Origin: Flavobacteriales bacterium | GTDB taxonomy: Bacteria; Bacteroidota; Bacteroidia; Flavobacteriales_F; PHOS-HE28 | Assembly (NCBI GenBank): GCA_019638115.1 | Contig: JAHBUK010000004.1 | Coordinates: 552,001 to 616,000 of the forward strand | DNA: 64,000 nucleotides | Direction: 5' to 3' | Shown here: positions 1 to 64,000 of the stretch, piece by piece | Numbering within the stretch: the first letter of the stretch is position 1 | How the letters are laid out: each line of letters opens with the position of its first letter | Translations under genes and position numbers: made by a program | Notes under the pieces: generated by a model | The model's input: only the letters and a program-made list of their open reading frames with translations | Told to the model about the DNA's origin: nothing | Database searches by the model: none

Positions 1-572
1 AAGAGGCCAAGGCCTTGGAAGAAGCCTACGAAGCACAGCGCACCGCCGAGACCGCACGTGCCGAACGCGACCGCGCCAGCCAGTTCGCCAACATCGTTGT
101 GCCTGCCGACATCGACAAGCAGAAGGTGGAGATCGATGCCGAGGCCGAAGCCGAACGCTTGCGCCGCCTGGCCAAGGGTGAAGCCGATGCGATCTTCATG
201 AAGATGGAGGCCGAAGCAAAGGGCAACTACGAGATCCTCACCAAACAAGCCGATGGTTTCAAGCAGATGGTGCAGGCCGCCGGCAATGATCCGAAGAGCG
301 CCGTGCTGTTGCTCATCGCCGAGAAGCTGCCCGAACTGGTGCGCTTGCAGAGCGAGGCCATCCAGAACATCAAGATCGACAAGGTGACGGTGTGGGACGG
401 TGCTTCCGGCAAGGATGGGAAGACCAGCACCGCCAATTTCCTCTCGGGCATGTACCAAAGCGTGCCGCCCCTGCGTGATATGTTCTCGCTGGCCGGCATG
501 GACCTGCCCGATTACCTGAAGGGCAAGGACCTGCCGGAAGATGCAAGTGGTTCCGGTAGCCCAGCGAGCTGA
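1..572 (+). CDS. Flotillin-like SPFH protein, C-terminal part
   Basis: The reading frame is open from the window edge, so the N-terminal SPFH domain lies outside. What is visible is the flotillin tail: a long Ala/Glu-rich coiled coil (EAEAERLRRLAKGEADAI), then a conserved region with LLLIAEKLPELV and KIDKVTVWDG, and a short Ser/Gly-rich end. Flotillins are membrane-anchored scaffolds that form oligomers in lipid microdomains. The EAEA-rich heptads and the VTVWDG segment are typical of the flotillin tail. The next gene starts 33 bp downstream on the same strand. Family assignment is firm; cellular role is inferred. Confidence 0.85.
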   Translation, partial: EAKALEEAYEAQRTAETARAERDRASQFANIVVPADIDKQKVEIDAEAEAERLRRLAKGEADAIFMKMEAEAKGNYEILTKQADGFKQMVQAAGNDPKSAVLLLIAEKLPELVRLQSEAIQNIKIDKVTVWDGASGKDGKTSTANFLSGMYQSVPPLRDMFSLAGMDLPDYLKGKDLPEDASGSGSPAS

Positions 573-605
573 TCCACGCTGAAGGATCTCGAACGAACTC
601 GGAAA

Positions 606-1334
606 ATGGTGCCACGTCTTTGGAGTCTCGCCTACACCGGCTGGGTACGTAAACTGCTCGTGTTGGGCCTGTTGATGGTCGTAGTCGTTTGGTACTGCGA
701 CCGACGCGTACGGGTCGTCTCCGGCACCTACCTTTTCGATACGGTGGAGCAACTACCGGACAACCTCGTAGGCGTGGTACTGGGCACCTCCGAGAAAGTA
801 CGGAGCGGAAGACCCAATCTCTACTTCGAGCATCGCATGCAGGCAGCGGCCGAGTTGTACCATGCCGGCAAGGTGAAGCACCTGCTGCTGAGCGGCGATA
901 ACCGCACCATGCAGTACAACGAGCCTTGGGCCATGCGCCGCGCATTGATGGCAGCGGGCGTGGACAGTGCGCACATCACCCTGGACTATGCCGGTTTCAG
1001 AACCTTGGACTCGATGGTGCGCGCACGGGAAGTGTTCGGACAGCAGCGCTTCACGGTCATCAGCCAACGCTTCCACAACGAACGGGCGGTGTTCATCGCC
1101 CGCCGTCTGGGCATCGATGCGATCGGCTACAATGCGCGGGATGTGAACGTACGTGCAGGTTTTCGCACCATGGTGCGCGAACGCGCCGCACGGGTGAAGG
1201 TCTTCCTCGATGTGCTTCTTGGTGTGGGCCCGAAGTTCCTTGGGGATCCCGTGCCCATCGTAAATGTTGAAGCACCAACGAGCGACTTAGATCCCGAACT
1301 CCACCTGGAACATCAGGGTCCAGTTGTTCCTTGA
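606..1334 (+). CDS. sanA: SanA/YdcF-type DUF218 membrane protein
   Basis: A 242-residue protein with one N-terminal membrane helix (about residues 16-31) followed by a periplasmic DUF218 domain. Conserved segments are VVLGTS (57-62), LLLSGDN (93-99) and DYAGFRTLDS (127-136), which match SanA, a protein affecting envelope barrier function and vancomycin exclusion in enterobacteria. The exact biochemical role of SanA is unknown. The last 48 bp overlap the convergent porin gene, so the two transcripts are complementary at their 3' ends. Confidence 0.85.
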   Translation: MVPRLWSLAYTGWVRKLLVLGLLMVVVVWYCDRRVRVVSGTYLFDTVEQLPDNLVGVVLGTSEKVRSGRPNLYFEHRMQAAAELYHAGKVKHLLLSGDNRTMQYNEPWAMRRALMAAGVDSAHITLDYAGFRTLDSMVRAREVFGQQRFTVISQRFHNERAVFIARRLGIDAIGYNARDVNVRAGFRTMVRERAARVKVFLDVLLGVGPKFLGDPVPIVNVEAPTSDLDPELHLEHQGPVVP

Positions 1335-2489
1335 ACGATCGAAGTCCATGTTGCGGTCCAACCAACGGTAACCGCCGTAGGTCTGCAACTTGATCCGATG
1401 GCCGTTGAGGTACTTGCTCGACCCCAGCAACAATTCTTCAGTGGTCGGTGCCAGCCCTTCGAGTTGCGCTGAAGGCAGCACATGGCTGTAGCGCCCCACC
1501 AGTTCGTAGCGGCTCTTGAAGAGCTTGCTGAGCTGCGTATTGACACCGGTGCCTGCACGCACGAACCTGACCATACCATCTGCCGATGTGGTGATCGGAT
1601 CGTCACAGCGACGATCGAAATACTCCGAGGAGAGCGCCCATCCCTGGTACTTCATGACCATGTCCACGATGAAGGTGGACATATCGCGTTCCCCATACAG
1701 TTCGGACCCGAGCTGTCCGCCGGTGCGATAGGCCCTGTCGTTGAAACTGTAGGTACCGGCCACGCTCAATTTCGGTTTGGGCTCGAACTCCTGATCACCC
1801 TCGGAATAGTCGCCCGAGTTGGTGAAGCGGCCCAACGGCAGCCATTCCAAGCGGCCGGTGTAGGCCATGCCCGGGCCGCTGGGCGATGCACCTCGGCCAT
1901 CGCCCGTGGTGAAGGCACCCTTCACCTGCAATTCCTGGGGCCCCATGGGCAGGGTCCAATACCCGAACACACCGAAATCGCGATCGAGCGTATATGCCGC
2001 GTTCGCGATGGAACGATCGGGCAGTTGCAGGTTGCCGCTGGAAATGACGCGCTGCCGGTTGCCGGGCAACTTGCTCTGTCCGAAACCCAGGTAGAAGCGG
2101 CGGTTGACGTGGTAATACACCATGGCATCGCGGATGGTCTGGGGCACGGTGCCCGATTCCAGGTCCTGGTCGGCCTTAGAGAAGGACAGTTGGATGTAGT
2201 ACCGGATCCTCTCGCTCATCACGAAACCATCAAAACGCAGGCGAAGCCTCCGCACGCGGGCATCCACAACGGCGATGTCCAGATCATCGCCACCCTCGGT
2301 GATGAAGCCAAGGCGGTTCTGCATGCGGAAACGGAGGTTCAGCAGGAAGAGGGAGTCCTTCTTGATGCTGATCCCATCCTGCACCTCGATGAGCGCACGC
2401 TCATCGACCTCCTGTTGGGCCATGACCCGGGTGGGAAGCAAGGCGAGCAGGAAAAGGACCAGGACAGGAATGCGGGGGGATCGTGCCAT
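1287..2489 (-). CDS. Phosphate-selective porin O/P family protein
   Basis: About 400 residues, with a cleavable signal peptide (MARSPRIPVLV...TRVMAQ). The rest resembles the OprO/OprP family of 16-stranded outer-membrane porins: alternating beta-strand segments, FDGFVMSERIRYYIQ, GFGQSKLPGNRQR, and a final strand ending in an aromatic/hydrophobic pattern (FQVEFGI). A TTG nine bases upstream could also start translation, but the ATG at 2489 gives the cleaner signal peptide. The family passes anions such as phosphate or polyphosphate; the substrate here cannot be read from sequence. It overlaps sanA at the 3' end. Confidence 0.8.
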   Translation of the reverse strand: MARSPRIPVLVLFLLALLPTRVMAQQEVDERALIEVQDGISIKKDSLFLLNLRFRMQNRLGFITEGGDDLDIAVVDARVRRLRLRFDGFVMSERIRYYIQLSFSKADQDLESGTVPQTIRDAMVYYHVNRRFYLGFGQSKLPGNRQRVISSGNLQLPDRSIANAAYTLDRDFGVFGYWTLPMGPQELQVKGAFTTGDGRGASPSGPGMAYTGRLEWLPLGRFTNSGDYSEGDQEFEPKPKLSVAGTYSFNDRAYRTGGQLGSELYGERDMSTFIVDMVMKYQGWALSSEYFDRRCDDPITTSADGMVRFVRAGTGVNTQLSKLFKSRYELVGRYSHVLPSAQLEGLAPTTEELLLGSSKYLNGHRIKLQTYGGYRWLDRNMDFDRSRNNWTLMFQVEFGI

Positions 2490-2527
2490 GCGCTGCAAAG
2501 GAAACTACAACAACAGTAGGCGCACGT

Positions 2528-3019
2528 TCACCGTCCCGGCATGCTGGTGCGTTGGAAAACCACCAGGTCATTGGGCGGTATAGCATCCAGGCCCAGGATG
2601 CGCATGCCGGTGATGAGCTGCCCGCGATGCTGCGTGCTGTGGTTCACGCAGTGCATGATCATCTGCCAGGCCGGCTGGCTGTACACCCGACCCTTCAGGT
2701 CGGCATACTCGATCACGCGCAGCATGGCGGCCTCATCCAAGCCAAGCACGTGTTCCGCAAAGCGCTGTGCATGCACCAGCACGGTATCCAGCGAGCCATC
2801 CGGCTCTGCAGGCCATTGGCTGGGCACTCCGTTCAAGCGGCAAAACCACACCTGTTCCGCATCCCGGATGTGCAGAAGCGTGGCGCGTAGTGATGGGTAA
2901 CTGCTTGGCCAGGGCCTGTCGAGCACCGCATCCGTTTCCTGCGCCAAACGCTCAGTGAAACGTGTGTTGGCCCAAAACCCATAGGCGACATACTGGTGCA
3001 AAGCTTCGACGAGTTGCAT
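2528..3019 (-). CDS. DinB/YfiT-like four-helix protein
   Basis: 163 residues with the DinB-family layout of a four-helix bundle carrying a His metal triad, here His50 (TLLHIRDAE), His127 and His131 (HCVNHSTQHRGQ). DinB-like proteins bind divalent metal and often act as bacillithiol- or mycothiol-dependent transferases; many are uncharacterised. It stands alone on the minus strand between the porin and a plus-strand gene. Family assignment is strong; the substrate is unknown. Confidence 0.8.
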   Translation of the reverse strand: MQLVEALHQYVAYGFWANTRFTERLAQETDAVLDRPWPSSYPSLRATLLHIRDAEQVWFCRLNGVPSQWPAEPDGSLDTVLVHAQRFAEHVLGLDEAAMLRVIEYADLKGRVYSQPAWQMIMHCVNHSTQHRGQLITGMRILGLDAIPPNDLVVFQRTSMPGR

Positions 3020-3108
3020 GCGCGGGTGGATAACCTTGTTAAAAATACCTCAAGCAAGCATTCCCCCAAGGCACGGATAGGTTGGAATTTCGCGGGGACC
3101 AATTGCGC

Positions 3109-3651
3109 ATGATCAGTACCCTGTTCGGCAAGAAGAAGATCACGGAGGACAAACTGTCCAACGTGTTCGTGAACGCGGTGTTGGAACTGACCTCCGACGG
3201 CTTCCCGTTGGTGGCGGCCGAATTGAACGAGTCGCCCGAATTCGAAGCATGCCCCTGTCTGGCCCCTGAGGATGACAGTGCGTTCGCGCTCATCGTACTG
3301 GTGGCCAACCTGATGGAGATGCAACGGATCGCAGGCCCAGGGTTGGACAAGCGTCTGTTCTCCCTGTCGGTATCCAAGTTCGCTCACGCCTTCAACCGCG
3401 ATGCTGGCGAAGTGGAACAGGAAGTGAAAGCCCTGCAAGGCCGCATGGAGCGTTTGAACTTTCCGAGCAAGAACACCGTTCGCGCCATGGGCATAGTGCT
3501 CTTTCAGGAGTATGAGCTGTACTGCTTCCAAGACCTCTACTTCCGCGAACAACGCGTTCCGAACCCGATCATCCTGAAGCGGGTCACCAACCTGATGGGC
3601 TACTTCATCTGGGGTTGGAACGAGGTGCTGGAGCAGTACCGGGTCGTGTGA
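3109..3651 (+). CDS. Conserved hypothetical protein
   Basis: 180 residues from the ATG at 3109; a TTG start nine codons upstream is less likely. No signal peptide or membrane helix is visible. The sequence is mostly helical, with an acidic middle (CLAPEDDSAFALIVLVANLMEM) and a C-terminal aromatic stretch (LMGYFIWGWNEVLEQY). I do not recognise a family. Base composition matches its neighbours, so it is probably a resident gene. It is convergent with the oxidase gene downstream. Confidence 0.6.
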   Translation: MISTLFGKKKITEDKLSNVFVNAVLELTSDGFPLVAAELNESPEFEACPCLAPEDDSAFALIVLVANLMEMQRIAGPGLDKRLFSLSVSKFAHAFNRDAGEVEQEVKALQGRMERLNFPSKNTVRAMGIVLFQEYELYCFQDLYFREQRVPNPIILKRVTNLMGYFIWGWNEVLEQYRVV

Positions 3652-3697
3652 CCCAGCGGAGCTGCGTCGCTCCACCGCACATCCTGCACAAGTCCGT

Positions 3698-4903
3698 CTA
3701 CTTCGCCATGTCGGCAATGTGCGCACCGATGGCCAAAGCCGCTGTGGCCGCTGGCGATGGTGCGTTCAGCACGTGGATGTGGTTACCCACCCGCTCTATC
3801 CGGAAGTCGTCCACCATGTTGCCATCCGTACCCAGCAACATGGCGCGCACACCGGCACGTCCGGGACGGATGTCATCCATGGTAAGGCTCGGCACCAAGC
3901 GTTGCAGTGTACGCAGGAAGAGGCGTTTGCTGAAGGCCCTGCGGTACTCGTTGATCCCGTAGCCCATGTTGCGCATGAACAGCTTCCAGGTTCCTCCATA
4001 GCTGAGCGCATCCAGGGTATCCTTCACATCGAAGTCCGTTCGTCCATAGCCTTCGCGCTTGAAGGTGAACACGGCATTGGGGCCGCATTCGATGGTGCCG
4101 TCGGTCATGCGTGTGAAGTGTACGCCGAGGAAGGGAAAGCGTGGATCGGGAACGGGATAGATCAGGTGTTTCACCTTGTGCTTGCCCTGCTCGGTAAGGT
4201 CGTAGTAGTCGCCGCGGAAGCCCACGATGCGCTCCTTCACCGCCACGCCATCGGCACGTGCCAGCCGGTCGCTGTGCAGGCCACCGCAGAAAATGGTGAG
4301 GCGCGCGCGGTGTTCACCCTTGGAGGTGCGCAAGACGCTCACTTCGCCATCGCGTTCAATGGTGTGGAACGCTTCGCCAAGGCTCACCCGGCTGAGCGGG
4401 TTGATGCCGCAGGCCAGCTCGGCCATCTTCTCCGTGGCACCCCGGAAATCGATGATGCCGGTGCAGCCCACGCGAACACCGGCCACCCCTTCGCAAAAGG
4501 GCTCTATCTCCTTCACCTGCCCGGCAGTGATGCGCTCCATGCCTTCAATGCCATTGGCCACGCCGGTGTTGTAGATCTTCTCCAAGCGCGGCAATTCATC
4601 GGCGCTTGCGGCCACTATGAGCTTGCCACAGATGTCGTGCTTCACACCATGTTGCTTGGCGAAGGCCACCAGTTCACGACGTCCTTCCACACAATTGCGT
4701 GCCTTGTAGCTGCCTGGCTTGTAGTAGATGCCACTGTGTATGACCCCACTGTTGTGCCCGGTCTGGTGATCGGCGAGCGCGTGCTCCTTCTCCAGAAGCA
4801 GGATGCGCAATGCGGGATCGCGCTGTTGGAGCTTGTACAAGGTGGCGGCACCCACGATACCTCCGCCCACTATGGCCACATCCCAGATCGCTTGTTCGCT
4901 CAT
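3698..4903 (-). CDS. lhgO: L-2-hydroxyglutarate oxidase
   Basis: 401-residue FAD-dependent oxidoreductase of the DAO fold. The N-terminal dinucleotide-binding motif is VGGGIVGA (12-19); other LhgO hallmarks are HQTGHNSGVIHSGIYY, the KPGSYKARNCVEG segment and a C-terminal GxNxxHVLNAPSPAATAAL region that closes the FAD site. The enzyme oxidises L-2-hydroxyglutarate to 2-oxoglutarate, a metabolite-repair step that feeds electrons to the membrane quinone pool in E. coli. It is a single gene with its own TAAATTCG promoter motif 17 bp upstream of the ATG. Confidence 0.92.
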   Translation of the reverse strand: MSEQAIWDVAIVGGGIVGAATLYKLQQRDPALRILLLEKEHALADHQTGHNSGVIHSGIYYKPGSYKARNCVEGRRELVAFAKQHGVKHDICGKLIVAASADELPRLEKIYNTGVANGIEGMERITAGQVKEIEPFCEGVAGVRVGCTGIIDFRGATEKMAELACGINPLSRVSLGEAFHTIERDGEVSVLRTSKGEHRARLTIFCGGLHSDRLARADGVAVKERIVGFRGDYYDLTEQGKHKVKHLIYPVPDPRFPFLGVHFTRMTDGTIECGPNAVFTFKREGYGRTDFDVKDTLDALSYGGTWKLFMRNMGYGINEYRRAFSKRLFLRTLQRLVPSLTMDDIRPGRAGVRAMLLGTDGNMVDDFRIERVGNHIHVLNAPSPAATAALAIGAHIADMAK

Positions 4904-4919
4904 GGTCGTTCTGATGCCG

Positions 4920-4927
4920 CGAATTTA
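4920..4927 (-). promoter_or_regulatory. Bacteroidota-type -7 element for lhgO
   Basis: On the minus strand this reads TAAATTCG, a TAnnTTYG match placed 16 bp before the lhgO ATG. The same motif recurs upstream of several genes in this window. Confidence 0.5.
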
Positions 4928-4936
4928 GCCTGTGGC

Positions 4937-6271
4937 CTACGCTGCCACCCCATCCGCAGGGAGTTCCACCTCCTTGCGGGGCACCAGGAAGAGCAGTACC
5001 AGGGCAACAATGAAGAAGCTGCCGATCACGACCACCGTGTTCCGCAGGTCATCCGTCAATTGGTACACCATACCGTAGGCGAAGGTGCCGAGCACGGTCC
5101 CCACGTAATAGCTCACATCGTAGAACGAGAAGTAGGACGCATGGTCGATGGTATCGGGCAGGAATTTGGCGTAGGTGCTCCTTGAAAGGGATTGACTGCC
5201 CCCCATTACAAGACCCACTCCGCATGCCAGTGCGTAGAACTCCCAGGCCCATTGTATCCGGTATGCGGCCACGCAGAGCATGATCCAGAAGATGCAGCCG
5301 ATAACGAGCGCTGCCACGTTACCGAAGCGCTTGCTCAAGGCAACGAAGTTGTAGGCGCCAACAGCGGCCACAAGTTGGATGAGCAGAATGCTGACGATGA
5401 GACTGGTATCGCTGATGGGCACCACGGCACCGAGCTCATCGTGGTCCTTCACTTCCTCTTTGGCGAAGGTGACCGCGAGGTACATGATGGTCTGCACGCC
5501 CATGTTCAGCACGAAGAAGGCCAGCAGGTAGCCTTTTAGCCGGCGCGTACGCTGGAGCTGTTGCCACACCTTGCGTAGCTCTTTGTACCCGTTCAGCAGA
5601 ATATCGCCGGTGGGCTTGCGGCCATGGGGATTGTCCGGCAGCACCCGGAACGCGAACTGTGCGAAACCTGCCCACCAGATCCCCACGGTGATGAAGGTGA
5701 TCCGAGCGGGAAGCCCATCGCGATCCGGTATGCCGAACCAGTCGGGCTGCATCACCATCATCAGGTTTATGATGAGCAGGAGCACGCTTCCCAGGTAGCC
5801 CATGGTGTAGCCGCGTGCGCTCACACGGTCGTGGTCCTCGGGTTCGGCTATCTCGGGCAGGAAGGCGTCGTAGAAGATCAGGCTCCCACTGAAGCCGACA
5901 CAAGCCATCATTACCAGGAACAGGCCGATCCACAAGTGTTCCAGCCCGAAGAAGAACAGCCCGGCACAGGATGCGGCACCCAGGTAGCAAAAGGCCTTCA
6001 GGAACTTCTTCTTGCTCCCCGTGTGATCAGCGATGCCGCTCAGCAAAGGGGTGATCAGCGCCACCAGCAGGAACCCTGCGCTCAATGCATAAGAGTAGAG
6101 CGATTGGGAAGGGATGCCATAGCGCTCCAGCACCAGGTCCGTATCGCCCTGGTGTGTGATGGCCAGGTAGAACACCGGAAAGATGGCCGTGGTAACGGTG
6201 AGCGAATAGACCGAGTTGGCCCAATCGTACATCGTCCACCCTCGGATCACGCGCGGGTCGCCCTTCTTCAT
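4937..6271 (-). CDS. MFS permease of the UMF1/Atg22-like family
   Basis: About 444 residues from the ATG at 6271 (a GTG seven codons upstream is possible). The N-terminal WTMYDWANSVYSLTVTTAIFP segment is the signature of UMF1-family (Atg22-like) major facilitator proteins, and about 12 hydrophobic helices follow. Other landmarks are SGIADHTGSKKKFL between helices 2 and 3 and GSQSLSRSTYAKFLPD in the second half. Substrates of bacterial members are mostly unknown; amino-acid efflux is inferred from the yeast vacuolar homologue. It lies 33 bp upstream of lhgO on the same strand. Confidence 0.85.
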   Translation of the reverse strand: MKKGDPRVIRGWTMYDWANSVYSLTVTTAIFPVFYLAITHQGDTDLVLERYGIPSQSLYSYALSAGFLLVALITPLLSGIADHTGSKKKFLKAFCYLGAASCAGLFFFGLEHLWIGLFLVMMACVGFSGSLIFYDAFLPEIAEPEDHDRVSARGYTMGYLGSVLLLIINLMMVMQPDWFGIPDRDGLPARITFITVGIWWAGFAQFAFRVLPDNPHGRKPTGDILLNGYKELRKVWQQLQRTRRLKGYLLAFFVLNMGVQTIMYLAVTFAKEEVKDHDELGAVVPISDTSLIVSILLIQLVAAVGAYNFVALSKRFGNVAALVIGCIFWIMLCVAAYRIQWAWEFYALACGVGLVMGGSQSLSRSTYAKFLPDTIDHASYFSFYDVSYYVGTVLGTFAYGMVYQLTDDLRNTVVVIGSFFIVALVLLFLVPRKEVELPADGVAA

Positions 6272-6296
6272 GGGGTGAAATGTAGGCACCAACGAG

Positions 6297-6329
6297 AAAG
6301 GCCGATACCCTTCCCGGGCACCGGCCTTT
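6297..6329 (-). terminator. Stem-loop downstream of the OmpA gene
   Basis: AAAGGCCG (6297-6304) pairs with CGGCCTTT (6322-6329) around a C-rich loop, 25 bp past the stop of the OmpA gene. No clear T tract follows, so termination is plausible rather than certain. Confidence 0.45.
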
Positions 6330-6353
6330 CCAGCGGATAGGTGAAGGTGGGCG

Positions 6354-7523
6354 CTATTTCACGATGGATATCTCCACCCTGCGGTTCTTGCTCATGCCCA
6401 CTTCGGTGCCGGTATTGTCCGCCAACTGAGTGCTTCCCTTGCCGTCCACGGTAATGCGCGATCCGGCAATGCCCGCTTCGAGCAGGGCCTCCTTCAGGGC
6501 TTCGGCGCGCTCCATGTCGAGCACCTCCATATCGGGACGCATGCGTGCACGCTCCTTCTCGGTCTCATCAATGTGGCCGGTAAGCTTTATCCGAATGTTC
6601 GGGTTGTTGTTGAGCATGGTCACCATCTCGTTCAACCAGGGCTCCATGGCGCGGTCGATGTTCCGCTGGAAGCGCTTGTAGTAGATGACCATGGCATCCA
6701 GCCGTTCCTCGGGCCGCGACTCCGGAGGCAACGCACCACGTCGGCTGAAGATGAACTCGCTTTCAGCCTTGTCCAACTGCTCGCAGGTGCATTCGCTGTC
6801 GGACTTGATGGGCAGCACGCTCACATCATCGATGAAGTAGTAGGCGTGCATCAATTGCGGACGCGTTTCCCCTTTGGGGCGCTTGGGCTTGGTATTGTCC
6901 GTCTTCTCGTTGGAAGCGAAGTTGCCGATGATGATGTACTGCTCTTCGCCTTGCGCATCATACACGCCGCATACGCCCTGCCAGGCATACATATCGTCGT
7001 AGATCTTGGTCCGCAGGTTGGGTACCTGGGCATTGTAGGTAAGGTTCGCCTCATCCTTTTTGGTCACGGGCAGTTTGCTGATGAAAGCCCCCACCTCGTT
7101 GGTGGCGTACTTGCTCAGGTCACCGAGGCTCACGTAGTACTTCACGCAGTATTTCTGGCCCTTCTTCAGCGGCTTCTTGAACTTGGCGGAGAGGTAGCTG
7201 CGCGGCTGTTTGCCTTGGTAGCTCCACCAACGCAGGCCGGCATAGTTCACCCCGGTCAGCGCGGATTGGTCGCCGAACTGGTTGCGGGGCACACTGATCG
7301 GCGAACCGGCAACAGTCTCGCTGAACAGATCGGCAGGCACACCGGTGGGGCTCTTCCAGCCCGTGGCCATCTCAATGCTCCCGGTGCGTTTCAGTTTGCC
7401 TTCCACCACCTCGAAACTCCCGTTGGGCACCAGGTTGGGATCGTCTTTCTCGCCATCCTGTGCTCGGAGCGAAAGGGGTGCTATGAGTAAGCAGCAAAGA
7501 AGGGCTTGGTAGCGGATGTTCAT
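6354..7523 (-). CDS. OmpA-family outer-membrane protein
   Basis: 389 residues with a signal peptide (cleaved after SLRAQ, about residue 22). The N-terminal 250 residues resemble a secreted carbohydrate-binding-like module (LVPNGSFEVVEG, YYFIDDVSVLP). The C-terminal 120 residues are an OmpA-like peptidoglycan-binding domain with IRIKLTGHIDETE, RAEALKEALLEAG and the terminal NRRVEISIVK. The protein should sit in the outer membrane or periplasm and contact the cell wall. The N-terminal module's ligand is unknown. Confidence 0.85.
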   Translation of the reverse strand: MNIRYQALLCCLLIAPLSLRAQDGEKDDPNLVPNGSFEVVEGKLKRTGSIEMATGWKSPTGVPADLFSETVAGSPISVPRNQFGDQSALTGVNYAGLRWWSYQGKQPRSYLSAKFKKPLKKGQKYCVKYYVSLGDLSKYATNEVGAFISKLPVTKKDEANLTYNAQVPNLRTKIYDDMYAWQGVCGVYDAQGEEQYIIIGNFASNEKTDNTKPKRPKGETRPQLMHAYYFIDDVSVLPIKSDSECTCEQLDKAESEFIFSRRGALPPESRPEERLDAMVIYYKRFQRNIDRAMEPWLNEMVTMLNNNPNIRIKLTGHIDETEKERARMRPDMEVLDMERAEALKEALLEAGIAGSRITVDGKGSTQLADNTGTEVGMSKNRRVEISIVK

Positions 7524-7719
7524 GGCTTGGCCGTGGTGTGGTCGGTACAGTGAGTGGGCGGAAAGTTAAGCGCTTGTGTTGAGCACCAAGTCCTCCGGAG
7601 AGCGCACCCGCTTTGCGAAGTTCATGCCAAGCCATTCCTGCCTTATGGGCTGGATCTCCATCGGGACATCCCTCAGGAACATTGGAGTTCTATATATCAG
7701 CCACAAAGAACCCCGTTCC

Positions 7720-8454
7720 ATGAAGCGATACCACCTTCTCCTTGCACTGCTCTTGTGCAGTTCTCTCCAACTGAACGCACAGATCGGCGTGGGGGGCAAT
7801 TTCAACTTTTACGGCTACGGCCAAGGCCTGGGGGGCTTCCCTGGCTTGGGCATCAACGGCAGCTACGCTGCAAAGGAGAACATGCCGATACGGTTCTCCT
7901 ACAACTACTGCTTTCCGAAATCGGATTCGTACGATGCTTCCGCAAGTGCGTTCAGCAGTGAGACCACGCCAGGCTCCATTGTAGTTCCTACGAAGATCAG
8001 CTACTCCATCATGCATATCCACCTGGATGCGCAGCGCTTCATGTTCGGTGGCGATTATTCGGGCGGTGTCCATGCCAACTTTGGGTTCGGACTGGCCATT
8101 GCAGGTGTAAGCCAAAAGCCGAACAGCTACAGCACTGCTTTGTACCAAGGCCCTGCAAAGGACAAGGTGACTTTTGTCCAACCCATTTTCCGCCTCGGTC
8201 TGGGTTATGAGAAAGCGGCCGGTTTCGCGAACATCTTCATTGAGGCTGGTGTGAACCTTCCGGCCAACTCGGTGAACAACACGGCCATTGCCGTTACCAT
8301 CCCTGCCAGCTACTACGGCAGCGTGGGCGTAAGGCATTGGCTGGGCGAGAGCCACTCCGGTGGTGGCGGTAGCAAAGGCAAGGGCAAAAGGAAGAGCAAA
8401 GGCAAAAAGAAGAAAAAGAAGAAGGGAGGTAGCAGCAAGAAAAAGCGCCGATAA
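7720..8454 (+). CDS. Secreted barrel-like protein with Lys-rich tail
   Basis: 244 residues from the ATG at 7720; the frame extends upstream but only this start gives a signal peptide (MKRYHLLLALLLCSSLQLNAQ). The body has glycine-rich beta-strand segments (IGVGGNFNFYGYGQGLGGFP, ANFGFGLAIAG, FRLGLGYEKAAGFANIFIEAG) and may form an outer-membrane barrel. The last 30 or so residues after SHSGGGGS are almost entirely Lys, Gly, Ser and Arg. Such a polycationic tail on an envelope protein is unusual. I do not recognise a family. A perfect 36-bp palindrome follows 16 bp after the stop. Confidence 0.7.
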   Translation: MKRYHLLLALLLCSSLQLNAQIGVGGNFNFYGYGQGLGGFPGLGINGSYAAKENMPIRFSYNYCFPKSDSYDASASAFSSETTPGSIVVPTKISYSIMHIHLDAQRFMFGGDYSGGVHANFGFGLAIAGVSQKPNSYSTALYQGPAKDKVTFVQPIFRLGLGYEKAAGFANIFIEAGVNLPANSVNNTAIAVTIPASYYGSVGVRHWLGESHSGGGGSKGKGKRKSKGKKKKKKKGGSSKKKRR

Positions 8455-8470
8455 GATCAAGGATCAGTCA

Positions 8471-8506
8471 GGAACGCCTGCTGGATGATCATCCAGCAGG
8501 CGTTCC
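8471..8506. terminator. 36-bp perfect palindrome, likely terminator
   Basis: GGAACGCCTGCTGGAT is followed by GATC and its exact reverse complement. It lies 16 bp past the preceding stop. No T tract follows, but strong hairpins without one are common at gene ends in this phylum. Confidence 0.6.
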
Positions 8507-8632
8507 CGTTTCCAGCACTCCTTGGTGCCGATCCCGATCTGACCGGTTTACTGCATCTCAGGCCAAGCAAGGATGATCACGGGTGAGCACACGTTGCGTT
8601 TCCGTGAATTGAACCTGTCATCCCACATGGCT

Positions 8633-8667
8633 AAAAAGAGGGGGCTGCCTCAATTCGAGACAGCCCC
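8633..8667 (-). terminator. Rho-independent terminator of the 8692-9429 gene
   Basis: On the minus strand an 11-bp stem (one mismatch) with loop GAATT is followed by TC and then TTTTT (complement of 8633-8637). It starts 25 bp past the stop of the barrel gene. Confidence 0.75.
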
Positions 8668-8691
8668 TCCCAATGGCAATGTGGTGTACTA

Positions 8692-9429
8692 TCAGTTCTT
8701 AATGAACGTGTAGCCGACCGATACTTGAAGCACGTTGTAGTTGTACTTCACGAAGTTGGTGGAGCCCAAGGCACCATTCAATGAATCGTCGTTCAGGCTG
8801 GTGAGGCTGCGAGAGAAGCGCACACCGAAGTTGAGGCCGCTTTCCATCTCATAACCCAAGCCGAGGGCAAGCCCCAGATCCAAACCACGTACGCCGGTAT
8901 CGTTGGAGGAAGTGCCTGTGAAGCGCTCGGTATCCACGCTGGACTGGCCATTCACGGTGGTGGTAGTGGCTTGCGTAATGTCGAACTCGTTCTTGAAGCC
9001 CATGCGCAGACCCACCACCGGGCCAACATGGATACCGAAACCTTCCGTTGGCGTAATGGCGAGCAACAGGGGAACGTCGATGTAGCTGACGTTCAATTTC
9101 GCATCACCAGTGGTGGCCACGGTGATCTGCGCCTGGCCAACGTTGAGGGATTCCGTCTCATTGACGTTGTCCTTCACGTTCCGCGTCGAGAATAGCACTT
9201 CGGGACGGAAACCCACTTTATCAGAGAACGGAATGTGCAAGTAACCACCGAGGTGGAACCCGATACCGTTCTCCCCCTCCGGATCATCGATACCAGCAGG
9301 ATACTGAGACCCTTTGGCGGCTCCAAGGGTGTTGTAATTGAGACCGGCCTTGGCACCGATATCGACCTGTGCGAAAGCCGCAGAGGTCATGAACAGGGAG
9401 GCCCCAGCGAGTACAAAGATCTTCTTCAT
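8692..9429 (-). CDS. PorT-like outer-membrane beta-barrel protein
   Basis: 245 residues with a clear signal peptide (MKKIFVLAGASLFMTSAAFAQ). It begins VDIGAKAGLNYNT and continues with GFHLGGYLHIPFSDKVGFRPE, a glycine-rich barrel segment GLDLGLALGLGYEMESGLNFG and a terminal strand QVSVGYTFIKN. This is the OMP_b-brl_2/PorT-like fold common in Bacteroidota. Function is unknown; the name PorT-like does not imply a role in T9SS. It is a paralogue of the next gene upstream. It has its own TATATTTG promoter motif and a terminator. Confidence 0.85.
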   Translation of the reverse strand: MKKIFVLAGASLFMTSAAFAQVDIGAKAGLNYNTLGAAKGSQYPAGIDDPEGENGIGFHLGGYLHIPFSDKVGFRPEVLFSTRNVKDNVNETESLNVGQAQITVATTGDAKLNVSYIDVPLLLAITPTEGFGIHVGPVVGLRMGFKNEFDITQATTTTVNGQSSVDTERFTGTSSNDTGVRGLDLGLALGLGYEMESGLNFGVRFSRSLTSLNDDSLNGALGSTNFVKYNYNVLQVSVGYTFIKN

Positions 9430-9460
9430 GTTCAGGTTTGAGTTGGTTTGGACTTACGAT

Positions 9461-9468
9461 CAAATATA
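9461..9468 (-). promoter_or_regulatory. -7 element of the barrel gene
   Basis: Reads TATATTTG on the minus strand, a perfect TAnnTTTG, 31 bp before the ATG at 9429. Confidence 0.6.
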
Positions 9469-9552
9469 GGGATCCAGGGCAGTGAGCAATGGAACCATGC
9501 TCTCTGCCCAAATTCCCTTGTTGAATTTGGCAACACGCAGCTAACCTTGTGA

Positions 9553-10239
9553 TCAGCCACGCATGAACGCATAGCCCACGGAAAGCTGTACCACGCGCTG
9601 GAAGCCCAACACGACGCGGGTATCCTCATTCAGGGTATTCAACCCGTGCCAGTACCGGAGCCCGAGATCAAGGCCGTTGTTGGCTCGGAAATTCAGCCCT
9701 ACAACACCGGCTACTTCGATCTTACGCAAGCCGCGGGTGTCGTTGTACTCGCTATCCAAGCTGGTCACCACGGTACCCTCGGCATCGGTCACTGTCAAGG
9801 TCCCTTTTTCTTGCTCCCTATAGCCCATCAAGAAGCCGAACCCAGGACCGAATTCAAGTGCAAAGCGCTCCGACAAGCGACCACCGAGGAGCACCGGCAA
9901 TTCCGTATAGGACAGGTTGGTCTTGGTTTCGAGCTCCGTACGTGAGCTGACCCCGGGCAGATCCAGCGTGGCTGTCAAGGTCTCCATGCTCGATCGGGTG
10001 CTGAACAAAAGTTCAGGCCGCAAGTAGAGCTTCTCCGAAAGGTCGTTCTGGGCAAAGACCCCGATGTGGAATCCTGCGCCGCTTGTGCCCTCCGGCTTTT
10101 CCATGCCTGCCGGTGCCGAAGAAGCGAGCTTGATCTGTTGGAAGTGGATGTTGAGGCCGGCCTTACCGCCGAGTTCGACCTGTGCAACAGCCAAGTGCCC
10201 TGCGATCAGGGCGGAACCGATAGTGAGCAACTTTTTCAT
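9553..10239 (-). CDS. PorT-like outer-membrane beta-barrel protein (paralogue)
   Basis: 228 residues from the ATG at 10239, chosen because it begins a signal peptide (MKKLLTIGSALIAGHLAVAQ). It shares the family pattern with the downstream neighbour: VELGGKAGLNIHFQQ at the mature N-terminus, GFHIGVFAQNDLSEKLYLRPE, GLDLGLRYWHGLNTL and a final strand QLSVGYAFMRG. The two genes probably arose by duplication. Each appears to be transcribed separately, since a promoter motif lies between them. Confidence 0.82.
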   Translation of the reverse strand: MKKLLTIGSALIAGHLAVAQVELGGKAGLNIHFQQIKLASSAPAGMEKPEGTSGAGFHIGVFAQNDLSEKLYLRPELLFSTRSSMETLTATLDLPGVSSRTELETKTNLSYTELPVLLGGRLSERFALEFGPGFGFLMGYREQEKGTLTVTDAEGTVVTSLDSEYNDTRGLRKIEVAGVVGLNFRANNGLDLGLRYWHGLNTLNEDTRVVLGFQRVVQLSVGYAFMRG

Positions 10240-10455
10240 GGTGTCGTATTTAGGTTGGCCCGCTCTGCCAAGGGCGTGCCGAAAACGGTCGTTCATCCGC
10301 GATCTTCCACGCACTCCATTGGGTGTGCGCGCTCATCCACCCACACCTCGGCGTTTGCGGCCGATGATCAGCGCCATGTGTACCACAGCAGGAAGCACGA
10401 GGGGCCGACGAACGACCCGTATCGTACTTACCGCGTGTTCAACGATCCATGATGA

Positions 10456-12729
10456 TCAAGCGCGCTGCTCCGCGCGGATGATGTTCAGTGCGCTGCCCGC
10501 CTTGAACCACTCGATCTGCTGGGCATTGTAGGTGTGGTTGCAGAGGATCGTGTCGCTGCTGCCGTCCTTGTGCTTGAAGACCAGCGTGAGCGGCTTGCCG
10601 GGCGCGAAGGACGTGAGGTCCGTGAAGTCGATGCGGTCGTCCTCTTGGATCTTGTCGTAGTCGGCCTCGTTGCTGAAGGTGAGGGCGAGCATGCCCTGCT
10701 TCTTCAGGTTGGTCTCGTGGATGCGCGCGAAGCTCTTCACGAGCACAGCGGCTACCCCAAGGTGACGCGGTTGCATGGCTGCGTGCTCGCGGCTGCTGCC
10801 TTCGCCATAGTTCTGGTCGCCCACCACGATGCTGGTGACACCGGCGGCCTTGTAAGCGCGTTGGGTAGCAGGCACTGCACCGTACTCACCGGTCAACTGG
10901 TTCTTCACCTTGTCGGCCTCACCGTTGAAGGCGTTGATGGCACCGATCAGCGTGTTGTTGCTGATGTTGTCCAGGTGACCGCGGTAGCGCAGCCAGCTGC
11001 CGGCCATGCTGATGTGGTCCGTGGTACACTTGCCTTTGGCTTTGATCAGCAACACCGCATCGCTGATGTTCTTGCCGTTCCACGCGGGGAAAGCCTCGAG
11101 CAGCTGCAAACGCTGGCTGTCGGGCTTCACCACCACTTCCACCTTGCTGCCGTCTTCTGCGGGTGCCTGGTAGCCGTTGTCCTCCACAGCGAAGCCTTTC
11201 GGCGGAAGCTCCCAACCGGTGGGCTCGGCGAGTTTCACCTGCTCGCCTTTGTCATTGGTGAGGGTGTCGTGAACGGGATCGAAGGTGAGCTTGCCGCTGA
11301 TGGCGATGGCCGCCACCATTTCCGGCGAGGCCACGAAGGCGTGCGTGTTGGGGTTGCCGTCCGCGCGCTTGGCGAAGTTGCGGTTGAAGGAGTGTACGAT
11401 GGAGTTCTTCTCCTGCTTGTCGGCACCCTCGCGCGCCCATTGGCCGATGCATGGACCACAGGCGTTGGTGAAGATGGTGGCTCCGCTCTTCTCGAAGGTC
11501 TCGATGAAGCCATCGCGCTCGATGGTGTAGCGCACCTGCTCGGAACCGGGGTTGATGCCCAGCTGCGACTTCGGCTTCAGGCCTTTGCTCACGGCGTCGG
11601 CCACGATGCTGGCGGCGCGACTGATGTCCTCGTAGCTGCTGTTGGTGCAGGAGCCGATGAGCGCCCATTCGATCTCGGTGGGCCAATCGTTCTTGGCGGC
11701 CTTCTCCTTCATCTCGCTCACCGGCGTGGCCAGGTCGGGCGTGAAAGGACCGTTCAAGTGCGGGCTCAGGGTGCTCAAGTCGATCTCGATCACCTGGTCG
11801 AAGTACTTCGATGGATCGGCATACACCTCGGGGTCGCCGGTGAGGTCGGCAGCGATCTTGTCGGCCATGGCGGCCACTTCCGCACGGCCGGTGGCCTTCA
11901 GGTAGCGGCGCATGCTGTCGTCGTAGCCGAAGGTGCTGGTGGTGGCCCCGATCTCGGCGCCCATGTTGGCGATGGTGCCCTTGCCGGTGCAGCTCATGCT
12001 CTCGGCGCCGGGGCCGAAGTATTCCACGATCGCACCCGTTCCGCCTTTCACGGTGAGGATGCCGGCCACCTTCAGGATCACGTCCTTCGGGGCCGTCCAG
12101 CCGTTGAGCTTGCCGGTAAGCTTCACGCCGATGAGCTTGGGGAACTTCAGCTCCCAAGGCAGTCCGCTCATCACATCGCAAGCATCGGCACCACCCACGC
12201 CGATGGCCACCATGCCGAGGCCGCCGGCGTTCACCGTGTGGCTGTCGGTGCCGATCATCATGCCGCCGGGGAAGGCGTAGTTCTCCAGCATCACCTGGTG
12301 GATGATGCCTGCACCGGGCTTCCAGAAGCCGATGCCGTACTTGTTGCTGATGCTCTCCAGGAAGTTGAAGACCTCGTTGCTCTTGTTGAGTGCTTCCTGC
12401 AGGTCCTGCTTGGCCCCGACGCGCGCTTGGATCAAGTGGTCGCAATGCACGGTGCTGGGCACGGCCACCTTCTTCCTGCCAGTGGTGCTGAACTGGAGCA
12501 GGGCCATCTGGGCGGTGGCGTCCTGCATGGTCACACGATCGGGTGCGAAGTCCACATAGTCCTTACCGCGGCCGAATGCGGTCGTCGGTTCGCCGTCCCA
12601 GAGGTGGGTGTAAAGGATCTTCTCGCTGAGGGTAAGTGGGCGTCCCACCACCTTGCGGGCGGCGGCCACACGTGCGGGGAAGCGGTCGTACACCGCTTTG
12701 ATCATATCGAGGTCGAAGATCTGGCTCAT
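10456..12729 (-). CDS. acn: Aconitate hydratase (mitochondrial-type)
   Basis: 757 residues, full length for the mitochondrial-type aconitase. It interconverts citrate and isocitrate in the TCA cycle. The three Cys ligands of the [4Fe-4S] cluster are visible as Cys361 ([10 protein letters not shown]) and Cys424/Cys427 ([10 protein letters not shown]). Substrate-site segments include [14 protein letters not shown] (about 159-172) and, near the C-terminus, [21 protein letters not shown] promoter motif lies 25 bp upstream. Codon use is strongly G/C at third positions, producing a 767-codon antisense open frame that I regard as a shadow. Confidence 0.97.
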
Positions 12730-12754
12730 CGTTCTGGCGCTTGGAATTCGGCGG

Positions 12755-12762
12755 CAAAGGTA
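12755..12762 (-). promoter_or_regulatory. -7 element of aconitase gene
   Basis: Reads TACCTTTG on the minus strand, giving a predicted leader of roughly 20 nt before the ATG at 12729. Confidence 0.6.
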
Positions 12763-12843
12763 ATCGGCAGGCCGGAGCCAGCGAATTTTCGCGAAGCTGA
12801 CCCAGCCTGCCGATCAATAAGTGGAACAGAAGCTTGAGCACGC

Positions 12844-13629
12844 TCAGGGACGCACCTGAACGGCCGTTGCCAGGTTGTTCATGAGGATCCTTGCGTGAGG
12901 ATGTGCGTCATCGATCTGCGGAGAATCCAGCACATCCACCCCGAACAGCAGCATGTGCAGGTCCAGGTACAAGGGCAGAAGCAGCTCCCCGCCAGCCACC
13001 GGGTCGGCATGTAGGTGCACATGCCTTTCGGTGATCAGTTCGGAGGCACTGATCCGATACTGGAAGTGAGCATCACCAGCGCTGAGCCCACCATCGCCAT
13101 CCAGGTCGGCAAAGCCTTCCAGCAACAGGTGTGAGCGACCAAAGCCTCCGTTGGCGAGCATGCTTACATCGTGCAGCGGATGCCCTTGCGGATAAGCTGT
13201 GGATGGACCGTGCTCCCGATCCAAACCAGCAACGAAATGCAGGTCGTGTATGTGTTGGGCCGGCACATTGCCCAGGGGCATTTCAACGTAGGGAGATGCG
13301 CCATCGAACATCACTACATGTTCTGAAAAGTCCGCCACGATCGCATTGTCGTCATCGTGCAAATGGATGCCGGAGATGTACCCCTTGACCGTGGTGAAAC
13401 GCACCACATGACCTGCGCCATCGAACATGGGCCTCATAAGTCCGTAAGGGGCAGCACCGGCCATCAACTCGAGCGACAAGCGCACAGGTACCAAGGGTGC
13501 GTCCTTGGGTGCCTGGACCCCGTCCTTCACACATGCTGACAAAAGCACCATGGTGAGCAGGGCCACAGGGCCGATGCCCTTGCTCCATGTACGGAATGGC
13601 GGGGCGTTGGTATTTCGATCGAAGTACAT
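12844..13629 (-). CDS. MbnP-like lipoprotein, divergent paralogue
   Basis: 261 residues from the ATG at 13629. A hydrophobic segment ends in a lipobox-like LLSAC, so it is probably a lipoprotein. It parallels the adjacent MbnP protein: initial VRLSLELMAG, VVRFTTVKGYISGIHLHDD, a HIHDLHF helix, LLLEGFADLDGDG, ERHVHLHADPVAGG and ILMNNLATAV. The MHWSW segment of the neighbour is replaced by SMLANGGFG, so this paralogue may have lost a metal-site residue. MbnP proteins bind copper in methanotrophs; a copper role here is inferred. The gap to the upstream paralogue is 71 bp, so they are likely cotranscribed. Confidence 0.75.
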   Translation of the reverse strand: MYFDRNTNAPPFRTWSKGIGPVALLTMVLLSACVKDGVQAPKDAPLVPVRLSLELMAGAAPYGLMRPMFDGAGHVVRFTTVKGYISGIHLHDDDNAIVADFSEHVVMFDGASPYVEMPLGNVPAQHIHDLHFVAGLDREHGPSTAYPQGHPLHDVSMLANGGFGRSHLLLEGFADLDGDGGLSAGDAHFQYRISASELITERHVHLHADPVAGGELLLPLYLDLHMLLFGVDVLDSPQIDDAHPHARILMNNLATAVQVRP

Positions 13630-13700
13630 ACGAAAGGGTGCGTGCTGGAAGGATGGGGAGCTGCCGGCTGCAGCCCCCCAACACGGCCAACACGTCTCGT

Positions 13701-14483
13701 TCAATGTCCGTCGAAGGCGGTCACCAGGTTGTTCATCAGCAACTGGTTGCCGGCACCATTGCCCATGGCCACCGGGGTGGCGAGCAGGTCCACACCGTTA
13801 AGCAGCGCGATCACATCCACTTTGGTCTCGATGGTGAGTGTTCCGCCGGCCACCAGGTCGGCATGCACATGCACATCATCGTGGCGCAACACCGGTGCTG
13901 CAACACTTTGGGAAAGGTTCTGTGCGCAGTGGTATTGGAAGGGCGTATCGATGCCGGTGTCCAGCACCCCGTTGTTGTTCACGTCCACGTAGCCTTCGAG
14001 GTTGAGGAACTTGTACCCTGCGGTGGGGTTCCAGCTCCAATGCATGCCGGGGATGTTCAAGGGGAAGGCCGCATTGAGGGGATCCGCGTAATTGGTGACG
14101 CTATCCAAACCCATGGTGATCTGCAGTTCGTGGATATGACCAGCGTTCACATTCCCCAGCGTGAACATGTTGGACGTTGCAGCGGCATCCACCAGCATGT
14201 AGGTACTGTTGAACTCCGCCACGGTGGCCATGCCATCGTCCATCAGGTGTGCGCCACTGAGGTAGAACTTCAGCGTGGTGAGGCGGATGGTGTTGCCAGC
14301 GCCGTCGGTGTGTGCGGCATTGAAGTCGAAAGGCATCATGCCCTTGGTGAATTCCACCGAGAGGCGCACGGAGCCTTGGGTGGAAGGAGCGGGAGCAGGA
14401 GGCGTGGGAGCTGGATCTTCCTTCTTGCAGGCAACAAGGGCGAGCGTGGCGAAGGCAGCGAGTGAGAGTTTGTTGAATTGCAT
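13701..14483 (-). CDS. MbnP-family copper-binding lipoprotein
   Basis: 260 residues from the ATG at 14483, with lipobox LVAC at Cys19 and a Pro-rich linker (KKEDPAPTPPAPAP). The MbnP pattern is intact: VRLSVEFTKG, IRLTTLKFYLSGAHL, AGHIHELQITMG, GMHWSWNPTAGYKFLNLEGY, HDDVHVHADLVAGG and LLMNNLVTA. MbnP in methanotrophs uses a modified Trp and His/Met ligands to bind copper, usually beside the MbnH dihaem enzyme. No MbnH gene is present nearby. The gene lies 41 bp after the CxxC transporter-like gene in the same orientation. Confidence 0.82.
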   Translation of the reverse strand: MQFNKLSLAAFATLALVACKKEDPAPTPPAPAPSTQGSVRLSVEFTKGMMPFDFNAAHTDGAGNTIRLTTLKFYLSGAHLMDDGMATVAEFNSTYMLVDAAATSNMFTLGNVNAGHIHELQITMGLDSVTNYADPLNAAFPLNIPGMHWSWNPTAGYKFLNLEGYVDVNNNGVLDTGIDTPFQYHCAQNLSQSVAAPVLRHDDVHVHADLVAGGTLTIETKVDVIALLNGVDLLATPVAMGNGAGNQLLMNNLVTAFDGH

Positions 14484-14524
14484 GGTGTGTTTCGTTTCAG
14501 TTGGTTGTTGTGAGCGGTCCGGCT

Positions 14525-15484
14525 TCAGTCGCGGACCAGGTTGTAAGTGACCCCAGCGATACAACGCAGGCGGTTGGGGACCAACAGGTCGCCGTGCTCC
14601 GTTGCCAACACCTGTTGGAAGGTGGCCGAGAGCATCCACTTGCGCCACCACACGCGGGAACCGGCGTGGGCGAACAGGGTTGAACTGCCGGTGCCTTGGA
14701 CGGTCTTACCGCCTTCGACATCCATGCCGGACAATTCGGAATACAGCCCCAGGGAGGGCATGAACACGACCTGGTCGCCCAGATCCCAACGGCGGAACGC
14801 TTCGGCCGTGGTACTGAGCCCTTGGCCCAATTGATACGTTGCTGAGTTCGTGCCGTTGTAGCGCCCCAGCATGGTGAGCGAGGCGCCGTTGCGTCCCCTC
14901 CGGACCATGTACTCGGCCGAGCCGAGCAGATCCCAGGTGCCCGTACCGGGCTGCAGGTCCACGGCAACGGGTGCATCCTGGTACATGCGATCACTGGCAC
15001 CCAGCGGCAGCTTCACACCACCACCGAGCATCACACGATGCACGGTCCGATCGTCCTCGGTAAGGCACTTGGTGTTGGCCACCAGGTAGCGCCCAAGCAG
15101 CAGGGGGTCGCCCATTCCATAGATATCCGTTGCGATGTAACCGTTCACTTCGCGGTAATTGTTCACGAAGGGCAGCGAGGCGAGCAGTGCCACCCGGTCG
15201 GAGAGCCACAGATCCGCCCGGAATTCCATCACTTGGTAGAACTCCTGGTAGTGGTCATCACCGGTAAGCGGGATGGCCCCCACGCCATGGCCACCGTGCT
15301 TGGGCGCGCCCAGGCTGGAGGGTGCCTGCACGATACGGCCATCCAGCAAGCGGCCACGGTAAAGCATGGACACCGAACTGGTGCGGTCGCGGGGCTGTAT
15401 GCCGAGGTAGATCCCGCATACATCGCAAGCTTGGGCCATGGCAGGCAGGAGCAGAAGCCCACCCATGGCCAGGGAACGGATCAT
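14525..15484 (-). CDS. CxxC-containing outer-membrane transporter-like protein
   Basis: 319 residues with a signal peptide (MIRSLAMGGLLLLPAMAQA) and a CDVCGIYLG motif (Cys20, Cys23) at the mature N-terminus. The rest is rich in beta-strand segments and ends in a long barrel-like C-terminus. Such proteins are often labelled transporter and occur beside MbnP-like genes in Bacteroidota; their function is unproven. The mature N-terminal CxxC could bind copper. It lies between a small Cys-rich membrane protein and MbnP. Confidence 0.7.
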   Translation of the reverse strand: MIRSLAMGGLLLLPAMAQACDVCGIYLGIQPRDRTSSVSMLYRGRLLDGRIVQAPSSLGAPKHGGHGVGAIPLTGDDHYQEFYQVMEFRADLWLSDRVALLASLPFVNNYREVNGYIATDIYGMGDPLLLGRYLVANTKCLTEDDRTVHRVMLGGGVKLPLGASDRMYQDAPVAVDLQPGTGTWDLLGSAEYMVRRGRNGASLTMLGRYNGTNSATYQLGQGLSTTAEAFRRWDLGDQVVFMPSLGLYSELSGMDVEGGKTVQGTGSSTLFAHAGSRVWWRKWMLSATFQQVLATEHGDLLVPNRLRCIAGVTYNLVRD

Positions 15485-15560
15485 GTTGATGTGGAATGAG
15501 GTTCACGGAAGGCCGTACGAAATGGCATTGCCAGTTCGAACAGCACAAAAAGCGTGGACC

Positions 15561-15935
15561 TCAGGCGCGTGGCACGTGCTCCACGGATGCTCCGAAGCCA
15601 TCGGAGATCGGGAACAAGGGGGCCGGCTTCATCACTTGGATGAGCGGCTCCGGCAGGACCAAGGGGCTTTTCTCCAGGTCTACCACCGGTTCATAGCGGA
15701 TCTGGATGCGCTCCGCCGGGAACCCGGCCTCGGCATCCTGTTCCAAGGCCTTGAAACGCTTGGACAGCTGGCATTCGCCGTGGCAGGTGCGCATGTCCTC
15801 CATCAACTCGCGCTGCACGCAAAGCTCCTTGGCGATGCGGGCCTGATCGAGCTTGAACTGGAGCAGCACCCCGCTGGGTGCAAGCAGCGCAGCTGCGAAC
15901 ACCAAAGCGATCAAAGGGGCGAAAAGCTGCTTCAT
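15561..15935 (-). CDS. Small Cys-rich membrane protein (CHGEC type)
   Basis: 124 residues from the ATG at 15935, which starts a hydrophobic segment (LFAPLIALVFAAALLAPSGVLL). Just after it comes LDQARIAKELC with Cys39, then CHGEC with Cys51 and Cys55, giving C-x11-C-x3-C. This is a recognisable Bacteroidota family of small unnamed proteins (typical form ELCVN...CNGKC). The Cys pattern and neighbours suggest metal handling or thiol chemistry, but this is inference. It is probably the first gene of the operon that includes the CxxC transporter and both MbnP genes. Confidence 0.7.
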   Translation of the reverse strand: MKQLFAPLIALVFAAALLAPSGVLLQFKLDQARIAKELCVQRELMEDMRTCHGECQLSKRFKALEQDAEAGFPAERIQIRYEPVVDLEKSPLVLPEPLIQVMKPAPLFPISDGFGASVEHVPRA

Positions 15936-15996
15936 GGAGCGGAACAAATGTACTCCGGCGGATCGAACACCGGTATTGACGGACATCAGGAAATGA

Positions 15997-16022
15997 AAAG
16001 AGCGGACCGAAGCCCGCTCTTT
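15997..16022 (-). terminator. Terminator of the rpsF-rpsR-rplI operon
   Basis: AAAGAGCGG and CCGCTCTTT form a 9-bp perfect stem; on the minus strand it ends in TTTT, 22 bp past the rplI stop. Confidence 0.75.
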
Positions 16023-16044
16023 CCTGTTCAATGCAGTAAGGCGA

Positions 16045-16491
16045 TCACTCTTCCACCACCTCGAAGGCGATGGTGCGTACCACATCCCGGTGGAAGGCCA
16101 CTTCGGCCTCGTACTTACCCACGGTCTTGATGGCGTCGCCCTTGATCTTGATGTTCTTACGATCCACCTCGAAGCCCAGGCCCTTGATGGCATCGGCGAT
16201 CATGATGGTGTTCACGGAACCGAAGATCTTGCCGCTCTCACCCACTTTGGCCCCGATCTTCAGGGTCTTGTCGGCGAGGCCTGCGGCCATTTTCTCGGCC
16301 TCCTCCTTCACTTTGGCGAGCTTGTGAGCGCGCTGCTTGAGGGTTTCGGCGAGTTGCTTACGGTTGCTCTCGGTGGCCACATCGGCGAGCCCACGGGGCA
16401 GGAGGAAATTACGGGCGTAGCCGTCCTTCACCTTCACCACGTCGTTGGCGTAGCCCAAATGCTCCACATCTTTCTTGAGAATGACTTCCAT
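16045..16491 (-). CDS. rplI: 50S ribosomal protein L9
   Basis: 148 residues, standard length. The N-terminal domain carries the L9 signature (MEVILKKDVEHLGYANDVVKVKDGYARNFLLPRGLA), the connecting helix is Lys/Ala-rich, and the C-terminal domain contains GKIFGSVNT. L9 binds 23S rRNA near the L1 stalk and helps prevent frameshifting. It is the last gene of the rpsF-rpsR-rplI operon, 21 bp after rpsR, and is followed by a strong terminator. Confidence 0.98.
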   Translation of the reverse strand: MEVILKKDVEHLGYANDVVKVKDGYARNFLLPRGLADVATESNRKQLAETLKQRAHKLAKVKEEAEKMAAGLADKTLKIGAKVGESGKIFGSVNTIMIADAIKGLGFEVDRKNIKIKGDAIKTVGKYEAEVAFHRDVVRTIAFEVVEE

Positions 16492-16512
16492 GGCAGTGTA
16501 GCTATTGGGTGA

Positions 16513-16779
16513 TCACTTGAGCATGTCGGCCACGTAGGGCATCAGGGCCAGGTGGCGGCAACGCTTCACGGCCTGGCTCACCTTGCGCTGGTACTTCAGG
16601 CTGGTTCCGGTGAGGCGACGGGGCAGGATCTTGCCCTGTTCGTTCACGAAGCGCAGCAGGAAGTCGGCGTCCTTGTAGTCGATGTAGGTAATGCCAAGCT
16701 TTTTGAAGCGGCAGTACTTGTCCTTCTTGGTCTCGATCGCGATGGGCGTGAGATACCGGATCTCGCTGTTGTCTGCCAT
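16513..16779 (-). CDS. rpsR: 30S ribosomal protein S18
   Basis: 88 residues. The core reads [23 protein letters not shown], then [33 protein letters not shown], which is the S18 signature. S18 pairs with S6 on the platform of the small subunit. It starts 3 bp after the rpsF stop, which points to translational coupling. Confidence 0.98.
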
Positions 16780-16782
16780 GGC

Positions 16783-17139
16783 TTACGCGTTGGAGGATTC
16801 GACGTTCTCTTTCTTCTTGTTGCGACGACGCTCCGCGAAGGCAGCGTGGTGCTTGTCCATCCGCGTGGTGAGGAATCGGATCACCCGTTCATCGCGGCGG
16901 TACTCGGTCTCGAGCTTGGCAACGAGCGCAGGCTCGCATTCGAACTCGATCAGGTGGTAGAAGCCCGTGGACTTCTTCTGGATGGGATACGCGAGTTTGC
17001 GCATCCCCCAGCTCTCTTCATGGCGGACCTTGCCATTGCCTGCAGTGAGCAGGTCTTTGAATTTTTTAACCGCCTCCTTTGTCTGGTCGTCGGACAAAAC
17101 GGGAGTAAGGATGAAGACGGTCTCGTACCGGTTGGTCAT
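16783..17139 (-). CDS. rpsF: 30S ribosomal protein S6
   Basis: 118 residues from the ATG at 17139 ([21 protein letters not shown]). The frame runs further upstream but the S6 family starts here. Conserved features are the [20 protein letters not shown] segment and the basic, Lys-rich C-terminal extension. It is the first gene of the S6-S18-L9 operon. A TACATTCG promoter motif lies 25 bp upstream, and the gene is divergent from dnaX. Confidence 0.97.
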
Positions 17140-17164
17140 GTGCCTTTCGGTTGGAAATGGGCCG

Positions 17165-17172
17165 CGAATGTA
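17165..17172 (-). promoter_or_regulatory. -7 element of the rpsF operon
   Basis: Reads TACATTCG on the minus strand; predicted leader about 20 nt. Confidence 0.55.
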
Positions 17173-17323
17173 GGGAGTTGTATTGGAAGTTGAACAGCTA
17201 ATGGATTGAATGTTGCCATCCCGGTGGCTCACGCTCCCCCATAAGGCCGCAACCATCCAACACTTCGACCGAACAACTTTTCAACCAACGTGCCCGATGG
17301 CCGAAGTAAGCAACCGGTCCAAC

Positions 17324-17331
17324 TATCTTCG
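17324..17331 (+). promoter_or_regulatory. -7 element very close to dnaX start
   Basis: TATCTTCG ends seven bases before the dnaX ATG at 17339. If it is the true -7 element, the mRNA would start at or within a couple of bases of the start codon, making it leaderless. Confidence 0.45.
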
Positions 17332-17338
17332 CTGCCTG

Positions 17339-19096
17339 ATGGAGCAGTTCGTCGTAAGCGCGCGGAAATACAGGCCGGCCACCTTCGATACGGTGGTGGG
17401 GCAGGAAGCGGTGACCAGCACCCTGATGAACGCCATCCGGAGCGGACACCTGGCTCACGCATTCCTCTTTACCGGCCCACGGGGCGTGGGCAAGACCACC
17501 TGTGCACGGATCCTGGCGCGCACCATCAACTGCGAGGCCTTGGGCGATGACCTGACCGCTTGTGGCACCTGTGCGCCCTGCAAGACCTTCGAGGAAGGTC
17601 ACAGCCTGAACATCTTCGAGCTGGATGCGGCGAGCAACAACAGTGTGGACGATATCCGCAACCTGATCCAGCAGGTCACCATTGCACCACAGGTGGGCAC
17701 CAAGAAGGTGTACATCATCGACGAGGTGCACATGCTCAGCCAGGCGGCCTTCAACGCCTTCCTGAAGACCTTGGAGGAGCCTCCCTCCTACGCCATCTTC
17801 ATCCTGGCCACCACGGAAAAGCACAAGGTGCTGCCCACCATCCTGAGCCGCTGCCAGGTCTTCGATTTCCGGCGCATCCAGTTGTCGGACATCGTGCGCC
17901 ACCTGGCCAAGATCGCCAAGGCCGAAGGGATCGAGGCGGAACAGCAGGCCCTGCACGTGATCGCCCAAAAGGCCGATGGCGGGCTGCGCGATGCGCTGAG
18001 CATCTTCGACCAATTGGTGAGCTTCAGTGGCAACCACCTGAGCTACCAGGATGTGGTGCAGAACCTGAACGTACTGGACCACGAGCACTATTTCCGGGTC
18101 ACCGACAGCCTGATCAGCGGGGATGTTGCCGCCGCCCTGGTGGAGTTCAACGCCATTCTCCAGCAAGGCTTCGATGGGCACCTGTTCGTGACCGGCCTGG
18201 CGCGTCACCTGCGCGACCTGCTGGTGAGCCAGGATCCCCGCACCCTACCCCTGCTGGAGGTGAGCGAGGACCTGACCCAGCGCTACGGCGAACAGGCACG
18301 GCAAGCCAGCCGGGACCTGTTGACCAACGGCCTGGACCGCCTTGCCCAATGCGATGCCCAGTACAAACTGAGCAAAGAGCCCCGCCTGTTGGTGGAACTG
18401 GCCCTGATCCAGTTGTGCAGGAGCGGCAACCCGCAGTCCGAAGCCCAAGCCGCCTCCACTTCCTCCGGGGAGGAAAAAAAAAAGCCTGAGCCCGTCGTAG
18501 CACCGGCCAGGCAGCCGATCGCTTCGCAAGCTGCGCCTGTAGCTCCGCTTCCCCAGCGACCATCACCAACGCCTACGGCACCAGAGCCTGCGGAAGTGGC
18601 CTCCGCTGCCATGCCCAAACGCCGCCTGCCCGGCCAGGTGAGCATCACCCTGGCCGATGCTGCGGTGACCGCTGCCCCAGTGAGCAAACCTGCGCTGGAG
18701 ACCGACACGGAAGGCACCATGCCGCAAAGCACCAAGGAGGTGAACCCGGCCTTGCTGCTGCGCCTGTGGAACGAATACGCCCTGCGCCAGAAAGAGAAAG
18801 GGCGGAGCAGCCTGCACGCCACCTTGGTGGGCCGGGAGCCAGCGGTGATCGGCCCGGGCCGCATCGGGTTCTCCATCGTGAACGAGGTGCAGGAGAACTA
18901 CATGCGCGCTGAGAAGCCCGAACTGCTGGGCTTCCTGCGGCGCGAATTGGGGGACCCCGGGCTGGAACTGGAGGTGGTGAAGGAGGAAGCGAAGGTGCAA
19001 CCGCGCTACTCCAAACTGGACCGCTTCAAACTGATGGCAGGCACCAATCCGGCGCTGATCACCCTGCAGCGCGAGATCGAACTGGACCTTGGCTGA
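17339..19096 (+). CDS. dnaX: DNA polymerase III subunits gamma and tau
   Basis: 585 residues from the ATG at 17339, where family homology begins (MEQFVVSARKYRPATFDTVVGQ). This is the clamp-loader AAA+ ATPase: Walker A GPRGVGKT (46-53), zinc-binding Cys65, Cys75, Cys78 and Cys81, Walker B YIIDEVH (125-131), and a sensor-1 FILATTEKHK. After domain III a Pro/Ala-rich linker leads to the tau-specific tail. At the domain III/linker junction an A10 run lies at 18474-18483 with a TGA in the -1 frame at 18487-18489. Slippage there would yield a gamma-like product of about 383 residues. Confidence 0.96.
   Translation: MEQFVVSARKYRPATFDTVVGQEAVTSTLMNAIRSGHLAHAFLFTGPRGVGKTTCARILARTINCEALGDDLTACGTCAPCKTFEEGHSLNIFELDAASNNSVDDIRNLIQQVTIAPQVGTKKVYIIDEVHMLSQAAFNAFLKTLEEPPSYAIFILATTEKHKVLPTILSRCQVFDFRRIQLSDIVRHLAKIAKAEGIEAEQQALHVIAQKADGGLRDALSIFDQLVSFSGNHLSYQDVVQNLNVLDHEHYFRVTDSLISGDVAAALVEFNAILQQGFDGHLFVTGLARHLRDLLVSQDPRTLPLLEVSEDLTQRYGEQARQASRDLLTNGLDRLAQCDAQYKLSKEPRLLVELALIQLCRSGNPQSEAQAASTSSGEEKKKPEPVVAPARQPIASQAAPVAPLPQRPSPTPTAPEPAEVASAAMPKRRLPGQVSITLADAAVTAAPVSKPALETDTEGTMPQSTKEVNPALLLRLWNEYALRQKEKGRSSLHATLVGREPAVIGPGRIGFSIVNEVQENYMRAEKPELLGFLRRELGDPGLELEVVKEEAKVQPRYSKLDRFKLMAGTNPALITLQREIELDLG
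18474..18489 (+). promoter_or_regulatory. dnaX: dnaX A10 slippery run with -1 frame stop
   Basis: Ten consecutive A bases sit in frame as GAA AAA AAA AAG. One base backward, the frame reads AAA GCC TGA, stopping at once. A GGGGAGG stretch abuts the run upstream. Programmed slippage on A runs in dnaX makes gamma in E. coli (translational) and Thermus (transcriptional, A9). Confidence 0.65.
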
Positions 19097-19220
19097 ACAC
19101 CTGCGGTCGATGAGCATTCCCCATCCTCACCAATGGACGCTCACACCTTTTTCTTTCCCCGTCCAACAAGCCTTTCCGGGCCATTCAGCGAATTTCCGCT
19201 GGCGACCTGAACAGGAAAAT

Positions 19221-19228
19221 TACCTTTG
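19221..19228 (+). promoter_or_regulatory. -7 element of icd
   Basis: TACCTTTG, a perfect TAnnTTTG, 79 bp upstream of the icd ATG. The rest of the 210-bp gap after dnaX shows no gene. Confidence 0.5.
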
Positions 19229-19306
19229 CGGGGCGCTCAGCGAAGCCCTCTCTCCGCTTCACAGGCAGCCCATTCAGCAACACACCAACCGAACAAGTAA
19301 GCAACA

Positions 19307-20530
19307 ATGGCGAAGATCAAGGTGAGCAACCCCGTGGTGGAGCTCGATGGAGATGAAATGACCCGCATCATCTGGAAGTGGATCAAGGACCAATTGATCC
19401 TGCCATACGTGGATGTGCCCATCGAGTACTACGACCTGGGTATGGAGCACCGCGATGCCACCAACGACCAGGTGACCATCGATGCCGCAAACGCGATCAA
19501 GAAGCACAGCGTGGGCATCAAGTGCGCCACGATCACCCCCGACGAGGCACGGGTGGAGGAGTTCGGCCTGAAGCAGATGTGGAAGAGCCCCAACGGAACC
19601 ATCCGCAACATCCTCGGCGGCACCGTGTTCCGCGAGCCCATCGTGATCGACAACATCCCGCGCCTGGTGCCGGGTTGGACACAGCCCATCGTGATCGGCC
19701 GCCATGCCTTCGGCGACCAGTACCGCGCCACCGATGCTGTGCTGAAGGGCAAGGGCAAGCTCACCATGACCTTCACCCCCGAGAATGGTGAACCCCAGAC
19801 CTGGGAGGTATACGACTTCAAAGGCGATGGCGTGGCCCTGAGCATGTACAACACCGACGAGAGCATCGTTGGTTTCGCGCGCAGCTGCTTCAACCTGGCT
19901 CTTGCCAAGAAGTGGCCGCTCTACCTGAGCACCAAGAACACCATCCTGAAGAAGTACGATGGCCGCTTCAAGGACATCTTCCAGGAGATCTACGAGAACG
20001 AGTTCATGGCCGCCTTCAAGGAGGCCGGCATCGTGTATGAGCATCGCCTGATCGACGACATGGTGGCCAGCGCCATGAAGTGGAGCGGTGGCTATGTGTG
20101 GGCCTGCAAGAACTACGACGGCGATGTGCAGAGCGATACCGTGGCCCAGGGTTTCGGTTCGCTGGGCCTGATGACCAGCGTGCTGATCACCCCCGATGGC
20201 AAGACCATGGAGGCCGAGGCTGCGCACGGCACCGTTACGCGCCACTACCGCATGCACCAGCAGGGCAAGCCCACCAGCACCAACCCCATCGCCAGCATCT
20301 TCGCCTGGACGCGTGGCTTGGCATTCCGTGGCAAGCTCGATGGCAACCAACCGCTGATCGACTTCGCCAACAAATTGGAGGAGGTATGCATCAAAACCGT
20401 GGAGAGCGGCAAGATGACGAAGGACCTGGCGATGTGCATCCACGGCGATGCCACCAAGGCCGAGCACTACCTGAGCACCGAGGAGTTCATGGCCGCCATC
20501 CGCGCCGGATTGGAACAGCGCATGGCCTGA
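19307..20530 (+). CDS. icd: NADP-dependent isocitrate dehydrogenase (eukaryotic-type)
   Basis: 407 residues of the IDH1/IDH2-like class rather than the E. coli Icd class. It starts [23 protein letters not shown], has the substrate segment [12 protein letters not shown] and [32 protein letters not shown] and, near the C-terminus, [17 protein letters not shown] with the cofactor loop. The enzyme decarboxylates isocitrate to 2-oxoglutarate with NADP+. Together with the nearby aconitase and L-2-hydroxyglutarate oxidase, three 2-oxoglutarate-linked enzymes lie in this part of the window. Confidence 0.96.
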
Positions 20531-20550
20531 GCCCTGCACCCGACCTTCGG

Positions 20551-20579
20551 AAAAGGGGCGCCTCGGCGCCTCTTTTTCG
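20551..20579 (+). terminator. Terminator of icd
   Basis: AAAGGGGCG and CGCCTCTTT form a 9-bp stem with one G-T pair, loop CCTCGG, ending in a T run. It lies 20 bp past the icd stop. Confidence 0.8.
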
Positions 20580-20588
20580 TTGCCATCC

Positions 20589-21911
20589 ATGAGCAATAGC
20601 CCCATCACCCGCCGCGACATTGACCGTCTGGCGATACCTGCGATCATAGCGGGCATCGCTGAGCCGGTCATCGCCTTGGTGGATACGGCCTTCGTGGGCA
20701 GGCTGGGAACGGCCGACCTGGCAGCCGTGGGCATCGGCAGCAGTTTCTTCCTGCTGGTGGTGTGGGTCCTGGCCCAAACGCGCAGCGCCGTACTGGCCGT
20801 GGTGGCGCGCTACTACGGTGCACAACGCGTGAACGAGGTGAAGGACCTGGTGCCGATCGCCATCTGGATGAACATCCTCCTGGGCATCGGTTTCTTCGCC
20901 ATCACCAGCTACGCTGCGGAAGGCATCTTCCGGCTTTACAATGCCGAAGGCGAAGTGCTGGCCAAAGCCGTGGAGTACTACCGGATCAGGGCCATCGGCC
21001 ACCCCATTGTGCTGGCCACCTTCGCCATCACCGGTGCGTTCCGCGGCTTGCAGAACCTGAGTTGGAGCATGTGGCTGAGCCTGGCAGGAGCAGCCGTTAA
21101 CGGGGCACTGAACCCCTTGCTCATCTTCGGCTGGGGGCCGGTGCAAGGCATGGGCATCGCAGGGAGCGCGTGGAGCAGCCTGATCGCCCAGGTGGTCATG
21201 TTCGCGGGGGCCGTGGTTCTGCTGCAACGGCGCACACCCTTCAGCATGGTTCCGCGCACGTGGAAGCATCCGGAATTGCGCGGACTTTGGCTCCTGAGCG
21301 GCAACCTCTTCGCACGCACCATTGCGCTGAACATCTGCTACTACCTCGGCAACCGATACGCCACAGGCTATGGCGAGGCCCACATCGCAGCGCACAGCAT
21401 CGCCATGCAGATCTGGTTGTTCAGCGCGTTCTTCATAGACGGTTATGCGGCGGCCGGAAGCGTGCTGGTGGGGCGCCTGAACGGCGAAAAGAACTGGCGC
21501 GACCTGTACCGGGTAAGCTGGCAGGTGGTGCGCATGAGCGTTACCATCGGCACTGCCCTGGCCGTGCTCTACCTGGCCGGGTACCACGAACTGGGCAAGC
21601 TGTTCACGGCGGACAAGGAGGTCCTGCTGCTATTCGGCGGGGTGTTCTGGATGGTGGTGCTCACCCAGCCGATCAACTCGGTGGCGTTCGCATTCGATGG
21701 CGTGTACAAAGGGCTTGGCGATGGAAAGACCTTACGGAACGTGCTCGTGCTTACCACCGCTTTGGTTTTTGTTCCCGTTGCCTGGTCCGGCGATGCGCTG
21801 AACTGGGAACTACATGCCGTCTGGAGCGCCTTTCTGTTGTGGATGTTGGCACGGGGCGGCTCGTTGGCCCTCCATTTCCAGCGCAGGTTCGGCATGTATC
21901 GCACCGGCTGA
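20589..21911 (+). CDS. MATE family efflux transporter
   Basis: 440 residues from the ATG at 20589 with about 12 membrane helices in two repeats. MATE signatures are AIIAGIAEPVIALVDTAFVGRLGTADLAAVGIGSSF at the N-terminus and GLGDGKTLRNVL with VFVPVAW late. Members of this DinF-like subgroup export drugs or metabolites using H+ or Na+ gradients. The gene lies just after the icd terminator and 21 bp ahead of a separate small gene. Substrate unknown. Confidence 0.88.
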   Translation: MSNSPITRRDIDRLAIPAIIAGIAEPVIALVDTAFVGRLGTADLAAVGIGSSFFLLVVWVLAQTRSAVLAVVARYYGAQRVNEVKDLVPIAIWMNILLGIGFFAITSYAAEGIFRLYNAEGEVLAKAVEYYRIRAIGHPIVLATFAITGAFRGLQNLSWSMWLSLAGAAVNGALNPLLIFGWGPVQGMGIAGSAWSSLIAQVVMFAGAVVLLQRRTPFSMVPRTWKHPELRGLWLLSGNLFARTIALNICYYLGNRYATGYGEAHIAAHSIAMQIWLFSAFFIDGYAAAGSVLVGRLNGEKNWRDLYRVSWQVVRMSVTIGTALAVLYLAGYHELGKLFTADKEVLLLFGGVFWMVVLTQPINSVAFAFDGVYKGLGDGKTLRNVLVLTTALVFVPVAWSGDALNWELHAVWSAFLLWMLARGGSLALHFQRRFGMYRTG

Positions 21912-21920
21912 GGGTGCCGC

Positions 21921-21928
21921 TATCTTCG
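21921..21928 (+). promoter_or_regulatory. -7 element adjacent to the 21933 start codon
   Basis: TATCTTCG ends four bases before the ATG at 21933, suggesting a leaderless transcript. Confidence 0.4.
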
Positions 21929-21932
21929 TTGC

Positions 21933-22478
21933 ATGAAGCAGTTCATACTGGCCCTTGGTATTACAGTTCTTGCACTGGCGACCAACGCGCAGGACACGAA
22001 GGACACGCGCCCCTTTTCCGAGCGCATCTGGTTCGGTGGCGGTGTGGGCCTATCGTTCGGCACATTGACCGCCATTACCCTTGATCCCATGGCCGCCTAC
22101 AAGGTGGACCAGGAAGGCAAGTTCTCGGTAGGCGTGGGGGGCAGCTATTGGTACTTCCGCGATAACCGCTTCGCCGATCCTTACGCCTTCACCGCTTATG
22201 GATACCGCACCTTCACCCGGTACCGCTTCATAGAGCAGGCCTTTGCGCACGTGGAGTTCCTGCACATGAACGTGGAGGGGAACCGCTTCGGCCCCTTCAG
22301 CGAGATAAAGCCGCGCATATGGGTGCCCCACCTGTTGGTGGGTGGAGGATACGTGCAACCCATGGGTGGGCGCGGCTCCATATTCTTGCAGGTGCTCTTC
22401 GATGTTTGGCAGGACCCCAACAGCATCTATTACGGCAGAGGACCGATCTTCGGCGGCGGGTTCGGCATCGGCTTTTGA
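21933..22478 (+). CDS. Secreted outer-membrane barrel-like protein
   Basis: 181 residues with a signal peptide (MKQFILALGITVLALATNAQ). The mature protein has strand-like segments IWFGGGVGLSFGTLTAIT, FSVGVGGSYWYF, PHLLVGGGYVQPMG and a terminal PIFGGGFGIGF, which fits a small beta-barrel or barrel-like outer-membrane protein. I do not recognise a named family. Between its stop and the tmRNA lie 140 bp carrying the tmRNA promoter motif. Confidence 0.65.
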   Translation: MKQFILALGITVLALATNAQDTKDTRPFSERIWFGGGVGLSFGTLTAITLDPMAAYKVDQEGKFSVGVGGSYWYFRDNRFADPYAFTAYGYRTFTRYRFIEQAFAHVEFLHMNVEGNRFGPFSEIKPRIWVPHLLVGGGYVQPMGGRGSIFLQVLFDVWQDPNSIYYGRGPIFGGGFGIGF

Positions 22479-22591
22479 TGCCTTCCGGAGCGCTCCTTTT
22501 GCCGGCCATCGGGTGCATGTCATGAGGTGCTGATGGCGAAAATCCAAGGACACATTCGTTGCGCATGGATGGAGGGCCGCGGTCTGCTGCG

Positions 22592-22599
22592 TACCTTTG
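22592..22599 (+). promoter_or_regulatory. -7 element of ssrA
   Basis: TACCTTTG, 19 bp before the mature tmRNA 5' end; transcription would start about 12 nt upstream of the mature end, leaving a short leader for RNase P. Confidence 0.55.
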
Positions 22600-22618
22600 C
22601 GCCAGTTCTTTGGAACAT

Positions 22619-23013
22619 GGGGCCGACCTGGATTTGACATCGGCTTTGTAATGTGTGTAAGCATGCCGGGTGTGTGGTGCGACCCGTATCCCAGTGCCAC
22701 AACGCCATAACTGGCGAAGTAGACTACGCTCTCGCAGCTTAATAGCCCAAGGCTATTCGGCTTAATTCACGTGAATAACAGTAGCGTGAACGAGTACCTC
22801 TCGGGGAGGCCCGTCAACCTCCTTCCCGGCTCAGGGGTGTCATCCTGGAAGACTGGCTCGCGCGGTGGTCCGAAGCGCGAGTAAGAAACAGGACCTAAGT
22901 TGTTGCTGGGGTGCCCTTCCCCAGGTGGCGAACGAAAACCAATGAAGTGGCTAAGCATGTAGAAAGCCCATGTTGCGGCCGTTTGGACGAGGGTTCGAAC
23001 CCCTCCGGCTCCA
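22619..23013 (+). ncRNA. ssrA: Transfer-messenger RNA
   Basis: The 5' end GGGGCCG pairs with CGGCTCC at 23006-23012 to form the acceptor stem, with A23013 as discriminator; the CCA end is not encoded. The T-arm sequence GGGTTCGAACCCC lies just before. The tag frame begins with the resume codon GGC at 22713 and reads GEVDYALAA, followed by tandem stops TAA TAG (22740-22745). tmRNA with SmpB rescues ribosomes stalled on broken mRNAs, adding Ala plus this tag for proteolysis. The tag ends in the usual YALAA. A promoter motif and a perfect 12-bp terminator flank the gene. Confidence 0.97.
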
Positions 23014-23020
23014 CAACTTG

Positions 23021-23060
23021 AACAGGGTCCCCGGTCGGGGACCCTGTTCTGCTTTTCTTT
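23021..23060 (+). terminator. Terminator of ssrA
   Basis: AACAGGGTCCCC and its exact complement enclose GGTC; CTGCTTTTCTTT follows. Confidence 0.85.
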
Positions 23061-23072
23061 GCCGCCTTCATC

Positions 23073-24290
23073 ATGGCTTCTCCTTATCGCAAACTTGGCG
23101 TCATCCGCGAAGGCAAAGTGCCTGCCGACCGACGTGTTGCTCTAACGCCCGATCAATGCCGCCAGGTACTGGCCCAACATCCGCACCTGGACCTGGTGGT
23201 GCAGCGTAGTCCGGACCGGGCGTTCACCGACCAGGAGTATGTTGATGCGGGTATAACCCTGGTTGACGACCTGCAGGACCGCGACCTGCTCCTGGGGATC
23301 AAGGAAGTGCCCATCGATCGGTTGATCGAAGGCAAGAGCTATCTGTTCTTCAGCCACACGATCAAGGAACAGCCGCACAACAAGAAGCTCATGCTTGCCG
23401 TGGTGGACAAGGGCATTACACTCATGGACCACGAACTGCTCACCAACGAGCATGGCGAGCGCGTACTGGCCTTCGGGTACTGGGCCGGCGTGGTGGGGGC
23501 ATACAACGCATTCCGTGCATGGCAACTGTTGCATGGTGGGCCTGAACTCAAACCGGCACACGCCTGCCACGATCTGGAGGAACTGGAAACCTACCTGCAT
23601 GCTTATCCCCTACCCCATGACCTGCGGATCGTGCTAACCGGTGGTGGGCGCGTAGGCAAAGGCGCCATGGGCGTGCTGGAGCGCGCCGGTGTGGCCCGGA
23701 TCGGTCCTGCGCAATTCCTACACGAAGAGCATGCAGGCCCGGTATACACCGTACTGGGTTCAGGCGATCTGTACGAACGCACCGATGGCGCCCCCTTCGA
23801 CAAGGCCGCCTTCCATAACGACCCGAGCGGCCACCGTTCACGTTTCGCAGCATACGCTCAACGTGCACAGGTCTATATAGCCTGCCATTTCTACGATCCA
23901 CGCGGGCCGATGATCCTTACCCAGGCCGACCTGCAGCACCCGCTTTGCAGCCTAAAGGTGGTGGCCGACATCAGTTGCGACATTGGCGGGCCGATCGATA
24001 GCACTTTGCGGGCCAGCACCATTGCCGACCCCATCTACGGCTACGACCCTGCCACCGGAAGCGAGGTACCTGCGGGCCAACCCGGGTCCATTGCGGTAAT
24101 GGCGGTGGACAACCTGCCGTGCGAATTGCCACGCGACGCATCCGGGGCCTTTGGCAACGACTTGGTGGCACGGGTGCTTCCAAGTCTGATCGGCAACGAT
24201 GAGCAAGGCATGATCGAGCGGGCCACTATTGTGAAAGCCGGTCAGTTGAGCGCTCGTTTCGAGCATTTGCGGCGCTACGCCACAGCCTGA
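23073..24290 (+). CDS. Lys1/alanine dehydrogenase-like NAD(P)-dependent enzyme
   Basis: 405 residues of the alanine dehydrogenase/PNT N-terminal superfamily, closest in appearance to saccharopine dehydrogenase (lysine-forming). N-terminal KLGVIREGKVPADRRVALTPDQC is the family start; GVVGAYNAFRAW follows, then the nucleotide-binding VLTGGGRVGKGAMGVL and the C-terminal VDNLPCELPRDAS typical of this group. Possible activities are saccharopine or alanine dehydrogenation; the substrate cannot be fixed here. It starts 60 bp after the tmRNA. Confidence 0.75.
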   Translation: MASPYRKLGVIREGKVPADRRVALTPDQCRQVLAQHPHLDLVVQRSPDRAFTDQEYVDAGITLVDDLQDRDLLLGIKEVPIDRLIEGKSYLFFSHTIKEQPHNKKLMLAVVDKGITLMDHELLTNEHGERVLAFGYWAGVVGAYNAFRAWQLLHGGPELKPAHACHDLEELETYLHAYPLPHDLRIVLTGGGRVGKGAMGVLERAGVARIGPAQFLHEEHAGPVYTVLGSGDLYERTDGAPFDKAAFHNDPSGHRSRFAAYAQRAQVYIACHFYDPRGPMILTQADLQHPLCSLKVVADISCDIGGPIDSTLRASTIADPIYGYDPATGSEVPAGQPGSIAVMAVDNLPCELPRDASGAFGNDLVARVLPSLIGNDEQGMIERATIVKAGQLSARFEHLRRYATA

Positions 24291-24297
24291 GCCAGCG

Positions 24298-24846
24298 TCA
24301 GACCTTGCGGTCCACGCGCAACTCGAGTGCGACCATGGCATGCATGGGGTCCAGGTTGCGCACCTGCACTACAATGGGACGAGCGCTTTTGCGCGCCATG
24401 GTCAACAAGCCCAGACCGGCACCACCACGCTCCGTGCGGCCTTCACTGGCAAGCAAGGTCAGGTAGTGCGCCTTCAGGGCATCTTCATCCATTTCATTGA
24501 GGATGGAGACGCGGTGCGTGAGCAACGCCGCCATGGCCACCGGCACCGCATTGGCGAAGAGCAATCGGTATCCATCAGCATCGGCCACAAGCGCCGCGAA
24601 GCCACTGTGCTGGTGCTCCGGAAGGGTATGGCGGTGTACGTTCTCCAAGCCTTCCACCAGCACGTTGAACAAGCGCTTGCGCAAGCCCACCGGATCGCCG
24701 GCAAGCATGCTCGCTTCTTCCGCCTCCGCCAACAAGCGCTCCACCGTACCGTGCTCCATGGCCCCGTGGTGCTCAAAAAGCACACGGGCACCAGCAGCTC
24801 CGCGGATCAATTCCGCCGGCCAGGGAGTGGTACTCTGATGGTCCAT
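24298..24846 (-). CDS. SiaB-like DUF6272 protein
   Basis: 182 residues from the ATG at 24846. The middle carries LFNVLVEGLENVHRHTL, a Bergerat-like N-box, and late GGAGLGLLTMARKS, a G-box. This is the SiaB/DUF6272 family, related to GHKL anti-sigma-type Ser/Thr kinases that phosphorylate STAS-like partners. In Pseudomonas, SiaB acts on SiaC to control biofilm formation. No SiaC or PP2C partner lies adjacent. It is convergent with the dehydrogenase and divergent from the lipoprotein gene. Confidence 0.72.
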   Translation of the reverse strand: MDHQSTTPWPAELIRGAAGARVLFEHHGAMEHGTVERLLAEAEEASMLAGDPVGLRKRLFNVLVEGLENVHRHTLPEHQHSGFAALVADADGYRLLFANAVPVAMAALLTHRVSILNEMDEDALKAHYLTLLASEGRTERGGAGLGLLTMARKSARPIVVQVRNLDPMHAMVALELRVDRKV

Positions 24847-25055
24847 ATTCCTACTTATCCAGAGAGGATCTTCGGAGGTGCTGGGATACAGCCCCCCCAA
24901 GAGCTTTTCGCCCCGGAAGGCAGAATTACGAAAGCTCCTGACGAAAGGTTCCATCGGCCCGATAAAACAAGCTTCAGCCACGACCAATGCCCTGGCCGGA
25001 CAAATTGCATCTTTGAGCGTCGGAAAGCCATCCACTCCTTCCGTCCCCTACCCCT

Positions 25056-25772
25056 ATGACCCGTTCCTTGACCATCGGCCTTTGCATCGCGTTCGTTGCC
25101 TCCATGCTCAGCGGTTGCGGGCTTACCAACTGTGAAAGCGGGTCCGGCCCGGCGGTTATCACGTCCATTGCCGTGGACGAGTTCCAAGGCATAGCGCTGA
25201 ACGGTTCATTCGATGTGGAATGGCGTTCGGGCTCCACACAGCAGGTGGAGGTACACGCACAAGAGGGCTTGGCGGAGCTTTTGGAGACCTCGGTCAGCAA
25301 TGGCATCTGGCACATCCGCACCTCGCAATGCGTGCGTTATGACGGCAAATTCCTGATCAAGATCACCAGTCCGGGTCTGGAGCACATTGCCGTGAAGGGT
25401 TCCGGCAGTGCGACCGCGATCGATACGTTGGTAGCCCCGACCCTGGAGCTGAGCGTGCAAGGCAGTGGCGACATCATAGCCAGTGTACGCGCCGAAAAAG
25501 TGGATGCCAAGATCCAAGGGTCCGGGGACATCGCCTTGAACGGCACCTGTGCGGAACTCGATGCCGTGGTGCAAGGCAGTGGCGATATAAAGGCAGCGGA
25601 CATGACCAGTGGGCAAGCGACCGCACGGATCCAAGGCAGCGGCGACATCAAGTTGAGCACCACCGGCACCTTGACCGCACGCGTGATGGGCAGTGGGGAT
25701 ATCCGTTACGCGGGCAGCCCGGCGAGCATTGATAGCGACATCAAAGGCTCCGGATCCGTAAGTAAACTGTGA
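25056..25772 (+). CDS. DUF2807 (head-GIN) lipoprotein
   Basis: 238 residues. The signal peptide ends in lipobox LSGC (about Cys20). The domain begins FQGIALNGSFDVEW and then forms a right-handed beta-helix with GSG repeats: VKGSGSA, VQGSGDI, IQGSGDI, VQGSGDI, IQGSGDI, VMGSGDI, IKGSGSV. DUF2807 proteins are cell-surface or periplasmic and are sometimes called putative auto-transporter adhesins; function is unproven. Its stop overlaps the next start (TGATG), so the two are coupled. Confidence 0.85.
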   Translation: MTRSLTIGLCIAFVASMLSGCGLTNCESGSGPAVITSIAVDEFQGIALNGSFDVEWRSGSTQQVEVHAQEGLAELLETSVSNGIWHIRTSQCVRYDGKFLIKITSPGLEHIAVKGSGSATAIDTLVAPTLELSVQGSGDIIASVRAEKVDAKIQGSGDIALNGTCAELDAVVQGSGDIKAADMTSGQATARIQGSGDIKLSTTGTLTARVMGSGDIRYAGSPASIDSDIKGSGSVSKL

Positions 25773-26527
25773 TGGTCATGTGGAAGCACATCCCCTTGCT
25801 TTGCCTTTTGCCGGCCCTTGGCTGCGGAAGCCCGGAAACGCCAGAGCGCACCGCCGTACCCGATACCGATAGGCGCGTTTTTGCATCCATCGAGCGCGGA
25901 GGCCCCATCGCCTTTCCGACCATGGACGATCAAGTGAGCCACGACACCTTGTCCATCCAGACCACGTTCGACCTGGGCGATGGAAGCTTCGTGATGGTGG
26001 CTTCGCACGTGGATGCACAGGACAACGACGAGCGTCAGATGAGCGGCGATGGCTTGCGCCTCTACCGCTTCAAGCCCGGCAAGCAGGGCGCTGTGGAGAT
26101 GATGGCGGTATCATCGCCTGGGCATGATAGCTGGACCCTGTTCCCCACCTTCTTCGAGGACCCGAGCGGCAAGGGCAAATGGATCATCGCTGCCAACACC
26201 GGAGACCGGGACAGCTGGGGGCAGAAGATCTACCGCCTTTCGGATGCCGGATTCGAGGACCTGGGCTTCCTGGACGTGACGTTGCCCGAGCGCCAGGACG
26301 ATGGTATGCTGCGGCTGCGTAACGTGGCGCAACACCTGCGCTGCTCGTTGGAGGCGGATGCGCTCAGACTGAGCTTCGCCTGCGACAGCATCTTCCTCTA
26401 CAACGACCTGAAGGGCGGAGTGGACCAGGTGCTGCGTGCCACGAGCGTGGAATACCGCATGGGACCGAACGGTCGCCTGGAGCTTTGGGTGAACGGCGAC
26501 CGTCGGATCGACCCACTGGCTTCCTGA
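25772..26527 (+). CDS. Putative lipoprotein of unknown function
   Basis: About 251 residues. The N-terminal hydrophobic segment ends PALGCGS, fitting lipoprotein processing. The body has strand-like segments with repeated Asp/Gly turns and Trp motifs (SWTLFPTFFEDPSGKGKWIIA, DRDSWGQKIY), but no family I can name. Starts at 25772 and 25778 are both possible; the first overlaps the DUF2807 stop. The two lipoproteins are probably cotranscribed. Confidence 0.6.
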   Translation: MVMWKHIPLLCLLPALGCGSPETPERTAVPDTDRRVFASIERGGPIAFPTMDDQVSHDTLSIQTTFDLGDGSFVMVASHVDAQDNDERQMSGDGLRLYRFKPGKQGAVEMMAVSSPGHDSWTLFPTFFEDPSGKGKWIIAANTGDRDSWGQKIYRLSDAGFEDLGFLDVTLPERQDDGMLRLRNVAQHLRCSLEADALRLSFACDSIFLYNDLKGGVDQVLRATSVEYRMGPNGRLELWVNGDRRIDPLAS

Positions 26528-26558
26528 GCGGGACGGCCGAGCGCTCATTCGAGGCGGC

Positions 26559-26566
26559 TATCTTCA
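26559..26566 (+). promoter_or_regulatory. -7 element of the GH16 gene
   Basis: TATCTTCA, 17 bp before the ATG at 26584. Confidence 0.35.
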
Positions 26567-26583
26567 CCGAAAAGCTCCTGGCC

Positions 26584-27807
26584 ATGCATCCGAACGGCAC
26601 ATCCGCTCATCACAAGCTGCTGCATCGTGTACCGCGTTTCCTGTTCATCACTGCACTACTTTCCGCGCCTTTCAGCGCGTTCGCCCAACGCAAGAACATA
26701 GGCCCCATCGAGTTCCATGCTGGCGGGCCATGCGATACCACGGCGTGGAAACTGGTCTTTCACGATGAGTTCGATGGCACCGAGCTCGATCGCAGCAAGT
26801 GGGTGACCTACTTCACATACAGTGACGATGGAAGCGACCGCTGCTCGGGGTGCCGGTATACCAGTGGCACCAACAGCACGCTGCGCGATGAGCACGTGAA
26901 GATCGGCGATGGCATGCTCACCTTGGAAGTAGTGGCCCGAACGAATACCTGGTACGATGTGACGGTGGAACATGAGGCCGGCTTGATCCATTCCATTGGT
27001 GAAGCGAAGTTCAACTACGGGCGTTTCGAGATCCGCTGCCAGATCCCTGCACATCCCGGGTTGTGGTCCGCCTTCTGGGGCTTCGGTGGGGAAACCGAGA
27101 TCGATGTATTCGAGTTCTGCGGCGAGAAGCCGCGGTGGATGAAATCATCGCTTCACCGCTGGGGCACCCGACGCGCATCCAACACCGGCAAACACAAAGC
27201 GCAGGACCTATCCAAAGCGCTGCATGACTATGCCGTGGAATGGGAACCGGACCAGATCCGCTTTTACCTGGACGGCCAACTGGTGCATGCGCGCAGCCGC
27301 TTGCTGGATGAACGCGGAAAGGACCTGTCACCATGCGACAGGCAAGCAGGCACACACGCTACCGCAACCTTCTTCCCCAAAGAAGGCGACGCGGTGAACA
27401 TCATTGCAAGTCTTGGGGTGAGCCGCGCGAACGACTATTGCAAAGGCCCCAAAAAGCCAATGCCCTGGCCGGCCGGATCTTCCATGGTCGTAGATCATAT
27501 CCGGGTGTACCAGCGCAGCCCGCAGCAGGGGCTGCATGACCTGTGCGACAGCCCCAGAACATTGAACTTCGAGACCGGACCAGCCATCCGTTCCGGTGAA
27601 TCGACGCGCGTGTATTTGAAAGGCCCACATGGCGCATTGCACTGGAGCACCGCTCCCGGCCTGGAGATCGCGGAACGCGATGAGCATGGCATCCTGGTGC
27701 GCGCCACCGGCGAACGGAACGGCCTGCTTTGGGTGCGCGTGGAAAGCGTGAACGACCCCTGCCCACGCGGTGACCTGAAACTGGAGACCGGTGTGGAAGT
27801 GAGGTGA
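26584..27807 (+). CDS. Secreted glycoside hydrolase family 16
   Basis: 407 residues with a signal peptide ending SAFAQ (about residue 35). The GH16 jelly-roll starts WKLVFHDEFDG; the catalytic ExDxxE motif is EIDVFE with nucleophile Glu172 and acid/base Glu177. FGRFEI-like NYGRFEIRCQIP and AVEWEPDQIRFYLDG are further family marks. GH16 enzymes cut beta-1,3/1,4-glucans, laminarin, agar or carrageenan; the substrate is undetermined. After residue 310 comes an extra beta-rich module (LKGPHGALHWSTAPG). No T9SS sorting motif is visible at the end, so export beyond the outer membrane is uncertain. Confidence 0.88.
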   Translation: MHPNGTSAHHKLLHRVPRFLFITALLSAPFSAFAQRKNIGPIEFHAGGPCDTTAWKLVFHDEFDGTELDRSKWVTYFTYSDDGSDRCSGCRYTSGTNSTLRDEHVKIGDGMLTLEVVARTNTWYDVTVEHEAGLIHSIGEAKFNYGRFEIRCQIPAHPGLWSAFWGFGGETEIDVFEFCGEKPRWMKSSLHRWGTRRASNTGKHKAQDLSKALHDYAVEWEPDQIRFYLDGQLVHARSRLLDERGKDLSPCDRQAGTHATATFFPKEGDAVNIIASLGVSRANDYCKGPKKPMPWPAGSSMVVDHIRVYQRSPQQGLHDLCDSPRTLNFETGPAIRSGESTRVYLKGPHGALHWSTAPGLEIAERDEHGILVRATGERNGLLWVRVESVNDPCPRGDLKLETGVEVR

Positions 27808-27812
27808 CCGGC

Positions 27813-28700
27813 CTACTGCACGATGGGGATCATGCCCCTTACGCCCATGTCCACCACCGTTTCCCCGTTGATGGGGTCGAAGATGTTGTTGCCATCGGCC
27901 TCCACCCACTCGAAACTCTTGTTGGTGCTGAGCGAAACCACGATGACAACATCCTCCGTTTCGTTCCCGGTAATGGTGAGCGGCGATGCGAACGCACCGG
28001 TAACAACGCAGGAACCAGCCGGGATGGGCGAGGTGGCGAAGATGGGATTGGGCACCGTGGTACCCGGAGCCTGACCGCTTTCCACCGGCGTGGGGATGGG
28101 CGGGTTGTTCACCTCAAAGGCCCAGAAACCCTGGAGTTTGTTGGCATTCACGTTCACCGTGCTGTCCTTCACCTGGAACGAACCGATGTAGGTGTTGTAG
28201 CCGATGAAGGAAGCGATCGTTCCGGTGAACATGGTACCCAGTGCGCGGAAACGGATATCGTAGTTCTGGTAGGCCAGTGAAACGCGCAACCACTCGTAAT
28301 TACCGGGCTGCAAATTGCTCAAGGGGAGATCGAGGAAGACGCCGCCATCACCGACGTTCAGACCCAGATCATGATCGATGGCAATGGAACCACCCACGGT
28401 CGTCTCCGGGGCATGATAGACCACCTTGCCTTGTCCAAGTGCTGTCAACGCCGTGGGAGCGAACTCCACGTAGTGGGCGCTCATTTTGTTGAAGCGGGGG
28501 CTTTGTGCGCCATGCCCAGCAGGGATGACCGAGGGCTGCCCGAGGTTGTTCAAGCGCACCTGCGTGCTGTCGAACTTGAACTTGAGGATCAAGCGGGGAC
28601 CTGCTTCGTCCACGGGCGGAACAGGCGCGGGGTCTTCCTTGGTACAGGCGGTGAACGCAATAAGAGCGGTGCCGAGGACGGCGAGCAAGGGGTAGCGCAT
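27813..28700 (-). CDS. Putative lipoprotein, conserved in Flavobacteriales
   Basis: 295 residues from the ATG at 28700. The lipobox is FTAC followed by TKEDPAPVPP, a linker much like that of the MbnP protein at 13701-14483. The mature start LILKFKFDSTQVRLNNLGQP and the segments GNYEWLRVSLAYQNYDI and VTGAFASPLTITG suggest a beta-sandwich. I know similar uncharacterised proteins but no function. It has its own TACCTTTG motif and is divergent from marR. Confidence 0.65.
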   Translation of the reverse strand: MRYPLLAVLGTALIAFTACTKEDPAPVPPVDEAGPRLILKFKFDSTQVRLNNLGQPSVIPAGHGAQSPRFNKMSAHYVEFAPTALTALGQGKVVYHAPETTVGGSIAIDHDLGLNVGDGGVFLDLPLSNLQPGNYEWLRVSLAYQNYDIRFRALGTMFTGTIASFIGYNTYIGSFQVKDSTVNVNANKLQGFWAFEVNNPPIPTPVESGQAPGTTVPNPIFATSPIPAGSCVVTGAFASPLTITGNETEDVVIVVSLSTNKSFEWVEADGNNIFDPINGETVVDMGVRGMIPIVQ

Positions 28701-28737
28701 GGTGATCGATGGGAATGATGCCGGAACGGCAGCGATG

Positions 28738-28745
28738 CAAAGGTA
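28738..28745 (-). promoter_or_regulatory. -7 element of the 27813-28700 lipoprotein gene
   Basis: Reads TACCTTTG on the minus strand, 37 bp before the ATG at 28700. Confidence 0.5.
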
Positions 28746-28789
28746 CAAGGACCATGCCCAAGGGAGCGTTCATGAAAAAGCGAACGATA

Positions 28790-28803
28790 GTATGCGCGCA
28801 TAC
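28790..28803. promoter_or_regulatory. Operator palindrome upstream of marR-fadN
   Basis: GTATGCGCGCATAC is a perfect 14-bp palindrome, overlapped at its right end by a possible -7 element (TACGTTTT). One base different, GTATGCACGCATAC, lies before fadE at 39837-39850. This makes a specific regulator site likely, probably for the MarR protein encoded 40 bp downstream. Confidence 0.7.
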
Positions 28804-28842
28804 GTTTTGATGTTACCTTGGGCGTCCGAACGCAAGCAGCCG

Positions 28843-29277
28843 ATGAAGCCAGAAGAGACCATCGACTTCCACATCCGCTGGGCCTGGCACCGCATTGCGC
28901 GGCTTTACAACAACGCTGCGAGCCAGTATGGAGGAAGCATGGCCATCGGCCAGATCCTTCTCAACATCGCGCCGGAAGGCACGCCCAGCACCAAGCTCGG
29001 GCCGAAGATGGGCATGGAGGCACGGAGCCTCACCCGCACCCTGAAGACCATGGAGGACGAAGGCCTCATCAAGCGTGTGGGCGACGAAAGCGATGGCCGC
29101 TTGGTGCGCGTGATGCTCACCGCGAAGGGCAAGAAGATGCGCGACGTGAGCCGTGAGACCGTGATAAAATTCAACGAACGGGTGCAGGCCGAGATCCCCG
29201 CCAAGGACCTGCTGCACTTCCGTCAAGTGATGGACAAACTCAACGAACTACTCGAACGCAAGGAACTGCTGACATGA
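28843..29277 (+). CDS. MarR-family regulator of the fad locus
   Basis: 144 residues from the ATG at 28843. The winged-helix region reads LGPKMGMEARSLTRTLKTMEDEGLIKRV followed by the wing GDESDGRLVRVMLTAKGKKM, typical of MarR. MarR proteins bind short palindromes and release DNA on binding a ligand, often an acyl- or aryl-CoA. It is first in line with the beta-oxidation genes, and the GTATGCrCGCATAC palindrome sits upstream of both marR and fadE. Control of fatty-acid degradation is therefore inferred. Confidence 0.85.
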   Translation: MKPEETIDFHIRWAWHRIARLYNNAASQYGGSMAIGQILLNIAPEGTPSTKLGPKMGMEARSLTRTLKTMEDEGLIKRVGDESDGRLVRVMLTAKGKKMRDVSRETVIKFNERVQAEIPAKDLLHFRQVMDKLNELLERKELLT

Positions 29278-29330
29278 GCAACAAACGCAACATCCGCCAT
29301 GCTTCGGGGGACAAGCGCGTCATCTGGTAA
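29274..29330 (+). CDS. Short ORF coupled to marR
   Basis: An 18-codon frame (MSNKRNIRHASGDKRVIW) whose ATG overlaps the marR stop as ATGA. Its first codons echo the fadN start 247 bp downstream (MNKRNIKK). It may be a relic of an earlier fadN start cut off by the palindromic element between them, or a small leader peptide. There is no evidence it is expressed. Confidence 0.3.
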   Translation: MSNKRNIRHASGDKRVIW

Positions 29331-29396
29331 GTAGGTACTCGAACACGAACAACTTTTCCGACCGCAGAAAACCGGAGAACGACATGAATGCATTGG

Positions 29397-29496
29397 ACCG
29401 CAGAGCACGCAGAGGTCGCAGAGGGAGATCCCCTCTTGCACTTTGCTTTCTCCCCGGGGCAGTGCATTTCTCTGCGCTCTCTGCATGCTCTGCGGT
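29397..29496. repeat. CGCAGAG palindromic repeat element
   Basis: About 30-nt arms in inverted orientation: left 29397-29426 begins ACCGCAGAGCACGCAGAG; the complement of the right arm, 29467-29496, begins ACCGCAGAGCATGCAGAG. Between them is a 40-bp centre. Elements built on CGCAGAG/ACAGAGG words are widespread in bacterial genomes. This one occupies the marR-fadN gap, and a partial copy lies after fadE. Confidence 0.7.
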
Positions 29497-29520
29497 TAAC
29501 CCAACAAACCCCAGTGGTCA

Positions 29521-31902
29521 ATGAACAAGCGTAACATCAAGAAGGTCGCCGTGCTCGGCTCCGGCGTCATGGGCAGCCGCATCGCCTGCCACTTCGCCAA
29601 CACCGGCACCGAGGTGCTGCTACTCGACATCGTCCCCAAGGACGCCGTGGACAGCAAGGACCCCGCAGCGCGCAACAAGATCACCAACGATGCCCTCACC
29701 TTCGCGCTGAAGAGCAACCCCTCGCCCATCTACGACAAGCGCTTCGCCAAGCGCATCACCACGGGCAACTTCGACGACGACCTCGCCAAGATCAAGGACT
29801 GCGACTGGATCATCGAGGTCATCATCGAGCGGCTGGACATCAAGCAGCAGTTGCTGGAGAAGGTGGAGAAGCACCGCACGCCCGGCACGCTCATCACCAG
29901 CAACACCAGCGGCATCCCCATCAATGCCATCGCGCAGGGCCGCAGCGACGACTTCCGCAAGCACTTCTGCGGCACGCACTTCTTCAACCCGCCGCGCTAC
30001 CTGCCCCTGCTGGAGCTGATCCCCGGCCCCGACACCGACCCCGCCGTGCTCAGCTTCCTGGAGGACTACGGCCAACGCATCCTGGGCAAGGTCACCGTGC
30101 TGTGCAAGGACACGCCCGCCTTCATCGCCAACCGCATCGGCGTGTTCAGCATCATGGGCCTCTTCCACGCCGTGCGCGAGATGGGCCTCACCGTGGAGGA
30201 GATCGACCGCCTCACCGGTCCTGTGCTGGGCCGCCCGAAGAGCGCCACCTTCCGCACCGCCGACGTGGTGGGCCTGGACACCCTGGTGAACGTGGCCAAG
30301 GGCCTGAAGGACAACTGCCCCAACGACGAGCAGAACGCCCTCTTCGCCATCCCCGACTACCTGCAGCAGATGGTGGAGAAGAACATGCTCGGCAGCAAGA
30401 CCGGCAAAGGCTTCTTCTTCAAGGACCGCAACAGCCCCAAGGGCGACATCCTTGCACTGGACCTGAACACCTTGGAGTACCGCGAACAGGTGAAGCCCAA
30501 GTTCGCCACACTGGAAGCCGCCAAGAAAGAGGAGGATCTCGTGAAGCGCATCCCCGTGCTCTACAACGGCACGGACAGGGCCGGCGAATTCTACCGCAAG
30601 AGCTTCCACGCGCTCTTCGCCTACGTGAGCCACCGCATCCCCGAGATCAGCGACGAGCTGTACAAGATCGACGATGCCCTGCGCGCCGGTTTCGCCTGGG
30701 AAATGGGTCCCTTCGAGTACTGGGATGCGATCGGTGCTGAGAAGGCCGTGAAGGACATGGAAGCCGCCGGCGTGAAGATGGCCGCGTGGATCGGCGACAT
30801 GCTGAAGGCCGGCCACAGCAGCTTCTACAAAGTGGAGAACGGCAAGCGCCTCTACTACGATGCCGCCAGCAAGAGCTACAAGCCCGTGCCGCGCGCCGAG
30901 GGCGTCATCACCCTGGCCGACCTGCCGGACAGCAGCATCGTGTGGAAGAACCCCAACGCCGTGGTGCGCGACCTGGGCGACGGCATCCTCTGCCTGAGCT
31001 GGAGCACCAAGATGAACACCATCGGTGCGGAGGTGATCCAGGGCCTCAACAAGGCCATGGACCTCGCCGAAGCAAGCGGCAAGGGCCTGGTGATCTACAA
31101 CGATGCCGCTGTGTTCAGCGCGGGCGCCAACGTGGGCATGATCTTCATGATGGCCGCCCAACAGGAGTACGACGACCTGGAGATGGCCGTGCGCACCTTC
31201 CAGAACACCATGATGCGCGTGCGCTACTGCAGCATCCCCGTGGTGGTGGCGCCGCACAACCTCACCTTGGGCGGCGGCACCGAACTGTGCCTGCATGCCG
31301 ACAAGGTGGTGGCGCACGCCGAGACCTACATGGGCCTGGTGGAATTCGGTGTGGGCGTGATCCCCGGCGGTGGCGGCACCAAGGAATTCGCGCTGCGCCT
31401 CAGCGACGAGCTGAAGGAGGGCGACATCCGCATCAACCGCATGCGCGAGCGTTTCCTCACCATCGGCCAGGCCAAGGTGGCCACCAGCGGTCATGAGGCG
31501 TTCGGCCTTGGCTATCTGCGTCCCGGCCAGGACGAGGTGATCGTGAGCCGCGCCCACCAGCTGGCCTACGCCAAGCAGTGCGCGCTGGACCTCTGGAACA
31601 AGGGCTACACCAAGCCCGCGCCGCGCAAGGACATCACCGTGATGGGCCAAGAGGGCCTCGGCATCGTGTACGTGGGCGCCAACAGCATGCTCAGCGGCAA
31701 CTACATCAGCGAGCACGATGCGCTCATCAGCGAGAAGCTCGGCTACGTGCTCTGCGGCGGCGACCTGAGCGAAAAGACCGAAGTGAGCGAGCAGTACCTG
31801 CTGGACCTGGAGCGGAAGGCTTTCGTGGAGCTATGCATGCAGCGGAAGACGTTGGAGAGGTTGCAGTCGATCATCACCACGGGCAAAGTGCTCAGGAACT
31901 GA
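29521..31902 (+). CDS. fadN: 3-hydroxyacyl-CoA dehydrogenase/enoyl-CoA hydratase
   Basis: 793 residues with the FadN layout: N-terminal NAD-binding 3-hydroxyacyl-CoA dehydrogenase (VLGSGVMGSRIA, residues 11-22; catalytic HFFNPPRY), two C-terminal 3HCDH domains to about residue 460, then a crotonase-fold hydratase (SAGANVGMIF oxyanion segment, GGGTELCLHADKVVAHAETYMGLVEFGVGVIPGGGGT). It carries out the middle steps of fatty-acid beta-oxidation. Gene order marR-fadN-fadA-fadE recalls the Bacillus fadNAE operon. Its stop overlaps the next ATG (TGATG). Very G/C-rich codon use contrasts with the accessory genes that follow. Confidence 0.93.
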   Translation: MNKRNIKKVAVLGSGVMGSRIACHFANTGTEVLLLDIVPKDAVDSKDPAARNKITNDALTFALKSNPSPIYDKRFAKRITTGNFDDDLAKIKDCDWIIEVIIERLDIKQQLLEKVEKHRTPGTLITSNTSGIPINAIAQGRSDDFRKHFCGTHFFNPPRYLPLLELIPGPDTDPAVLSFLEDYGQRILGKVTVLCKDTPAFIANRIGVFSIMGLFHAVREMGLTVEEIDRLTGPVLGRPKSATFRTADVVGLDTLVNVAKGLKDNCPNDEQNALFAIPDYLQQMVEKNMLGSKTGKGFFFKDRNSPKGDILALDLNTLEYREQVKPKFATLEAAKKEEDLVKRIPVLYNGTDRAGEFYRKSFHALFAYVSHRIPEISDELYKIDDALRAGFAWEMGPFEYWDAIGAEKAVKDMEAAGVKMAAWIGDMLKAGHSSFYKVENGKRLYYDAASKSYKPVPRAEGVITLADLPDSSIVWKNPNAVVRDLGDGILCLSWSTKMNTIGAEVIQGLNKAMDLAEASGKGLVIYNDAAVFSAGANVGMIFMMAAQQEYDDLEMAVRTFQNTMMRVRYCSIPVVVAPHNLTLGGGTELCLHADKVVAHAETYMGLVEFGVGVIPGGGGTKEFALRLSDELKEGDIRINRMRERFLTIGQAKVATSGHEAFGLGYLRPGQDEVIVSRAHQLAYAKQCALDLWNKGYTKPAPRKDITVMGQEGLGIVYVGANSMLSGNYISEHDALISEKLGYVLCGGDLSEKTEVSEQYLLDLERKAFVELCMQRKTLERLQSIITTGKVLRN

Positions 31903-32348
31903 TGAAGAAGCCTGACTTCCATTTCCTCTTGCTCGGCGCGAGCTATGCTGCGTTCAAATTTGCCGAAGGCATGGTGTCAGACAAGCTGACGACAGATTTC
32001 CGGTACAACGTTCACCTGAGCGTTTCCAACGATAGTCCGGAACTCAAGCAGTTCGACGTCTATCCGGATGATGCCGGCAAAAGACACGACATGATCACAG
32101 CCATGGAGGTTGTTGATTTGCTTAACCGCAACGAGAAGGTTCCGGTTTGGATCGACATTGCAGTTGAATCTGTGGATGCCAATTGTACTGTCCTGCGGCT
32201 TCTCTGCGCTGGTCGTTTCTCAGCAGATCCTCAGCAGTTCTATTACACCAGTAATGGATCGGGGCCTTTCGGCATCAAGAGTCCTAACCTACCACCAGAC
32301 TACAAGGATGGTGAACGCTTCGCACTTCGCCACACTCATAGAGCATGA
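31902..32348 (+). CDS. Accessory hypothetical protein
   Basis: 148 residues starting MKKPDFHFLLLGASYAAFKF; the ATG overlaps the fadN stop. No signal peptide or domain that I recognise; it has strand-rich central segments (YNVHLSVSNDSPELKQFDVYP) and several Asp. Base composition is visibly less G/C-rich than fadN, and it lies at the left edge of the accessory block, so it is probably acquired. Its own stop overlaps the ATG of the HWGVP repeat frame. Confidence 0.6.
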   Translation: MKKPDFHFLLLGASYAAFKFAEGMVSDKLTTDFRYNVHLSVSNDSPELKQFDVYPDDAGKRHDMITAMEVVDLLNRNEKVPVWIDIAVESVDANCTVLRLLCAGRFSADPQQFYYTSNGSGPFGIKSPNLPPDYKDGERFALRHTHRA

Positions 32349-32545
32349 ACGCCGTGAAGCATAGCGGTCATTGGGGCGTGCCCCTCGCAGAGCCTCGGGT
32401 CGCGCCTTCCGCTACAAGCCTGCCTGCAGGACAGGCAAGTCCTCGCTCGTTCCTCGCTGTGGGCTTTCCGCTGCGATCGCTCACGCGTGGAAGTGCTTTA
32501 CAATCATGTTTGGGCCTTTTACTCGGGAGTGTTTCAATTCCCTGA
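32345..32545 (+). repeat. HWGVP repeat element, copy A, with open frame
   Basis: The repeat proper covers about 32367-32487, from GTCATTGGGGCGTGCCCC to TCACGCG. It contains GGGGCGTGCCCC and TGCCTGCAGGACAGGCA palindromes. A 66-codon frame starts at 32345 (ATG overlapping the preceding stop), reads HWGVPL...GFPLRSLTR through the repeat and stops four bases before the ATG of the next gene. Copies B and C lie at 37237 and 38058. Confidence 0.7.
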
Positions 32546-32548
32546 GCA

Positions 32549-33385
32549 ATGGACATCTTCGGCTACCCACCGCAGTTCATCGCAATCATCTGCGGCGTGT
32601 TTCTGCCCATAGCCGGAATTATCTGGTTGCCATTCCGGATCGTTCGATCCTATCGTCGCGGGCAAATGCGTTCGGTCAATGTGCAACTCGCGATCTGGGC
32701 GGTTGCACTAGTAACGTTCGTTTTCATTGCGGATCAACTGGACGTTTTCGTATTTCTTTTTCCCTACTTGATCGTCTTCGGGACCGTGTTGCTGTTCTTC
32801 GGGTTGGCCCTGTGGTCGGTGGTGCGCATCATAAGAGCATTTCGTTCCGGACGGAGACGCGCAGCTTGGATCAAATTGGTCATATGGGCTGCCGTTGTCC
32901 TGCCCATACTCTGGATTACAGAGGTGCTACCACTATCCAGGAACGTGCGCTTCATGGATCAGGCGGAGAATCTCTCTGGTCGGCGCTTTTGGGGATGGAA
33001 GGAGGACAGCATCGATGAAGCAAGTGTGCGAGGCGAAGGGTACTGGTTGGAGGTCTTCACCTTCGACGAGGAAGTCGCTGAGTATTTCAAGAACAATGAA
33101 CCCTCGCTATTCGCACACACTCCCACTTTCGAGGACAACCGCGGCCGACCGTGGAGTGGATGGAAGAGAACTCCAATTGAGATGGCTGACAGTAGTGTTT
33201 TCAAAACCGCAACGCCAATCTTCGTTGGCTGGACTGATGATAAGGAACAGTCAGTGCATCGCATGAGGCGATGGGGGCGCACATCTGGTAGCTACTATGC
33301 ATACTACGGCGACGCTGGTGCTCTCAACTTCTACCTCATTAATCCGGCCGACCGTGCAATGGCGATCATCTACAGTAATCCATAG
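32549..33385 (+). CDS. Accessory membrane protein of unknown function
   Basis: 278 residues. Four hydrophobic segments occupy the first 130 residues (FIAIICGVFLPIAGIIWLPF, LAIWAVALVTFVFIA, FLFPYLIVFGTVLLFFGLAL, LVIWAAVVLPILWITEVLP) with basic loops, followed by a soluble C-terminal half of about 140 residues rich in Trp and Glu. I do not recognise a family. Composition is lower in G/C than the fad genes. It is preceded by repeat copy A and followed by the hairpin array, so it looks like cargo. Confidence 0.6.
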   Translation: MDIFGYPPQFIAIICGVFLPIAGIIWLPFRIVRSYRRGQMRSVNVQLAIWAVALVTFVFIADQLDVFVFLFPYLIVFGTVLLFFGLALWSVVRIIRAFRSGRRRAAWIKLVIWAAVVLPILWITEVLPLSRNVRFMDQAENLSGRRFWGWKEDSIDEASVRGEGYWLEVFTFDEEVAEYFKNNEPSLFAHTPTFEDNRGRPWSGWKRTPIEMADSSVFKTATPIFVGWTDDKEQSVHRMRRWGRTSGSYYAYYGDAGALNFYLINPADRAMAIIYSNP

Positions 33386-33459
33386 CCTGCAAGCCAGTGC
33401 AGATACTTCCAGCCATGTGCCAAGTCTCCGTTGAGACAAGTTCATCCTCGAAGCCCGCA

Positions 33460-33738
33460 TTTCGCGTGAGAGATCACAGCGTCACCCCGCAGGCCGACCG
33501 AACACCGGCTGCGACCCCGTTGGGGTCGAATACCCGCGTGGTGGAACAAATGCTAAATGCTGCGACCCCTTCAGGGTCGAATGAAACGTCGATCAAAGCG
33601 ACAACCGGCCTGACTCCGGGAGGGTCACAGCTTGTAGATCAAGAACGCCCCCATGCCGCCACGACCCTGAAGGGGTCGCAGCCGGTATTCCGCGTGAGCG
33701 ACCCCAGCGTCACCCCGCAGGCCGACCGTACCCCGGCT
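33460..33738. repeat. Array of GACCCC hairpins between direct repeats
   Basis: About 50 bp repeat directly at 33460-33510 and 33688-33738, sharing the core GTCACCCCGCAGGCCGACCG. Between them are four short palindromes: GCGACCCCGTTGGGGTCG (33511), GCGACCCCTTCAGGGTCG (about 33571), a TGACTCCGGGAGGGTCA unit (about 33611) and CGACCCTGAAGGGGTCG (33662). Alternating orientation of the mismatched arms suggests repeated duplication and flipping. The rest of the 33386-33832 gap holds no gene. Confidence 0.7.
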
Positions 33739-33788
33739 CCGGCCCCACAAACCACAACCAACCACCTGACCTTCAGCACAAAACAACA

Positions 33789-33822
33789 TTCGTAACACTT
33801 TCGTATACCTTTGTGTTACAAA
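33789..33822. promoter_or_regulatory. Promoter and inverted-repeat operator of the AbiE pair
   Basis: TTCGTAACAC (33789-33798) and GTGTTACAAA (33813-33822) form an inverted repeat with one mismatch. The -7 element TACCTTTG (33806-33813) lies between and touches the right arm. AbiEi antitoxins are known to repress their own promoter through inverted repeats, so this is a likely autoregulatory site. Confidence 0.6.
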
Positions 33823-33832
33823 ACAGACCACG

Positions 33833-34465
33833 ATGAAACGCCCCTCGGTAGAAAAGCTGGTGCTGGCGCGCATGGAAGAGCGTGGCCGGGGCAGCGTGTT
33901 CACCCCCAAGGACTTCTGTGATCTGGGTGGGCGCAGCGCGGTGGCCGTGGCCTTGCACCGGCTGGTGAAGAAGGAGGTGGTACGGAACATCGGGAACGGC
34001 TTGTACTGCATACCCACCCCGGACCCGTACTTGGGTGAGATCACCGCCTCCGTCGACGACATCGTGCAGGCCATCGCCAAGCGCGACGGGATCAAGTTGC
34101 GCCCAACCGGAGCGCGCGCAGCGAACTTGATAGGGATCACTACCCAGGTGGCTGCGCGTACCGCTTACCTCACCGATGGGCGTGCCCGAAAGATCCGGAT
34201 ACCACGTTCGCGACCGGATCAGATCGACCATGTGATCCCGTTGCGGCAAACGAGCGCGCGCTACATGAACGCACGCACGGAGATCGGCTATCTGGTGATA
34301 CAGGGTTGCCGCAACCAAGGCCGCAAGCATTTCGGCAAGAAGGAATACGCAGCGATCAGCCACCGGCTTCCAGCCGCTGCAAAGCGCGAATTGTTACAAG
34401 ACCTGGACACCGCACCGGCATGGATCGCGGACATCATGCGTCGCTTGGCGGCGGAAGCCCAATGA
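33833..34465 (+). CDS. AbiEi-like antitoxin (DUF6088)
   Basis: 210 residues. The N-terminal winged helix (VFTPKDFCDLGGRSAVAVALHRLVKKEVVRNIGNGLY) is the DNA-binding part of AbiEi/DUF6088 antitoxins, followed by the effector-like domain (SVDDIVQAIAKRDGIKLRPTGARAANLIG). It should repress its own promoter and neutralise the adjacent nucleotidyltransferase toxin, as in type IV AbiE systems. The stop overlaps the toxin ATG (ATGA). Located in the accessory block between fadN and fadA. Confidence 0.82.
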   Translation: MKRPSVEKLVLARMEERGRGSVFTPKDFCDLGGRSAVAVALHRLVKKEVVRNIGNGLYCIPTPDPYLGEITASVDDIVQAIAKRDGIKLRPTGARAANLIGITTQVAARTAYLTDGRARKIRIPRSRPDQIDHVIPLRQTSARYMNARTEIGYLVIQGCRNQGRKHFGKKEYAAISHRLPAAAKRELLQDLDTAPAWIADIMRRLAAEAQ

Positions 34466-35535
34466 GCATCCACGGCTTCCTACACGTTGGAGAAGATCGA
34501 CAGCGCAAGTTGCTCGGTGATGCGAACCGGAAACTCAAACTTTCCATCGGAAGCATCGAAAAGGACGTCTACGTCTGCCTCTTCCTGGAAAAGGTGATGA
34601 CGCTGCCGGGTATTGGGGAACACCTTACGTTCAAGGGCGGAACATCACTCTCCAAGGCGCACAAGATCACCGAGCGCTTCTCTGAGGATGTGGACCTCGT
34701 GATGGACCGCACTGCGCTCGGGCTTTCGGACGATGCCATTCCGGGACCGCAACACTCGTCAAGGCAACAGAAGGAGCGTGCCAAGAAGATCGCAAAAGCT
34801 TGTCGCACATGGACGGCGGATGTGCTCCTGCCTGCAATGCGAAAAGCACTTGAGCCCGAATTGCCCAACGGCACGTGGAGCTTGGACTTGAACGTCGATA
34901 CCGACAATCACGAGACCGTCATCTCCTTCCGGTATCCGCGATCGATCACAACAGGTGGCCAGTACATCCTTGAACATGTGAAAGTGGACCTGGTAGCGAA
35001 AGCCGATGCCTGGCCGGTCACCGTGATGCCCGTGCGCGCTTATGTGAATGAACTCTACCCGGAAGAGTTGGGTGATGGAGCATTCCCCGTGCGCACCTTG
35101 GAAGCCGAGCGCACCTTGATCGAGAAAGCGCTCTTGTTGCACGAGGTGCTCATCCAACGCCCCGACGGTCCGCGACCGCGACTGGCCCGGCACTACTTCG
35201 ACCTGTACTTCCTGCACCGCGCAGGCGTGACGGCGAAGGCCATAACACGCACCGATCTCTATGCCGCCGTGGTGCAACAGCGCAGCATCTACTACCGCTA
35301 TCCCGGAGTGGACTACGACGCGCTGCTCCTGAACGGTTTCACCATCATCCCGGAAGGTGCGGCACGCGATGCTTGGCAGCACGATTACGAGGGCATGCAA
35401 AGCGACATGTTCTATGGAGAGGTGCCGGCATTTGAAGACATCCTTACCGCACTGGAAAAACTTCAAGACGACTTCCGCACCCACCTGCGGAGCAACTCAA
35501 CATCAACACCGCCGGTAGCCCGGCACTTATCTTAA
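34462..35535 (+). CDS. abiEii: AbiEii-type nucleotidyltransferase toxin
   Basis: 357 residues from the ATG at 34462, overlapping the antitoxin stop. The nucleotidyltransferase core is FKGGTSLSKAHKITERFSEDVDLVM, containing the GG-S and DxD-like motifs, and a late ERTLIEKALLLHEVL with ARHYFDLYFL matches motifs III-IV of AbiEii. Such toxins transfer nucleotides to tRNA or other targets and give abortive phage infection or plasmid stabilisation. It stops 30 bp before fadA, so the module may also drive or read into fadA. Confidence 0.85.
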   Translation: MSIHGFLHVGEDRQRKLLGDANRKLKLSIGSIEKDVYVCLFLEKVMTLPGIGEHLTFKGGTSLSKAHKITERFSEDVDLVMDRTALGLSDDAIPGPQHSSRQQKERAKKIAKACRTWTADVLLPAMRKALEPELPNGTWSLDLNVDTDNHETVISFRYPRSITTGGQYILEHVKVDLVAKADAWPVTVMPVRAYVNELYPEELGDGAFPVRTLEAERTLIEKALLLHEVLIQRPDGPRPRLARHYFDLYFLHRAGVTAKAITRTDLYAAVVQQRSIYYRYPGVDYDALLLNGFTIIPEGAARDAWQHDYEGMQSDMFYGEVPAFEDILTALEKLQDDFRTHLRSNSTSTPPVARHLS

Positions 35536-35565
35536 CGCCTCCGCCGGGCTTCGGCGCATACCCCC

Positions 35566-36741
35566 ATGAACGCATACATCATCGCAGGTTACCGCAGCGC
35601 CGTTGGACGATCAGGCCGCGGCAAGTTCCGTTTCACCCGCCCCGACGACCTCGCGGCCAGTGTGATCAAACACCTTGTGGCCAGCGTGCCCAACCTGGAC
35701 AAGGAGCGCATCGACGATGTGATCGCCGGCAACGCCACGCCCGAAGCCGAGCAGGGCCTGAACATCGGCCGCATGATCAGCCTGATGGGCCTGGACACCG
35801 ACAAGGTGCCGGGCATGACGGTGAACCGCTACTGCAGCAGCGGCAGCGAGACCATCGCCATCGCCGCGGCCAAGATCCACAGCGGGCAGGCCGACTGCAT
35901 CATCGCGGGTGGCGTGGAGTGCATGAGCCCGATCCCCTTCGGTGGCTGGCGCATCGTGCCCAACGCCAAGGTGGGCAAGGCGAACCCCACGTACTATTGG
36001 GGCATGGGCCTCACCGCCGAGGCCGTGGCGCGCGACTTCAAGGTGAGTCGCGAGGACCAGGACGCCTTTGCGCTGGCCAGCCATGAGAAGGCACTGGCGG
36101 CGATCGCCGAAGGCCGCTTCAAGGACGACATCGTGCCGGTGGAAGTGGAGCGCGTGTACCTCGACGCGAAGGAGAAGCGCCAGGTGGAGAAGTACATCGT
36201 GGACACCGATGAGGGTCCACGCGCAAGCACGCTGGAAGCACTGGCGAAACTGAAGCCCGTGTTCGATGCCCGTGGCACGGTAACGGCCGGCAACGCCAGC
36301 CAGACCAGCGATGGCGCCGCCTTCATGCTGGTGGTGAGCGAGCGCATGCTGAAGGAACTCAACGTGAAGCCCATCGCGCGTCTCCTCTCCTACCACGTGG
36401 CCGGTGTGGAGCCGCGCATCATGGGCATCGGTCCGGTGGCGGCTGTGCCCGCAGCGGTGGAAAAAGCAGGCCTGAAGCTGGGCGACATCCAGCAGTTCGA
36501 GCTGAACGAGGCCTTCGCATCACAGTCGCTGGCAGTGGTGCGCGAGCTGGGCATCGACCCGAGCATCGTGAACGTGAACGGCGGCGCGATCGCGTTGGGG
36601 CATCCGCTGGGCTGCTCCGGCACCAAACTGACCGTGCAGCTGCTGAACGAGATGCGCAGGAGGAAACAGAAGTATGGGGTGGTGACGATGTGTGTGGGGA
36701 CGGGGCAGGGAGCTGCGAGTGTGTTCGAGTTGTTGAACTGA
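35566..36741 (+). CDS. fadA: Acetyl-CoA acyltransferase (thiolase)
   Basis: 391 residues, standard thiolase length. The nucleophile is Cys90 (VNRYCSSGSE), His346 lies in GGAIALGHPLGCSG, and the second active-site Cys376 is in TMCVGTGQGAASVFE. It cleaves 3-ketoacyl-CoA to acetyl-CoA and a shortened acyl-CoA, the last step of beta-oxidation. It is separated from fadN by the accessory block. The last 108 bp (36634-36741) are repeated in diverged form at 37140-37237 (partial) and 37951-38058. Confidence 0.95.
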   Translation: MNAYIIAGYRSAVGRSGRGKFRFTRPDDLAASVIKHLVASVPNLDKERIDDVIAGNATPEAEQGLNIGRMISLMGLDTDKVPGMTVNRYCSSGSETIAIAAAKIHSGQADCIIAGGVECMSPIPFGGWRIVPNAKVGKANPTYYWGMGLTAEAVARDFKVSREDQDAFALASHEKALAAIAEGRFKDDIVPVEVERVYLDAKEKRQVEKYIVDTDEGPRASTLEALAKLKPVFDARGTVTAGNASQTSDGAAFMLVVSERMLKELNVKPIARLLSYHVAGVEPRIMGIGPVAAVPAAVEKAGLKLGDIQQFELNEAFASQSLAVVRELGIDPSIVNVNGGAIALGHPLGCSGTKLTVQLLNEMRRRKQKYGVVTMCVGTGQGAASVFELLN

Positions 36742-36748
36742 ACGGCTG

Positions 36749-37135
36749 ATGAATCGCCTTGCCCTTCTCGGCTTGTTGGTTTTAGTCGTGGGCTGTGACC
36801 CGGTCATACCCATAGAGCTTGTGAATGAAACTGGCGATACACTCACCGTCAAAGCTTATAGGACGATTCACTTCAGCACCTATGATGTCCACACGATCGA
36901 ACTCAGTGGCGACTACCGCCACTCCTGGATTGCATTCAAGGTGGCACCTAGAAGCACTATTGGTTGTGGTAGTGCCATTGCTGGCATTGAAGATGAAATG
37001 CCATTCACGGACTTGGTGATCACCAAGGCGAATGGTGACTCCATCATTGCTCGAGGTGAAACGGATGTCCTAGGCCTTTTTGACCGCGGGGTCCTCGGTG
37101 GATTGGAAACGCCTTACAGAATCACGGTGCGATGA
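36749..37135 (+). CDS. Small accessory lipoprotein
   Basis: 128 residues starting 7 bp after the fadA stop. Signal peptide MNRLALLGLLVLVVGC ends in a lipobox Cys16. The mature domain begins PVIPIELVNETGDTLTVKAY, a small beta-sandwich-like pattern, with IGCGSAI in the middle. I do not recognise the family. Lower G/C than fadA. A partial copy of the fadA 3' end starts 5 bp after its stop, so this gene lies between the real fadA end and its first copy. Confidence 0.6.
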   Translation: MNRLALLGLLVLVVGCDPVIPIELVNETGDTLTVKAYRTIHFSTYDVHTIELSGDYRHSWIAFKVAPRSTIGCGSAIAGIEDEMPFTDLVITKANGDSIIARGETDVLGLFDRGVLGGLETPYRITVR

Positions 37136-37139
37136 CCAC

Positions 37140-37237
37140 GAAACAGAAGTACGGTGTTGACGGTCCCGCTGAGGCGGGACAGGTTGTGCGTGGGGACGGG
37201 GCAGGGAGCGGCGAGCGTGTTCGAGTTGTTGAATTGA
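37140..37237 (+). pseudogene. Extra fadA 3'-end copy 1, interrupted
   Basis: Starts at the codon matching fadA GAAACAGAAG (36663 on) and ends at a TGA. Inside it is a replacement of a few bases by an insert containing the hairpin GTCCCGCTGAGGCGGGAC (37163-37180). Outside the insert the differences from fadA are synonymous (for example TAT/TAC, GCT/GCG, AGT/AGC, AAC/AAT). It is far too short to encode a thiolase. The TGA overlaps the ATG of repeat copy B. Confidence 0.8.
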
Positions 37238-37358
37238 TGGCACAGAAACGTGATAGTCATTGGGGTGTGCCCCCTGTTCAAATGCAGCCGGGATCTGGCT
37301 TTCCGCTCTACTCCTGGCTAATACCTCGCTGCGGGGCGCATCTCCGATCCATCACGCG
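37237..37358 (+). repeat. HWGVP repeat element, copy B
   Basis: ATG overlaps the TGA of the fadA tail copy. It reads MAQKRDSHWGVPPVQMQ...GFPL...LRSITR in the same frame as the downstream secreted protein (ATG 37360), without a stop. The nucleotide repeat covers 37256-37358, from GTCATTGGGG to TCACGCG. Confidence 0.7.
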
Positions 37359-37359
37359 A

Positions 37360-37803
37360 ATGACTGCCTTACTTACCATCGCAACACTGGTAGCTACAAC
37401 TGCCATAGCACAATCAAAAGTGAAGTGGGAACAAGAAGCAGTGAAGTACCAATATGCCGATACCAGTGGAGGGGAAATCGTCATAGTGAAGGGGATCGAG
37501 TTAGGGACACAAATGCAGGTCCAGTTCGGTTGCTGTTTCAGTGATAGCGTAAACGTCCTCCTCAACGGCAAACTTCTGGAGAGAGCATACTTCAACACCG
37601 ACCCCTCCACAAGCCTTGCAAGAAGTATCACCGTTGATCTTGGGGAGGGTCATCAGGTGCTTCGTGTAGAACTCCCGGAGAAACGGGTTTGCGCTGAGAT
37701 CGTTCTGGACAAGAGCTATCGAGTGCTTCATGTCAATCGCATGGTTCATTGGAACAAGACATGGTGGGTCACGTTCCAGAATTTTCACAGCGTGTATGAA
37801 TGA
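37360..37803 (+). CDS. Secreted accessory protein of unknown function
   Basis: 147 residues with a signal peptide (MTALLTIATLVATTAIAQ). The mature protein has strands such as GGEIVIVKGIELGTQMQVQ and a Cys-Cys pair (FGCCFSD), with NVLLNGKLLERAYF in the middle. No family recognised. The frame continues upstream in phase through repeat copy B to an ATG at 37237, so a longer form with 41 extra residues is possible. The 37360 start directly precedes the signal peptide and is preferred. Confidence 0.55.
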   Translation: MTALLTIATLVATTAIAQSKVKWEQEAVKYQYADTSGGEIVIVKGIELGTQMQVQFGCCFSDSVNVLLNGKLLERAYFNTDPSTSLARSITVDLGEGHQVLRVELPEKRVCAEIVLDKSYRVLHVNRMVHWNKTWWVTFQNFHSVYE

Positions 37804-37950
37804 TCATGAAACCTGCCATTTCCATCTGTAAGAGAAGCACTTGCACTGAGTACGTTAAGCACATCTGTCTGTCCGTGTTTTCCAATGCGCGTTTCCGAAA
37901 AAGCCATCGCTCTGGGGCCTCCACTACAGTGTACGGGCGCGTAAATGAGC

Positions 37951-38058
37951 GTGCAGTTGTTCAACGACATTCGACGGCGGAAGAAGAAGTACGGGGTGGT
38001 AACGATCTGTGTGGGAACTGGGCAGGGAGCGGCGAGCGTGTTCGAGCTGCTAAACTGA
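37951..38058 (+). pseudogene. Extra fadA 3'-end copy 2, full-frame diverged
   Basis: 108 bp, the same length as fadA 36634-36741, with no indels. Comparing codon by codon, 18 of 36 codons differ: 13 synonymous and 5 conservative (L/F, E/D, M/I, Q/K, M/I). It ends in TGA that overlaps the next ATG (TGATG). The pattern shows divergence under selection as part of a working thiolase gene before it came to this place. Confidence 0.85.
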
Positions 38059-38564
38059 TGGCACAGAAACGTGAAAGTCATTGGGGCGTGCCCCTGGCTC
38101 AAATGCAGGCGGGGTCCGGCTTTCCGCTTCAAGTCCGCGCCCTGATCACAGGGCTTGCGGGCTTTTCGCTTCAATCCGTCACGCGAACTCTGCTGATCAC
38201 GTTATCTCTAGTCACGACACCTGCTGGGCACGCATGCAGTTGCATAGGCGCTGCTGGACTCGATGCCGTTGACGTGGTCTTCACCGAACGAGTGGTCCGG
38301 ATCGAGAAGACCGACACAAGCGTTGCTGTCACGTTCAAGGTCAAACACCTCTACAAGGGTGATCTGAGCGGAGAGAAGCGTGTCGTGGTTCATACGCGTC
38401 GTGGAGGTCAGGCTTGCGGCATCAGTTTCATTCGTCACACGAAGTACGCAGTCTATGCGTACGGTGACCTGGATCATGCGAGCACAGGTTTGTGCACGCG
38501 TACTCGCATCATGGCACCATTCAGGCTCTGGCCATATAAACCCAAGGAGAGCACAGGTTGGTGA
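38058..38564 (+). CDS. NTR/TIMP-like secreted protein starting in repeat copy C
   Basis: Up to 168 residues from the ATG at 38058 (MAQKRESHWGVPLAQMQ), which lies in repeat copy C; an internal ATG at 38103 is possible. There is no later in-frame ATG before the hydrophobic segment TLLITLSLVTTPAGHA. The mature part begins CSC and continues DVVFTERVVRIEKT, VTFKVKHLYKGDL, CGISFIRHTKYAVYAYG and TGLCTRTR, which is the netrin-like (NTR/TIMP) pattern of small secreted domains with Cys-rich N-termini. The target is unknown. The gene seems to depend on the repeat for its start codon. Confidence 0.6.
   Translation: MAQKRESHWGVPLAQMQAGSGFPLQVRALITGLAGFSLQSVTRTLLITLSLVTTPAGHACSCIGAAGLDAVDVVFTERVVRIEKTDTSVAVTFKVKHLYKGDLSGEKRVVVHTRRGGQACGISFIRHTKYAVYAYGDLDHASTGLCTRTRIMAPFRLWPYKPKESTGW
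38077..38185 (+). repeat. HWGVP repeat element, copy C
   Basis: From GTCATTGGGGCGTGCCCC to TCACGCG, very like copy B at both ends and sharing with it the preceding TGATGGCACAGAAACGTGA. It reads HWGVPLAQMQAGSGFPLQ...LQSVTR and runs in frame into the NTR-like protein. Confidence 0.7.
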
Positions 38565-38575
38565 ACCATGTACGC

Positions 38576-39208
38576 ATGAACCCCGCACCCTCCAACAAAT
38601 CCTTCCTTGCCGCCTTGTTCGCGGGAAGCTTGCTTCTCGGTGCTTGCCAGATGCCCGAAACGAACACGGCAATAGAATCCGGTTCCATTGGCATGAACGG
38701 AGTGAACAGTAGGTCAGGTCTTCACATCGACACCTCGGCCGCCAGCATTGAGCGCATGAAGATCATGAGCCAGTTCCTGAACAAATGGGGGGGCTTGGGG
38801 CCACAATATGACACGCTGCTCGACTTGAACTATGACGGCATCGATGACTACGCGATCGGCTGGTATGGCCTTGCAGGCAACGGGCTCAAGCATAATTGGG
38901 ATGTCCACATCTGGCATCCAGAACTGGACACCTACGTCGAAGACACGAGGCTGACAGGGCTACCCAACGCATCATTCTATCGCGAGGACTCGCTCATTAC
39001 CTCCTTCTACATCGCGCACGGCGGTGGCCACGGCGAACAATGGGAGTGGCTCAACGGCGGATGGCAGCAAACAACGACCTTCTACGTTGAGAACGAGGGA
39101 GAGAACAGCGAGTGGTTATTGACCGACCTGACAACAGGATCGAAGCATTCCGTCCGCCATACCTACCAAGGCATACCACCTTCGAGTATTCTCAGGTCCC
39201 ATTATTAG
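38576..39208 (+). CDS. Accessory lipoprotein with Asp-rich loop
   Basis: 210 residues from the ATG at 38576. Signal peptide ends LLLGAC (lipobox). The mature protein contains LLDLNYDGIDDYAIGWYG, a calcium-binding-like Asp-rich turn of the FG-GAP or XAC2610 kind, then strand-rich segments with Trp (EQWEWLNGGW). I do not recognise the exact family. It is the last gene of the accessory block before a 725-bp non-coding stretch. Confidence 0.6.
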   Translation: MNPAPSNKSFLAALFAGSLLLGACQMPETNTAIESGSIGMNGVNSRSGLHIDTSAASIERMKIMSQFLNKWGGLGPQYDTLLDLNYDGIDDYAIGWYGLAGNGLKHNWDVHIWHPELDTYVEDTRLTGLPNASFYREDSLITSFYIAHGGGHGEQWEWLNGGWQQTTTFYVENEGENSEWLLTDLTTGSKHSVRHTYQGIPPSSILRSHY

Positions 39209-39326
39209 CGATCACCAATTGACGAATGCCCCCCGCATCCTCCGTCGTATGATGTCGATAGCCCGATGACGAAGTAGCCGTCACCAGCTGAAACACATGA
39301 GCGCCCTGCTACCCCCCTCCAGCTTC

Positions 39327-39510
39327 CAACCGGTGACAAGTCGTCACCAGTTGAAACCAGTCATGGTTGGCGATCCAGTCGGTGACAAATCGTCACCGAC
39401 TGAAATGGAGTTCGCCCAACTGGTTACGGATCGTAACCGGTTGAAGCCCCCACAGCACAACTGGTAACAGATCGTTACCAGTTGAGTTGGTTACAACTTG
39501 TAACCAACTC
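39327..39510. repeat. Five-member array of 27-bp dyads, 11-5-11
   Basis: Five dyads at 39327-39353, 39376-39402, 39417-39443, 39458-39484 and 39484-39510, each with 11-bp arms and a 5-bp centre. Consensus: CAACYGGTNAC, N5, GTNACCRGTTG. N is G, G, T, A, T and the other arm changes to match. Three dyads are perfect and two have one mismatch. Starts are spaced 49, 41, 41 and 26 bp. Covariation means the pairing is what is kept. No gene is seen in 39209-39326 or 39511-39580. Confidence 0.85.
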
Positions 39511-39580
39511 AGCTTCGACCTCGCTGATCATATCCGGGAATATCCGCAAATAGCCGAAACGTATCCGGAAACGCGGGATC

Positions 39581-39724
39581 GCGTGAGGGATGGGAACGGC
39601 AGCCCACCGCGGTGATGGGCGAGCAACGCACGGAGCGAGGAGGCTGCGAGGTACGAGCAGACCCCGCAGCCCGATGCGATGCAGCCCAGCGCAAGGTGGC
39701 TACAGTGGACAGCCCGACCCCGCC
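39581..39724 (-). repeat. Related dispersed repeat, copy D, reversed
   Basis: Read on the minus strand it starts GGCGGGGTCGGGCTGTCC and ends CCCATCCCTCACGC, the same general outline as the HWGVP copies (G-rich start, GGGCTGTCC/GGCTTTCC middle, TCACGC end). It resembles the dispersed GGGCTGTCCGC...CCCTCACGC repeats common in Bacteroidota. The relation to copies A-C is by outline, not strong identity. Confidence 0.5.
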
Positions 39725-39824
39725 TTCCGCAGAACTCCGGTGGGACCAAAGCGTTGCTTCTATACATCACACATGCATCTGAGGACTTAGGCGGGGACAC
39801 GCCCGAAAAATTCCAGCAAGCCGC

Positions 39825-39855
39825 TTGCAAAATTTAGTATGCACGCATACCTTTA
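39825..39855 (+). promoter_or_regulatory. fadE promoter
   Basis: TTG (39825-39827), 20-bp spacer and TACCTTTA (39848-39855) fit the Bacteroidota -33/-7 pattern. The -7 element shares TAC with the end of the operator palindrome, so bound repressor would block it. Confidence 0.55.
39837..39850. promoter_or_regulatory. Operator palindrome upstream of fadE
   Basis: GTATGCACGCATAC differs by one central base from the palindrome before marR (28790-28803). It overlaps the fadE -7 element. This supports joint control of fadE and marR-fadN by one regulator. Confidence 0.7.
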
Positions 39856-39933
39856 TCCGGACTTCCACGTAGAACACCCCACTGCTGAGCACATCAGCAA
39901 ACAGCAACCGAACACGCGACACCCTTACACGCA

Positions 39934-41745
39934 ATGGCAACAGAGAGCATCACCAAAGCACTACAAGGCGGCGAATTCCTGATCCGCGAGAGCGACCCGC
40001 AGGACATCTTCATCCCCGAGGAATTCAACGAGGAGCAACGCATGATCGCGCAGAGCTCCTTGGAGTTCCTGGAGCAGCATGTGTGGCCCAACCTGGACCG
40101 GATCGACAGCATGGAAGAAGGCCTGATGCCGAGCCTGCTGGATACGGCCGGCGAGCTGGGATTGCTGGGCATCAGCGTGCCCGAGGAGTACGGCGGCTTC
40201 GGCAAGGATTTCCTGACGGGCATGCTGGTGACCGAGGTGACCGGCGCGGGGCACAGCTTCAGCGTGGCCATTGCGGCGCACACGGGCATCGGCACCCTGC
40301 CCACGCTCTACTACGGCACGGAGGAGCAGAAGAAGAAATATGTGCCCAAGCTGGCCACCGGCGAATGGAAGGCCTGCTACTGCCTTACGGAACCCAGCAG
40401 CGGAAGCGATGCCAACAGCGGCAAGACGCGCGCGGTGTTGAGCGACGATGGCAAGCACTACATCCTGAACGGGCAGAAGATGTGGATCACCAACGGCGGT
40501 TTCGCTGACATCTTCACGGTGTTCGCCAAGATCACCGACCCGAAGACCGGCGAGACCGACAAGAACCTCACGGCCTTCATCGTGGAGAAGGACTTCGGGG
40601 GCATCACCTTGAATGCGGAGGAGAAGAAGATGGGCATCAAAGGCAGCAGCACGCGCCAGGTGTTCTTCGAGAACTGCAAGGTGCCGGTGGAGAACCTGCT
40701 GGGGGGACGCGAGAACGGTTTCAAGATCGCGGTGAACATCCTGAACGTGGGCCGCATCAAGCTGGCCGGTGCGGCGTTGGGCGGTGCGAAGAAGAGCGTG
40801 GACATCGCTGTGCAGTATGCCAACGAGCGTATCCAGTTCGGCAAGCCGATCGCAAGCTTCGGCGCCATCCAGCAGAAGCTGGCCGACATGGCCACCTACT
40901 GCTACGCCACTGAGAGCGCCACCTACCGCTGCAGCAGCGATATGGAACGCGCGATCGAGGGACTGAAGGCCGACGGCGCAGACCACGCCACCGCACTGTT
41001 GAAGGGTGTGGAGCAGTACGCTGCTGAAGCCGCCATCCTGAAGGTGGTGGGCAGCGAGTGCCTGGACTTCGTGGTGGACGAAGCAGTGCAGATACACGGC
41101 GGCATGGGCTACAGCGCCGAGAGCAAGATCGAGCGCGCTTACCGCGATAGCCGCATCAACCGGATCTTCGAAGGCACCAACGAGATCAACCGCCTGCTGA
41201 CGGTGGACATGCTGCTGAAGCGCGCCATGAAAGGCCAACTGGACCTGATGGGTCCCGCGAAAGCAGTCGCTGGTGAGCTGATGGGCATCCCCGACTTCAG
41301 CGAGCCGGATGACAGCCTGCTGGCCGCCGAAACGGGCTACGTGAAGAACTTCAAGAAGGCGGTACTGATGACCGCAGGTGGTGCCGCTCAGAAACTCGGA
41401 CTCGCCCTGGGCGATGAGCAGGAGATCGTAATGCATATCGCCGACATGGTGATCGAGACCTACATGGCCGAGAGCACCCTGCTGCGCACGCAGAAGCTGG
41501 TGAGCATGAAGGGCGAAGCCGTATGCGCCGAGCAGATCGCCATGACGCAGTTGTACATCCACGACGCTGCCGACCGCATCCACAAGAGCTGCAAGGAAGC
41601 CGTGAACAGCTTCGCCGATGGCGACGAACGCATGGCGATGCTGATGGGTGCCAAGCGTTTCACCAAAACGCAACCGCTGAACACGACCAAGGTGCGCCGC
41701 GTGGTGGCGAAGAAGATGATCGAGGCGGGGAAGTTGCCGTACTGA
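39934..41745 (+). CDS. fadE: Acyl-CoA dehydrogenase
   Basis: 603 residues, the long class with an extra C-terminal domain as in VLCAD-like and Bacillus FadE-like enzymes. FAD-site segments are CYCLTEPSSGSDANSGKT and KMWITNGGFADIFTVFAK; QFGKPIASFGAIQQKLADMA and QIHGGMGYSAESKIERAYRD follow, and the catalytic Glu is in RIFEGTNEINR (about residue 413). It makes the first double bond in beta-oxidation. It has its own operator-controlled promoter, so it can be expressed despite the accessory block separating it from fadA. Confidence 0.95.
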   Translation: MATESITKALQGGEFLIRESDPQDIFIPEEFNEEQRMIAQSSLEFLEQHVWPNLDRIDSMEEGLMPSLLDTAGELGLLGISVPEEYGGFGKDFLTGMLVTEVTGAGHSFSVAIAAHTGIGTLPTLYYGTEEQKKKYVPKLATGEWKACYCLTEPSSGSDANSGKTRAVLSDDGKHYILNGQKMWITNGGFADIFTVFAKITDPKTGETDKNLTAFIVEKDFGGITLNAEEKKMGIKGSSTRQVFFENCKVPVENLLGGRENGFKIAVNILNVGRIKLAGAALGGAKKSVDIAVQYANERIQFGKPIASFGAIQQKLADMATYCYATESATYRCSSDMERAIEGLKADGADHATALLKGVEQYAAEAAILKVVGSECLDFVVDEAVQIHGGMGYSAESKIERAYRDSRINRIFEGTNEINRLLTVDMLLKRAMKGQLDLMGPAKAVAGELMGIPDFSEPDDSLLAAETGYVKNFKKAVLMTAGGAAQKLGLALGDEQEIVMHIADMVIETYMAESTLLRTQKLVSMKGEAVCAEQIAMTQLYIHDAADRIHKSCKEAVNSFADGDERMAMLMGAKRFTKTQPLNTTKVRRVVAKKMIEAGKLPY

Positions 41746-41753
41746 GACTAGAT

Positions 41754-41795
41754 CAACACAGAGTCGCGGAGGACGCAGAGAAACGCACTCTGAGG
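41754..41795. repeat. Partial CGCAGAG element downstream of fadE
   Basis: ACACAGAGTCGCGGAGGACG and CGCAGAGAAACG words match one arm of the element at 29397-29496; no clear second arm is seen. Confidence 0.45.
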
Positions 41796-41855
41796 TACCA
41801 GAGTGATCACAAAAGAAGTCCGCGGTGGTCCTACCCACTGGGATCACTTACGAAA

Positions 41856-41893
41856 ATGAACAAGGCCGGTGCTTACGTACCGGCCTTGTTCAT
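41856..41893. terminator. 15-bp inverted repeat, bidirectional terminator candidate
   Basis: ATGAACAAGGCCGGT and its exact complement enclose GCTTACGT. It lies 111 bp past the fadE stop and next to the dinD remnant. Confidence 0.55.
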
Positions 41894-41904
41894 TGATAGA
41901 GGAG

Positions 41905-42169
41905 TTCCGGAGCGCGACATCTCAACAGGCCGTGCTGCACCACTGCCCACCGCGGCCATTTTCGTGACATCACGAAAATGGTCCAACACTGCGGCACCAC
42001 TGCCTTCGCACGCTTTCCGGGCACGCTCCAAGGCGACCTTGAAATTCTCCCATCGCGCATAACCCAAGATCGGCTGCAACTCGCGGGCACTCCAGCATTC
42101 CACCCCTTAGTGGACGTAACGGACCGCCTCGAAGCGAGCGAACAGTTCGTTGATCCTCTCCTTGTTCAT
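41905..42169 (-). pseudogene. dinD: dinD 5' remnant
   Basis: On the minus strand the frame starts MNKERINELFARFEAVRYVH, meets an in-frame TAA, then continues GVECWSARELQPILGYARWENFK...DHFRDVTKMAAVGSGAARPVE. This is the N-terminal part of DNA-damage-inducible protein D (BRO-N-like). After PVE a shifted frame resembles the next family residues, then homology ends. So it carries a premature stop, a probable frameshift and loss of more than half the gene. Nothing further is seen between it and the gene at 42424. Confidence 0.8.
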
Positions 42170-42423
42170 GTGACACGAATTCTGTCATTCATACAACCGT
42201 CAAAAAACAAATTGAAGCAGTAGTCTGGGGCTTGAGTTCTCCACTTGATCGACCACAGTTTGCGGATACTCGTTCATTACAGCTCGCATCGTCAGCTCCT
42301 GGACTACCCCCGTCTGCCCCTATCACCCAGGGGCACCCGAAGCAGCCCTTTTGCACTTCGGCTCGTCTGGCATACGGATCGCCTGCGGTCCGCAGTTCCA
42401 TTCAGAACGAACACCCTACCACC

Positions 42424-44499
42424 ATGCTTCGGTCCACCACCCTGCTTCTTGTGCTGGTGCTCATGCTCCCACAGCTCCACGCACAGCACACGGATACGCT
42501 CCTGTTGCATTTCGCGCTGGACGACCACCAATTGGACCGGGACGCGGAGCAACGCTTGAAGGACTGGTGCGATGCGATTCCCGACGGAAGTATCGAAGGC
42601 TTGCACATCAATGGGCACAGCGACATACGCGGCAACGCGGCCTACAATGAACAACTGAGCTTGCGGCGCGCGCGATCGGTGCAGCAAAGTCTGATCGACC
42701 ACCTGGGCCGATCGGTGCCCATGCAGGTGCACCACCAAGGTGGATACGCACCGCGCAGTGCAGCCCGCAGCGAAGCGGACCATGCCATGGACCGGCGCGT
42801 GGAAGTGGTGGCATACCTGCTTCCGCCGCCCGTTGCAGATGCCGTGGTGGCCGACCTGGATACACGTGCCCTGCTGGAGCAGCTTCATCGCCATAGCCAG
42901 GTGAAGCCGCTGATGCCCCTGCTGGACCTGCCCCGGGAGTTCCACACGGTGAACGCGAACAAGGACATCGTGATCCACACCAGCGACGGAACCACGGTGC
43001 GGATAGCGGCCAACAGCCTGTGCGATGCGCAGGGCAGACCGGTGCAGGGCGAAGTGGAGATCAGCTACCGCGGTTTCCACGAAGCTTATGGCATCATTGC
43101 GAGCGGGATCCCCATGCACATCGCCGTGGATGGCACCACCGAGCATTTCGAGACCGCAGGCATGTACGAACTCTACGCATCGCAGAACGACCAAGCGTTG
43201 GGTCTGGTGAACGGTGCGACCATCGCCTTGGAGCGCCCCGCCGGTCCTGCGCTGGAAGAGGATTTCACCGGCTGGCGCTTGAACGAGGCCACGGGTGCTT
43301 GGGAGAACGGCGGCACCTTGCAACAGGCGCCTGCGAACAGCAATGCCCTTCGCGAGTCGGGTACCGAGGCCACACGCATCTATTGGCGCCGCCTGCTGGA
43401 CATCCGTTCACGGACCATGCCCGACAGTCTGCTCTTCGAGGCACGCAGGCGATCGGACGAGTACTGCGGCACCGAGCGTTGCCCCGAGCAGCTCAACGAT
43501 CCCAATGCGAAAACGCGGAAGCGGGCGGCAAGCCGCATGGCCGACCATTCCCTGCAAGTGGTCGGGCACAAGGGCATTCACGATCCGGACCGGGTGGTGT
43601 TCGAGGTGGTGATGCCCGACCGGCGTGTGTTCCCCGAGTGGAACCGCATGCCCACCAAACCGGTCTGGGAATACACCGGTCCGGAGCCCCGCAAGGTGTT
43701 CAAGCGTTTGTACGGTAGGCGCCACCACTACCAGGACATCGATCTGGTGATGCAACCCGGCGACACGCATGGTGTATTGCGGCTGAAGGAGAACGGCGAA
43801 TGGCTGGAACTGCCCGTAAGCACCGCTTGGAACCGCGACACTCCCACACGTGCCGCACGCTGGGACAGAGCCTTGGTCAGCTACCACAAGGGTCTCGCGA
43901 AACGCCGCAACGAATTCGATGGAATGGTGCAAAGGGTGCAGCGAGCGTACGATCGCGAGCAGGACGGAGCCGTGAAGGACTCGTGGAACCAGGCCAAACG
44001 CCGGATGCTGAAACAGGAACGCAGCTTGGACCTGCAGGCCTGGGTGAGCTATGCGGACTCCTTCCCGCTCCCACGGGGCGAACGGACGGCGGCCGCCACG
44101 CAGAACGCGTTTGCCACCATCCGCACCACCTTCAGCTTGGAGGGCTTCGGCATCTACAACATCGATCGCATCATGAAAATGTCCAACCGCGAAGAGCTCT
44201 TCGTGAAGGCCTTGGATGAGGAAGGCGGCACCTTCGAGTGGGCCGTTGGCTACGCGGTGCTGAGCGGCGAGCGTTCGGTGATCACCTACTGGCCCAACGG
44301 ACGCAACGATAAGGGTACGCCCATGCTGGTTTCGCCCGGCCGCATGAAGAGCCTCTTTCTGGTGGATGCCGAGGGCCGCATCATGCAGATGGACAGCGAG
44401 CCTTTGAACAAGCGGAGACCGAACACGGTGGAACTACGCGGTCGCCTGCTGGGCGCACCACGCGATCTGGAGGAACTGCGCGCACAGGTCGAACCCTGA
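42424..44499 (+). CDS. OmpA-domain envelope protein, large
   Basis: 691 residues from the ATG at 42424, which begins a signal peptide (MLRSTTLLLVLVLMLPQLHAQ). Unusually the OmpA-like domain is N-terminal (LLLHFALDDHQLDRDAEQRL, EGLHINGHSDIRGNAAYNEQLSLRRARSV, MDRRVEVVAYL; about residues 25-140). A beta-rich region follows (DIVIHTSDGTTVRIAANSLCDAQGRPVQGEVEISYRGF), similar to proteins that carry a carboxypeptidase-regulatory-like sandwich, then a long helical and beta C-terminal part without recognised family. Probably an outer-membrane-anchored structural protein. Confidence 0.7.
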   Translation: MLRSTTLLLVLVLMLPQLHAQHTDTLLLHFALDDHQLDRDAEQRLKDWCDAIPDGSIEGLHINGHSDIRGNAAYNEQLSLRRARSVQQSLIDHLGRSVPMQVHHQGGYAPRSAARSEADHAMDRRVEVVAYLLPPPVADAVVADLDTRALLEQLHRHSQVKPLMPLLDLPREFHTVNANKDIVIHTSDGTTVRIAANSLCDAQGRPVQGEVEISYRGFHEAYGIIASGIPMHIAVDGTTEHFETAGMYELYASQNDQALGLVNGATIALERPAGPALEEDFTGWRLNEATGAWENGGTLQQAPANSNALRESGTEATRIYWRRLLDIRSRTMPDSLLFEARRRSDEYCGTERCPEQLNDPNAKTRKRAASRMADHSLQVVGHKGIHDPDRVVFEVVMPDRRVFPEWNRMPTKPVWEYTGPEPRKVFKRLYGRRHHYQDIDLVMQPGDTHGVLRLKENGEWLELPVSTAWNRDTPTRAARWDRALVSYHKGLAKRRNEFDGMVQRVQRAYDREQDGAVKDSWNQAKRRMLKQERSLDLQAWVSYADSFPLPRGERTAAATQNAFATIRTTFSLEGFGIYNIDRIMKMSNREELFVKALDEEGGTFEWAVGYAVLSGERSVITYWPNGRNDKGTPMLVSPGRMKSLFLVDAEGRIMQMDSEPLNKRRPNTVELRGRLLGAPRDLEELRAQVEP

Positions 44500-44501
44500 A
44501 C

Positions 44502-44509
44502 TACCTTCA
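44502..44509 (+). promoter_or_regulatory. -7-like element next to the Kelch gene start
   Basis: TACCTTCA ends four bases before the ATG at 44514, directly after the upstream stop at 44499; may give a leaderless transcript. Confidence 0.3.
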
Positions 44510-44513
44510 CGGC

Positions 44514-45692
44514 ATGCGGATCCTGGCTGTACTTCTCCTGCTCGTTCATCATGCGATCGCTGCGCAGTCCTGGGTGCAGTTGCCCGACTTCCCCGGCATG
44601 GCCCGCGATGATGCCGCCAGCTTCCATTGGAACGACAAGATCTTCGTGGGCACCGGCATGGACGTGGGGTTTCAGCTTACCAACGACTGGTACGCCTATT
44701 CCATGACCACCGAAAGCTGGGAAGCCGTGGCATCGTTACCCGCGAGTGGCAGGCAGTATTGCAACGGCTTTCGGTTGAGTGACGAACGTGGTTACCTGTT
44801 CGGCGGAGTGGATGCGAATGGACCCTTGAACGAGCTGTGGCGCTATGATCCGATCACGGATGCCTGGACCCAACTCGCTTCCCTACCTGCCGCCGGGCGA
44901 TACGCTTGTGCGGTGATCGTGGCCTACGACCAAGTGTTCATCTGTGGCGGTCTGCTCGATGGAGGGATCCCCACCACAGAGGTATGGCGCTATGATACCA
45001 ACAGCGATTCATGGGAGCCCCGCTCTCCCATGCCCGGCACACCAAGACACCGTGCAGCCGTGGTGGACAACCTGGTGGTAGGCGGTGCGGACAGCAGCTT
45101 TCAGGCCTTGAGCGAGGCTTATGCATACAACCACTTGAACGACCAGTGGACGGAAAGGCCAGGACTTCCTGCCCCGCGTTTCGGCGCCGCAAGCGTGGAC
45201 CATCTGCACTTCTGTGGCGCCAGCTCACTGGCCCAGAACCATGATGAGGTGCTGGTGTACGACTGGTTGACCGGTGACTTCAACGCGTCCATCATCCCCC
45301 CATTCCCGGGAGGCCCACGGAAGGGCGGAATTGCGCAAACACAGCACTACATCGCGGACGTTGGCATTTTCTTTTTCGGACTGGGCATCGATGGGCCAAC
45401 ACGCTTTAACGACTGGTGGCGAATGGACTACGGCACTGGCATAGGGGAGCATGCCATCCCCCCCACCAAGGTCTTTCCCAATCCCGCCAGCACCCAACTC
45501 CAAGCGGAATGGCCAATGCATTGGACGGTGGCCCGCTACGATGTGTTGGATGCCACCGGCCGTTCGCTTCGTACCGGTGTCCTCGCCGAAGCAACGCCCT
45601 TGGATATCACGGACCTCGGCGCAGGCCGTTACGAGGTCCATTTCTCCAACGGCGATGAACGCCTCCGCGCCCCCTTCATCAAACTCCCCTGA
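44514..45692 (+). CDS. Kelch-repeat protein with T9SS sorting domain
   Basis: 392 residues: signal peptide (MRILAVLLLLVHHAIAAQ), then five or so Kelch units (WVQLPDFPGMARDDAA, YLFGGVDANGPLNELWRYDP, WTQLASLPAAGRYACA, FICGGLLDGGIPTTEVWRYD, WEPRSPMPGTPRHRAAVV), forming a beta-propeller. The C-terminus VFPNPASTQLQ...YDVLDATGRSL...YEVHFSNGDERLRAPFIKL is a T9SS type A sorting domain, so the protein is secreted through T9SS and surface-attached or released. Binding partner unknown. The stop overlaps the next ATG (TGATG). Confidence 0.88.
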   Translation: MRILAVLLLLVHHAIAAQSWVQLPDFPGMARDDAASFHWNDKIFVGTGMDVGFQLTNDWYAYSMTTESWEAVASLPASGRQYCNGFRLSDERGYLFGGVDANGPLNELWRYDPITDAWTQLASLPAAGRYACAVIVAYDQVFICGGLLDGGIPTTEVWRYDTNSDSWEPRSPMPGTPRHRAAVVDNLVVGGADSSFQALSEAYAYNHLNDQWTERPGLPAPRFGAASVDHLHFCGASSLAQNHDEVLVYDWLTGDFNASIIPPFPGGPRKGGIAQTQHYIADVGIFFFGLGIDGPTRFNDWWRMDYGTGIGEHAIPPTKVFPNPASTQLQAEWPMHWTVARYDVLDATGRSLRTGVLAEATPLDITDLGAGRYEVHFSNGDERLRAPFIKLP

Positions 45693-46330
45693 TGCAATTC
45701 CTCGATCCTGCATTGGAGCAGTACGCGGCCCTGTGTTCCGAAGCTGAGCCTGCGCACCTGCGTGCTTTGGCGGAAGAGACCCGCACGGCCAGCACCCAGC
45801 CCCAAATGCTCAGCGGTCACCTGCAGGGCCGTTTCCTGAGCCTCATGAGCAGGCTGCTGCACCCCACGTGCATCCTGGACATCGGCACCTTCACCGGTTA
45901 CAGTGCCCTGTGCATGGCGGAGGGGCTTGCGCCGGGCGGGCTGCTGCACACCATTGATGTGGACACGCGGCATGCCTCCCTGGTGGACCGCTACGTGCGC
46001 CAAGCCGGCATGCACCAGCGCATACACCAGCACCTGGCGCCCGCTGTGGACGTTATCCCGCGCATCGCAGGCACCTTCGACCTGGTGTTCATCGATGCCG
46101 ACAAGCAGAACTACTGCAACTACTTCGATCGGGTGATCGAGCGCGTCCGTCCGGGTGGGCTCATCATTGCCGACAATGTGCTTTGGAGCGGCAAGGTGCT
46201 GGACGCTTCCGTGGACGATGCGGAAACACGCGGGCTGGTGGCCTATGCACGGAAAGTGCAGCAGGACACCCGCGTTACCAACCTGCTGCTTCCGCTGCGC
46301 GATGGCCTGTTGGTGAGCCGCAGAACATGA
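45692..46330 (+). CDS. SAM-dependent O-methyltransferase
   Basis: 212 residues of the caffeoyl-CoA/catechol O-methyltransferase family. SAM-binding motif I is ILDIGTFTGYSAL, followed by LHTIDVDTRHASLV and the metal-binding FDLVFIDADKQNYCNYFD, then GGLIIADNVLWSGKVLD. These enzymes methylate catechol-like hydroxyls with a divalent metal; the substrate is unknown. Translationally coupled to the Kelch gene by TGATG. Confidence 0.88.
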   Translation: MQFLDPALEQYAALCSEAEPAHLRALAEETRTASTQPQMLSGHLQGRFLSLMSRLLHPTCILDIGTFTGYSALCMAEGLAPGGLLHTIDVDTRHASLVDRYVRQAGMHQRIHQHLAPAVDVIPRIAGTFDLVFIDADKQNYCNYFDRVIERVRPGGLIIADNVLWSGKVLDASVDDAETRGLVAYARKVQQDTRVTNLLLPLRDGLLVSRRT

Positions 46331-46377
46331 CGGTGCTCAGGGTACTAACTTGGTACTCCTCCCAACTTCAACCCATC

Positions 46378-46764
46378 ATGGAAGCACAACTGTTCTACAA
46401 GGAATTGGGGCGCCTGCTGTATGCCATAGCAGCGGCCGATGGCAAGGTGAGCGACAAGGAAGTGGCCACGCTGAAACGCATCGTTTCGCAGGAATTGGTA
46501 CCCCAGGAAGCGAGCACCGATCACTTCGGCACCGACCAGGCCTACATCACGGAGTTCGAGTTCGAGGTGCTGGCCGAGCGCAATGCGTCGGTGGAAGGCG
46601 CCTTCGACTCGTTCATCGCGTACATGGCCCGACACAAGAAGGACCTGGACCCCGAGCGCAAGGACCTGATCTACCGCGCGGCCGATGCCGTGGCCAGTGC
46701 CTTCCACGGGGTGAACAAGGCCGAACTGCCCCTGCTGGTGGAACTGCACCGGCACCTGCACTGA
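46378..46764 (+). CDS. TerB-like protein
   Basis: 128 residues from the ATG at 46378. The start EAQLFYKELGRLLYAIAAADGKVSDKEVATLKRIV is the TerB-like helical pattern with an acidic DGKVSDKE loop that can bind metal. The second half has TEFEFEVLAERNAS and LIYRAADAVASAFHGVNKAELPLL. TerB-family proteins are linked to tellurite resistance and stress, but small single-domain forms are mostly uncharacterised. Confidence 0.65.
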   Translation: MEAQLFYKELGRLLYAIAAADGKVSDKEVATLKRIVSQELVPQEASTDHFGTDQAYITEFEFEVLAERNASVEGAFDSFIAYMARHKKDLDPERKDLIYRAADAVASAFHGVNKAELPLLVELHRHLH

Positions 46765-46787
46765 GCAGGAGCGAAGCGTCACCGCGC

Positions 46788-46795
46788 TATCTTGG
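46788..46795 (+). promoter_or_regulatory. -7-like element of ltaE
   Basis: TATCTTGG, 20 bp before the ATG at 46816. Confidence 0.3.
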
Positions 46796-46815
46796 GCCTC
46801 CGCTCCGGAAGGCCC

Positions 46816-47841
46816 ATGCAGCCCATCGACCTGCGCTCCGATACCGTTACCCGCCCCACACCCGCCATGCGCGATGCCATGCTGCGGGCCGCTGTGGGCG
46901 ACGATGTGTTCGGTGAGGACCCCACGGTGAACGCCTTGGAGGAGCGCCTGGCCGCCCAGTTCGGGCATGAGGCCGGCCTGTTCTGCCCAAGCGGCACCAT
47001 GACCAACCAGATCGCGGTGCACATCCACACGCGGCCCGGCGACGAGGTGATCCTTGACGAAGGCGGCCACATCTACCGCTACGAAGGCGGAGGTGTGATG
47101 GCCACCAGCGGTTGTTCCGTGAAGCTCATCCAAGGCGATCGCGGCCGCTTCACGGCGGAGCAGGTGAAGGAGAACATCAACGACCCGGCGCTGTGGCTGG
47201 CCCGCACGCGCATGGTGTACATGGAGAACACCACCAACCGCGGCGGTGGCGCCGTGTGGGACCTGGCGGAGGTGGATCGCATCTGCGCGGTGTGCGACGC
47301 GCACAAGCTCGCCTTCCACCTGGACGGGGCACGCATCTTCAACGCGCTGGTGGCCACGGGTGGCGATGCGCGGGAATGGGGATCGCGCTTCCACAGCGTA
47401 TCCATCTGCCTCAGCAAAGGACTGGGCGCTCCGGTGGGCTCCGTGCTGGTGGGCAGCAAGCCCCTGATCCACGAGGCGCGTCGTGTGCGCAAACGACTGG
47501 GCGGCGGCATGCGGCAAGTGGGCATACTGGCAGCGGCCTGCCACCATGCCCTGGACCACCACGTGGAGCGCCTCGCCGAAGACCACGATCGCGCCAAGCG
47601 ATTGGAAACCGCCTTGCTGCAACTGCCCTATGTGGCCTCCGTGCTTCCGGTGCGCACGAACATCGTGAGCATCACCTTGGTCGATACCTTGACGGCGGAA
47701 CACTTCGTGCGCTCCATCCGCGAAGCCGGTCTGTTGGCGGCCGCCTTCGGGCCACGGCAGGTGCGCATGGTGCTGCACCTCGATATTGCCGATAACGCCT
47801 TGGCCAAAGTCATCCGGATACTGAACGAACTTCGACCATGA
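46816..47841 (+). CDS. ltaE: Low-specificity L-threonine aldolase
   Basis: 341 residues from the ATG at 46816. PLP enzyme of fold type [19 protein letters not shown] at the start, [16 protein letters not shown], and the Schiff-base Lys in [25 protein letters not shown] carries the Asp that contacts the PLP nitrogen. It splits threonine or allo-threonine into glycine and acetaldehyde. The stop overlaps the next ATG by ATGA. Confidence 0.94.
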
Positions 47842-48221
47842 AAGCACTCCTCGCGCCCCTACTTCTTCTAACACTGGCAGCCTGCTCCGGCCCGCAGTAC
47901 CTGTACAAGGGTGAGCAGGATGGCGTGGAACTCGCCTATCGCTGGAACCATCCGAAGGACAAGCCCAGCGAACTGTTGCTGCGCATGAAGAACACGACAC
48001 CCGGTGACAAGCGCATTGCCTTGGCGATCGACCTGTACTACCAGGGCCGCACCGTGGAGACCCTGGAAGCCGACACCTGCATCCGGAACGGTCAGGCGCT
48101 TACCGGCAAGCTCAACGGCATCTATTTCATCCCCGAACGCATTACCACCGAACAGATCAAGAACGGCGGTGTGCAAGTGGAGATGACCAACACCCGGATC
48201 GAGGCCCAGCCCTGCCGATGA
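47838..48221 (+). CDS. Small lipoprotein, conserved hypothetical
   Basis: 127 residues. Signal peptide with lipobox LAAC at Cys16; then a short beta-sandwich-like domain ([48 protein letters not shown]) with paired Cys near CIRNG and the C-terminal CR. Coupled to both neighbours: ATGA overlaps with ltaE and with the kinase. No known function. Confidence 0.65.
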
Positions 48222-49936
48222 GCCAGAACCAACGGACCGGTCGCTGGCTCTTCTACAGCACCGTTGCGGTACTTGTGTTGGCACTGGGTTTCGTAACCTG
48301 GTCGAGCATGCTGGTGCGCAAGCGGCAGCAGATCTTGGCGGAAGTGGCTTTGGAACGCGTGCAGTCCATCTTCCGGGTACGCCTCGATGCCTTGTTCCAC
48401 AAGATCACCGAGGACCTGAACGAGGAGGTTGAGGCCTTGCGCGAAGAGCCCGGATCCGAAGCGCTCGACCTGCTTCCGCGCTGGCGCCCTTTCCTGCGTT
48501 CGCACCCCACCATCACACGGATACAAGTGGCGGACGAGTTCGGTGTGCTGCGATCGGTGGAACGGTTGACCGACACCACCCTTGTGGTTTACACGGCAGG
48601 GCCGAACGATGCGCTCTACCATGCCCAGGTGATCCCGTTGCTGGGTAAGCTCACCACTACCACCGAACTGCCCGAAGTGGCCTATGAAGACCCCCGTGCA
48701 CAGGTCTGGTATGGGCGCGCGCTCGAAGAGCCATACTACGAGGCCGTGTGGTACCTGGGCGGTGGCAAGGATGTGCAACGCTCCTACATGCAGGTCTCCA
48801 AGCTGCTGCGCGGGGCCTCTGCGAAGGATCCATTCCGGATCCTGATGTTCGAGGTGGACCTGGCACGATCGTCCATACTGAGCCTGCGCTCCGCACCCAC
48901 CGACCGCTACAGCGCGGCACTGATCGATGCGAACGGGCGCATGCTGAGCGCCACCGAGCTTGTGCGTGACACCACCATGGCGCAAGCGGAACGCGATGCT
49001 GCCGCGCTGTGGGTGGAACTGCGGAAGCGCAGCCCCTACAACCTCTCGATCGGGGACAAGAACTTCCATGCTTTGGTGAGGCCCTACATGGTGAACGGAC
49101 AAACCCTGTACACCGCATCCGTCATGGACGAAGGAGCGCTTCAGGTGTGGACGAAGATGGAGCGCATGGTGCTGATGGCCATGGTGCTGCTGGTGGCCCT
49201 GATGGTGATCCTGCTGGGATGGATGTGGCTGCGCAACCGCATGGAAGATGCGCGGATCCGCCGCCAGATGCGCTTCAGCAAAGCGCAGGAGCAACAACTT
49301 GCCAAAGCCATCGGCGAGCGTGATGTGCTGAGCCGCGAGGTCCACCACCGGGTGAAGAACAACCTGCAGATCGTGAGCAGCCTGCTGAACCTGCAAGCCT
49401 CACAGTTGGATGAAGATCATGTGCGCCACGAGTTCCTGCGGGGCAAACAACGCATCGATACCATCGCGCTGGTACACCACAAGCTGTACGGTTTGAAAGA
49501 CCTGCGCGACGTGGACCTGAAGCTCTTCTTCGATGGGCTGATCGAAGCGCTGGCCACCATGCACTACAAGGACAAGCGCACCGTAAGCTATGCCGTACGC
49601 ACCGCCAACCTTTCCGTTGACCAGGACTCGGCGATAACGCTTGGCATCCTGTTCTGCGAGTTGGTGAACAACAGCTTCCAGCACGCCTTTCCGTATGCCA
49701 CCGGCGGCCATGTGGATGTTGCCGTGCAACCGGTGGATGGCGGGCTGTACCGCATGCTGGTGAAGGACAATGGCAAGGGTTTGTCCGATGGTTTCGCCGA
49801 TGGCCCGGGCAAGCTTGGCCTTGATATCGTTGCAGCACTGGCGGAACAACTGGATGGTTCGTTCCACACGCACACCAATGGCGGCACCACCTGCGAGGTG
49901 CTGTTCCGCATAAGCGGCAGGCGCATCCTAACGTAA
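48218..49936 (+). CDS. Membrane sensor histidine kinase (HisKA_2)
   Basis: 572 residues. Helix 1 (about 10-30) and helix 2 (about 310-330, MVLMAMVLLVALMVILLGWMWL) bracket a periplasmic sensor of about 280 residues. The H-box VLSREVHHRVKNNLQIVSSLLNLQ, with phosphoacceptor His376 or His377, is the HisKA_2 type. The ATPase domain has ELVNNSFQHAFPY (N-box), VKDNGKGL (G1) and GKLGLDIV (G2). It probably phosphorylates a response regulator not present here. The ATG overlaps the lipoprotein stop, hinting that the lipoprotein might be a sensor partner. Its 3' end overlaps the convergent tolC-like gene by 9 bp. Confidence 0.9.
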   Translation: MSQNQRTGRWLFYSTVAVLVLALGFVTWSSMLVRKRQQILAEVALERVQSIFRVRLDALFHKITEDLNEEVEALREEPGSEALDLLPRWRPFLRSHPTITRIQVADEFGVLRSVERLTDTTLVVYTAGPNDALYHAQVIPLLGKLTTTTELPEVAYEDPRAQVWYGRALEEPYYEAVWYLGGGKDVQRSYMQVSKLLRGASAKDPFRILMFEVDLARSSILSLRSAPTDRYSAALIDANGRMLSATELVRDTTMAQAERDAAALWVELRKRSPYNLSIGDKNFHALVRPYMVNGQTLYTASVMDEGALQVWTKMERMVLMAMVLLVALMVILLGWMWLRNRMEDARIRRQMRFSKAQEQQLAKAIGERDVLSREVHHRVKNNLQIVSSLLNLQASQLDEDHVRHEFLRGKQRIDTIALVHHKLYGLKDLRDVDLKLFFDGLIEALATMHYKDKRTVSYAVRTANLSVDQDSAITLGILFCELVNNSFQHAFPYATGGHVDVAVQPVDGGLYRMLVKDNGKGLSDGFADGPGKLGLDIVAALAEQLDGSFHTHTNGGTTCEVLFRISGRRILT

Positions 49937-51274
49937 ATCGCGATCGGGGATGCCCACTGCGGGAAGCAAGCCGCCACTTGCTTGCAGCAGTTGCAGCTCG
50001 GCCACCTTGGTATCGAAAGCGGCCAACACCTGCTGCCGCTCCGCATTGGCCAGGTCCAATTGCGCTTGGCGGAATTGCAGACCGGTAAGCTGGCCCGCAT
50101 AGAACAGGTCGCTGGTACGTTGGAAGTTGACCTCGGCGGTGCGAGCGGCTTCCTCTTGGATCCGCAGCATTTCGCGCTGCGTGGCCCAGCTCACGTAGGC
50201 GTTGCGCACATCACGCTCCACCTGCAAGCGGGCCTGCTCTTCCGCCAGGCTGGCGTTCTCGGCACGCAGCCGCGCGCTTTCCGTCTGTGTGCGCACCTTG
50301 CCACCGTCAAAGAGCGGAACGCTCAACGTAAGCCCACCGTTGAGCCCGCGGTTATAGGTGCCGAGCACCACGCCCACCTCGTTGCGCTGATCGGTTATGC
50401 CATAGCCTGCGTTCAGATCAAGGCGTGGCCACATCACGGACTTCGCCCTGCGCTCATCCACTTGTGCGGCTTGCAGCGCCTTGGTCGCACCCAGCAGTTC
50501 AACGTTGCGCAAAAGCGCCTCGCTTACCAGGCGTTCCTGATCCAGGCCCACCGCGAAGACCATGCTGCGCGATACGCGGAAACCGCCCGAGGGCTTGCGG
50601 CCCAGTAACACGCCCAGGTCGTTGGCCGTGCGTTCCAAACGCTGGCGCGAAAGCAGGTAGGCCACACTGTCGGCACGCAGGTCAACCAAGGCATTGAGCA
50701 CTTCCAAACGGCCGGCACCACCCAGTGCGGCACGGTCCTCCAAGCGCTTGTAGCGATCCTGCGAGATCTCCAGGATGCGGCCCGAAATGGCCACGTCCTC
50801 ATGGGATCCCGCGAGCGCGTAATAGAAGGCGACCACTTGAGCCAGCGTCAATTCCACCCGCGCACGCAAGCGCAGATCGGAGAGGTCGGCATCGAGCTTG
50901 GCACGCTCATAGGCGAGGAAGTTGCCCATGCCATCGAAGAGCGTGTAGGTAAGCCCAAGGGATCCGGACAAGGAAGTGTTCTCCACTCCTGCCCGCTCCA
51001 CATCGGGTATGCCAGGCACGAAATCCAGCCGGGTGTATTGATTGCTGTACGTTCCTCGTCCGCTCGCATCGATGCGGGGCAGCAGGCCGGCATTTCCCGC
51101 CGTGGCCAAGCCTTCTGCAATGGCCGCTTCATTGCGGGCCATGCGGATGCCGTGCTCGTTGGCGAGCGCCATGGACACCGCATCGGCCAATAGCAAGGTA
51201 TCCTGCGCGGCAAGCGTCGGTGCCAGACCGATCAGCAGCAGCAGATCAATGCTCCGTTTCCTCCAGCTGTTCAT
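49928..51274 (-). CDS. TolC-family outer-membrane efflux protein
   Basis: 448 residues from the ATG at 51274 with a signal peptide (ending APTLAAQ). Two repeats of long helices and strands typify TolC: LLADAVSMALANEHGIRMARNE at the start and RDVRNAYVSWATQREMLRIQEEA in the second half, plus GLTLSVPLFDGGKVRTQTESA. It forms the outer-membrane channel of the tripartite pump encoded with it. The start lies 29 bp inside the RND gene's 3' end. Last gene of the efflux operon. Confidence 0.88.
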   Translation of the reverse strand: MNSWRKRSIDLLLLIGLAPTLAAQDTLLLADAVSMALANEHGIRMARNEAAIAEGLATAGNAGLLPRIDASGRGTYSNQYTRLDFVPGIPDVERAGVENTSLSGSLGLTYTLFDGMGNFLAYERAKLDADLSDLRLRARVELTLAQVVAFYYALAGSHEDVAISGRILEISQDRYKRLEDRAALGGAGRLEVLNALVDLRADSVAYLLSRQRLERTANDLGVLLGRKPSGGFRVSRSMVFAVGLDQERLVSEALLRNVELLGATKALQAAQVDERRAKSVMWPRLDLNAGYGITDQRNEVGVVLGTYNRGLNGGLTLSVPLFDGGKVRTQTESARLRAENASLAEEQARLQVERDVRNAYVSWATQREMLRIQEEAARTAEVNFQRTSDLFYAGQLTGLQFRQAQLDLANAERQQVLAAFDTKVAELQLLQASGGLLPAVGIPDRDLR

Positions 51275-54200
51275 AGGGCAATTCCTTGATGGCGGGTTCG
51301 AGTTCCTCGGCAGTGGCGGGGCGTGCGTTCCATAGCCAGAAGGCACCGCGACGCGCTTGATTGAGCACGGTGAGCATGGTGGGCAGCACCACCAGGGTAA
51401 CGAAGGTGGCCAGCATCAGCCCGTAGGCCACGGTGATGGCCATGGGAATGAGGAACTGGGCTTGGAAGCTGCGGTTGAAGATGAGCGGCATGAGGCCCGC
51501 TACCGTGGTGAGCGTGGTGAGCAGGATGGGACGCAGGCGCGAGCGCGCTGCTTCGCGCAACGCACGATCGAAGGGCATGCCTTCCTTCAGGTTGCCGTTG
51601 AAGGTGGTGAGCAGCACCAGCGAGTCGTTCACCATAACACCGATGAGCGCGATGAGGCCGAAGCCGCTGAAGAGGCTGATCTGCACGCCGTGGATCCAGT
51701 GGCCCCAGCCCACGCCGATGATGGCGAACGGAATGCCCAGCACGATCAATAGCATCTGCCAGAAGCTGCGCAGCGCAAAGACCATGATGGCGAACATGAT
51801 GAGCAAGGTGATGGGCAGCACGCGTCGCGAGGACTCGCCCACCTTGCGGCTCTGCTCACCCTGGCCCTCGAAGCTGTAGCGGATGCCAGGGTACTTGGCC
51901 AGGATCGGTGGCAGCACTTCATCGCGGATGGTCTGCTGGGCATCGGTGCTGCTCAGCTTGGCGTTGGCCATGTCGGCTTCGATACGCACCTCGCGTTGAC
52001 CGTCCAGGTGATTGATGGCGCGGATACCACGTTCGATGTGGTAGGTGGCCAGTTCGCTGAGCGGGATGGCGCGGCCGTCGGGTGTGCGGATGCGCATGTC
52101 CTCCAGGTCGCGCAGCGATGCCCGGCCCTCCTCACCCAAGCGCACCCAGATCTTGATCTCGTCCTCGCCGCGTTGCACGCGTTGCACTTCCTGTCCGAAG
52201 AAGCCTTGTCGTACCTGTTGCATCACGTCGCCGGTGGTGAGCCCAAGCATGTATGCCTTCTGCTTCAGTTGCAGCACCACCTCACGGTCGCCGGGCTTGT
52301 CACTGTCGATCACATCGCGCAGCACGGGCAGGCGTTCCAGCTCGTTTCGCAGTTGTTCCTTGGCCGCGTTCAGTTGGGCCAGGTCGTGCCCACGTAGCGA
52401 AACGGAGATGGGCTTTCCGAAGGGGCTGCGGATACCGTAGCTCAGGTTGGTGGCGCCGGGGATGCTGCCCACGCGTTCACGCAAGCGGTTGGTCACCTCC
52501 TCCGCCCGCATGTTGCGCGTTTCGCCGTCGAGCAGGATTATGGTGAGCCTGCCCTGCTCCGGACGCGGCCCCAGGATGCGCTGCACCTTCAGCACCACGT
52601 CCAGGCTGTCCGAACGACCAGCGCTCAACTCGCGGTTTATGTCCCACACGATGGTCTCGATGCGGTCCAGTTCGGAGCTTACCACATGTTCGCGCGTGCC
52701 GGCCACCAGCTCCAGCTCCACCTGCACATCGTCGCGCTCGATCACCGGGAAAAAGGTGGTCTTGATGGTACCCGCACCGATGGAGCCGATGGTGAGCGCC
52801 AGGAAGAAGAAGCCCATGCCGATGGTGAGCATGCGGTTGTTCAACGCCCAGTCCAGGAAGGGGGCGTAGAGCTTGTCGCGCAGCTTGTTCATCAGGCCGT
52901 CCATGGTGGCCTCCAGCTTGTTCTTGCCGCCGCGGTGCAGGCCTTTGCTGTGGGCGATGTGCGCTGGCAGGATGAGGCCGCCTTCCAGCAGGGAGAACAG
53001 CAGCGTGGCGATAACCACGAAGGCGAGCGCCGGGGCGAACTCACCCAAGCGGCCTTCGATGAAGAAGAAGGTGCTGAATGCGGCCACGGTGGTGAGCACC
53101 GCGCTGATCACGGCGGTGAGCACTTTCTGTGTACCCACCATCGCGGCCTGCACCGGCGGCATTCCTTTCTCGTACTCCTGGTAGATGCTCTCCGCGATAA
53201 CGATGCCGTCATCCACCAGGATGCCGATCACCAGGATCATCCCGAAGAGGCTCATCACGTTGATGGTGATGATGCCCGGTGCCAGGATGAACATGCCGGC
53301 GAAAGCCACCGGGATGCTGAGCGCCACCCAGAAGGCGAGGCGCAGGTTGAGGAAGAGCGCGAGCAGGATGATCACCAGGAAGAAGCCCTGCAGACCGTTG
53401 GTGGTGAGCATGTCGATGCGCTGCCGGAGGATGGTGGTGCTGTCCACGATGAGCACGGCTTCCAACGCGGAGTTGCGCGCATTGAACTCCTCCATGTAGG
53501 CCCGTGTCTTGTCGGCCATGCCCAGGATGTCCTCGCTCACGGTGCTGCTCACGTTCACCACCACGGCAGGCTGTCCGTTCACGTAGCTGCGGGCCGGATC
53601 GTCCGCCCAGGTGTCGCGTACATCGGCTACATCGCCCAGGCGCACGATGCGACCATCGGCTGCGGCCACCAAGGGGATGTTGCGCAGGCCCTCGGCCATG
53701 TTGCTGCGGTCGCGCACGCGGATCAGCAGTTCCTCGTCGCTGGTCTTCACCTTGCCGCCGGTAAGCTCCAGGTTGGCGGCGCGCACCCGGGCAGCGGCTT
53801 GCGCGAAAGAGAGGCCGTAGGCCCGCAGCGACTCTTCGCGGAAAGCCACTTCGATCTCCTCCTCCGGATAACCGCTGATCGCCACCTTGCTGATGCCATC
53901 GATGGCGCGCAGGTCCTGCTCCACGCGGCGCGCGGCCTGCTTCAGCACGGCAAGGTCCACGTCCTTGCCGGTGATGGCGAAGGTGAAGGCGGGCTGCAGG
54001 TTCTCCAGCTTGAAGGTGCGGATGGGCTCCATGCCCTCGGGCAGCTGGGGGATGCGGTCAACGGCGTTCTTCACGTCCTGAAGCAGCACATCGGCGTCGT
54101 AGCCCTTGAGGGCGTCCACGGTGATCACGCCGCCGTTCTCCTGGCTCACGCTGCTGATGCGTTCGATGCCGGTGATGCCCTTGATGTCGTTCTCGATCCG

Positions 54201-54398
54201 CAGCACCACGCCTTCCTCCACCTCCTCCGGCGCGGCACCGGGGAAGATGATCTGTACCTGCACCTGGCGGCTCTCCACCTCGGGGAAGAAGCTGCTGCGC
54301 GTGCTCTTCAGGCCGAAGTAGCCGAAGATCAGGATGAGCACCATGAGGGTGTCCACCGTGACCGGGTAGCGGATGAACCAGGCTACAACGCCCTTCAT
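51246..54398 (-). CDS. RND efflux pump inner-membrane subunit
   Basis: 1050 residues, full length for AcrB/MdtB-like HAE1 transporters. N-terminal helix WFIRYPVTVDTLMVLILIFGYFGL; periplasmic pore domain with PGAAPEEVEEGVVLRIEND; transmembrane helix 4 has the proton-relay Asp region FGMILVIGILVDDGIVIAE, and a second half repeat ends VSLRGHDLAQL, GFGLIALIGVMVNDSLVLL. It exports drugs or lipophilic compounds with the adaptor and TolC. The start overlaps the adaptor stop by 4 bp. Confidence 0.93.
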   Translation of the reverse strand: MKGVVAWFIRYPVTVDTLMVLILIFGYFGLKSTRSSFFPEVESRQVQVQIIFPGAAPEEVEEGVVLRIENDIKGITGIERISSVSQENGGVITVDALKGYDADVLLQDVKNAVDRIPQLPEGMEPIRTFKLENLQPAFTFAITGKDVDLAVLKQAARRVEQDLRAIDGISKVAISGYPEEEIEVAFREESLRAYGLSFAQAAARVRAANLELTGGKVKTSDEELLIRVRDRSNMAEGLRNIPLVAAADGRIVRLGDVADVRDTWADDPARSYVNGQPAVVVNVSSTVSEDILGMADKTRAYMEEFNARNSALEAVLIVDSTTILRQRIDMLTTNGLQGFFLVIILLALFLNLRLAFWVALSIPVAFAGMFILAPGIITINVMSLFGMILVIGILVDDGIVIAESIYQEYEKGMPPVQAAMVGTQKVLTAVISAVLTTVAAFSTFFFIEGRLGEFAPALAFVVIATLLFSLLEGGLILPAHIAHSKGLHRGGKNKLEATMDGLMNKLRDKLYAPFLDWALNNRMLTIGMGFFFLALTIGSIGAGTIKTTFFPVIERDDVQVELELVAGTREHVVSSELDRIETIVWDINRELSAGRSDSLDVVLKVQRILGPRPEQGRLTIILLDGETRNMRAEEVTNRLRERVGSIPGATNLSYGIRSPFGKPISVSLRGHDLAQLNAAKEQLRNELERLPVLRDVIDSDKPGDREVVLQLKQKAYMLGLTTGDVMQQVRQGFFGQEVQRVQRGEDEIKIWVRLGEEGRASLRDLEDMRIRTPDGRAIPLSELATYHIERGIRAINHLDGQREVRIEADMANAKLSSTDAQQTIRDEVLPPILAKYPGIRYSFEGQGEQSRKVGESSRRVLPITLLIMFAIMVFALRSFWQMLLIVLGIPFAIIGVGWGHWIHGVQISLFSGFGLIALIGVMVNDSLVLLTTFNGNLKEGMPFDRALREAARSRLRPILLTTLTTVAGLMPLIFNRSFQAQFLIPMAITVAYGLMLATFVTLVVLPTMLTVLNQARRGAFWLWNARPATAEELEPAIKELPYEQLEETEH

Positions 54399-55537
54399 GG
54401 CCGTTCGGTATTAGCGCTGATCACAGGAGCCACGCGCATGCCTTCATAGGCCCCGCTGAGCCGGTCCAGAACCACCACCTGGCCGTCCTTCAAGCCACGC
54501 ACGATCGCCTGCTCCACGCCCTGGTGCAGCACCTCCACCGGCGCGCGGCGCAAGGCGGAATCCTGTACGGTGTAAAGGCTTCGGTCCTCCAACAGCGCAC
54601 TGCGGGGCACGGCCACTGCGGCATCCAGCACAGCGGACTTGATGCTGCCGCTCATGTACATGCCATCGCGCAGGCCTTCACCCTGCACCTGCACGAAGAT
54701 CTTCACGGTCTGTGTAGCCGGGTCGATCTGTTCGGAAAGACGGATGACACGTCCGCTCCACGCTCCCGGCCCTTCGGTACTCGACAGCCGCAGCGTATCG
54801 CCCACGCGCACCAGGTGCAGTTCACTGGCGGCGATGGCCGTTTCCAGTTCCAGCGACCCCGGCGCGATGAACTCGCCCAGGCGCGTGCCCGGAGTAACGA
54901 TGGTGCCCGGCTCGGCAAAGGCCGCCACCACCACCCCATCGAAGGGCGCGGTGATCACGTACTTGGCGAGGCGCTCGTAGAGGGCGCGGATGCCGTAGTA
55001 CTGGTCCAGTACGCCGCGGCCGGCGAGGTAGTTCCGCTCCTGCTCGTTGTCCATGGTGGGCAGCGCGGGCAGTAGGCCATCCACCGGCACGCTCTTCAGG
55101 TAGTTCTCCCACTTGGCGGCCACGGCGGGCAGGTCGTACTTCAGGTCGGGCACCAGTTGCACCAGCGTGCGCAGGAAGGCGCTCTGCTGGGCGTTCACCT
55201 GGGCGCGCACCTCACCATCGTCGATGCGCAGCAGCACCTCGCCCTTGCGGAAGGTGAAGCCCTCGCGGAAGATCTTTCCGTTGCTGCGCAGGATGCCGCC
55301 CACCTCGGCGTTGATCAGCATGCGGTCCGTGGCGCGCAGGCGGCCGGTCACCGGGATGCCGATGCGCACCGCTCCGTTGGAGGCCGTGAGCGTACGCACG
55401 GCCTGCGCTTCCACCGCATCGGGCATGCGCTCTGGGGACTTGCGACTGGCGGAGAGCTTGTTGCAGGTGACCACGCCGCCCACGATCAGTAGGAGGCCCA
55501 GCACCACGGTGATCCTGCGCTTGATCAGGTCGTTCAT
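54395..55537 (-). CDS. RND periplasmic adaptor (membrane fusion protein)
   Basis: 380 residues with an N-terminal membrane anchor (ITVVLGLLLIVGGVVTC, possibly a lipoprotein). Lipoyl half-motifs are INAEVGGILRSNGKIFREGFTFRKGEVLLRID and VITAPFDGVVVAAFAEPGTIVTPGTRLGEF, separated by a helical hairpin; a beta-barrel segment LPRSALLEDRSLYTVQ follows. It links the RND pump to TolC. Coupled on both sides by 4-bp overlaps. Confidence 0.9.
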   Translation of the reverse strand: MNDLIKRRITVVLGLLLIVGGVVTCNKLSASRKSPERMPDAVEAQAVRTLTASNGAVRIGIPVTGRLRATDRMLINAEVGGILRSNGKIFREGFTFRKGEVLLRIDDGEVRAQVNAQQSAFLRTLVQLVPDLKYDLPAVAAKWENYLKSVPVDGLLPALPTMDNEQERNYLAGRGVLDQYYGIRALYERLAKYVITAPFDGVVVAAFAEPGTIVTPGTRLGEFIAPGSLELETAIAASELHLVRVGDTLRLSSTEGPGAWSGRVIRLSEQIDPATQTVKIFVQVQGEGLRDGMYMSGSIKSAVLDAAVAVPRSALLEDRSLYTVQDSALRRAPVEVLHQGVEQAIVRGLKDGQVVVLDRLSGAYEGMRVAPVISANTERP

Positions 55538-56135
55538 TGTTGAATGGATCGGATGATGAGTTCAGCGGCAAGGCTGCTGCGCTCTTGTAGGAATCGTTCG
55601 AAGGCTTTCTGGTCCATGCCGCCCAAATGCCTCACCACTGGACTGGCCACATGAGGGAACCAGCACCAGGCCATCATGTTCACCATCAGCTGGAGCGGCT
55701 CGATCGCGATGATCTCCCCACGTTGTTGGGCGGCTTTCACCTGCTTGAAGAACTGTTCGCGCGCGCCCTTGCCCAGGTCCACCAGCTTCAGCAGGTGCTG
55801 GGGATCGCGCTGCAGTTCGTTGAGCATGAAGTGCGGGAAATGCGGCTCGCGCACCATGGCTTCGTGGAAGGCCGCTACGAACGCACGGATGTTGTCGAAC
55901 AGCGGACGCTCCTGCGTGAGTTCCACCCACATGCCCTGCATGGCCCGTTGCCCGCACACGCAGAACACCTGCTCGAAGAGCTGCTGCTTGTTTCGGAAGT
56001 AGTAGTGGAGCAGGGCCTTGTTGATGCGGCCTCATCGGCCACTTCCTGCATGCGCGTACCCACCATGCCCTTGCGCAGGAACACGCTGCGGGCGGCGTCC
56101 AGGATGCGTTCCTCGGTGGAAATTTCCGTGGCCAT
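55534..56135 (-). pseudogene. TetR-family regulator, single-base frameshift
   Basis: The ATG at 56135 starts TEISTEERILDAARSVFLRKGMVGTRMQEVADEA, a TetR HTH. In the expected sequence this continues INKALLHYYFRNKQQLFEQVF, but that reading needs one extra base: the DNA on the minus strand reads GAGGCCGCATCAAC where GAGGCCGGCATCAAC is expected (about 56025-56036). Downstream, the frame to 55534 encodes an intact TetR ligand domain (VCGQRAMQGMWVELTQ...). It is either a recent inactivation or a sequencing error in a G/C-rich spot. A loss of repressor would leave the efflux operon constitutive. Confidence 0.85.
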
Positions 56136-56155
56136 TAGGGAGCGGGGCTGCAAGT

Positions 56156-56171
56156 TTAACCATTTGGTTAA
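56156..56171. promoter_or_regulatory. TetR operator upstream of the efflux operon
   Basis: TTAACCATTTGGTTAA: arms TTAACCA and TGGTTAA around TT, 21 bp before the tetR ATG. AACCATTTGGTT-type palindromes are typical TetR-family sites. Confidence 0.6.
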
Positions 56172-56376
56172 TGTGGTGGGGGTTGAAGGGGTTGGGGGTT
56201 GAAGGGGGTTGAGGGTTGTCGGGGGTTGAGGGTTGACAACGCTTGGGGGTTGGTGAGGTTGGGGGTTGGTGAGGTTGCGGGTTGGTGAGGTTGCGGGTTG
56301 CACAGACCTTGAAGGCACTGTCAACCTACAACCCACGACCTACTTCTGCGAAGCAGTCCTTCAACCCCCAACCGGC
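56171..56376. repeat. G-rich GGGTTG repeat tract with inverted end
   Basis: About 120 bp of GGGGTTGA and GGTTGGTGAGGTTG units on the plus strand, then C-rich complements. GGTTGGGGGTTGAAGG (56190-56205) recurs inverted as CCTTCAACCCCCAACC (56358-56373). The tract is rich in G3-G5 runs, so quadruplex formation is possible. No gene in 56136-56590. Confidence 0.7.
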
Positions 56377-56392
56377 CATAAGCACAAGTGAA

Positions 56393-56449
56393 CTACCTCA
56401 ACCACTCCACCTCCACCCTCCTTTCGTCGGGGTTGCGGCCCATGCTGCG
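56393..56449 (+). repeat. 57-bp copy of the ompA-like gene 3' end
   Basis: Identical over 57 bp to 61925-61981, which is the last 19 codons (with stop) of the minus-strand ompA-like gene. Both copies have the same orientation, so they flank 56450-61924, with the subtilase and propeller genes, as direct repeats. Confidence 0.9.
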
Positions 56450-56541
56450 CATCTATGATTTCGAGAGCCAATAGAGGCAGTTCCGCTAATTCACTGATCC
56501 CCGGCGGATCTCAAGGCTGTATATTCCAGATGGAATTTCGT

Positions 56542-56572
56542 TTGGAAAAATTGCTTTGGCCCTTACCTTCAA
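56542..56572 (+). promoter_or_regulatory. Promoter of the subtilase gene
   Basis: TTTG (56542-56545), 19-bp spacer, TACCTTCA (56565-56572): a good Bacteroidota -33/-7 pair, 18 bp before the ATG. Confidence 0.6.
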
Positions 56573-56590
56573 CACTCCAAACCCAGACCA

Positions 56591-59500
56591 ATGAGCACTC
56601 AGGCACGCAGGCACGCAGGTAGGAGTCGGTTCCACCAGTTTATTCCTCTGGACAGCCCAACAGGACAACTTCATGCTTTCCTGTGTGCAGCTCTTCTTCT
56701 TCTGAGCCCAATGCTGGCGGCTCAGAATTACATCAATAAGAAATGGGTGCAGAGCACCGGACAGCCAGACAACCTGAATTGGACAGCAAGCACATTGGAT
56801 GTATACCACGATTTGATAGTTGTTGGAAATACCCAAACTGCCCCTGGCGTTTCCGCGGTGTTGGTGACGAAATACGATGCCTTAGGCGATGAGCTTTGGC
56901 AACGCACTTATTCTGGCACTGCCGGAGCCAACAACCATGGAGTGGCGGTCGTCACCAATGCTAGCGGCGAAGTCTTCGTAGCTGCCACGCTAAGCAATTC
57001 CGGCACGGACCTGGACCTTGCCGTGCTGAAGTACGATCTGGGCGGCACACTGGCTTGGGTCGCACAATGGAACGGCCCCTCGAATCTCGCCGATGTTCCA
57101 GCTGCTTTGGCCTTGGATAGCGCAGGTAACATCTTTATCTGTGGTGCTTCCTTCACGGATCCCATCTACGCCGACTTTGCGCTTGTGAAAATAAGTCCGG
57201 CCGGCACCGTGCTTTGGTCGAAGACCTATGACCATGCCGGCCTGCTGGATGCGGCCGTGGCTGTCGAAATAGACCCCGATGGTCATGCCGTGGTATTAGG
57301 GATATCCGCACCCAACAACATGTCGTGGGACATTGCTGCGTTGCGTTATGATGGCGCAAATGGCGACGGGCTGGATACCATTCGTGTGGAACAACCTGCA
57401 TGGGGACTGCAGGATGCCAAGGCCATGCATATGGATGAGGCTGGGAACATCTATGTAACCGGTTCTTTCCAAAACGGCACGGACAAGAACGTGCAAACCC
57501 TGAAACTCGGTGCTGGCTTTGGAATGGCCTGGCTGGTGGACCATGACGAGGCCGGTTTCGATGACGAAGGCCTGGCGCTTGCCGTGGATGATTCCGGCTA
57601 TGTGTATGTCTGTGGCGCTGCTGGCAACGGTAACGGCGGTACTGATTTCCTGACCCTGAAGTACGACCCCGAAGGCGAACTCGTTTGGAAACGCATCTTC
57701 GCACCAAAGGGTGGACCATGGCCTTGCAAAGCGAGCAAATTAGCCATCTCCGGAGGCCAGATCGTGGTCACCGGAACGGTGAACAACGACAGCAAGATGA
57801 ATTTTGCCACGGTGGTGTATGAACCCGATGGCACCTTGGGTTGGTCGGTACTGCACCATCAAGGCTATGGTGATGACCAGGCCTTGATGCTGGCCACCAA
57901 GACCTTCGGGGTCGTCTACGTGAGCGGCATCAGCGAAACGCCCAATGGACCGGTATACACCACCGTGAAGTATGACGTGTTCCACAAAGAGAACGAGGCC
58001 GTGACCGATACCTCAGGCCACCCCCTGTACCTCGATCAGGAAGTGATGGTGAAATTCCGCCACCACCTGCTGGACACCAGTATTGTGGACAACAAGGACT
58101 GGCAGCACGGAACCTTGGCCGAATTGGTTCCGGACAGTGTCGCTGCAGCCATGGAGATAAAACTTGGTCTCGCACAAGGCATGGCCAGCCGGATCAAGGT
58201 AGTGAAGGTGTTCCGGCGTTGGACCCGCGCGGACAGCATCTCCATCAGTCGCTTGGGGGAGGAAGTAAGGCTTCCAAAATTCTGGAGTGTGTTCGTTCTC
58301 GATGGGGTTGGCATGGACCCGAGAGTGGCAAGTGATAGCTTGAGTTCGCTATGGGAATATGTCGCATATGCACACCCAAATTTCACCTACAAATTCTTCT
58401 CAAATGATCCTGTGTACGCAGAAGGTTGGCAAAGCAATCTTTCGCCGACAACCAGTTTTTCGGATGCGCATATCAACGTTGATGGTGCCTGGGCGATCCA
58501 AACCGGTCAACCCTTCATTAAGGTAGGCATAGTAGACACACCAGTAGACTGGGGCCATGAGGATTTTACATTCTTGGGTTCTACGAAGATCCGCAGTGGA
58601 AGTGACTACCGGATACCATTTGGGAACTTTGACCCGACACTATCCCCGTATCCATACGGTAGTACCGGATATCATGGGACAGCGTGTGCGAGTATCCTGG
58701 GATCACTGCGGAATAACGAATTAGGAGTATCTGGTATTGCTGGCGGCGACGTATCAACATCCAATTCAGGGACGTCTGTAATCCCATTGATTGTTGGCAC
58801 TTACTGGAATAACTTCCTATCACTGGAACAAGCTGCCCCTGCCATCGTCGAGGGTTCATCAGACATAAGCACAGGTAATGGTTTCGGATGCCACGTTCTG
58901 AATGTCAGCTGGGGCTCCACAGGTTCATCCGGTCAACAAGATTATCCTTTGGCATTGGTCAATGCTGTCCTCACTGCGAATAGGAACGGATGTTCGATCT
59001 CCGCTGCGCATGGCAACTACGGCACAGGAACGGTCAACAACCCTTTCCCTCTAGCAAACTTCCGAACATACCCTTCGGCTTTAGCCGAGCACCCGGACAA
59101 TGAATCCGGGCTTGTTGGTGACCAAGTCATACTAAGTATCGGTGCAACTGGATCGGACGGCACATATTTATACTATTTCTCGAACAACACAGATGAATAT
59201 CAGATAAACTCTTGCTTTGGCTTTGGACTTGACCTGGTTGCACCGGGCAGTAGTGACGTAGTTTTTTCCGCCCTAAGCGGTGAGGGTCCGCCGTTGAATT
59301 GTACCGACCTGCCTTGGGAAGTTTTTGGATTTCCATCCCCCCTGTACTCGTGTTTTCAAGGCACATCATCGGCAGCTCCACATGTGGCAGGGGTGGCTGC
59401 CCTGATGCATGCTGAGCATAGTGTAATTAATGGGGCACCGAACGGTTTAGCTCCAGAAGACATAGAGCATGTCTTACAGCTAAGTGCCAAGGACATTTTC

Positions 59501-60328
59501 GACTTGGACACACAGTCGCCACCCTATGAGGACTACAGCATTGGTTACGACAACTACCACGGGCACGGGCGTTTGGATGCTTCTGCGGCGCTGACGCTTG
59601 TAAGTACCCCACATTGTGTAGTCCACTCCGGAGAATCCGACGCGACCGCCTACCAACAATTCCCCGCTGAGACTATAACCATTCCTGAAAGAAATCTTCT
59701 CCAACTCCCTGCTGGGGAATACAATGCCTATCGCGTAGAGGTCACGCATACCTATGTTGACGAGTTTCCCATGGATGCTGAAATTATCTCGCCGAATGGG
59801 GCTTGGGGTCGAGAAAGTTCCACATTTGGCACCCACGGTCTTGCTACCACAGTGAATAATCGCACATGGGCGACCTACGATTTCACGATCATCGGTAACG
59901 TCGCAAATGTCATCGCAACCACGAACACGTGGTACGTTCAAACAAGGACAGACAACAGCTTGACGGTGAATGCGTGGTACCCGGCACCTCCAACTGAACT
60001 GAGAACCGCTTATTCCTTATTGGTTGTCAATGGGGACTGCTGGGGACCCAGCACAGTTCATGTCGATGAGGCTGAGGCATTGAACCCATTGGTCGTATAT
60101 CCCAATCCTGCATACGACCTCCTTCACGTTGTGACGAATGATCTTGCCGGAGGTACTTGGTCTGTGGATATCGTTGATCCACTAGGTCGGATCATCAGCT
60201 CACACGCTGTCAACGGATCATCCCTACGCACCTTCCAACTACCGATCGGTTCTCTGGCCAGAGGCACCTATTTCCTCCGCTTGTCCGGTTCTGGAAGATC
60301 ATTGTCGACCCGTTTCATCAAACAGTAA
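56591..60328 (+). CDS. Propeller-subtilase fusion with T9SS sorting domain
   Basis: 1245 residues. A signal peptide with a long basic N-region ends SPMLAAQ (about residue 45). Residues 50-480 are a beta-propeller of SBBP-like units (AVLVTKYDALGDELWQRTYSG, DLAVLKYDLGGTLAWVAQW and others). The S8 subtilisin domain follows, with triad Asp (GIVDTPVDWGHED, about 649), His (YHGTACASI, about 696) and Ser (GTSSAAPHVAG, about 925). A proprotein convertase-like P-domain region (YRVEVTHTYVDEFPMDAEIISPNG) precedes the T9SS sorting domain VVYPNPAYDLLHV...STRFIKQ. It is an exported protease. The early codons contain a GGCACGCA tandem repeat. Followed 6 bp later by a second propeller gene. Confidence 0.9.
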   Translation: MSTQARRHAGRSRFHQFIPLDSPTGQLHAFLCAALLLLSPMLAAQNYINKKWVQSTGQPDNLNWTASTLDVYHDLIVVGNTQTAPGVSAVLVTKYDALGDELWQRTYSGTAGANNHGVAVVTNASGEVFVAATLSNSGTDLDLAVLKYDLGGTLAWVAQWNGPSNLADVPAALALDSAGNIFICGASFTDPIYADFALVKISPAGTVLWSKTYDHAGLLDAAVAVEIDPDGHAVVLGISAPNNMSWDIAALRYDGANGDGLDTIRVEQPAWGLQDAKAMHMDEAGNIYVTGSFQNGTDKNVQTLKLGAGFGMAWLVDHDEAGFDDEGLALAVDDSGYVYVCGAAGNGNGGTDFLTLKYDPEGELVWKRIFAPKGGPWPCKASKLAISGGQIVVTGTVNNDSKMNFATVVYEPDGTLGWSVLHHQGYGDDQALMLATKTFGVVYVSGISETPNGPVYTTVKYDVFHKENEAVTDTSGHPLYLDQEVMVKFRHHLLDTSIVDNKDWQHGTLAELVPDSVAAAMEIKLGLAQGMASRIKVVKVFRRWTRADSISISRLGEEVRLPKFWSVFVLDGVGMDPRVASDSLSSLWEYVAYAHPNFTYKFFSNDPVYAEGWQSNLSPTTSFSDAHINVDGAWAIQTGQPFIKVGIVDTPVDWGHEDFTFLGSTKIRSGSDYRIPFGNFDPTLSPYPYGSTGYHGTACASILGSLRNNELGVSGIAGGDVSTSNSGTSVIPLIVGTYWNNFLSLEQAAPAIVEGSSDISTGNGFGCHVLNVSWGSTGSSGQQDYPLALVNAVLTANRNGCSISAAHGNYGTGTVNNPFPLANFRTYPSALAEHPDNESGLVGDQVILSIGATGSDGTYLYYFSNNTDEYQINSCFGFGLDLVAPGSSDVVFSALSGEGPPLNCTDLPWEVFGFPSPLYSCFQGTSSAAPHVAGVAALMHAEHSVINGAPNGLAPEDIEHVLQLSAKDIFDLDTQSPPYEDYSIGYDNYHGHGRLDASAALTLVSTPHCVVHSGESDATAYQQFPAETITIPERNLLQLPAGEYNAYRVEVTHTYVDEFPMDAEIISPNGAWGRESSTFGTHGLATTVNNRTWATYDFTIIGNVANVIATTNTWYVQTRTDNSLTVNAWYPAPPTELRTAYSLLVVNGDCWGPSTVHVDEAEALNPLVVYPNPAYDLLHVVTNDLAGGTWSVDIVDPLGRIISSHAVNGSSLRTFQLPIGSLARGTYFLRLSGSGRSLSTRFIKQ

Positions 60329-60334
60329 ACTGCG

Positions 60335-61915
60335 ATGAAAAACCTGACCCTTGCATGCTCACTCATATGCTTCCTTTCAATTAAAGCTCAGGATGCTCCG
60401 ACCATTCAGTGGCAACGCAACTTGGGAGGAAGCGCAAGTGATGCAGCATATTCCGTTGCAACAACTTTCGACGGTGGTTACATTGTTGCTGGTCGCACGG
60501 ACTCCAATGATGGTGACGTATCGGGAGCACACGGCCAGCGCGATATCTGGGTGGTCAAACTCAGGGCGGACGGCACCTTGGAGTGGCAACGTTGTTATGG
60601 TGGATCCTGGGCAGAAGAATACATAGCAGTGATCCATGTTACCGCCGATAACAGGTACATACTTGCAGGTACTACGTCATCATTTGATGGAGACATTGAT
60701 TGTTCGGATCCACAAGCACCTCGGTGCTGGGTTGCACAACTCGATCCTTTCGGCGAGATCGAATGGCAGCGGTGTTTGGGAGGGAGTGACTTGGATTTCG
60801 TTGATGCCATCGCAGAAGACCAAGATGGATATATGGTTTGTGGCACTACAACATCTACGGATGGTATTGGAAACGGCAATAATGGCAGCCAAGATCTTTT
60901 CGTATCAAAACTCGATCTGGAAGGCAATATTCAATGGAGTAAGTGTTTTGGTGGAAGCGGAACTGATATCGCCAGGAGTATTACGAAGTTGTCCGACGGA
61001 ACCTTCGTAATAACAGGGCAAACACGATCGAACGACGGGGACTTGACCGATGTCAATCCCTACTTTGTAAGTCCACTTACCAGCACCGTTGGTTGGATCT
61101 TCAAGATCAACAGTCTTGGTGATCTTATTTGGCAACGCTGTATCGGAGGTTATGGGAATGATTTCACGCATTTCTCGCAAGAGTCTCCTGACGGAACGGT
61201 CTGGATAGTGGGATCCACCCGATCCAACGATGGTGATGTAGAAGGGAATCAAGGTGAGGAAGATGCTTGGATAGCAGAATTATCAGCGGACGGCCAATTG
61301 CTGAGAAATCGATGTTTTGGCGGTGCAGGATCAGATCGATTCCGCTCACTCCAAATCTTGCCACAAGGGAGTATGATAGTCGCAGGCTACACCAATTCAC
61401 AGACCGGGGATGTAACCGACCCGATAGGAAGCACGGATGTATGGCTTGTTCATTTGTCCACGGACATGGAAATTTTGTGGCAGGGTTCATATGGTGGCAC
61501 ATCAATGGACATCAGTGAGAGTATGATCCAGTCACCTGATGGTGGCGTAGTACTCGTTGGCGAAAGCAACTCCATTGATGGGGATCTCACCAACAACAAC
61601 GGTATGTCAGATGTCTGGGTAGTGAAGCTCGCTCCTTGGGATGACACGCACGTATCTGCGGTCTATGGCCGCTCTCTTTTGCAGGTATACCCCAACCCGG
61701 CCAACGACCTGCTCACGCTTAGAGTCGATGAATTGATCGGCACTGACTGGGAATTGACCATAAAGGATGCGACCGGACGTACGGTATATGTCGGTCCTTG
61801 GACCACTCAGCGGGTACATACATTCTCTGTGTTGCAGTGGGAAGCGGGTTTGTATAGTGTGCTACTGCGCAGGGGTGATGTTCTCCATACGCGGCGCTTC
61901 GTGATCGCGCGCTGA
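60335..61915 (+). CDS. T9SS-secreted propeller-repeat protein
   Basis: 526 residues: signal peptide (MKNLTLACSLICFLSIKAQ), then about eight repeats of the type WQR(N/C)xGGSxxDxAxS...GGYIVAGRTxSNDGDVSG...DxWVVKLxxDGxL, giving a propeller with Asp-rich SNDGD loops that may bind calcium. The C-terminus LQVYPNPANDLLTLRV...RRFVIAR is a T9SS type A sorting domain. No catalytic residues are evident. It probably forms an operon with the subtilase. Lower G/C than the flanking genes. Confidence 0.85.
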   Translation: MKNLTLACSLICFLSIKAQDAPTIQWQRNLGGSASDAAYSVATTFDGGYIVAGRTDSNDGDVSGAHGQRDIWVVKLRADGTLEWQRCYGGSWAEEYIAVIHVTADNRYILAGTTSSFDGDIDCSDPQAPRCWVAQLDPFGEIEWQRCLGGSDLDFVDAIAEDQDGYMVCGTTTSTDGIGNGNNGSQDLFVSKLDLEGNIQWSKCFGGSGTDIARSITKLSDGTFVITGQTRSNDGDLTDVNPYFVSPLTSTVGWIFKINSLGDLIWQRCIGGYGNDFTHFSQESPDGTVWIVGSTRSNDGDVEGNQGEEDAWIAELSADGQLLRNRCFGGAGSDRFRSLQILPQGSMIVAGYTNSQTGDVTDPIGSTDVWLVHLSTDMEILWQGSYGGTSMDISESMIQSPDGGVVLVGESNSIDGDLTNNNGMSDVWVVKLAPWDDTHVSAVYGRSLLQVYPNPANDLLTLRVDELIGTDWELTIKDATGRTVYVGPWTTQRVHTFSVLQWEAGLYSVLLRRGDVLHTRRFVIAR

Positions 61916-61924
61916 CCTTGCCCC

Positions 61925-63247
61925 CTACCTCAACCACTCCACCTCCACCCTCCTTTCGTCGGGGTTGCGGCCCATGCTGCGGCTGTCGCCGTAGTGGTTC
62001 ACCAGCAGGCGTTCGGCGGCGATGCCGCGTTGCATGAGGTAGTTGCGCACGGCGGTGGCGCGCTGCTCGCTGAGGCGCAGGTTCACGGTGGGGTCGCCGC
62101 TGCGATCGGTGTAGCCGGTAATGAGCACACGCTCCTGTGGCGACCGGGCCAGTTGCTCAAAGACCTCGTTCAGCAGCACGCGGTACTCGGCATCGAGGCT
62201 CACGGAGTTGCGGGCGAAACGCACGGTGATGTTGCGGCCCACCAGGGTGCTGAGGTTGGCGGACGGGTTGTCGGTGGGCATACTCGCCTGTGAGCGCACC
62301 TCGCGCACTTCCAGCTCCAGGCCGGTGATGCGGTCGTCCATATCGTCCAGGCGGTCGCGCAGGTTCCACAGTTCCTTGCGCTGGTCCAACTGGTCGATCC
62401 GTTCGTTGATGCGGTCCAGTTCCTCCTTCAACCAGCGGTCGCGTTTGCGCACCTTCAGGTCGCTGGCGGCAGCGATGGGCTTGCCCTGTTCCGCCATGGA
62501 CTTCAACAGGCGTTCGCCCAGCACGGGGTCCACGCCGCCGTTGCCACTATCGGCAAGTTGCAGGTCCAGCGCACAGAGGAAGTTGTCCTCGTCGAACACG
62601 GTGCCGCAGGTGCTGTTGATCTGCACCTGCGTGCCGATGGGGCCGATCTTCGGACCGATCACCACCACGTTGGCCAGCGGCAGCAGGTCGGCGCGCACCT
62701 GGCGTTCCAGTTCATCACGTTGGATGCGCACGTAACGGTAGAGTGCGAGGTACTTGTCCTGTCCGGCACCGTCGATACCGGTTCGGGTGGCGCCCCATTG
62801 GATCTTCACCAGGCGCTCCAATTGCTCACGCGTGGCGGGCGACAGACCCACGAAGGCATCGGGCACGCCCAGGTCGTCGGCGGCGGCCAGCACCAAGGCG
62901 TTCATTTCCTGGACCAGGCTGCTCACCGGCAGGTCGCTGGCCACTCCTTCCTTGGTGAAGCGCAGATGGCCGTCGAGGTAGGCGATGAGCCCGGCCTCCA
63001 CCACGCGGTCCAGCATCAGGCGCAAGCCATTGTCGGGTTCCCCGGCCTGCTGCACCTGGAACACAGCAAGACCTTGTGGTACACCGCGCCAGATGGCCTG
63101 GAAGACCTGCACCGGCGCTTCGCCGTCCGTGCGCATGCCGTGCAGCACGATGTTGTTGCCTTCCCACGCGGCGCCGAGTTCCAAGCGCGGCTGCGCCTGG
63201 GCGGCATGGAGCAGCGCGGCAGCGGCGGCCACCAGCAACGAGCGCAT
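61925..63247 (-). CDS. OmpA-family protein with coiled coil
   Basis: 440 residues from the ATG at 63247 with a signal peptide (MRSLLVAAAAALLHAAQAQ). The middle has a periplasmic helical part with a coiled coil (LKEELDRINERIDQLDQRKELWNLRDRLDDMDDRI). The C-terminal OmpA domain carries ITVRFARNSVSLDAEYRVLL, ITGYTDRSGDPTVNLRLSEQRATAVRNYL and ERRVEVEWLR. It should tie the outer membrane to peptidoglycan. Its last 57 bp are duplicated at 56393-56449. Confidence 0.85.
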   Translation of the reverse strand: MRSLLVAAAAALLHAAQAQPRLELGAAWEGNNIVLHGMRTDGEAPVQVFQAIWRGVPQGLAVFQVQQAGEPDNGLRLMLDRVVEAGLIAYLDGHLRFTKEGVASDLPVSSLVQEMNALVLAAADDLGVPDAFVGLSPATREQLERLVKIQWGATRTGIDGAGQDKYLALYRYVRIQRDELERQVRADLLPLANVVVIGPKIGPIGTQVQINSTCGTVFDEDNFLCALDLQLADSGNGGVDPVLGERLLKSMAEQGKPIAAASDLKVRKRDRWLKEELDRINERIDQLDQRKELWNLRDRLDDMDDRITGLELEVREVRSQASMPTDNPSANLSTLVGRNITVRFARNSVSLDAEYRVLLNEVFEQLARSPQERVLITGYTDRSGDPTVNLRLSEQRATAVRNYLMQRGIAAERLLVNHYGDSRSMGRNPDERRVEVEWLR

Positions 63248-63333
63248 GAAGGACTGCGTTCCCACGGATGCAAACCTACTGGGGAACGAAGCCGAAGTGC
63301 GGGCAGTGGAACGAGCGTTCATCAGCGCCTTTA

Positions 63334-63753
63334 TCAACAGCTGCCGTCCTGTTGGAGCAGTCCGGCGGCTTGCTGGCGTTCGCGCACCCAGCGGCAGGCC
63401 TCATCGCGCCAGGCGAAGACCCGGAATGGAAAGGCCGGGCGCTGCACGCGCTTGAAGACCTCGCCCTGCAGGCGGCAATCGAGGTCGAGCGTGAAGAAGG
63501 CGACCGGATGGCCTTGGGCACCGCAAGCGCGGAGGAGGAGCGCACGGGCCTCCTCGGCGAACTGCACGTTCTCGCGGCATTCCATCAGAACGGGCGCCCT
63601 GCCGCTGCCATCGAGCGCGGCCACCAGACGGATCAGCTCCTTCATGTGCGCCAATTCCAAGCGACGCCCGGCGGTGATGGTAAGGTGCAGCACGCCCTCA
63701 CTGCGCCACAGCTCGAAGGGCGGCTCGAAGACCGGCTTATCCCATTGCAGCAT
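63334..63753 (-). CDS. STAS/SpoIIAA-like protein
   Basis: 139 residues from the ATG at 63753 (a GTG five codons upstream is less likely). Strands and helices run as FELWRSEGVLHLTITAGRRLELAHMKELIRLVAAL, RAPVLMECRENVQFAEEARALLLR, VAFFTLDLDCRL, FRVFAWRDEACRWV, the pattern of SpoIIAA-like/STAS domain proteins of Bacteroidota. The role is unknown; they may be partners of SiaB-like kinases such as the one at 24298-24846, but the two genes are far apart. Confidence 0.6.
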   Translation of the reverse strand: MLQWDKPVFEPPFELWRSEGVLHLTITAGRRLELAHMKELIRLVAALDGSGRAPVLMECRENVQFAEEARALLLRACGAQGHPVAFFTLDLDCRLQGEVFKRVQRPAFPFRVFAWRDEACRWVRERQQAAGLLQQDGSC

Positions 63754-63819
63754 GCCGCAACCTACCACCGCCGACAGGCCCTTTGGACGGCCGGTGGCAG
63801 CAGATCATCAACAGGGAGA

Positions 63820-64000
63820 TCAACGATCGGCGGGGGCCAGCACCTCGCCCACCACGGTGCCGGTGCAGGCATCGGGCAGGGCCATGCCCACAATGGTGCA
63901 AACGGTGGGTGCAATGTCGGTAATGGCAGTGCGTCGGGTCACTTCGCCTTGGCGCACCCCTTTCCCGAAGAAGATCACGGGGATGTGGGTGTCGTAGGTC
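63820..64000 (-). CDS. Alkaline phosphatase/phosphodiesterase, C-terminal part
   Basis: The frame enters from the right edge and ends in TGA at 63820. It reads TYDTHIPVIFFGKGVRQGEV, then TRRTAITDIAPTVCTIVGMALPDACTG, the C-terminal signature of PafA-like alkaline phosphatases and nucleotide pyrophosphatase/phosphodiesterases: the His in DTHIPVIF is a metal ligand in the family. Only 60 codons are in the window, so start and subtype cannot be read. Confidence 0.8.
   Translation of the reverse strand, partial: TYDTHIPVIFFGKGVRQGEVTRRTAITDIAPTVCTIVGMALPDACTGTVVGEVLAPADR

Follow-up and report, generated by a model that had tools for sequence, protein, structure and literature searches.

The 3' end of fadA, a thiolase gene, is probably a site of recurrent DNA capture, at which DNA from a relative recombines by homology within the gene and displaces the old gene end together with older cargo. 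We base this on a window, that is, a stretch of 64,000 nucleotides from a Flavobacteriales bacterium (genome G000), and on fadA loci throughout its genus. In the window, the intact gene is followed by two partial copies of its own end (positions 36586-36741; Table 1), which are best read, on their sequences, as scars left where insertions nested at this 3' end. The first cargo gene starts 7 nt past the fadA stop and ends 4 nt ahead of the first displaced tail.

Table 1. Features of the fadA region, in window positions
Feature	Position	Strand	Remarks
fadA (acetyl-CoA acyltransferase, thiolase)	35566..36741	+	intact resident; Pfam thiolase N and C
Cargo A, putative lipoprotein, 128 aa	36749..37135	+	ORF
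Displaced fadA tail 1 (copy 1)	37140..37237	+	last 53 nt 92% to fadA; hairpin insert 37164-37179
Structured dispersed repeat 3' of tail 1, related to the Flavo-1-like repeat at 38084	37263..37359	+	alignment
Cargo B, 147 aa, signal-peptide-like N-terminus	37360..37803	+	ORF
Displaced fadA tail 2 (copy 2), 156 nt	37903..38058	+	alignment with fadA end
Flavo-1-like structured repeat 3' of tail 2	38084..38185	+	Flavo-1 model matches opposite strand
Cargo C, small secreted-type protein	38157..38564	+	ORF; start provisional, as given overlaps Flavo-1-like repeat
Cargo D, putative lipoprotein, 210 aa, XAC2610-related domain	38576..39208	+	NF047539, E 2.1e-9, 37.8 bits, cut-off 35
Acyl-CoA dehydrogenase (ACAD)	39934..41745	+	direct fadA neighbour in G025, where the insert is absent

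An earlier note on this DNA had placed each tail ahead of a small secreted-protein gene, and indeed both copies are followed by the same repeat of ~120 nt and then by a small gene whose start is, by eye, signal-peptide-like. The same note described copy 2 as an indel-free match of 108 nt; the match is free of indels and extends over 156 nt (76%). Its counts for the last 36 codons proved exact on recount: 18 codons differ, 13 synonymously and 5 nonsynonymously, with 7, 0 and 13 changes at codon positions 1, 2 and 3. When 20 changes were placed at random in 4000 simulated draws, 0.1% of draws reached the observed number of third-position changes and none had so few nonsynonymous codons, which bears out the argument that a decaying duplicate would not show this bias. 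Over all 52 codons of copy 2, 31 differ, 19 synonymously and 12 nonsynonymously, a stop included. Its 16 upstream codons are more degraded than the last 36 and, as they hold the stop, copy 2 must now be dead. Copy 1 likewise differs synonymously outside its hairpin, in 4 of its last 17 codons, and all differences within the six codons ahead of the hairpin are synonymous too. A search of the window's own genome at E<=0.001 returned no fadA ends other than the resident one and copies 1 and 2, and when 28 fadA tails were searched as a panel against 1.2 Mb of other stretches, nothing reached 36 bits; the copies are thus unlikely to be a product of chance. Codon pattern and controls together disfavour both chance and the random decay of a duplicate.

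The kinship of the copies was compared across the genus. Copy 2 is closest to the fadA of G010 (133/156 positions, versus 119/156 for its own fadA) and groups with it in the tree with support 99/95; the last 53 nt of copy 1 agree with the fadA of G016 at 51 positions and with the resident gene at 49. AU tests nevertheless rejected none of the clades uniting resident fadA with copy 2 (p 0.23), with both copies (p 0.24) or with copy 1 (p 0.51), so that the branching of the tails with the resident gene, which the earlier note had named as the outcome that would speak against it, is neither what the tree gives for copy 2 nor rejected. The comparison it had proposed with relatives' fadA genes yielded a nearest gene for copy 2 but no donor arrangement for either copy: in a search of the 44 other genus genomes at E<=0.001, homologues are absent for cargo A and cargo B and weak, in four genomes, for cargo C. 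These data also bear on the possibility that the strain long ago duplicated its own fadA end in tandem and that the copies diverged where they lie, with the peptide under selection. The AU results and the 92% identity of copy 1 to the resident gene agree with such a duplication, which we nevertheless consider very improbable: copy 2 changed mostly synonymously despite an in-frame stop in its upstream part and a position in the frame of another ORF, where selection on the fadA peptide is not expected, it is nearer to another species' gene, and in two other species tail plus cargo is colinear with the fadA locus of yet another.

These two cases show the origin of their tails. In G062, a displaced tail and the DNA that follows it are colinear with the functional fadA tail of G009 and the same following DNA (586 nt, 82.6%); in G008, the counterpart is the functional tail of G067 (826 nt, 88.9%). 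In G062 and G008, therefore, each displaced tail was once the end of a working fadA and was joined to the cargo that follows it, and we infer that copies 1 and 2 of the window arose likewise. The proposal that the tails diverged inside functional fadA genes of relatives, linked to the cargo behind, thus stands for tails of this kind, whereas a donor was not found for the window's own. That they arrived with this cargo does not follow: a tail either came with the cargo behind it or is the old resident end, displaced by a newer segment of fadA tail plus cargo, and the nesting agrees with the latter no less well than with the former.

Displaced tails recur in the genus. Searches with each locus's own tail detected them at 6 of 28 genus fadA loci and at none of 63 outside the genus, and the panel of tails added those of G062 and G014. 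The distance from fadA to the ACAD motif is 39 in G025, 3225 in the window and 964-4736 in the 20 genus loci, G025 aside, that yielded the motif; no ACAD was found within 8.5 kb of fadA in G023 and G004. Outside the genus, fadA directly adjoins an acyl-CoA dehydrogenase in 5 of 16 measurable loci. In G003, the second cargo gene is the one that stands first behind fadA in G017 (551 nt, 73%); no displaced tail was found between the first and second cargo of G003, which counts against our preferred explanation.

According to this explanation, a relative's DNA that includes the end of its fadA and a small gene behind it would recombine with the resident chromosome, anchored by fadA homology. The resident would gain a new fadA end with new cargo, and the old end and older cargo would be shifted downstream, where the old end would decay; repetition would stack such units, the newest adjoining fadA. 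A displaced tail would then be a leftover homology arm, through which ordinary homologous recombination may bring units of cargo and tail back into any fadA end, with no dedicated integrase. Sequence comparison makes recombination of this kind, anchored in the gene end and needing no dedicated recombinase, the likely process; a RecA-type reaction, natural transformation as the route and the re-use of displaced tails as arms are plausible components, and the presence of ComEC counts in favour of the explanation. A larger and more tentative extension is an integrase-less cassette system, in which housekeeping gene ends might serve as attachment sites and host homologous recombination as the integrase. 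Units made up of one small gene, sometimes an interbacterial immunity gene, and a defunct gene end might circulate among species of the genus, stack up behind core genes including fadA, and be picked up, shuffled or lost at any copy of the gene end.

Alternatively, homology-facilitated illegitimate recombination alone may have been at work; each cargo would then have come in a single time on a linear fragment, one end of which paired within fadA while the other was joined at a random place, and the tails would be inert scars never used as arms. The process is described for transformable bacteria in the account of PMC2884548 and would suit the varied positions at which displaced tails begin within fadA. 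We regard it as unlikely, since a junction between cargo X and a tail is common to G060 and G062 (591 nt, 91.2%), as if cargo and tail travel or descend together, and since displaced tails of four species have a hairpin site in common despite different neighbours, which could reflect re-used arms or repeated insertion. Some junctions, moreover, lie just 4-11 nt from the cargo ORF; flanks this tight exceed what illegitimate joining needs, and we count them against our preferred explanation as well.

Islands at tRNA genes target the 3' end of a gene and restore it. A site-specific element acting in this way on fadA would account for a rebuilt gene with old ends displaced downstream, but several observations make it highly doubtful. 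The varied starts of displaced tails argue against a fixed attachment site, and fragments of 5' gene ends (paaZ-like, PaaD) exist too. The Pfam scan detected no recombinase or integrase among 24 cargo proteins from selected ORFs at fadA sites, nor among four further ORFs of the slot. A tyrosine recombinase partly resembling IntI, with the ends of the profile matched and the middle not, occurs elsewhere in many genus genomes (Phage_integrase and Phage_int_SAM_4 in the three copies scanned), but the dispersed repeat had no match in 5 of 6 stretches around it, from five genomes, and partial matches ~4 kb away in one stretch of G010. An integron was rejected, as the integron integrase TIGR02249 exceeded its cut-off in none of 45 genus genomes, several of them incomplete assemblies.

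As for the cargo, 18 of the 24 proteins matched no family over cut-off, cargo A matching no Pfam family, and three gave immunity-type matches (SUKH-4, XAC2610-related, DMP19-like); part of the cargo may consist of immunity genes. PDB sequence searches with cargo C, D and X returned no match at E<=0.1. The AF2 model of cargo A was unusable (pLDDT 51), and that of cargo C was likewise too poor for structure searching.

The resident genes also speak for our preferred explanation. In 21 fadA genes of the genus, the last 36 codons have third-position distances that follow those of the rest poorly, at a Spearman coefficient of 0.22, versus 0.58-0.80, and once 0.46, for segments starting at codons 168-336. 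Against this, the 5' end is decoupled as strongly as the 3' end (0.22) and segments around codons 36-60 are also low; outside the genus the test is uninformative (0.28 at the end, 0.09-0.53 elsewhere). G025, the nearest relative by fadA body (90.1%), is yet only 76% identical in the tail. Composition differs too, with G3 0.69 and C3 0.14 in the last 36 codons of fadA versus 0.37 and 0.50 in the body, a z of 2.6 for G3 among 222 genes of G000; clpB, which also has a displaced tail, reaches 2.7. G3 is at least 0.58 in 22 of 29 genus fadA tails, the lower ones being that of G025, which has no cargo, and six with cargo or displaced tails (G002, G023, G004, G033, G030, G067). A Chi-like role of G3-rich gene tails is only an idea, because cargo-bearing tails are also found at low G3 and other outliers lie outside the comparison.

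Fragments of other gene ends also stand beside small genes. A carboxylase gene end shows coding-type divergence, 17 of the 18 codons that changed having done so synonymously, and the head fragment of a paaZ-like gene diverged in the same way, in 12 of 17. Besides the carboxylase, seven more genes are represented by fragments, and in most of these codon bias is not clear. Synonymous to nonsynonymous counts are 3/5 for lpxD, 3/4 for PaaD, 4/4 for a Cons_hypoth698 gene and 4/4 for clpB, which counts against our preferred explanation. An automatic tail search at 40 bits retrieved 5 of 209 genes in G000 (0.09 expected), one being the window's own fadA and two lying in the repeat-rich stretch L153, and 3 of 186 in G010 (0.04 expected). 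As the control G054 also gave 3 of 181, by location apparently paralogues or repeated domains, the count alone proves no excess. Elsewhere, repeats also lie in stretches L166, L176 and L147, and stretch L146 holds a second partial copy of the start of a mobile-type gene.

The repeats behind tails 1 and 2 have 121 nt in common (88%), and the first was aligned with 31 other copies. In the RNAalifold structure, which was derived from this same alignment, 98.3% of cells pair, versus 85.6% in shuffles. Rfam at gathering threshold gave no match in the window, but relaxed thresholds point to Flavo-1 (RF01705), so we dropped the idea of a new structured family. In 6 of 7 sources the model matches the strand opposite the repeat, with E values from 3.1e-5 to 0.044 and every score under the gathering value (best 39.9 versus 42 bits). 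One of three window copies is matched, that behind tail 2 (38109-38189, minus, 37.4 bits, E 3e-5); the copy behind tail 1 has no match at E<=1, and the model did not match the copies in L144. The repeat differs from Flavo-1 in an outer stem and a variable hairpin that lie outside the matched part.

A displaced, coding-diverged core-gene end would be a readable scar of capture, recording where cargo entered, what cargo was there before and, roughly, the source lineage. With such scars, capture events could be counted and put in order in ordinary genomes that lack a mobile-element marker. Should displaced ends be re-used as arms, the end of any housekeeping gene could serve as a cassette site, which would help explain the spread of small accessory genes, possibly orphan immunity genes, without integrase or transposon.

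Our literature search, covering few subscription papers, returned no description of this pattern at housekeeping genes. Homology-facilitated illegitimate recombination, as PMC2884548 outlines it, has one homologous anchor and the other end joined elsewhere; what sets the present case apart is that insertions nest repeatedly at one gene end in different members of a genus. In the rAID orphan immunity arrays of Bacteroidales (Ross 2019, via PMC12247911), co-oriented short genes, conserved intergenic motifs and SUKH-type immunity genes are described, and all three have counterparts here, the motifs being likened by description; on our side, however, the scanned cargo holds no tyrosine recombinase, the arrays lie behind housekeeping genes and the repeats are Flavo-1-like. 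Minimal mobile elements of Neisseria (Saunders and Snyder 2002, Snyder 2007, via PMC3082526) are whole-gene cassettes that vary between conserved genes across strains and are attributed to homologous recombination. Similarly, fadA and ACAD enclose differing genes in the genus, species rather than strains being compared, and the sequence data on recombination are a decoupled fadA end (0.22) and a copy 2 that joins G010 (AU p 0.23). Here, by contrast, cargo can be added ahead of earlier cargo and leave pieces of the flanking gene end, scars that the account in PMC3082526 does not mention. Orphan cdiA-CT/cdiI and rhs-CT/rhsI modules, as presented in PMC4927057 and PMC3967940, are displaced 3' ends of the upstream gene with small genes behind them, in arrays of one direction that are interpreted as recording earlier captures, and nested displaced ends of an anchor gene with downstream small genes are found here too. 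There, the displaced end encodes a toxin and the anchor is a weapon; here, the anchor is a metabolic enzyme and its displaced end has no apparent function. The pattern thus resembles both minimal mobile elements and orphan cdiA/rhs modules, but on housekeeping genes.

Behind fadA, the window holds, in this order, the small gene cargo A, a displaced fadA 3' end (copy 1), a structured repeat, cargo B, a second displaced end (copy 2), the repeat again, cargo C and cargo D. An earlier note had claimed that both copies diverged from fadA as coding sequence, and its counts for copy 2 proved exact: 18 of the 36 codons differ, 13 of them synonymously, with 7, 0 and 13 changes at codon positions 1, 2 and 3. 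In 4000 random draws, this third-position share was matched in 0.1%, and as few amino-acid changes were never obtained. The match to fadA runs 48 nt farther upstream, where it is degraded and contains a stop, so that copy 2 is dead today. Synonymous divergence was likewise recovered in copy 1 outside its hairpin insert, where four of the last 17 codons differ, all synonymously.

Location of features in the window and in stretches (L) of other parts of this genome (G000) or of other genomes (G)
Feature	Location	Remark
AbiE-type toxin-antitoxin pair	33833-35535	just before fadA; DUF6088 gene adjoins AbiEii nucleotidyltransferase toxin gene
fadA	35566-36741	thiolase domains
Cargo A	36749-37135	directly after fadA
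Hairpin TCCCGC..GCGGGA in dead tail	37164-37179	same type in dead tails of G030, G014, G062
Similar hairpin	L150 6361-6376	in displaced carboxylase tail
Structured repeat, ~100 nt, genus-wide dispersed	32374-32487, 37263-37361, 38084-38185	also L144, L142, L143, L150
Start of cargo D	38558-38660	signal sequence MNPAP..LAALFAGSL.LGAC
G003 cargo	L139:1275-2033, minus	starts with a near-identical signal sequence
Palindromic 32-nt repeat, GGTGACAAGTCGTCACC type	39262-39487	five spaced copies, before acyl-CoA dehydrogenase; similar repeats behind fadA in G029, G013
Acyl-CoA dehydrogenase	from 39934	further downstream of cargo D
57-nt direct repeat	56393-56449, 61925-61981	100% identical, 5.5 kb apart
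Carboxyl transferase	L150	3' end, two fragments; repeat-selected
lpxD	L145	3' end; repeat-selected
Aldehyde-dehydrogenase/MaoC gene, paaZ type	L144	5' end, two fragments; repeat-selected
Aldehyde dehydrogenase	L143	5' end; repeat-selected
Cons_hypoth698 membrane gene	L157, G000	3' end; even sample
PaaD	L159, G000	5' end; even sample
clpB	L158, G000	3' end; even sample
422-aa gene without Pfam family	L188, G010	3' end; even sample
Tyrosine recombinase with integron-integrase-like ends	G000:C2:2672-3487 (L212)	also G010 (L213, L214), G025 (L215), G019 (L216), G008 (L217)

The comparison with relatives covered 45 genus genomes (44 besides the window's own) and others outside the genus. Searching each locus with its own fadA tail revealed displaced tails in 6 of 28 genus loci (G000, G004, G008, G030, G059 and G060) and in none of 63 outside the genus. 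A panel of fadA tails added G062 and G014, both absent from the own-tail set; across other stretches totalling 1.2 Mb, the panel matched nothing at 36 bits or more. In G062, a segment of displaced tail, cargo Y and repeat is colinear with G009 DNA in which cargo Y and the repeat follow a functional fadA tail (586 nt, 82.6%); in G008, the displaced tail with the repeat and a 174-aa gene behind it is colinear with G067 DNA in which the repeat and the same gene follow the functional tail (826 nt, 88.9%). These alignments decide the origin of the two tails, which, judged from sequence, are once-working fadA ends still attached to their following DNA. Cargo X lies directly behind fadA in G060, and in G060 as well as G062 a displaced tail follows it (591 nt, 91.2%); the G062 copy is truncated and adjoins a gene encoding an rve integrase core of the kind found in IS3-type transposases. 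In G003, the second cargo is related (551 nt, 73%) to the gene that stands first behind fadA in G017, and no displaced tail was found between the first and second cargo of G003; nesting may therefore leave no visible scar.

The claim of capture from relatives was upheld in part. In the window itself, copy 2 is closer to G010 fadA (133/156 identical) than to its own (119/156) and groups with it in the tree (support 99/95), but the AU test does not reject kinship with the resident gene (cost 13.8 log units, p 0.23). Forcing fadA and both copies into one group gave p 0.24, and forcing copy 1 with fadA p 0.51, the constrained tree scoring even slightly higher. None of the other 44 genus genomes contains a homologue of cargo A or B, and only four contain homologues of cargo C, all weak. 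Foreign origin of the window copies is likely, though not proven. In a set of 21 complete fadA genes, the last 36 codons have third-position distances that correlate poorly with those of the rest (Spearman 0.22), versus 0.58-0.80, once 0.46, for windows starting at codons 168-336; values are also low at the first codons (0.22-0.29) and around codons 36-60, and the test is uninformative outside the genus. Third-position G reaches at least 0.58 over the last ~36 codons in 22 of 29 tails (window 36634-36741 and 28 other genus genomes); it is low in G025, which lacks cargo, but also in six others that have cargo or displaced tails.

Across the genus, the slot behind fadA varies greatly, holding mostly differing small genes, which often start no more than about 20 nt past the stop codon of fadA. 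An acyl-CoA dehydrogenase motif was located in 21 of 28 genus loci, 39 nt from fadA in G025, the nearest relative by fadA body (90.1%), where this gene directly follows, and 964-4736 nt away in the remaining 20. Of 63 loci outside the genus, the motif was located in 16, five of them with it at 36-50 nt; direct adjacency is therefore plausible as the ancestral state, though not shown to be so. We compared 24 cargo proteins from fadA sites with Pfam, and ten of them, cargo D included, with NCBIfam as well: 18 of the 24 had no family above its cut-off. Cargo X belongs to the SUKH-4 immunity family (E 4.2e-16), cargo D is XAC2610-related (E 2.1e-9) and a G065 cargo gene is DMP19-like (E 3.7e-30); one PD-(D/E)XK nuclease, one DUF7674 and one SHOCT-domain protein were also found. 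XAC2610 serves as an immunity protein against a lysozyme-like effector; immunity proteins also include DMP19-like members.

Fragments also mark the ends of other genes (see table), both in a first set of stretches selected for carrying the repeat and in an even sample of 20 stretches of 20 kb per genome, which yielded three loci in G000 and one in G010. Small genes stand between gene end and fragment in L150, L145, L144 and L143, and a HEPN and a nucleotidyltransferase gene between PaaD and its displaced head. In carboxylase fragment 1, 18 of 52 codons differ, 17 synonymously; in the paaZ-type heads, 17 of 37 (12 synonymously) and six (three synonymously). Carboxylase fragment 2 and the head of the aldehyde dehydrogenase gene are out of frame in gapless comparison, and codon bias is not clear in the lpxD, PaaD, L157, L188 and clpB fragments. 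The control G054 was sampled over 400 kb, and the gene-end repeats inspected there belonged to other kinds; for L198 and L206, ORF places were the only basis of this judgement.

The ~100-nt repeat stands behind both window tails. Its structure covaries across 32 copies (for example, columns 34-119: GC 19, CG 12, UA 1), with 98.3% paired cells versus 85.6% in shuffles, the structure being derived from the same alignment; stem content of one hairpin varies from copy to copy. The opposite strand corresponds to Flavo-1 in Rfam at a relaxed threshold, below the gathering score. By eye, the repeat points its GGGCGTG end to the core gene and its CACGCG end to the cargo (at fadA, paaZ-type L144 and L142).

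Start positions within fadA vary among displaced tails. The Pfam scan found no recombinase among the 24 cargo proteins or in four further slot ORFs (one without family, Bro-N, 2'-5' RNA ligase, PIN), and an integron integrase scored above cut-off in none of the 45 genus genomes. Among the matches listed, many genus genomes have a tyrosine recombinase whose ends fit the integron integrase profile but whose middle does not, with small differing genes behind it in several stretches examined. The best-fitting mechanism is homologous recombination, with the gene end as its anchor. Entry by natural transformation is a guess, supported solely by the presence of a ComEC gene, present in 10 of 14 control genomes too. 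Displaced tails may be used again as recombination arms: the shared junction of cargo X and tail would fit, as would the hairpin at an identical position in the displaced tails of G000, G062, G030 and G014, absent from 29 functional tails. Repeated hairpin insertion is a possible alternative for that common position.

As a whole, the system works like minimal mobile elements (PMC3082526) and also like displaced orphan cdiA/rhs modules (PMC4927057, PMC3967940), and its cargo may overlap with that of rAID (PMC12247911). What is new is that the anchors are ends of housekeeping genes, leaving nested, coding-diverged scars across a genus.

Follow-up and report, generated by a model that had tools for sequence, protein, structure and literature searches.

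Five conserved dyads beside the relic of a Bro-N gene: predicted operators of a protein family with a putative binding site in its own codons

The window, that is, the whole stretch of DNA analysed here (64,000 nt; Flavobacteriales bacterium, assembly GCA_019638115.1, contig JAHBUK010000004.1, positions 552,001-616,000), contains five 27-bp dyads between the relic of a type A Bro-N gene (hereafter Bro-A) and a gene for an acyl-CoA dehydrogenase, which is itself flanked by two Bro-N gene relics. The features, in window coordinates, are the following.

39221-39320, + strand: relic of the 5' end of a Bro-A gene, with promoter region, ATG at 39297 and ~8 codons (MSALLPPS)
39267-39283, + strand: sixth, degenerate half-dyad (TGAC-N9-GTCA), lying between the promoter and the ATG
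39327-39353, + strand: dyad unit 1, central base G, stem 10/11 with pair 5 mismatched (C.A)
39376-39402, + strand: dyad unit 2, central base G, perfect (11/11)
39417-39443, + strand: dyad unit 3, central base T, stem 10/11 with pair 5 mismatched (T.G)
39458-39484, + strand: dyad unit 4, central base A, perfect (11/11), the best conserved unit (95%)
39484-39510, + strand: dyad unit 5, central base T, perfect (11/11)
39934-41745, + strand: acyl-CoA dehydrogenase gene (fadE-like), open frame of 603 aa
41910-42187, - strand: N-terminal relic of a DinD-type Bro-N gene, 75-78% identical over ~250-265 bp to the DinD-type genes L045, L063, L044 and L050
41956-41981, - strand: perfect DinD-type dyad CCATTTTCGTGACATCACGAAAATGG inside the DinD relic, the surrounding 28 bp being 93-96% identical to the dyads of L045, L063, L044 and L050

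Three of the five units match the strict frame CAACYGGTNAC-N5-GTNACCRGTTG, and units 2 and 5 deviate from it at the outer bases only. With up to 3 mismatches tolerated, the strict frame had 3 matches in the window compared to 0 in 100 shuffles of the whole window, and it is absent from the 4.06-Mb genome outside the window array. A preliminary description of this DNA had reported five dyads at 39327-39510, three of them perfect, with a variable base (G, G, T, A, T) complemented in the other arm; the dyads are indeed present far above chance, the stems count 10, 11, 10, 11 and 11 of 11, and the central base is complemented in every unit. The same description had set the array apart from CRISPR, and rightly so: a CRISPR array consists of near-identical direct repeats with equal, unique spacers, but these units differ and are separated by 22, 14, 14 and 0 bp, units 4 and 5 having one base (39484) in common.

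The relic upstream of the array is 81% identical to L021 at 39221-39294, 81% identical to L024 at 39231-39294 and 97% identical to L024 at 39289-39317. The promoter and first codons of the Bro-A gene run directly into the array, and the gene body is gone; a similar gene-less fusion was found in G053. We detected no functional Bro-N gene cognate to the array in the genome of the window, where the 5' end alone is left, and the array is therefore an orphan. Only relatives with 52% and 43% identity were found there, of which one is truncated and carries a different site, whereas the other is a Bro-N/Fic fusion that lacks an in-gene dyad (L263, G000:C2:209392-209703).

The position of the array ~420 bp ahead of fadE, together with the presence of a Bro-A gene or array upstream of the same fadE-like gene in G011, G017, G019 and G009, raises the question of whether it has been co-opted as an operator array of fadE, bound by a host regulator; the AACTGGT of the dyads also resembles half of the Escherichia coli FadR site. 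However, the spacing of the dyads is unlike that of FadR sites, and in G048 the same array adjoins other genes, so that the location just ahead of fadE given in the preliminary description holds for the window and not for that genome. Moreover, a separate short dyad (GTATGCACGCATAC, 39837-39850, ~85 bp before fadE), with a similar sequence before fadE in G011 and G009, lies closer to the gene and is possibly its ordinary operator. Co-option by fadE thus appears unlikely. On the other side of the gene, ~115 bp past its end, 41860-41889 form an inverted repeat with a perfect 11-bp stem that resembles a terminator.

In a pattern search of 45 genomes of the genus, 23 contained arrays, single units or copies within genes, so the motif does recur in relatives, a point on which the preliminary description had made its reading depend. 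The complete five-unit array, its types running G, G, T, A, T, was found in five genomes (G000, G009, G044, G048 and G049), and in all but G049 the start-to-start distances are near 49, 41, 41 and 26. Across these five species, the units are 81-95% identical, whereas the identity of the spacers (49-54%) is that of random sequence (52%); conserved inverted repeats separated by diverged spacers are the pattern expected of an operator array. An intact Bro-A gene lies near the array in G044, and in G048 the array starts ~10 bp past the stop codon of an intact gene (L047). These observations bear on the possibility that the array is neutral debris of a decayed gene locus, a reading that shares the origin of the sites with the one we prefer and differs from it on present activity only. 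The deletion of the Bro-A gene body, the lack of a cognate gene in the genome and the DinD relic on the other side of fadE are all compatible with decay. However, the units are conserved while the spacers are random, gene-less arrays included, and the symmetry of the units in gene-less arrays equals that in arrays beside the gene. We regard neutral debris as a tenable account of the present state of the array, with a substantial but less than even chance of being correct.

The agreement between the arms had been taken in the preliminary description as covariation, with pairing maintained rather than sequence. This conclusion did not survive the comparison between species. Each unit retains its own central base in all the species with the full array, the arms of orthologous units are 88-95% identical, and the differences between species are nearly all one-sided, mostly affecting pair 5 on one side at a time. 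Because of this, agreement between the arms does not amount to compensatory change in place, and what is conserved, as read from these sequences, is the identity of the site and not pairing as such.

Intact Bro-A genes contain the same kind of dyad at a fixed place in the Bro-N domain, ~160-190 bases past the start. Searching one genome per species, we confirmed 571 candidate stretches as relatives by tblastn; the 80 that were kept and read span many bacterial phyla and some archaea. Of the 950 stem positions in the 95 genes that have the motif, 887 are complementary, compared to 563±11 in synonymous-codon shuffles that preserve local usage, demonstrating that the in-gene dyad is under constraint at the DNA level. 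The central base is the third, synonymous position of a valine codon and matches the first base of the codon ten bases downstream in 75 of 75 cases. For the DinD type, a pattern that left 12 inner bases free had 15 matches in the genus, all of them complementary inside or nearly so.

The in-gene copies also allow an assessment of the structured RNA that was among the three options offered originally, under which each unit would be an RNA hairpin (a regulatory RNA, an RNase site or a translation brake) with its pairing maintained. Such a role would fit the perfect stems with 5-base loops and the fact that the in-gene copies are transcribed. However, on the coding strand of the 95 copies, A.C mismatches (24) are no rarer than G.T mismatches (14), which argues against an RNA hairpin and, again, against the claim that pairing is what is maintained. 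The one-sided differences between orthologous units point the same way, as does the dependence of the variable base on the residues of a DNA-reading helix described below, and no Rfam family scored above its cut-off, the matches being chance ones to animal microRNA models. We consider a structured RNA very unlikely; of the options offered, it is the protein-binding array that holds up, because the variable base follows the DNA-reading helix as it should in the operator of a dimer.

The intact neighbours of the array are BRO N-terminal domain proteins, scoring above the Bro-N (PF02498) cut-off of 25.6 bits (34.1 bits in G017 and 36.8 bits for the gene in G048), and Bro-A proteins match the PADLOC phage-defence candidate PDC-S13 (6.5e-121). 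Bro-A is a two-domain protein of ~290 aa, and its structural model (mean pLDDT 83.6) has a predicted winged-helix fold in which helix 35-51, preceding the wing, carries residues 40, 43 and 44; the dyad encodes residues 54-64, at the entry to the wing. The best fold match of the model is DdrC of Deinococcus radiodurans (PDB 7UDI, 8U0G, 7QVB), a DNA-binding dimer (Foldseek 1.9e-7; Z 13.1, or 7.3 for the N-terminal domain). A sequence search of the PDB yielded a weak match to DdrC alone, and it was the comparison of folds that made the match plain; the identity is ~15%.

The helix ahead of the dyad has the form xYWyzL, and the triplet xyz (residues 40, 43 and 44) gives the central base of the dyad in 77 of 77 in-gene copies: NKV, TKV and NNV go with T; KNK, KNQ, ARK and NNK with G; KKV with A; and STT and SST with C. 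The truncated L012 (G011), too short for inclusion in this set, is an exception, with KKV and a T-type site. At loci on viral contigs found afterwards, the third helix residue predicts the base (V goes with T, K with G and T with C), a rule that held on about two dozen further loci, none of which were used in making it; three viral-contig genes with the triplet KSV obey it as well, with T. Covariation of the site with recognition-helix residues, which is expected of an operator, is observed in all 77 of these in-gene copies, as it is in the 12 of 12 ORF6N genes considered below.

On a tree built without the helix and dyad columns, we counted ~28 base changes, an approximate figure given that few branches of the tree are well supported, compared to 26-32 for shuffled labels; changes as frequent as under shuffling imply that the type does not follow the descent of the remainder of the protein. 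The independent pairs on the starred branches agree with the code in 7 of 7 cases. With the residue encoded by the right arm set aside, helix positions -3, 0, +3, +4 and +7, which lie on one face of the helix, are the protein columns with the strongest link to the base, and the columns between the helix and the dyad are linked to it only weakly, which argues against mere linkage. Maintenance of the palindrome by template switching was set aside because it fails to predict the coupling to the helix residues.

The same evidence bears on another possibility, namely that the units are single-stranded hairpins or cruciforms recognised by a recombinase, such as a REP-like or IS200/IS605-like target or an attC-like site, and multiplied as a mobile repeat. 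The units do resemble copies of the in-gene segment, and several hairpin-forming units occur at many unrelated loci. But the sites are coupled to the recognition helix in a winged-helix protein, which counts against a recombinase target; in addition, the extra copies remain beside a Bro-N gene or its relic, and the genome of the window has no further occurrence of the frame. We consider this alternative very unlikely as well.

The array and the in-gene dyads together lead to a model that we consider likely to be correct, in which the dyads are double-stranded operators of a dimeric Bro-N winged-helix protein, the gene carries a self-site with a recognition code, and the array in the window has been orphaned. 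From the sequence comparisons, we infer dimer binding, autoregulation and a role of the array, as well as the general character of the gene family as a self-operator with a code. Under this model, the Bro-N protein would bind the site that lies in the codons for its DNA-binding domain, and the bound site would limit transcription of the gene, most likely by a roadblock or looping, regardless of the promoter or operon at which the mobile gene arrives. The central base would be set by recognition-helix residues that share one face, helix and site having switched together many times. In this genus, a cluster of five more sites stands just after the Bro-A gene; in the window, the gene body is deleted, with the promoter, start codon and array left behind, and the orphan array would be either recently stranded or used by the host.

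The composition of the array does not sit easily with this model: the array holds three site types and any one gene has a single type, which counts against a plain autoregulator because such a regulator would not need several types. Sites outside the gene are rare, being present at few of the other loci with the motif that were read, and the Bro-A loci on viral contigs have the in-gene site without arrays. In a Limisphaerales genome, the Bro-A gene is preceded by four dyads whose central bases are G, A, C and T. The degenerate half-dyad of the window has counterparts at the same position ahead of several intact Bro-A genes; since this element is G-like whichever of several types the gene belongs to, it was set aside as an own-type operator.

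Among known systems, lac O2, an intragenic auxiliary operator in lacZ, likewise lies within coding sequence; in Bro-A, the site differs in being located in the codons of the domain that would read it, both changing together. Rickettsia palindromic elements and REP/RAYT repeats are palindromes found inside and between genes, whereas the Bro-A dyads occupy a fixed homologous position and are tied to one protein family and its recognition helix. The controller (C) proteins of restriction-modification (R-M) systems, e.g. C.Csp231I (PMC4321490), and RptR (PMC12255303) are small dimeric regulators that bind palindromes and control their own promoters. They are tied to R-M systems, and Bro-A genes, too, are often found in R-M operons, but their operators lie in promoters, whereas the general site of Bro-A lies inside its own codons. 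Given this location and its two-domain architecture, Bro-A does not belong to the C-protein systems; nor is RptR its counterpart, being a different, 9-kDa protein with a 6-bp site (PMC12255303). A strict motif count for type I R-M neighbours gave 1 of 80, and we therefore relied on a Pfam search of 47 frames adjoining Bro-A genes, several of which proved to be R-M or CRISPR genes, with overlapping counts of 6 for Methylase_S, 6 for Eco57I, 5 for N6_Mtase, 4 for MmeI, 2 for Cas7 and 1 for Cas1. For BRO-family proteins, the papers searched yielded nothing on a self-site within the gene, on a recognition code or on arrays of sites, and a literature search likewise returned no report of palindromes in the genes of ORF6N, DUF1016, Bro-N or DinD proteins. 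As far as these searches reach, a self-site with a code is undescribed.

The proposed function, sequence-specific self-recognition, would provide a testable molecular role for widespread orphan genes (Bro-N, ORF6N and DUF1016) whose listing as phage-defence candidates rests solely on their location within defence systems; PDC families derive from such guilt by embedding (PMC12988326). Natural variation here appears to amount to a protein-DNA recognition code readable from sequence, with matched gene-site pairs for all four central bases, and an operator within codons would let a gene limit itself in any operon. More tentatively, Bro-N, DinD, ORF6N and DUF1016 might be self-targeting mobile regulators that switch helix and target as a small cassette, with mixed-type arrays (G, G, T, A, T in the window; G, A, C, T in a Limisphaerales genome) answering rival alleles and thereby causing type-specific exclusion or cross-immunity, a proposal that we regard as rather doubtful. 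Bro-A is found on few plasmids (13 records).

In ORF6N genes, a dyad lies at LRSQ[I/F][V/A]T, and the synonymous third base of the serine codon follows the helix in 12 of 12 cases: K[VA]LxQ goes with A, [KR]RLxE with G, and one KVLKR with C. Across 395 genomes of the phylum, we counted 37 occurrences of the ORF6N core with two bases left free, and these bases are nearly always complementary. A dyad at about this position, its arms varied, is also present in many DUF1016 genes. In the genome of the window, a DUF1016 gene and an ORF6N gene lie next to each other (L019 3266-4424; G000:C1 ~192265-193420), and both contain an in-gene dyad; between them are three DUF1016-type dyads with different inner triplets, upstream of the DUF1016 gene, and two ORF6N-type dyads.

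Two further observations concern the exchange of sequence around the dyads. In alignment A2 (L106, L130, L131; L119, L128, L143), near-identical C-terminal halves are joined to different helix-plus-dyad modules, which suggests that a specificity cassette has been exchanged between genes; since helix and site lie within ~100 bp, such exchange could add to their coupling. In G011 (L012, 5393-5460), the Bro-A frame ends abruptly after VPSP and is followed by a G-type dyad that is bordered on both sides by inverted copies of the adjoining gene sequence, as if from template switching at the dyad.

Follow-up and report, generated by a model that had tools for sequence, protein, structure and literature searches.

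A 57-bp copy of an ompA-like gene tail beside a T9SS protease module in a Flavobacteriales genome: a probable one-sided homologous insertion

Integrative elements with attachment sites in gene 3' ends leave a copy of the gene tail at each side of their insert. In the orphan-immunity arrays of the Vibrio cholerae T6SS, where the 3' end of the effector gene has been shifted back, homology-facilitated illegitimate recombination (HFIR) has been proposed (Kirchberger et al. 2017, PMC5361080). Orphaned Rhs/CDI 3' regions, as far as they are described by citation in that paper, consist of strings of displaced 3' gene ends. HFIR itself, as described in transformable bacteria, combines homology at one end with an illegitimate joint at the other (PMC3240628, PMC5361080). 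In this work, we analyzed a repeated gene tail beside an ompA-like gene in a window of 64,000 nucleotides (positions 552001-616000 of the 628-kb contig C4) from G000, a 4.06-Mb genome assembled in nine contigs.

The tail repeat and its cargo

The last 57 bp of ompA recur in direct orientation beside tetR (57/57 matches), and the match extends 0 bases beyond either edge; the left edge of the copy within the gene is the final base of the TAG stop codon, on the minus strand. An identical direct repeat with its edge at the ompA stop codon, as given in the preliminary description, was thus borne out. Only these two copies are found in the 4.06-Mb genome when up to three mismatches are allowed, and since the pair is the sole non-paralogous exact direct repeat of such length and spacing on the whole contig, it is not attributable to chance. 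The ompA product carries an OmpA domain (E 1.8e-18, Pfam) and has orthologues genus-wide at 40-64% identity; joining the flanks in silico with a single repeat copy leaves the gene intact.

The cargo was likewise described correctly as exactly the propeller-subtilase and propeller T9SS genes, a short promoter region being the only other content of the approximately 5.5 kb between the tails (Table 1). The subtilase D, H and S motifs lie near residues 645, 694 and 924, and the propeller gene is convergent with ompA, 9 bp separating the two stops. About 140 bp lead from the left tail to the first gene: 62 unique bp followed by 79 bp of leader shared with a paralogous module, to which homology begins at 56512. 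At 56449/56450 the loose tail meets DNA that has no relation to ompA and no second copy in the genome, and we read this left end of the module as an illegitimate joint, judging from the sequence. Terminal inverted repeats, short target duplications and transposase genes, the marks of an IS or transposon, were not found at the edges of the insert or inside it. A plasmid search with the subtilase gave weak domain matches only. A 32-nt stretch of acrB that matches the subtilase gene in inverted orientation proved to be same-sense coding similarity (DLAVLK) and was taken as chance.

Table 1. Features around the insert, by window position
Feature	Position	Strand	Basis or remark
hlyD, marks the tetR flank of the insertion site	54395..55537	-	Pfam and locus comparison
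tetR-type regulator of the hlyD-acrB-tolC efflux operon	55534..56136	-	apparent frameshift
Intergenic DNA from loose tail to tetR	56178..56392		GGTTG-rich repeats
Loose 57-bp ompA tail (T2)	56393..56449	-	identical to 61925-61981; adjoins tetR like ompA in empty-site relatives
Unique 62-bp stretch, loose tail to module leader	56450..56511		without other match in the genome
Leader/promoter region common to module copy 2	56512..56590	+	3 differences in 79 bp
SBBP propeller-subtilase (S8), predicted T9SS export, 1245 aa	56591..60328	+	Pfam: SBBP propeller, Peptidase_S8, Por_Secre_tail
T9SS propeller-repeat companion protein, 526 aa	60335..61915	+	Por_Secre_tail (Pfam)
57-bp tail (T1) within intact ompA, ends at stop codon	61925..61981	-	identical to T2
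ompA-like gene, intact, 470 aa	61925..63337	-	PF00691

The insertion site and the module in related DNA

Empty sites do exist in relatives: in six genomes of the same genus, none of them of the same species (G010, G016, G019, G030, G058 and G062), tetR and hlyD come immediately after ompA and the module is absent, the distance from ompA to the hlyD start being 678-777 bp where measured. From these genomes, which are more distant than the sister genome G025 with its module at this place, we infer that the immediate ancestor of G000 had an empty site here. The most plausible reading of the loose tail T2 is that it represents the former 3' end of ompA, stranded beside tetR, because it adjoins tetR in the same place and orientation as the ancestral ompA; the module and the second tail are then the insert. 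We also read the DNA at 56178-56392 as the native ompA-tetR spacer, the relatives being too distant for a letter-by-letter match. GGTTG-rich short repeats with a 16-bp period occupy 56176-56300 of the window, and contig C2 has similar stretches at three positions. The tetR frameshift follows ...RMQEVADEA and may be either a real mutation or a sequencing error; the orthologue is intact in relatives (L095).

Five further relatives (G017, G008, G034, G011 and G014) carry other cargo at the site, namely a sensor-like gene, a threonine aldolase, a methyltransferase and a kelch/propeller gene; the counterpart of this whole set lies beyond tolC in our window (44514-49936). Across 13 other ompA loci in the genus, whether they carry an insert or not, no repeat of the ompA tail was found. 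The 3' side of ompA is thus a spot that tolerates varied cargo, and the tail repeat there is particular to G000, since the other loci hold different cargo or none and lack the repeat. An apparent second ompA-tail duplication, at contig ends of G030, turned out to be two strain variants at 96.6% identity.

In G025, a related module lies 2 bp from the ompA stop; it has no tail repeat and lacks the first 369 residues of the subtilase. The propeller tree groups its propeller gene with the G000 gene at a second site, beside hpt (98/97), and not with the G000 gene at ompA, so the two ompA-site modules are not simple orthologues; the subtilase tree did not separate the branching of G025 and the two G000 copies. 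Independent arrival, or exchange, of modules at the ompA site is likely. G025 also contains a 99.9% identical copy of its ompA-site module elsewhere (L088 5415-11453), a recent ectopic duplication; in this duplicate an apparent IS1595-type transposase gene interrupts the propeller gene, and the end of the block falls within the T9SS C-terminal domain. A divergent XRE-type regulator precedes the subtilase-propeller module in four other genomes (G018, G020, G032 and G013; loci L103, L110, L111 and L112) and is absent from G000 and G025.

The second module of G000 (C4:620168-625586; L086 4169-9586) is situated in the hpt-adk-obg cluster, between hpt and adk, 11.7 kb from the first; 10 bp separate its last stop from that of a convergent gene, and no hpt-tail repeat was found there. 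The two copies are 95% identical over the 79-bp leader and subtilase codons 1-584 (56512-58350 in the first copy) and past codon 584 they fall sharply to about 65% DNA identity (about 70% at the protein level), and the sharpness of this drop indicates that the 5' block was exchanged between modules. Within the exchanged block 74 of 584 third positions differ (12.7%), compared with 0/57 positions in the tails. Had the tails been as old as the exchange, about 4.8 differences between T1 and T2 would be expected and none was seen (P ~0.01; both figures are estimates from third-position divergence that assume no gene conversion). The insertion responsible for the repeat therefore appears younger than the hybrid module, which supports the recent event that the preliminary description had proposed on seeing identical copies.

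Gene-tail copies elsewhere

For each of 877 genes we compared the head, the middle and the last 150 bp with the 15 kb on either side, over 1.43 Mb (35% of G000, comprising contig C4 and 800 kb of C2, with genes called by a home-made hexamer model). Loose copies of the 3' end outside full-length homologues were found for 11 genes, all 11 being direct and downstream (0.25^11 = 2.4e-7). Judged by sequence, fadA, ompA, ettA, sucC and ffh are among them; the occurrence beside cargo that had been pointed out for fadA and ompA extends to at least ten genes besides ompA, fadA included. The copied tails belong to unrelated genes, measure from about 36 to 300 bp and share no sequence between genes; the ten other than ompA diverge by 2-20%, and 6 of 9 measured cases in the repeat scan end at most 3 bp from the stop codon. 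Two further cases were seen by eye, at a LuxR-type regulator near 323.3 kb of C4 and a wbqC-like gene near 220 kb.

When 400 kb each of G025, G010 and Escherichia coli K-12 were scanned in this way, the yield was 2, 1 and 1 cases, respectively, and the excess in G000 over E. coli K-12 (11/877 genes versus 1/~280) is not significant (p 0.31). Given the E. coli case, the tail footprint is not special to the G000 genome. The sole tail repeat in those 400 kb of E. coli is at NC_000913:357591-357674, where the last 84 bp of cynR are repeated just downstream (95%). The bias of tails over heads is only suggestive: 11 genes against 7 in the raw counts (p 0.48), and 11 against 2 (p 0.02) after short tandem repeats at gene starts had been removed by hand. 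Hairpins were not consistently stronger behind loose than behind intact tails (Wilcoxon p 0.64), a clear hairpin solely behind the loose tail being present for sucC, ffh and one more gene; with so mixed a result, this test cannot separate old from new tails.

Several of these loci deserve description in their own right. The fadA tail (36689-36741, 37185-37307 and 38008-38128 in the window) recurs twice downstream of the gene, the copies being separated by small ORFs, and the two loose tails also share a downstream element of about 66 bp (GGGGYGTGCCCC...GGCTTTCCGCT). At C4:317635-323546 (L133-L134), an array of small lipoprotein-like ORFs is interspersed with repeats of 180-500 bp containing the 3' end of the LuxR-type regulator; the intact copy of this gene has its end near 323.2 kb. 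At C2:279182-282693 (L165-L166), the spacer between sucC and a convergent gene is seemingly present twice with different content, in the order sucC tail, X1, convergent-gene tail, sucC tail, X2, convergent gene, and the loose tails abut at 280600/280601; this seems to be the product expected of two spacer alleles joined in tandem. A possible mirror of the tail repeats is a 150-bp repeat upstream of a gene (96%) at C4:17753-17903 and 19073-19221 (L118), flush with the start codon.

Origin of the insert and comparison with known systems

Taken together, these results support a cargo bounded by a partial copy of a host gene's 3' end, as first described, and we consider it probable that a one-sided homologous event, either HFIR or of the Campbell type, placed a 5.5-kb segment between ompA and tetR. 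The incoming segment would have comprised the 62 bp, the promoter, the subtilase and propeller genes and a copy of the ompA tail, by which the donor DNA would have paired with the resident ompA, while illegitimate joining would have attached its far end to the resident gene at a point 57 bp short of the stop codon. The outcome would be the order seen here, ompA body and tail, module, stranded old tail and tetR, with the ompA tail on both sides and the intact gene adjoining the cargo. Loose tails that lie direct and downstream, as they do for the 11 genes of the scan, are the pattern to be expected from insertions of this type. Entry, perhaps by transformation, might have been as a linear fragment (HFIR) or as a circle (Campbell-type). 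As the tails are identical, the donor was probably of the same species. The edge at the stop codon needs no special mechanism, because donor and recipient are homologous only as far as the gene extends, unrelated DNA lying beyond it. It counts against homologous insertion that 57 bp is short for RecA. Both comEC and dprA are present in G000, as they also are in non-competent bacteria and in E. coli.

The same final order could have arisen in other ways. A module already resident at ompA, as in G025, might later have undergone repair of its 5' side with template switching, in which 57 bp of ompA, 62 bp of unplaced origin and the leader with 584 codons of module copy 2 were copied; the sharp 95% block and the position of the tail copy only 62 bp from its edge fit such a patch. 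It would, however, require that the copied 57 bp ended at the stop codon and came to adjoin tetR in the ancestral orientation by chance, the block appears older than the tail copy by the third-position estimate, and the same topology is seen at the tails of the ten other genes, where no such block is present, so we regard this course as unlikely. Still less probable is a tandem duplication of the module with the ompA tail and subsequent deletion of the first module up to its tail: it yields the same order, and the ectopic copy in G025 shows that duplications occur, but it takes two events and a deletion ending exactly at the stop codon by chance.

An assembly artefact might be suspected; the four flanks, however, are all different, the copies lie 5.5 kb apart within a 628-kb contig of a nine-contig assembly, and the divergence of the ten other tail copies marks them as no artefacts, which makes this explanation highly improbable. 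Direct repeats at gene 3' ends are also typical of att sites, and the ompA tail could in principle be the attachment site of a site-specific integrative element. The ORFs of the insert are the subtilase and propeller genes only, with no integrase among them, the locus holds different cargo in five relatives and the module of G025 without a tail repeat, and the repeats behind other genes have no common sequence; we therefore rejected this reading, which is barely credible. That the tails belong to unrelated genes and differ in length also argues that no site-specific enzyme recognizes them. Nor did the repeat prove specific to a mobile protease module, as the preliminary description had implied: no recombinase is present, and neither the G025 module nor the copy at hpt-adk has a tail repeat. 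The insertion scar beside ompA is real and recent, belongs to a known class of recombination and is mechanistically ordinary.

It is a bolder and improbable speculation that gene tails serve throughout the genus as general landing and exchange sites, tail-tail excision freeing circles of cargo and tail that would re-enter any cell at the tail of the same gene through RecA, so that cargo would accumulate in arrays downstream of housekeeping genes, as in an integron that lacks an integrase. Seen at ten further genes as well, gene-tail repeats offer a simple means to count and date gene gains that lack mobile elements and to tell the old side of an insertion from the new. The ompA case is unusually clean, its tails being identical, its ancestral gene order known and its cargo defined, and it shows movement and recombination of secreted (T9SS) proteases in uncultured Flavobacteriales.

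Among the described systems, integrative elements share with this locus the gene tail on both sides of the insert; here, however, there is no integrase and no conserved core, and the length and sequence of the tail vary by gene. As in the orphaned Rhs/CDI 3' regions, 3' gene ends are displaced, although those systems, so far as the citation describes them, swap a toxin C-terminus, whereas at ompA the C-terminus stays identical and the change is confined to the DNA downstream. The arrays of the V. cholerae T6SS are alike in that cargo is placed behind a conserved gene through one-sided homology and the old 3' end is moved downstream; there, the displaced end is that of an effector and the cargo is an effector-immunity pair, whereas here a whole household ompA-like gene is followed by a secreted protease module. 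With HFIR, finally, the locus shares homology at one end and an illegitimate joint at the other; that process is known from experiments in other phyla, whereas here its product alone is seen.
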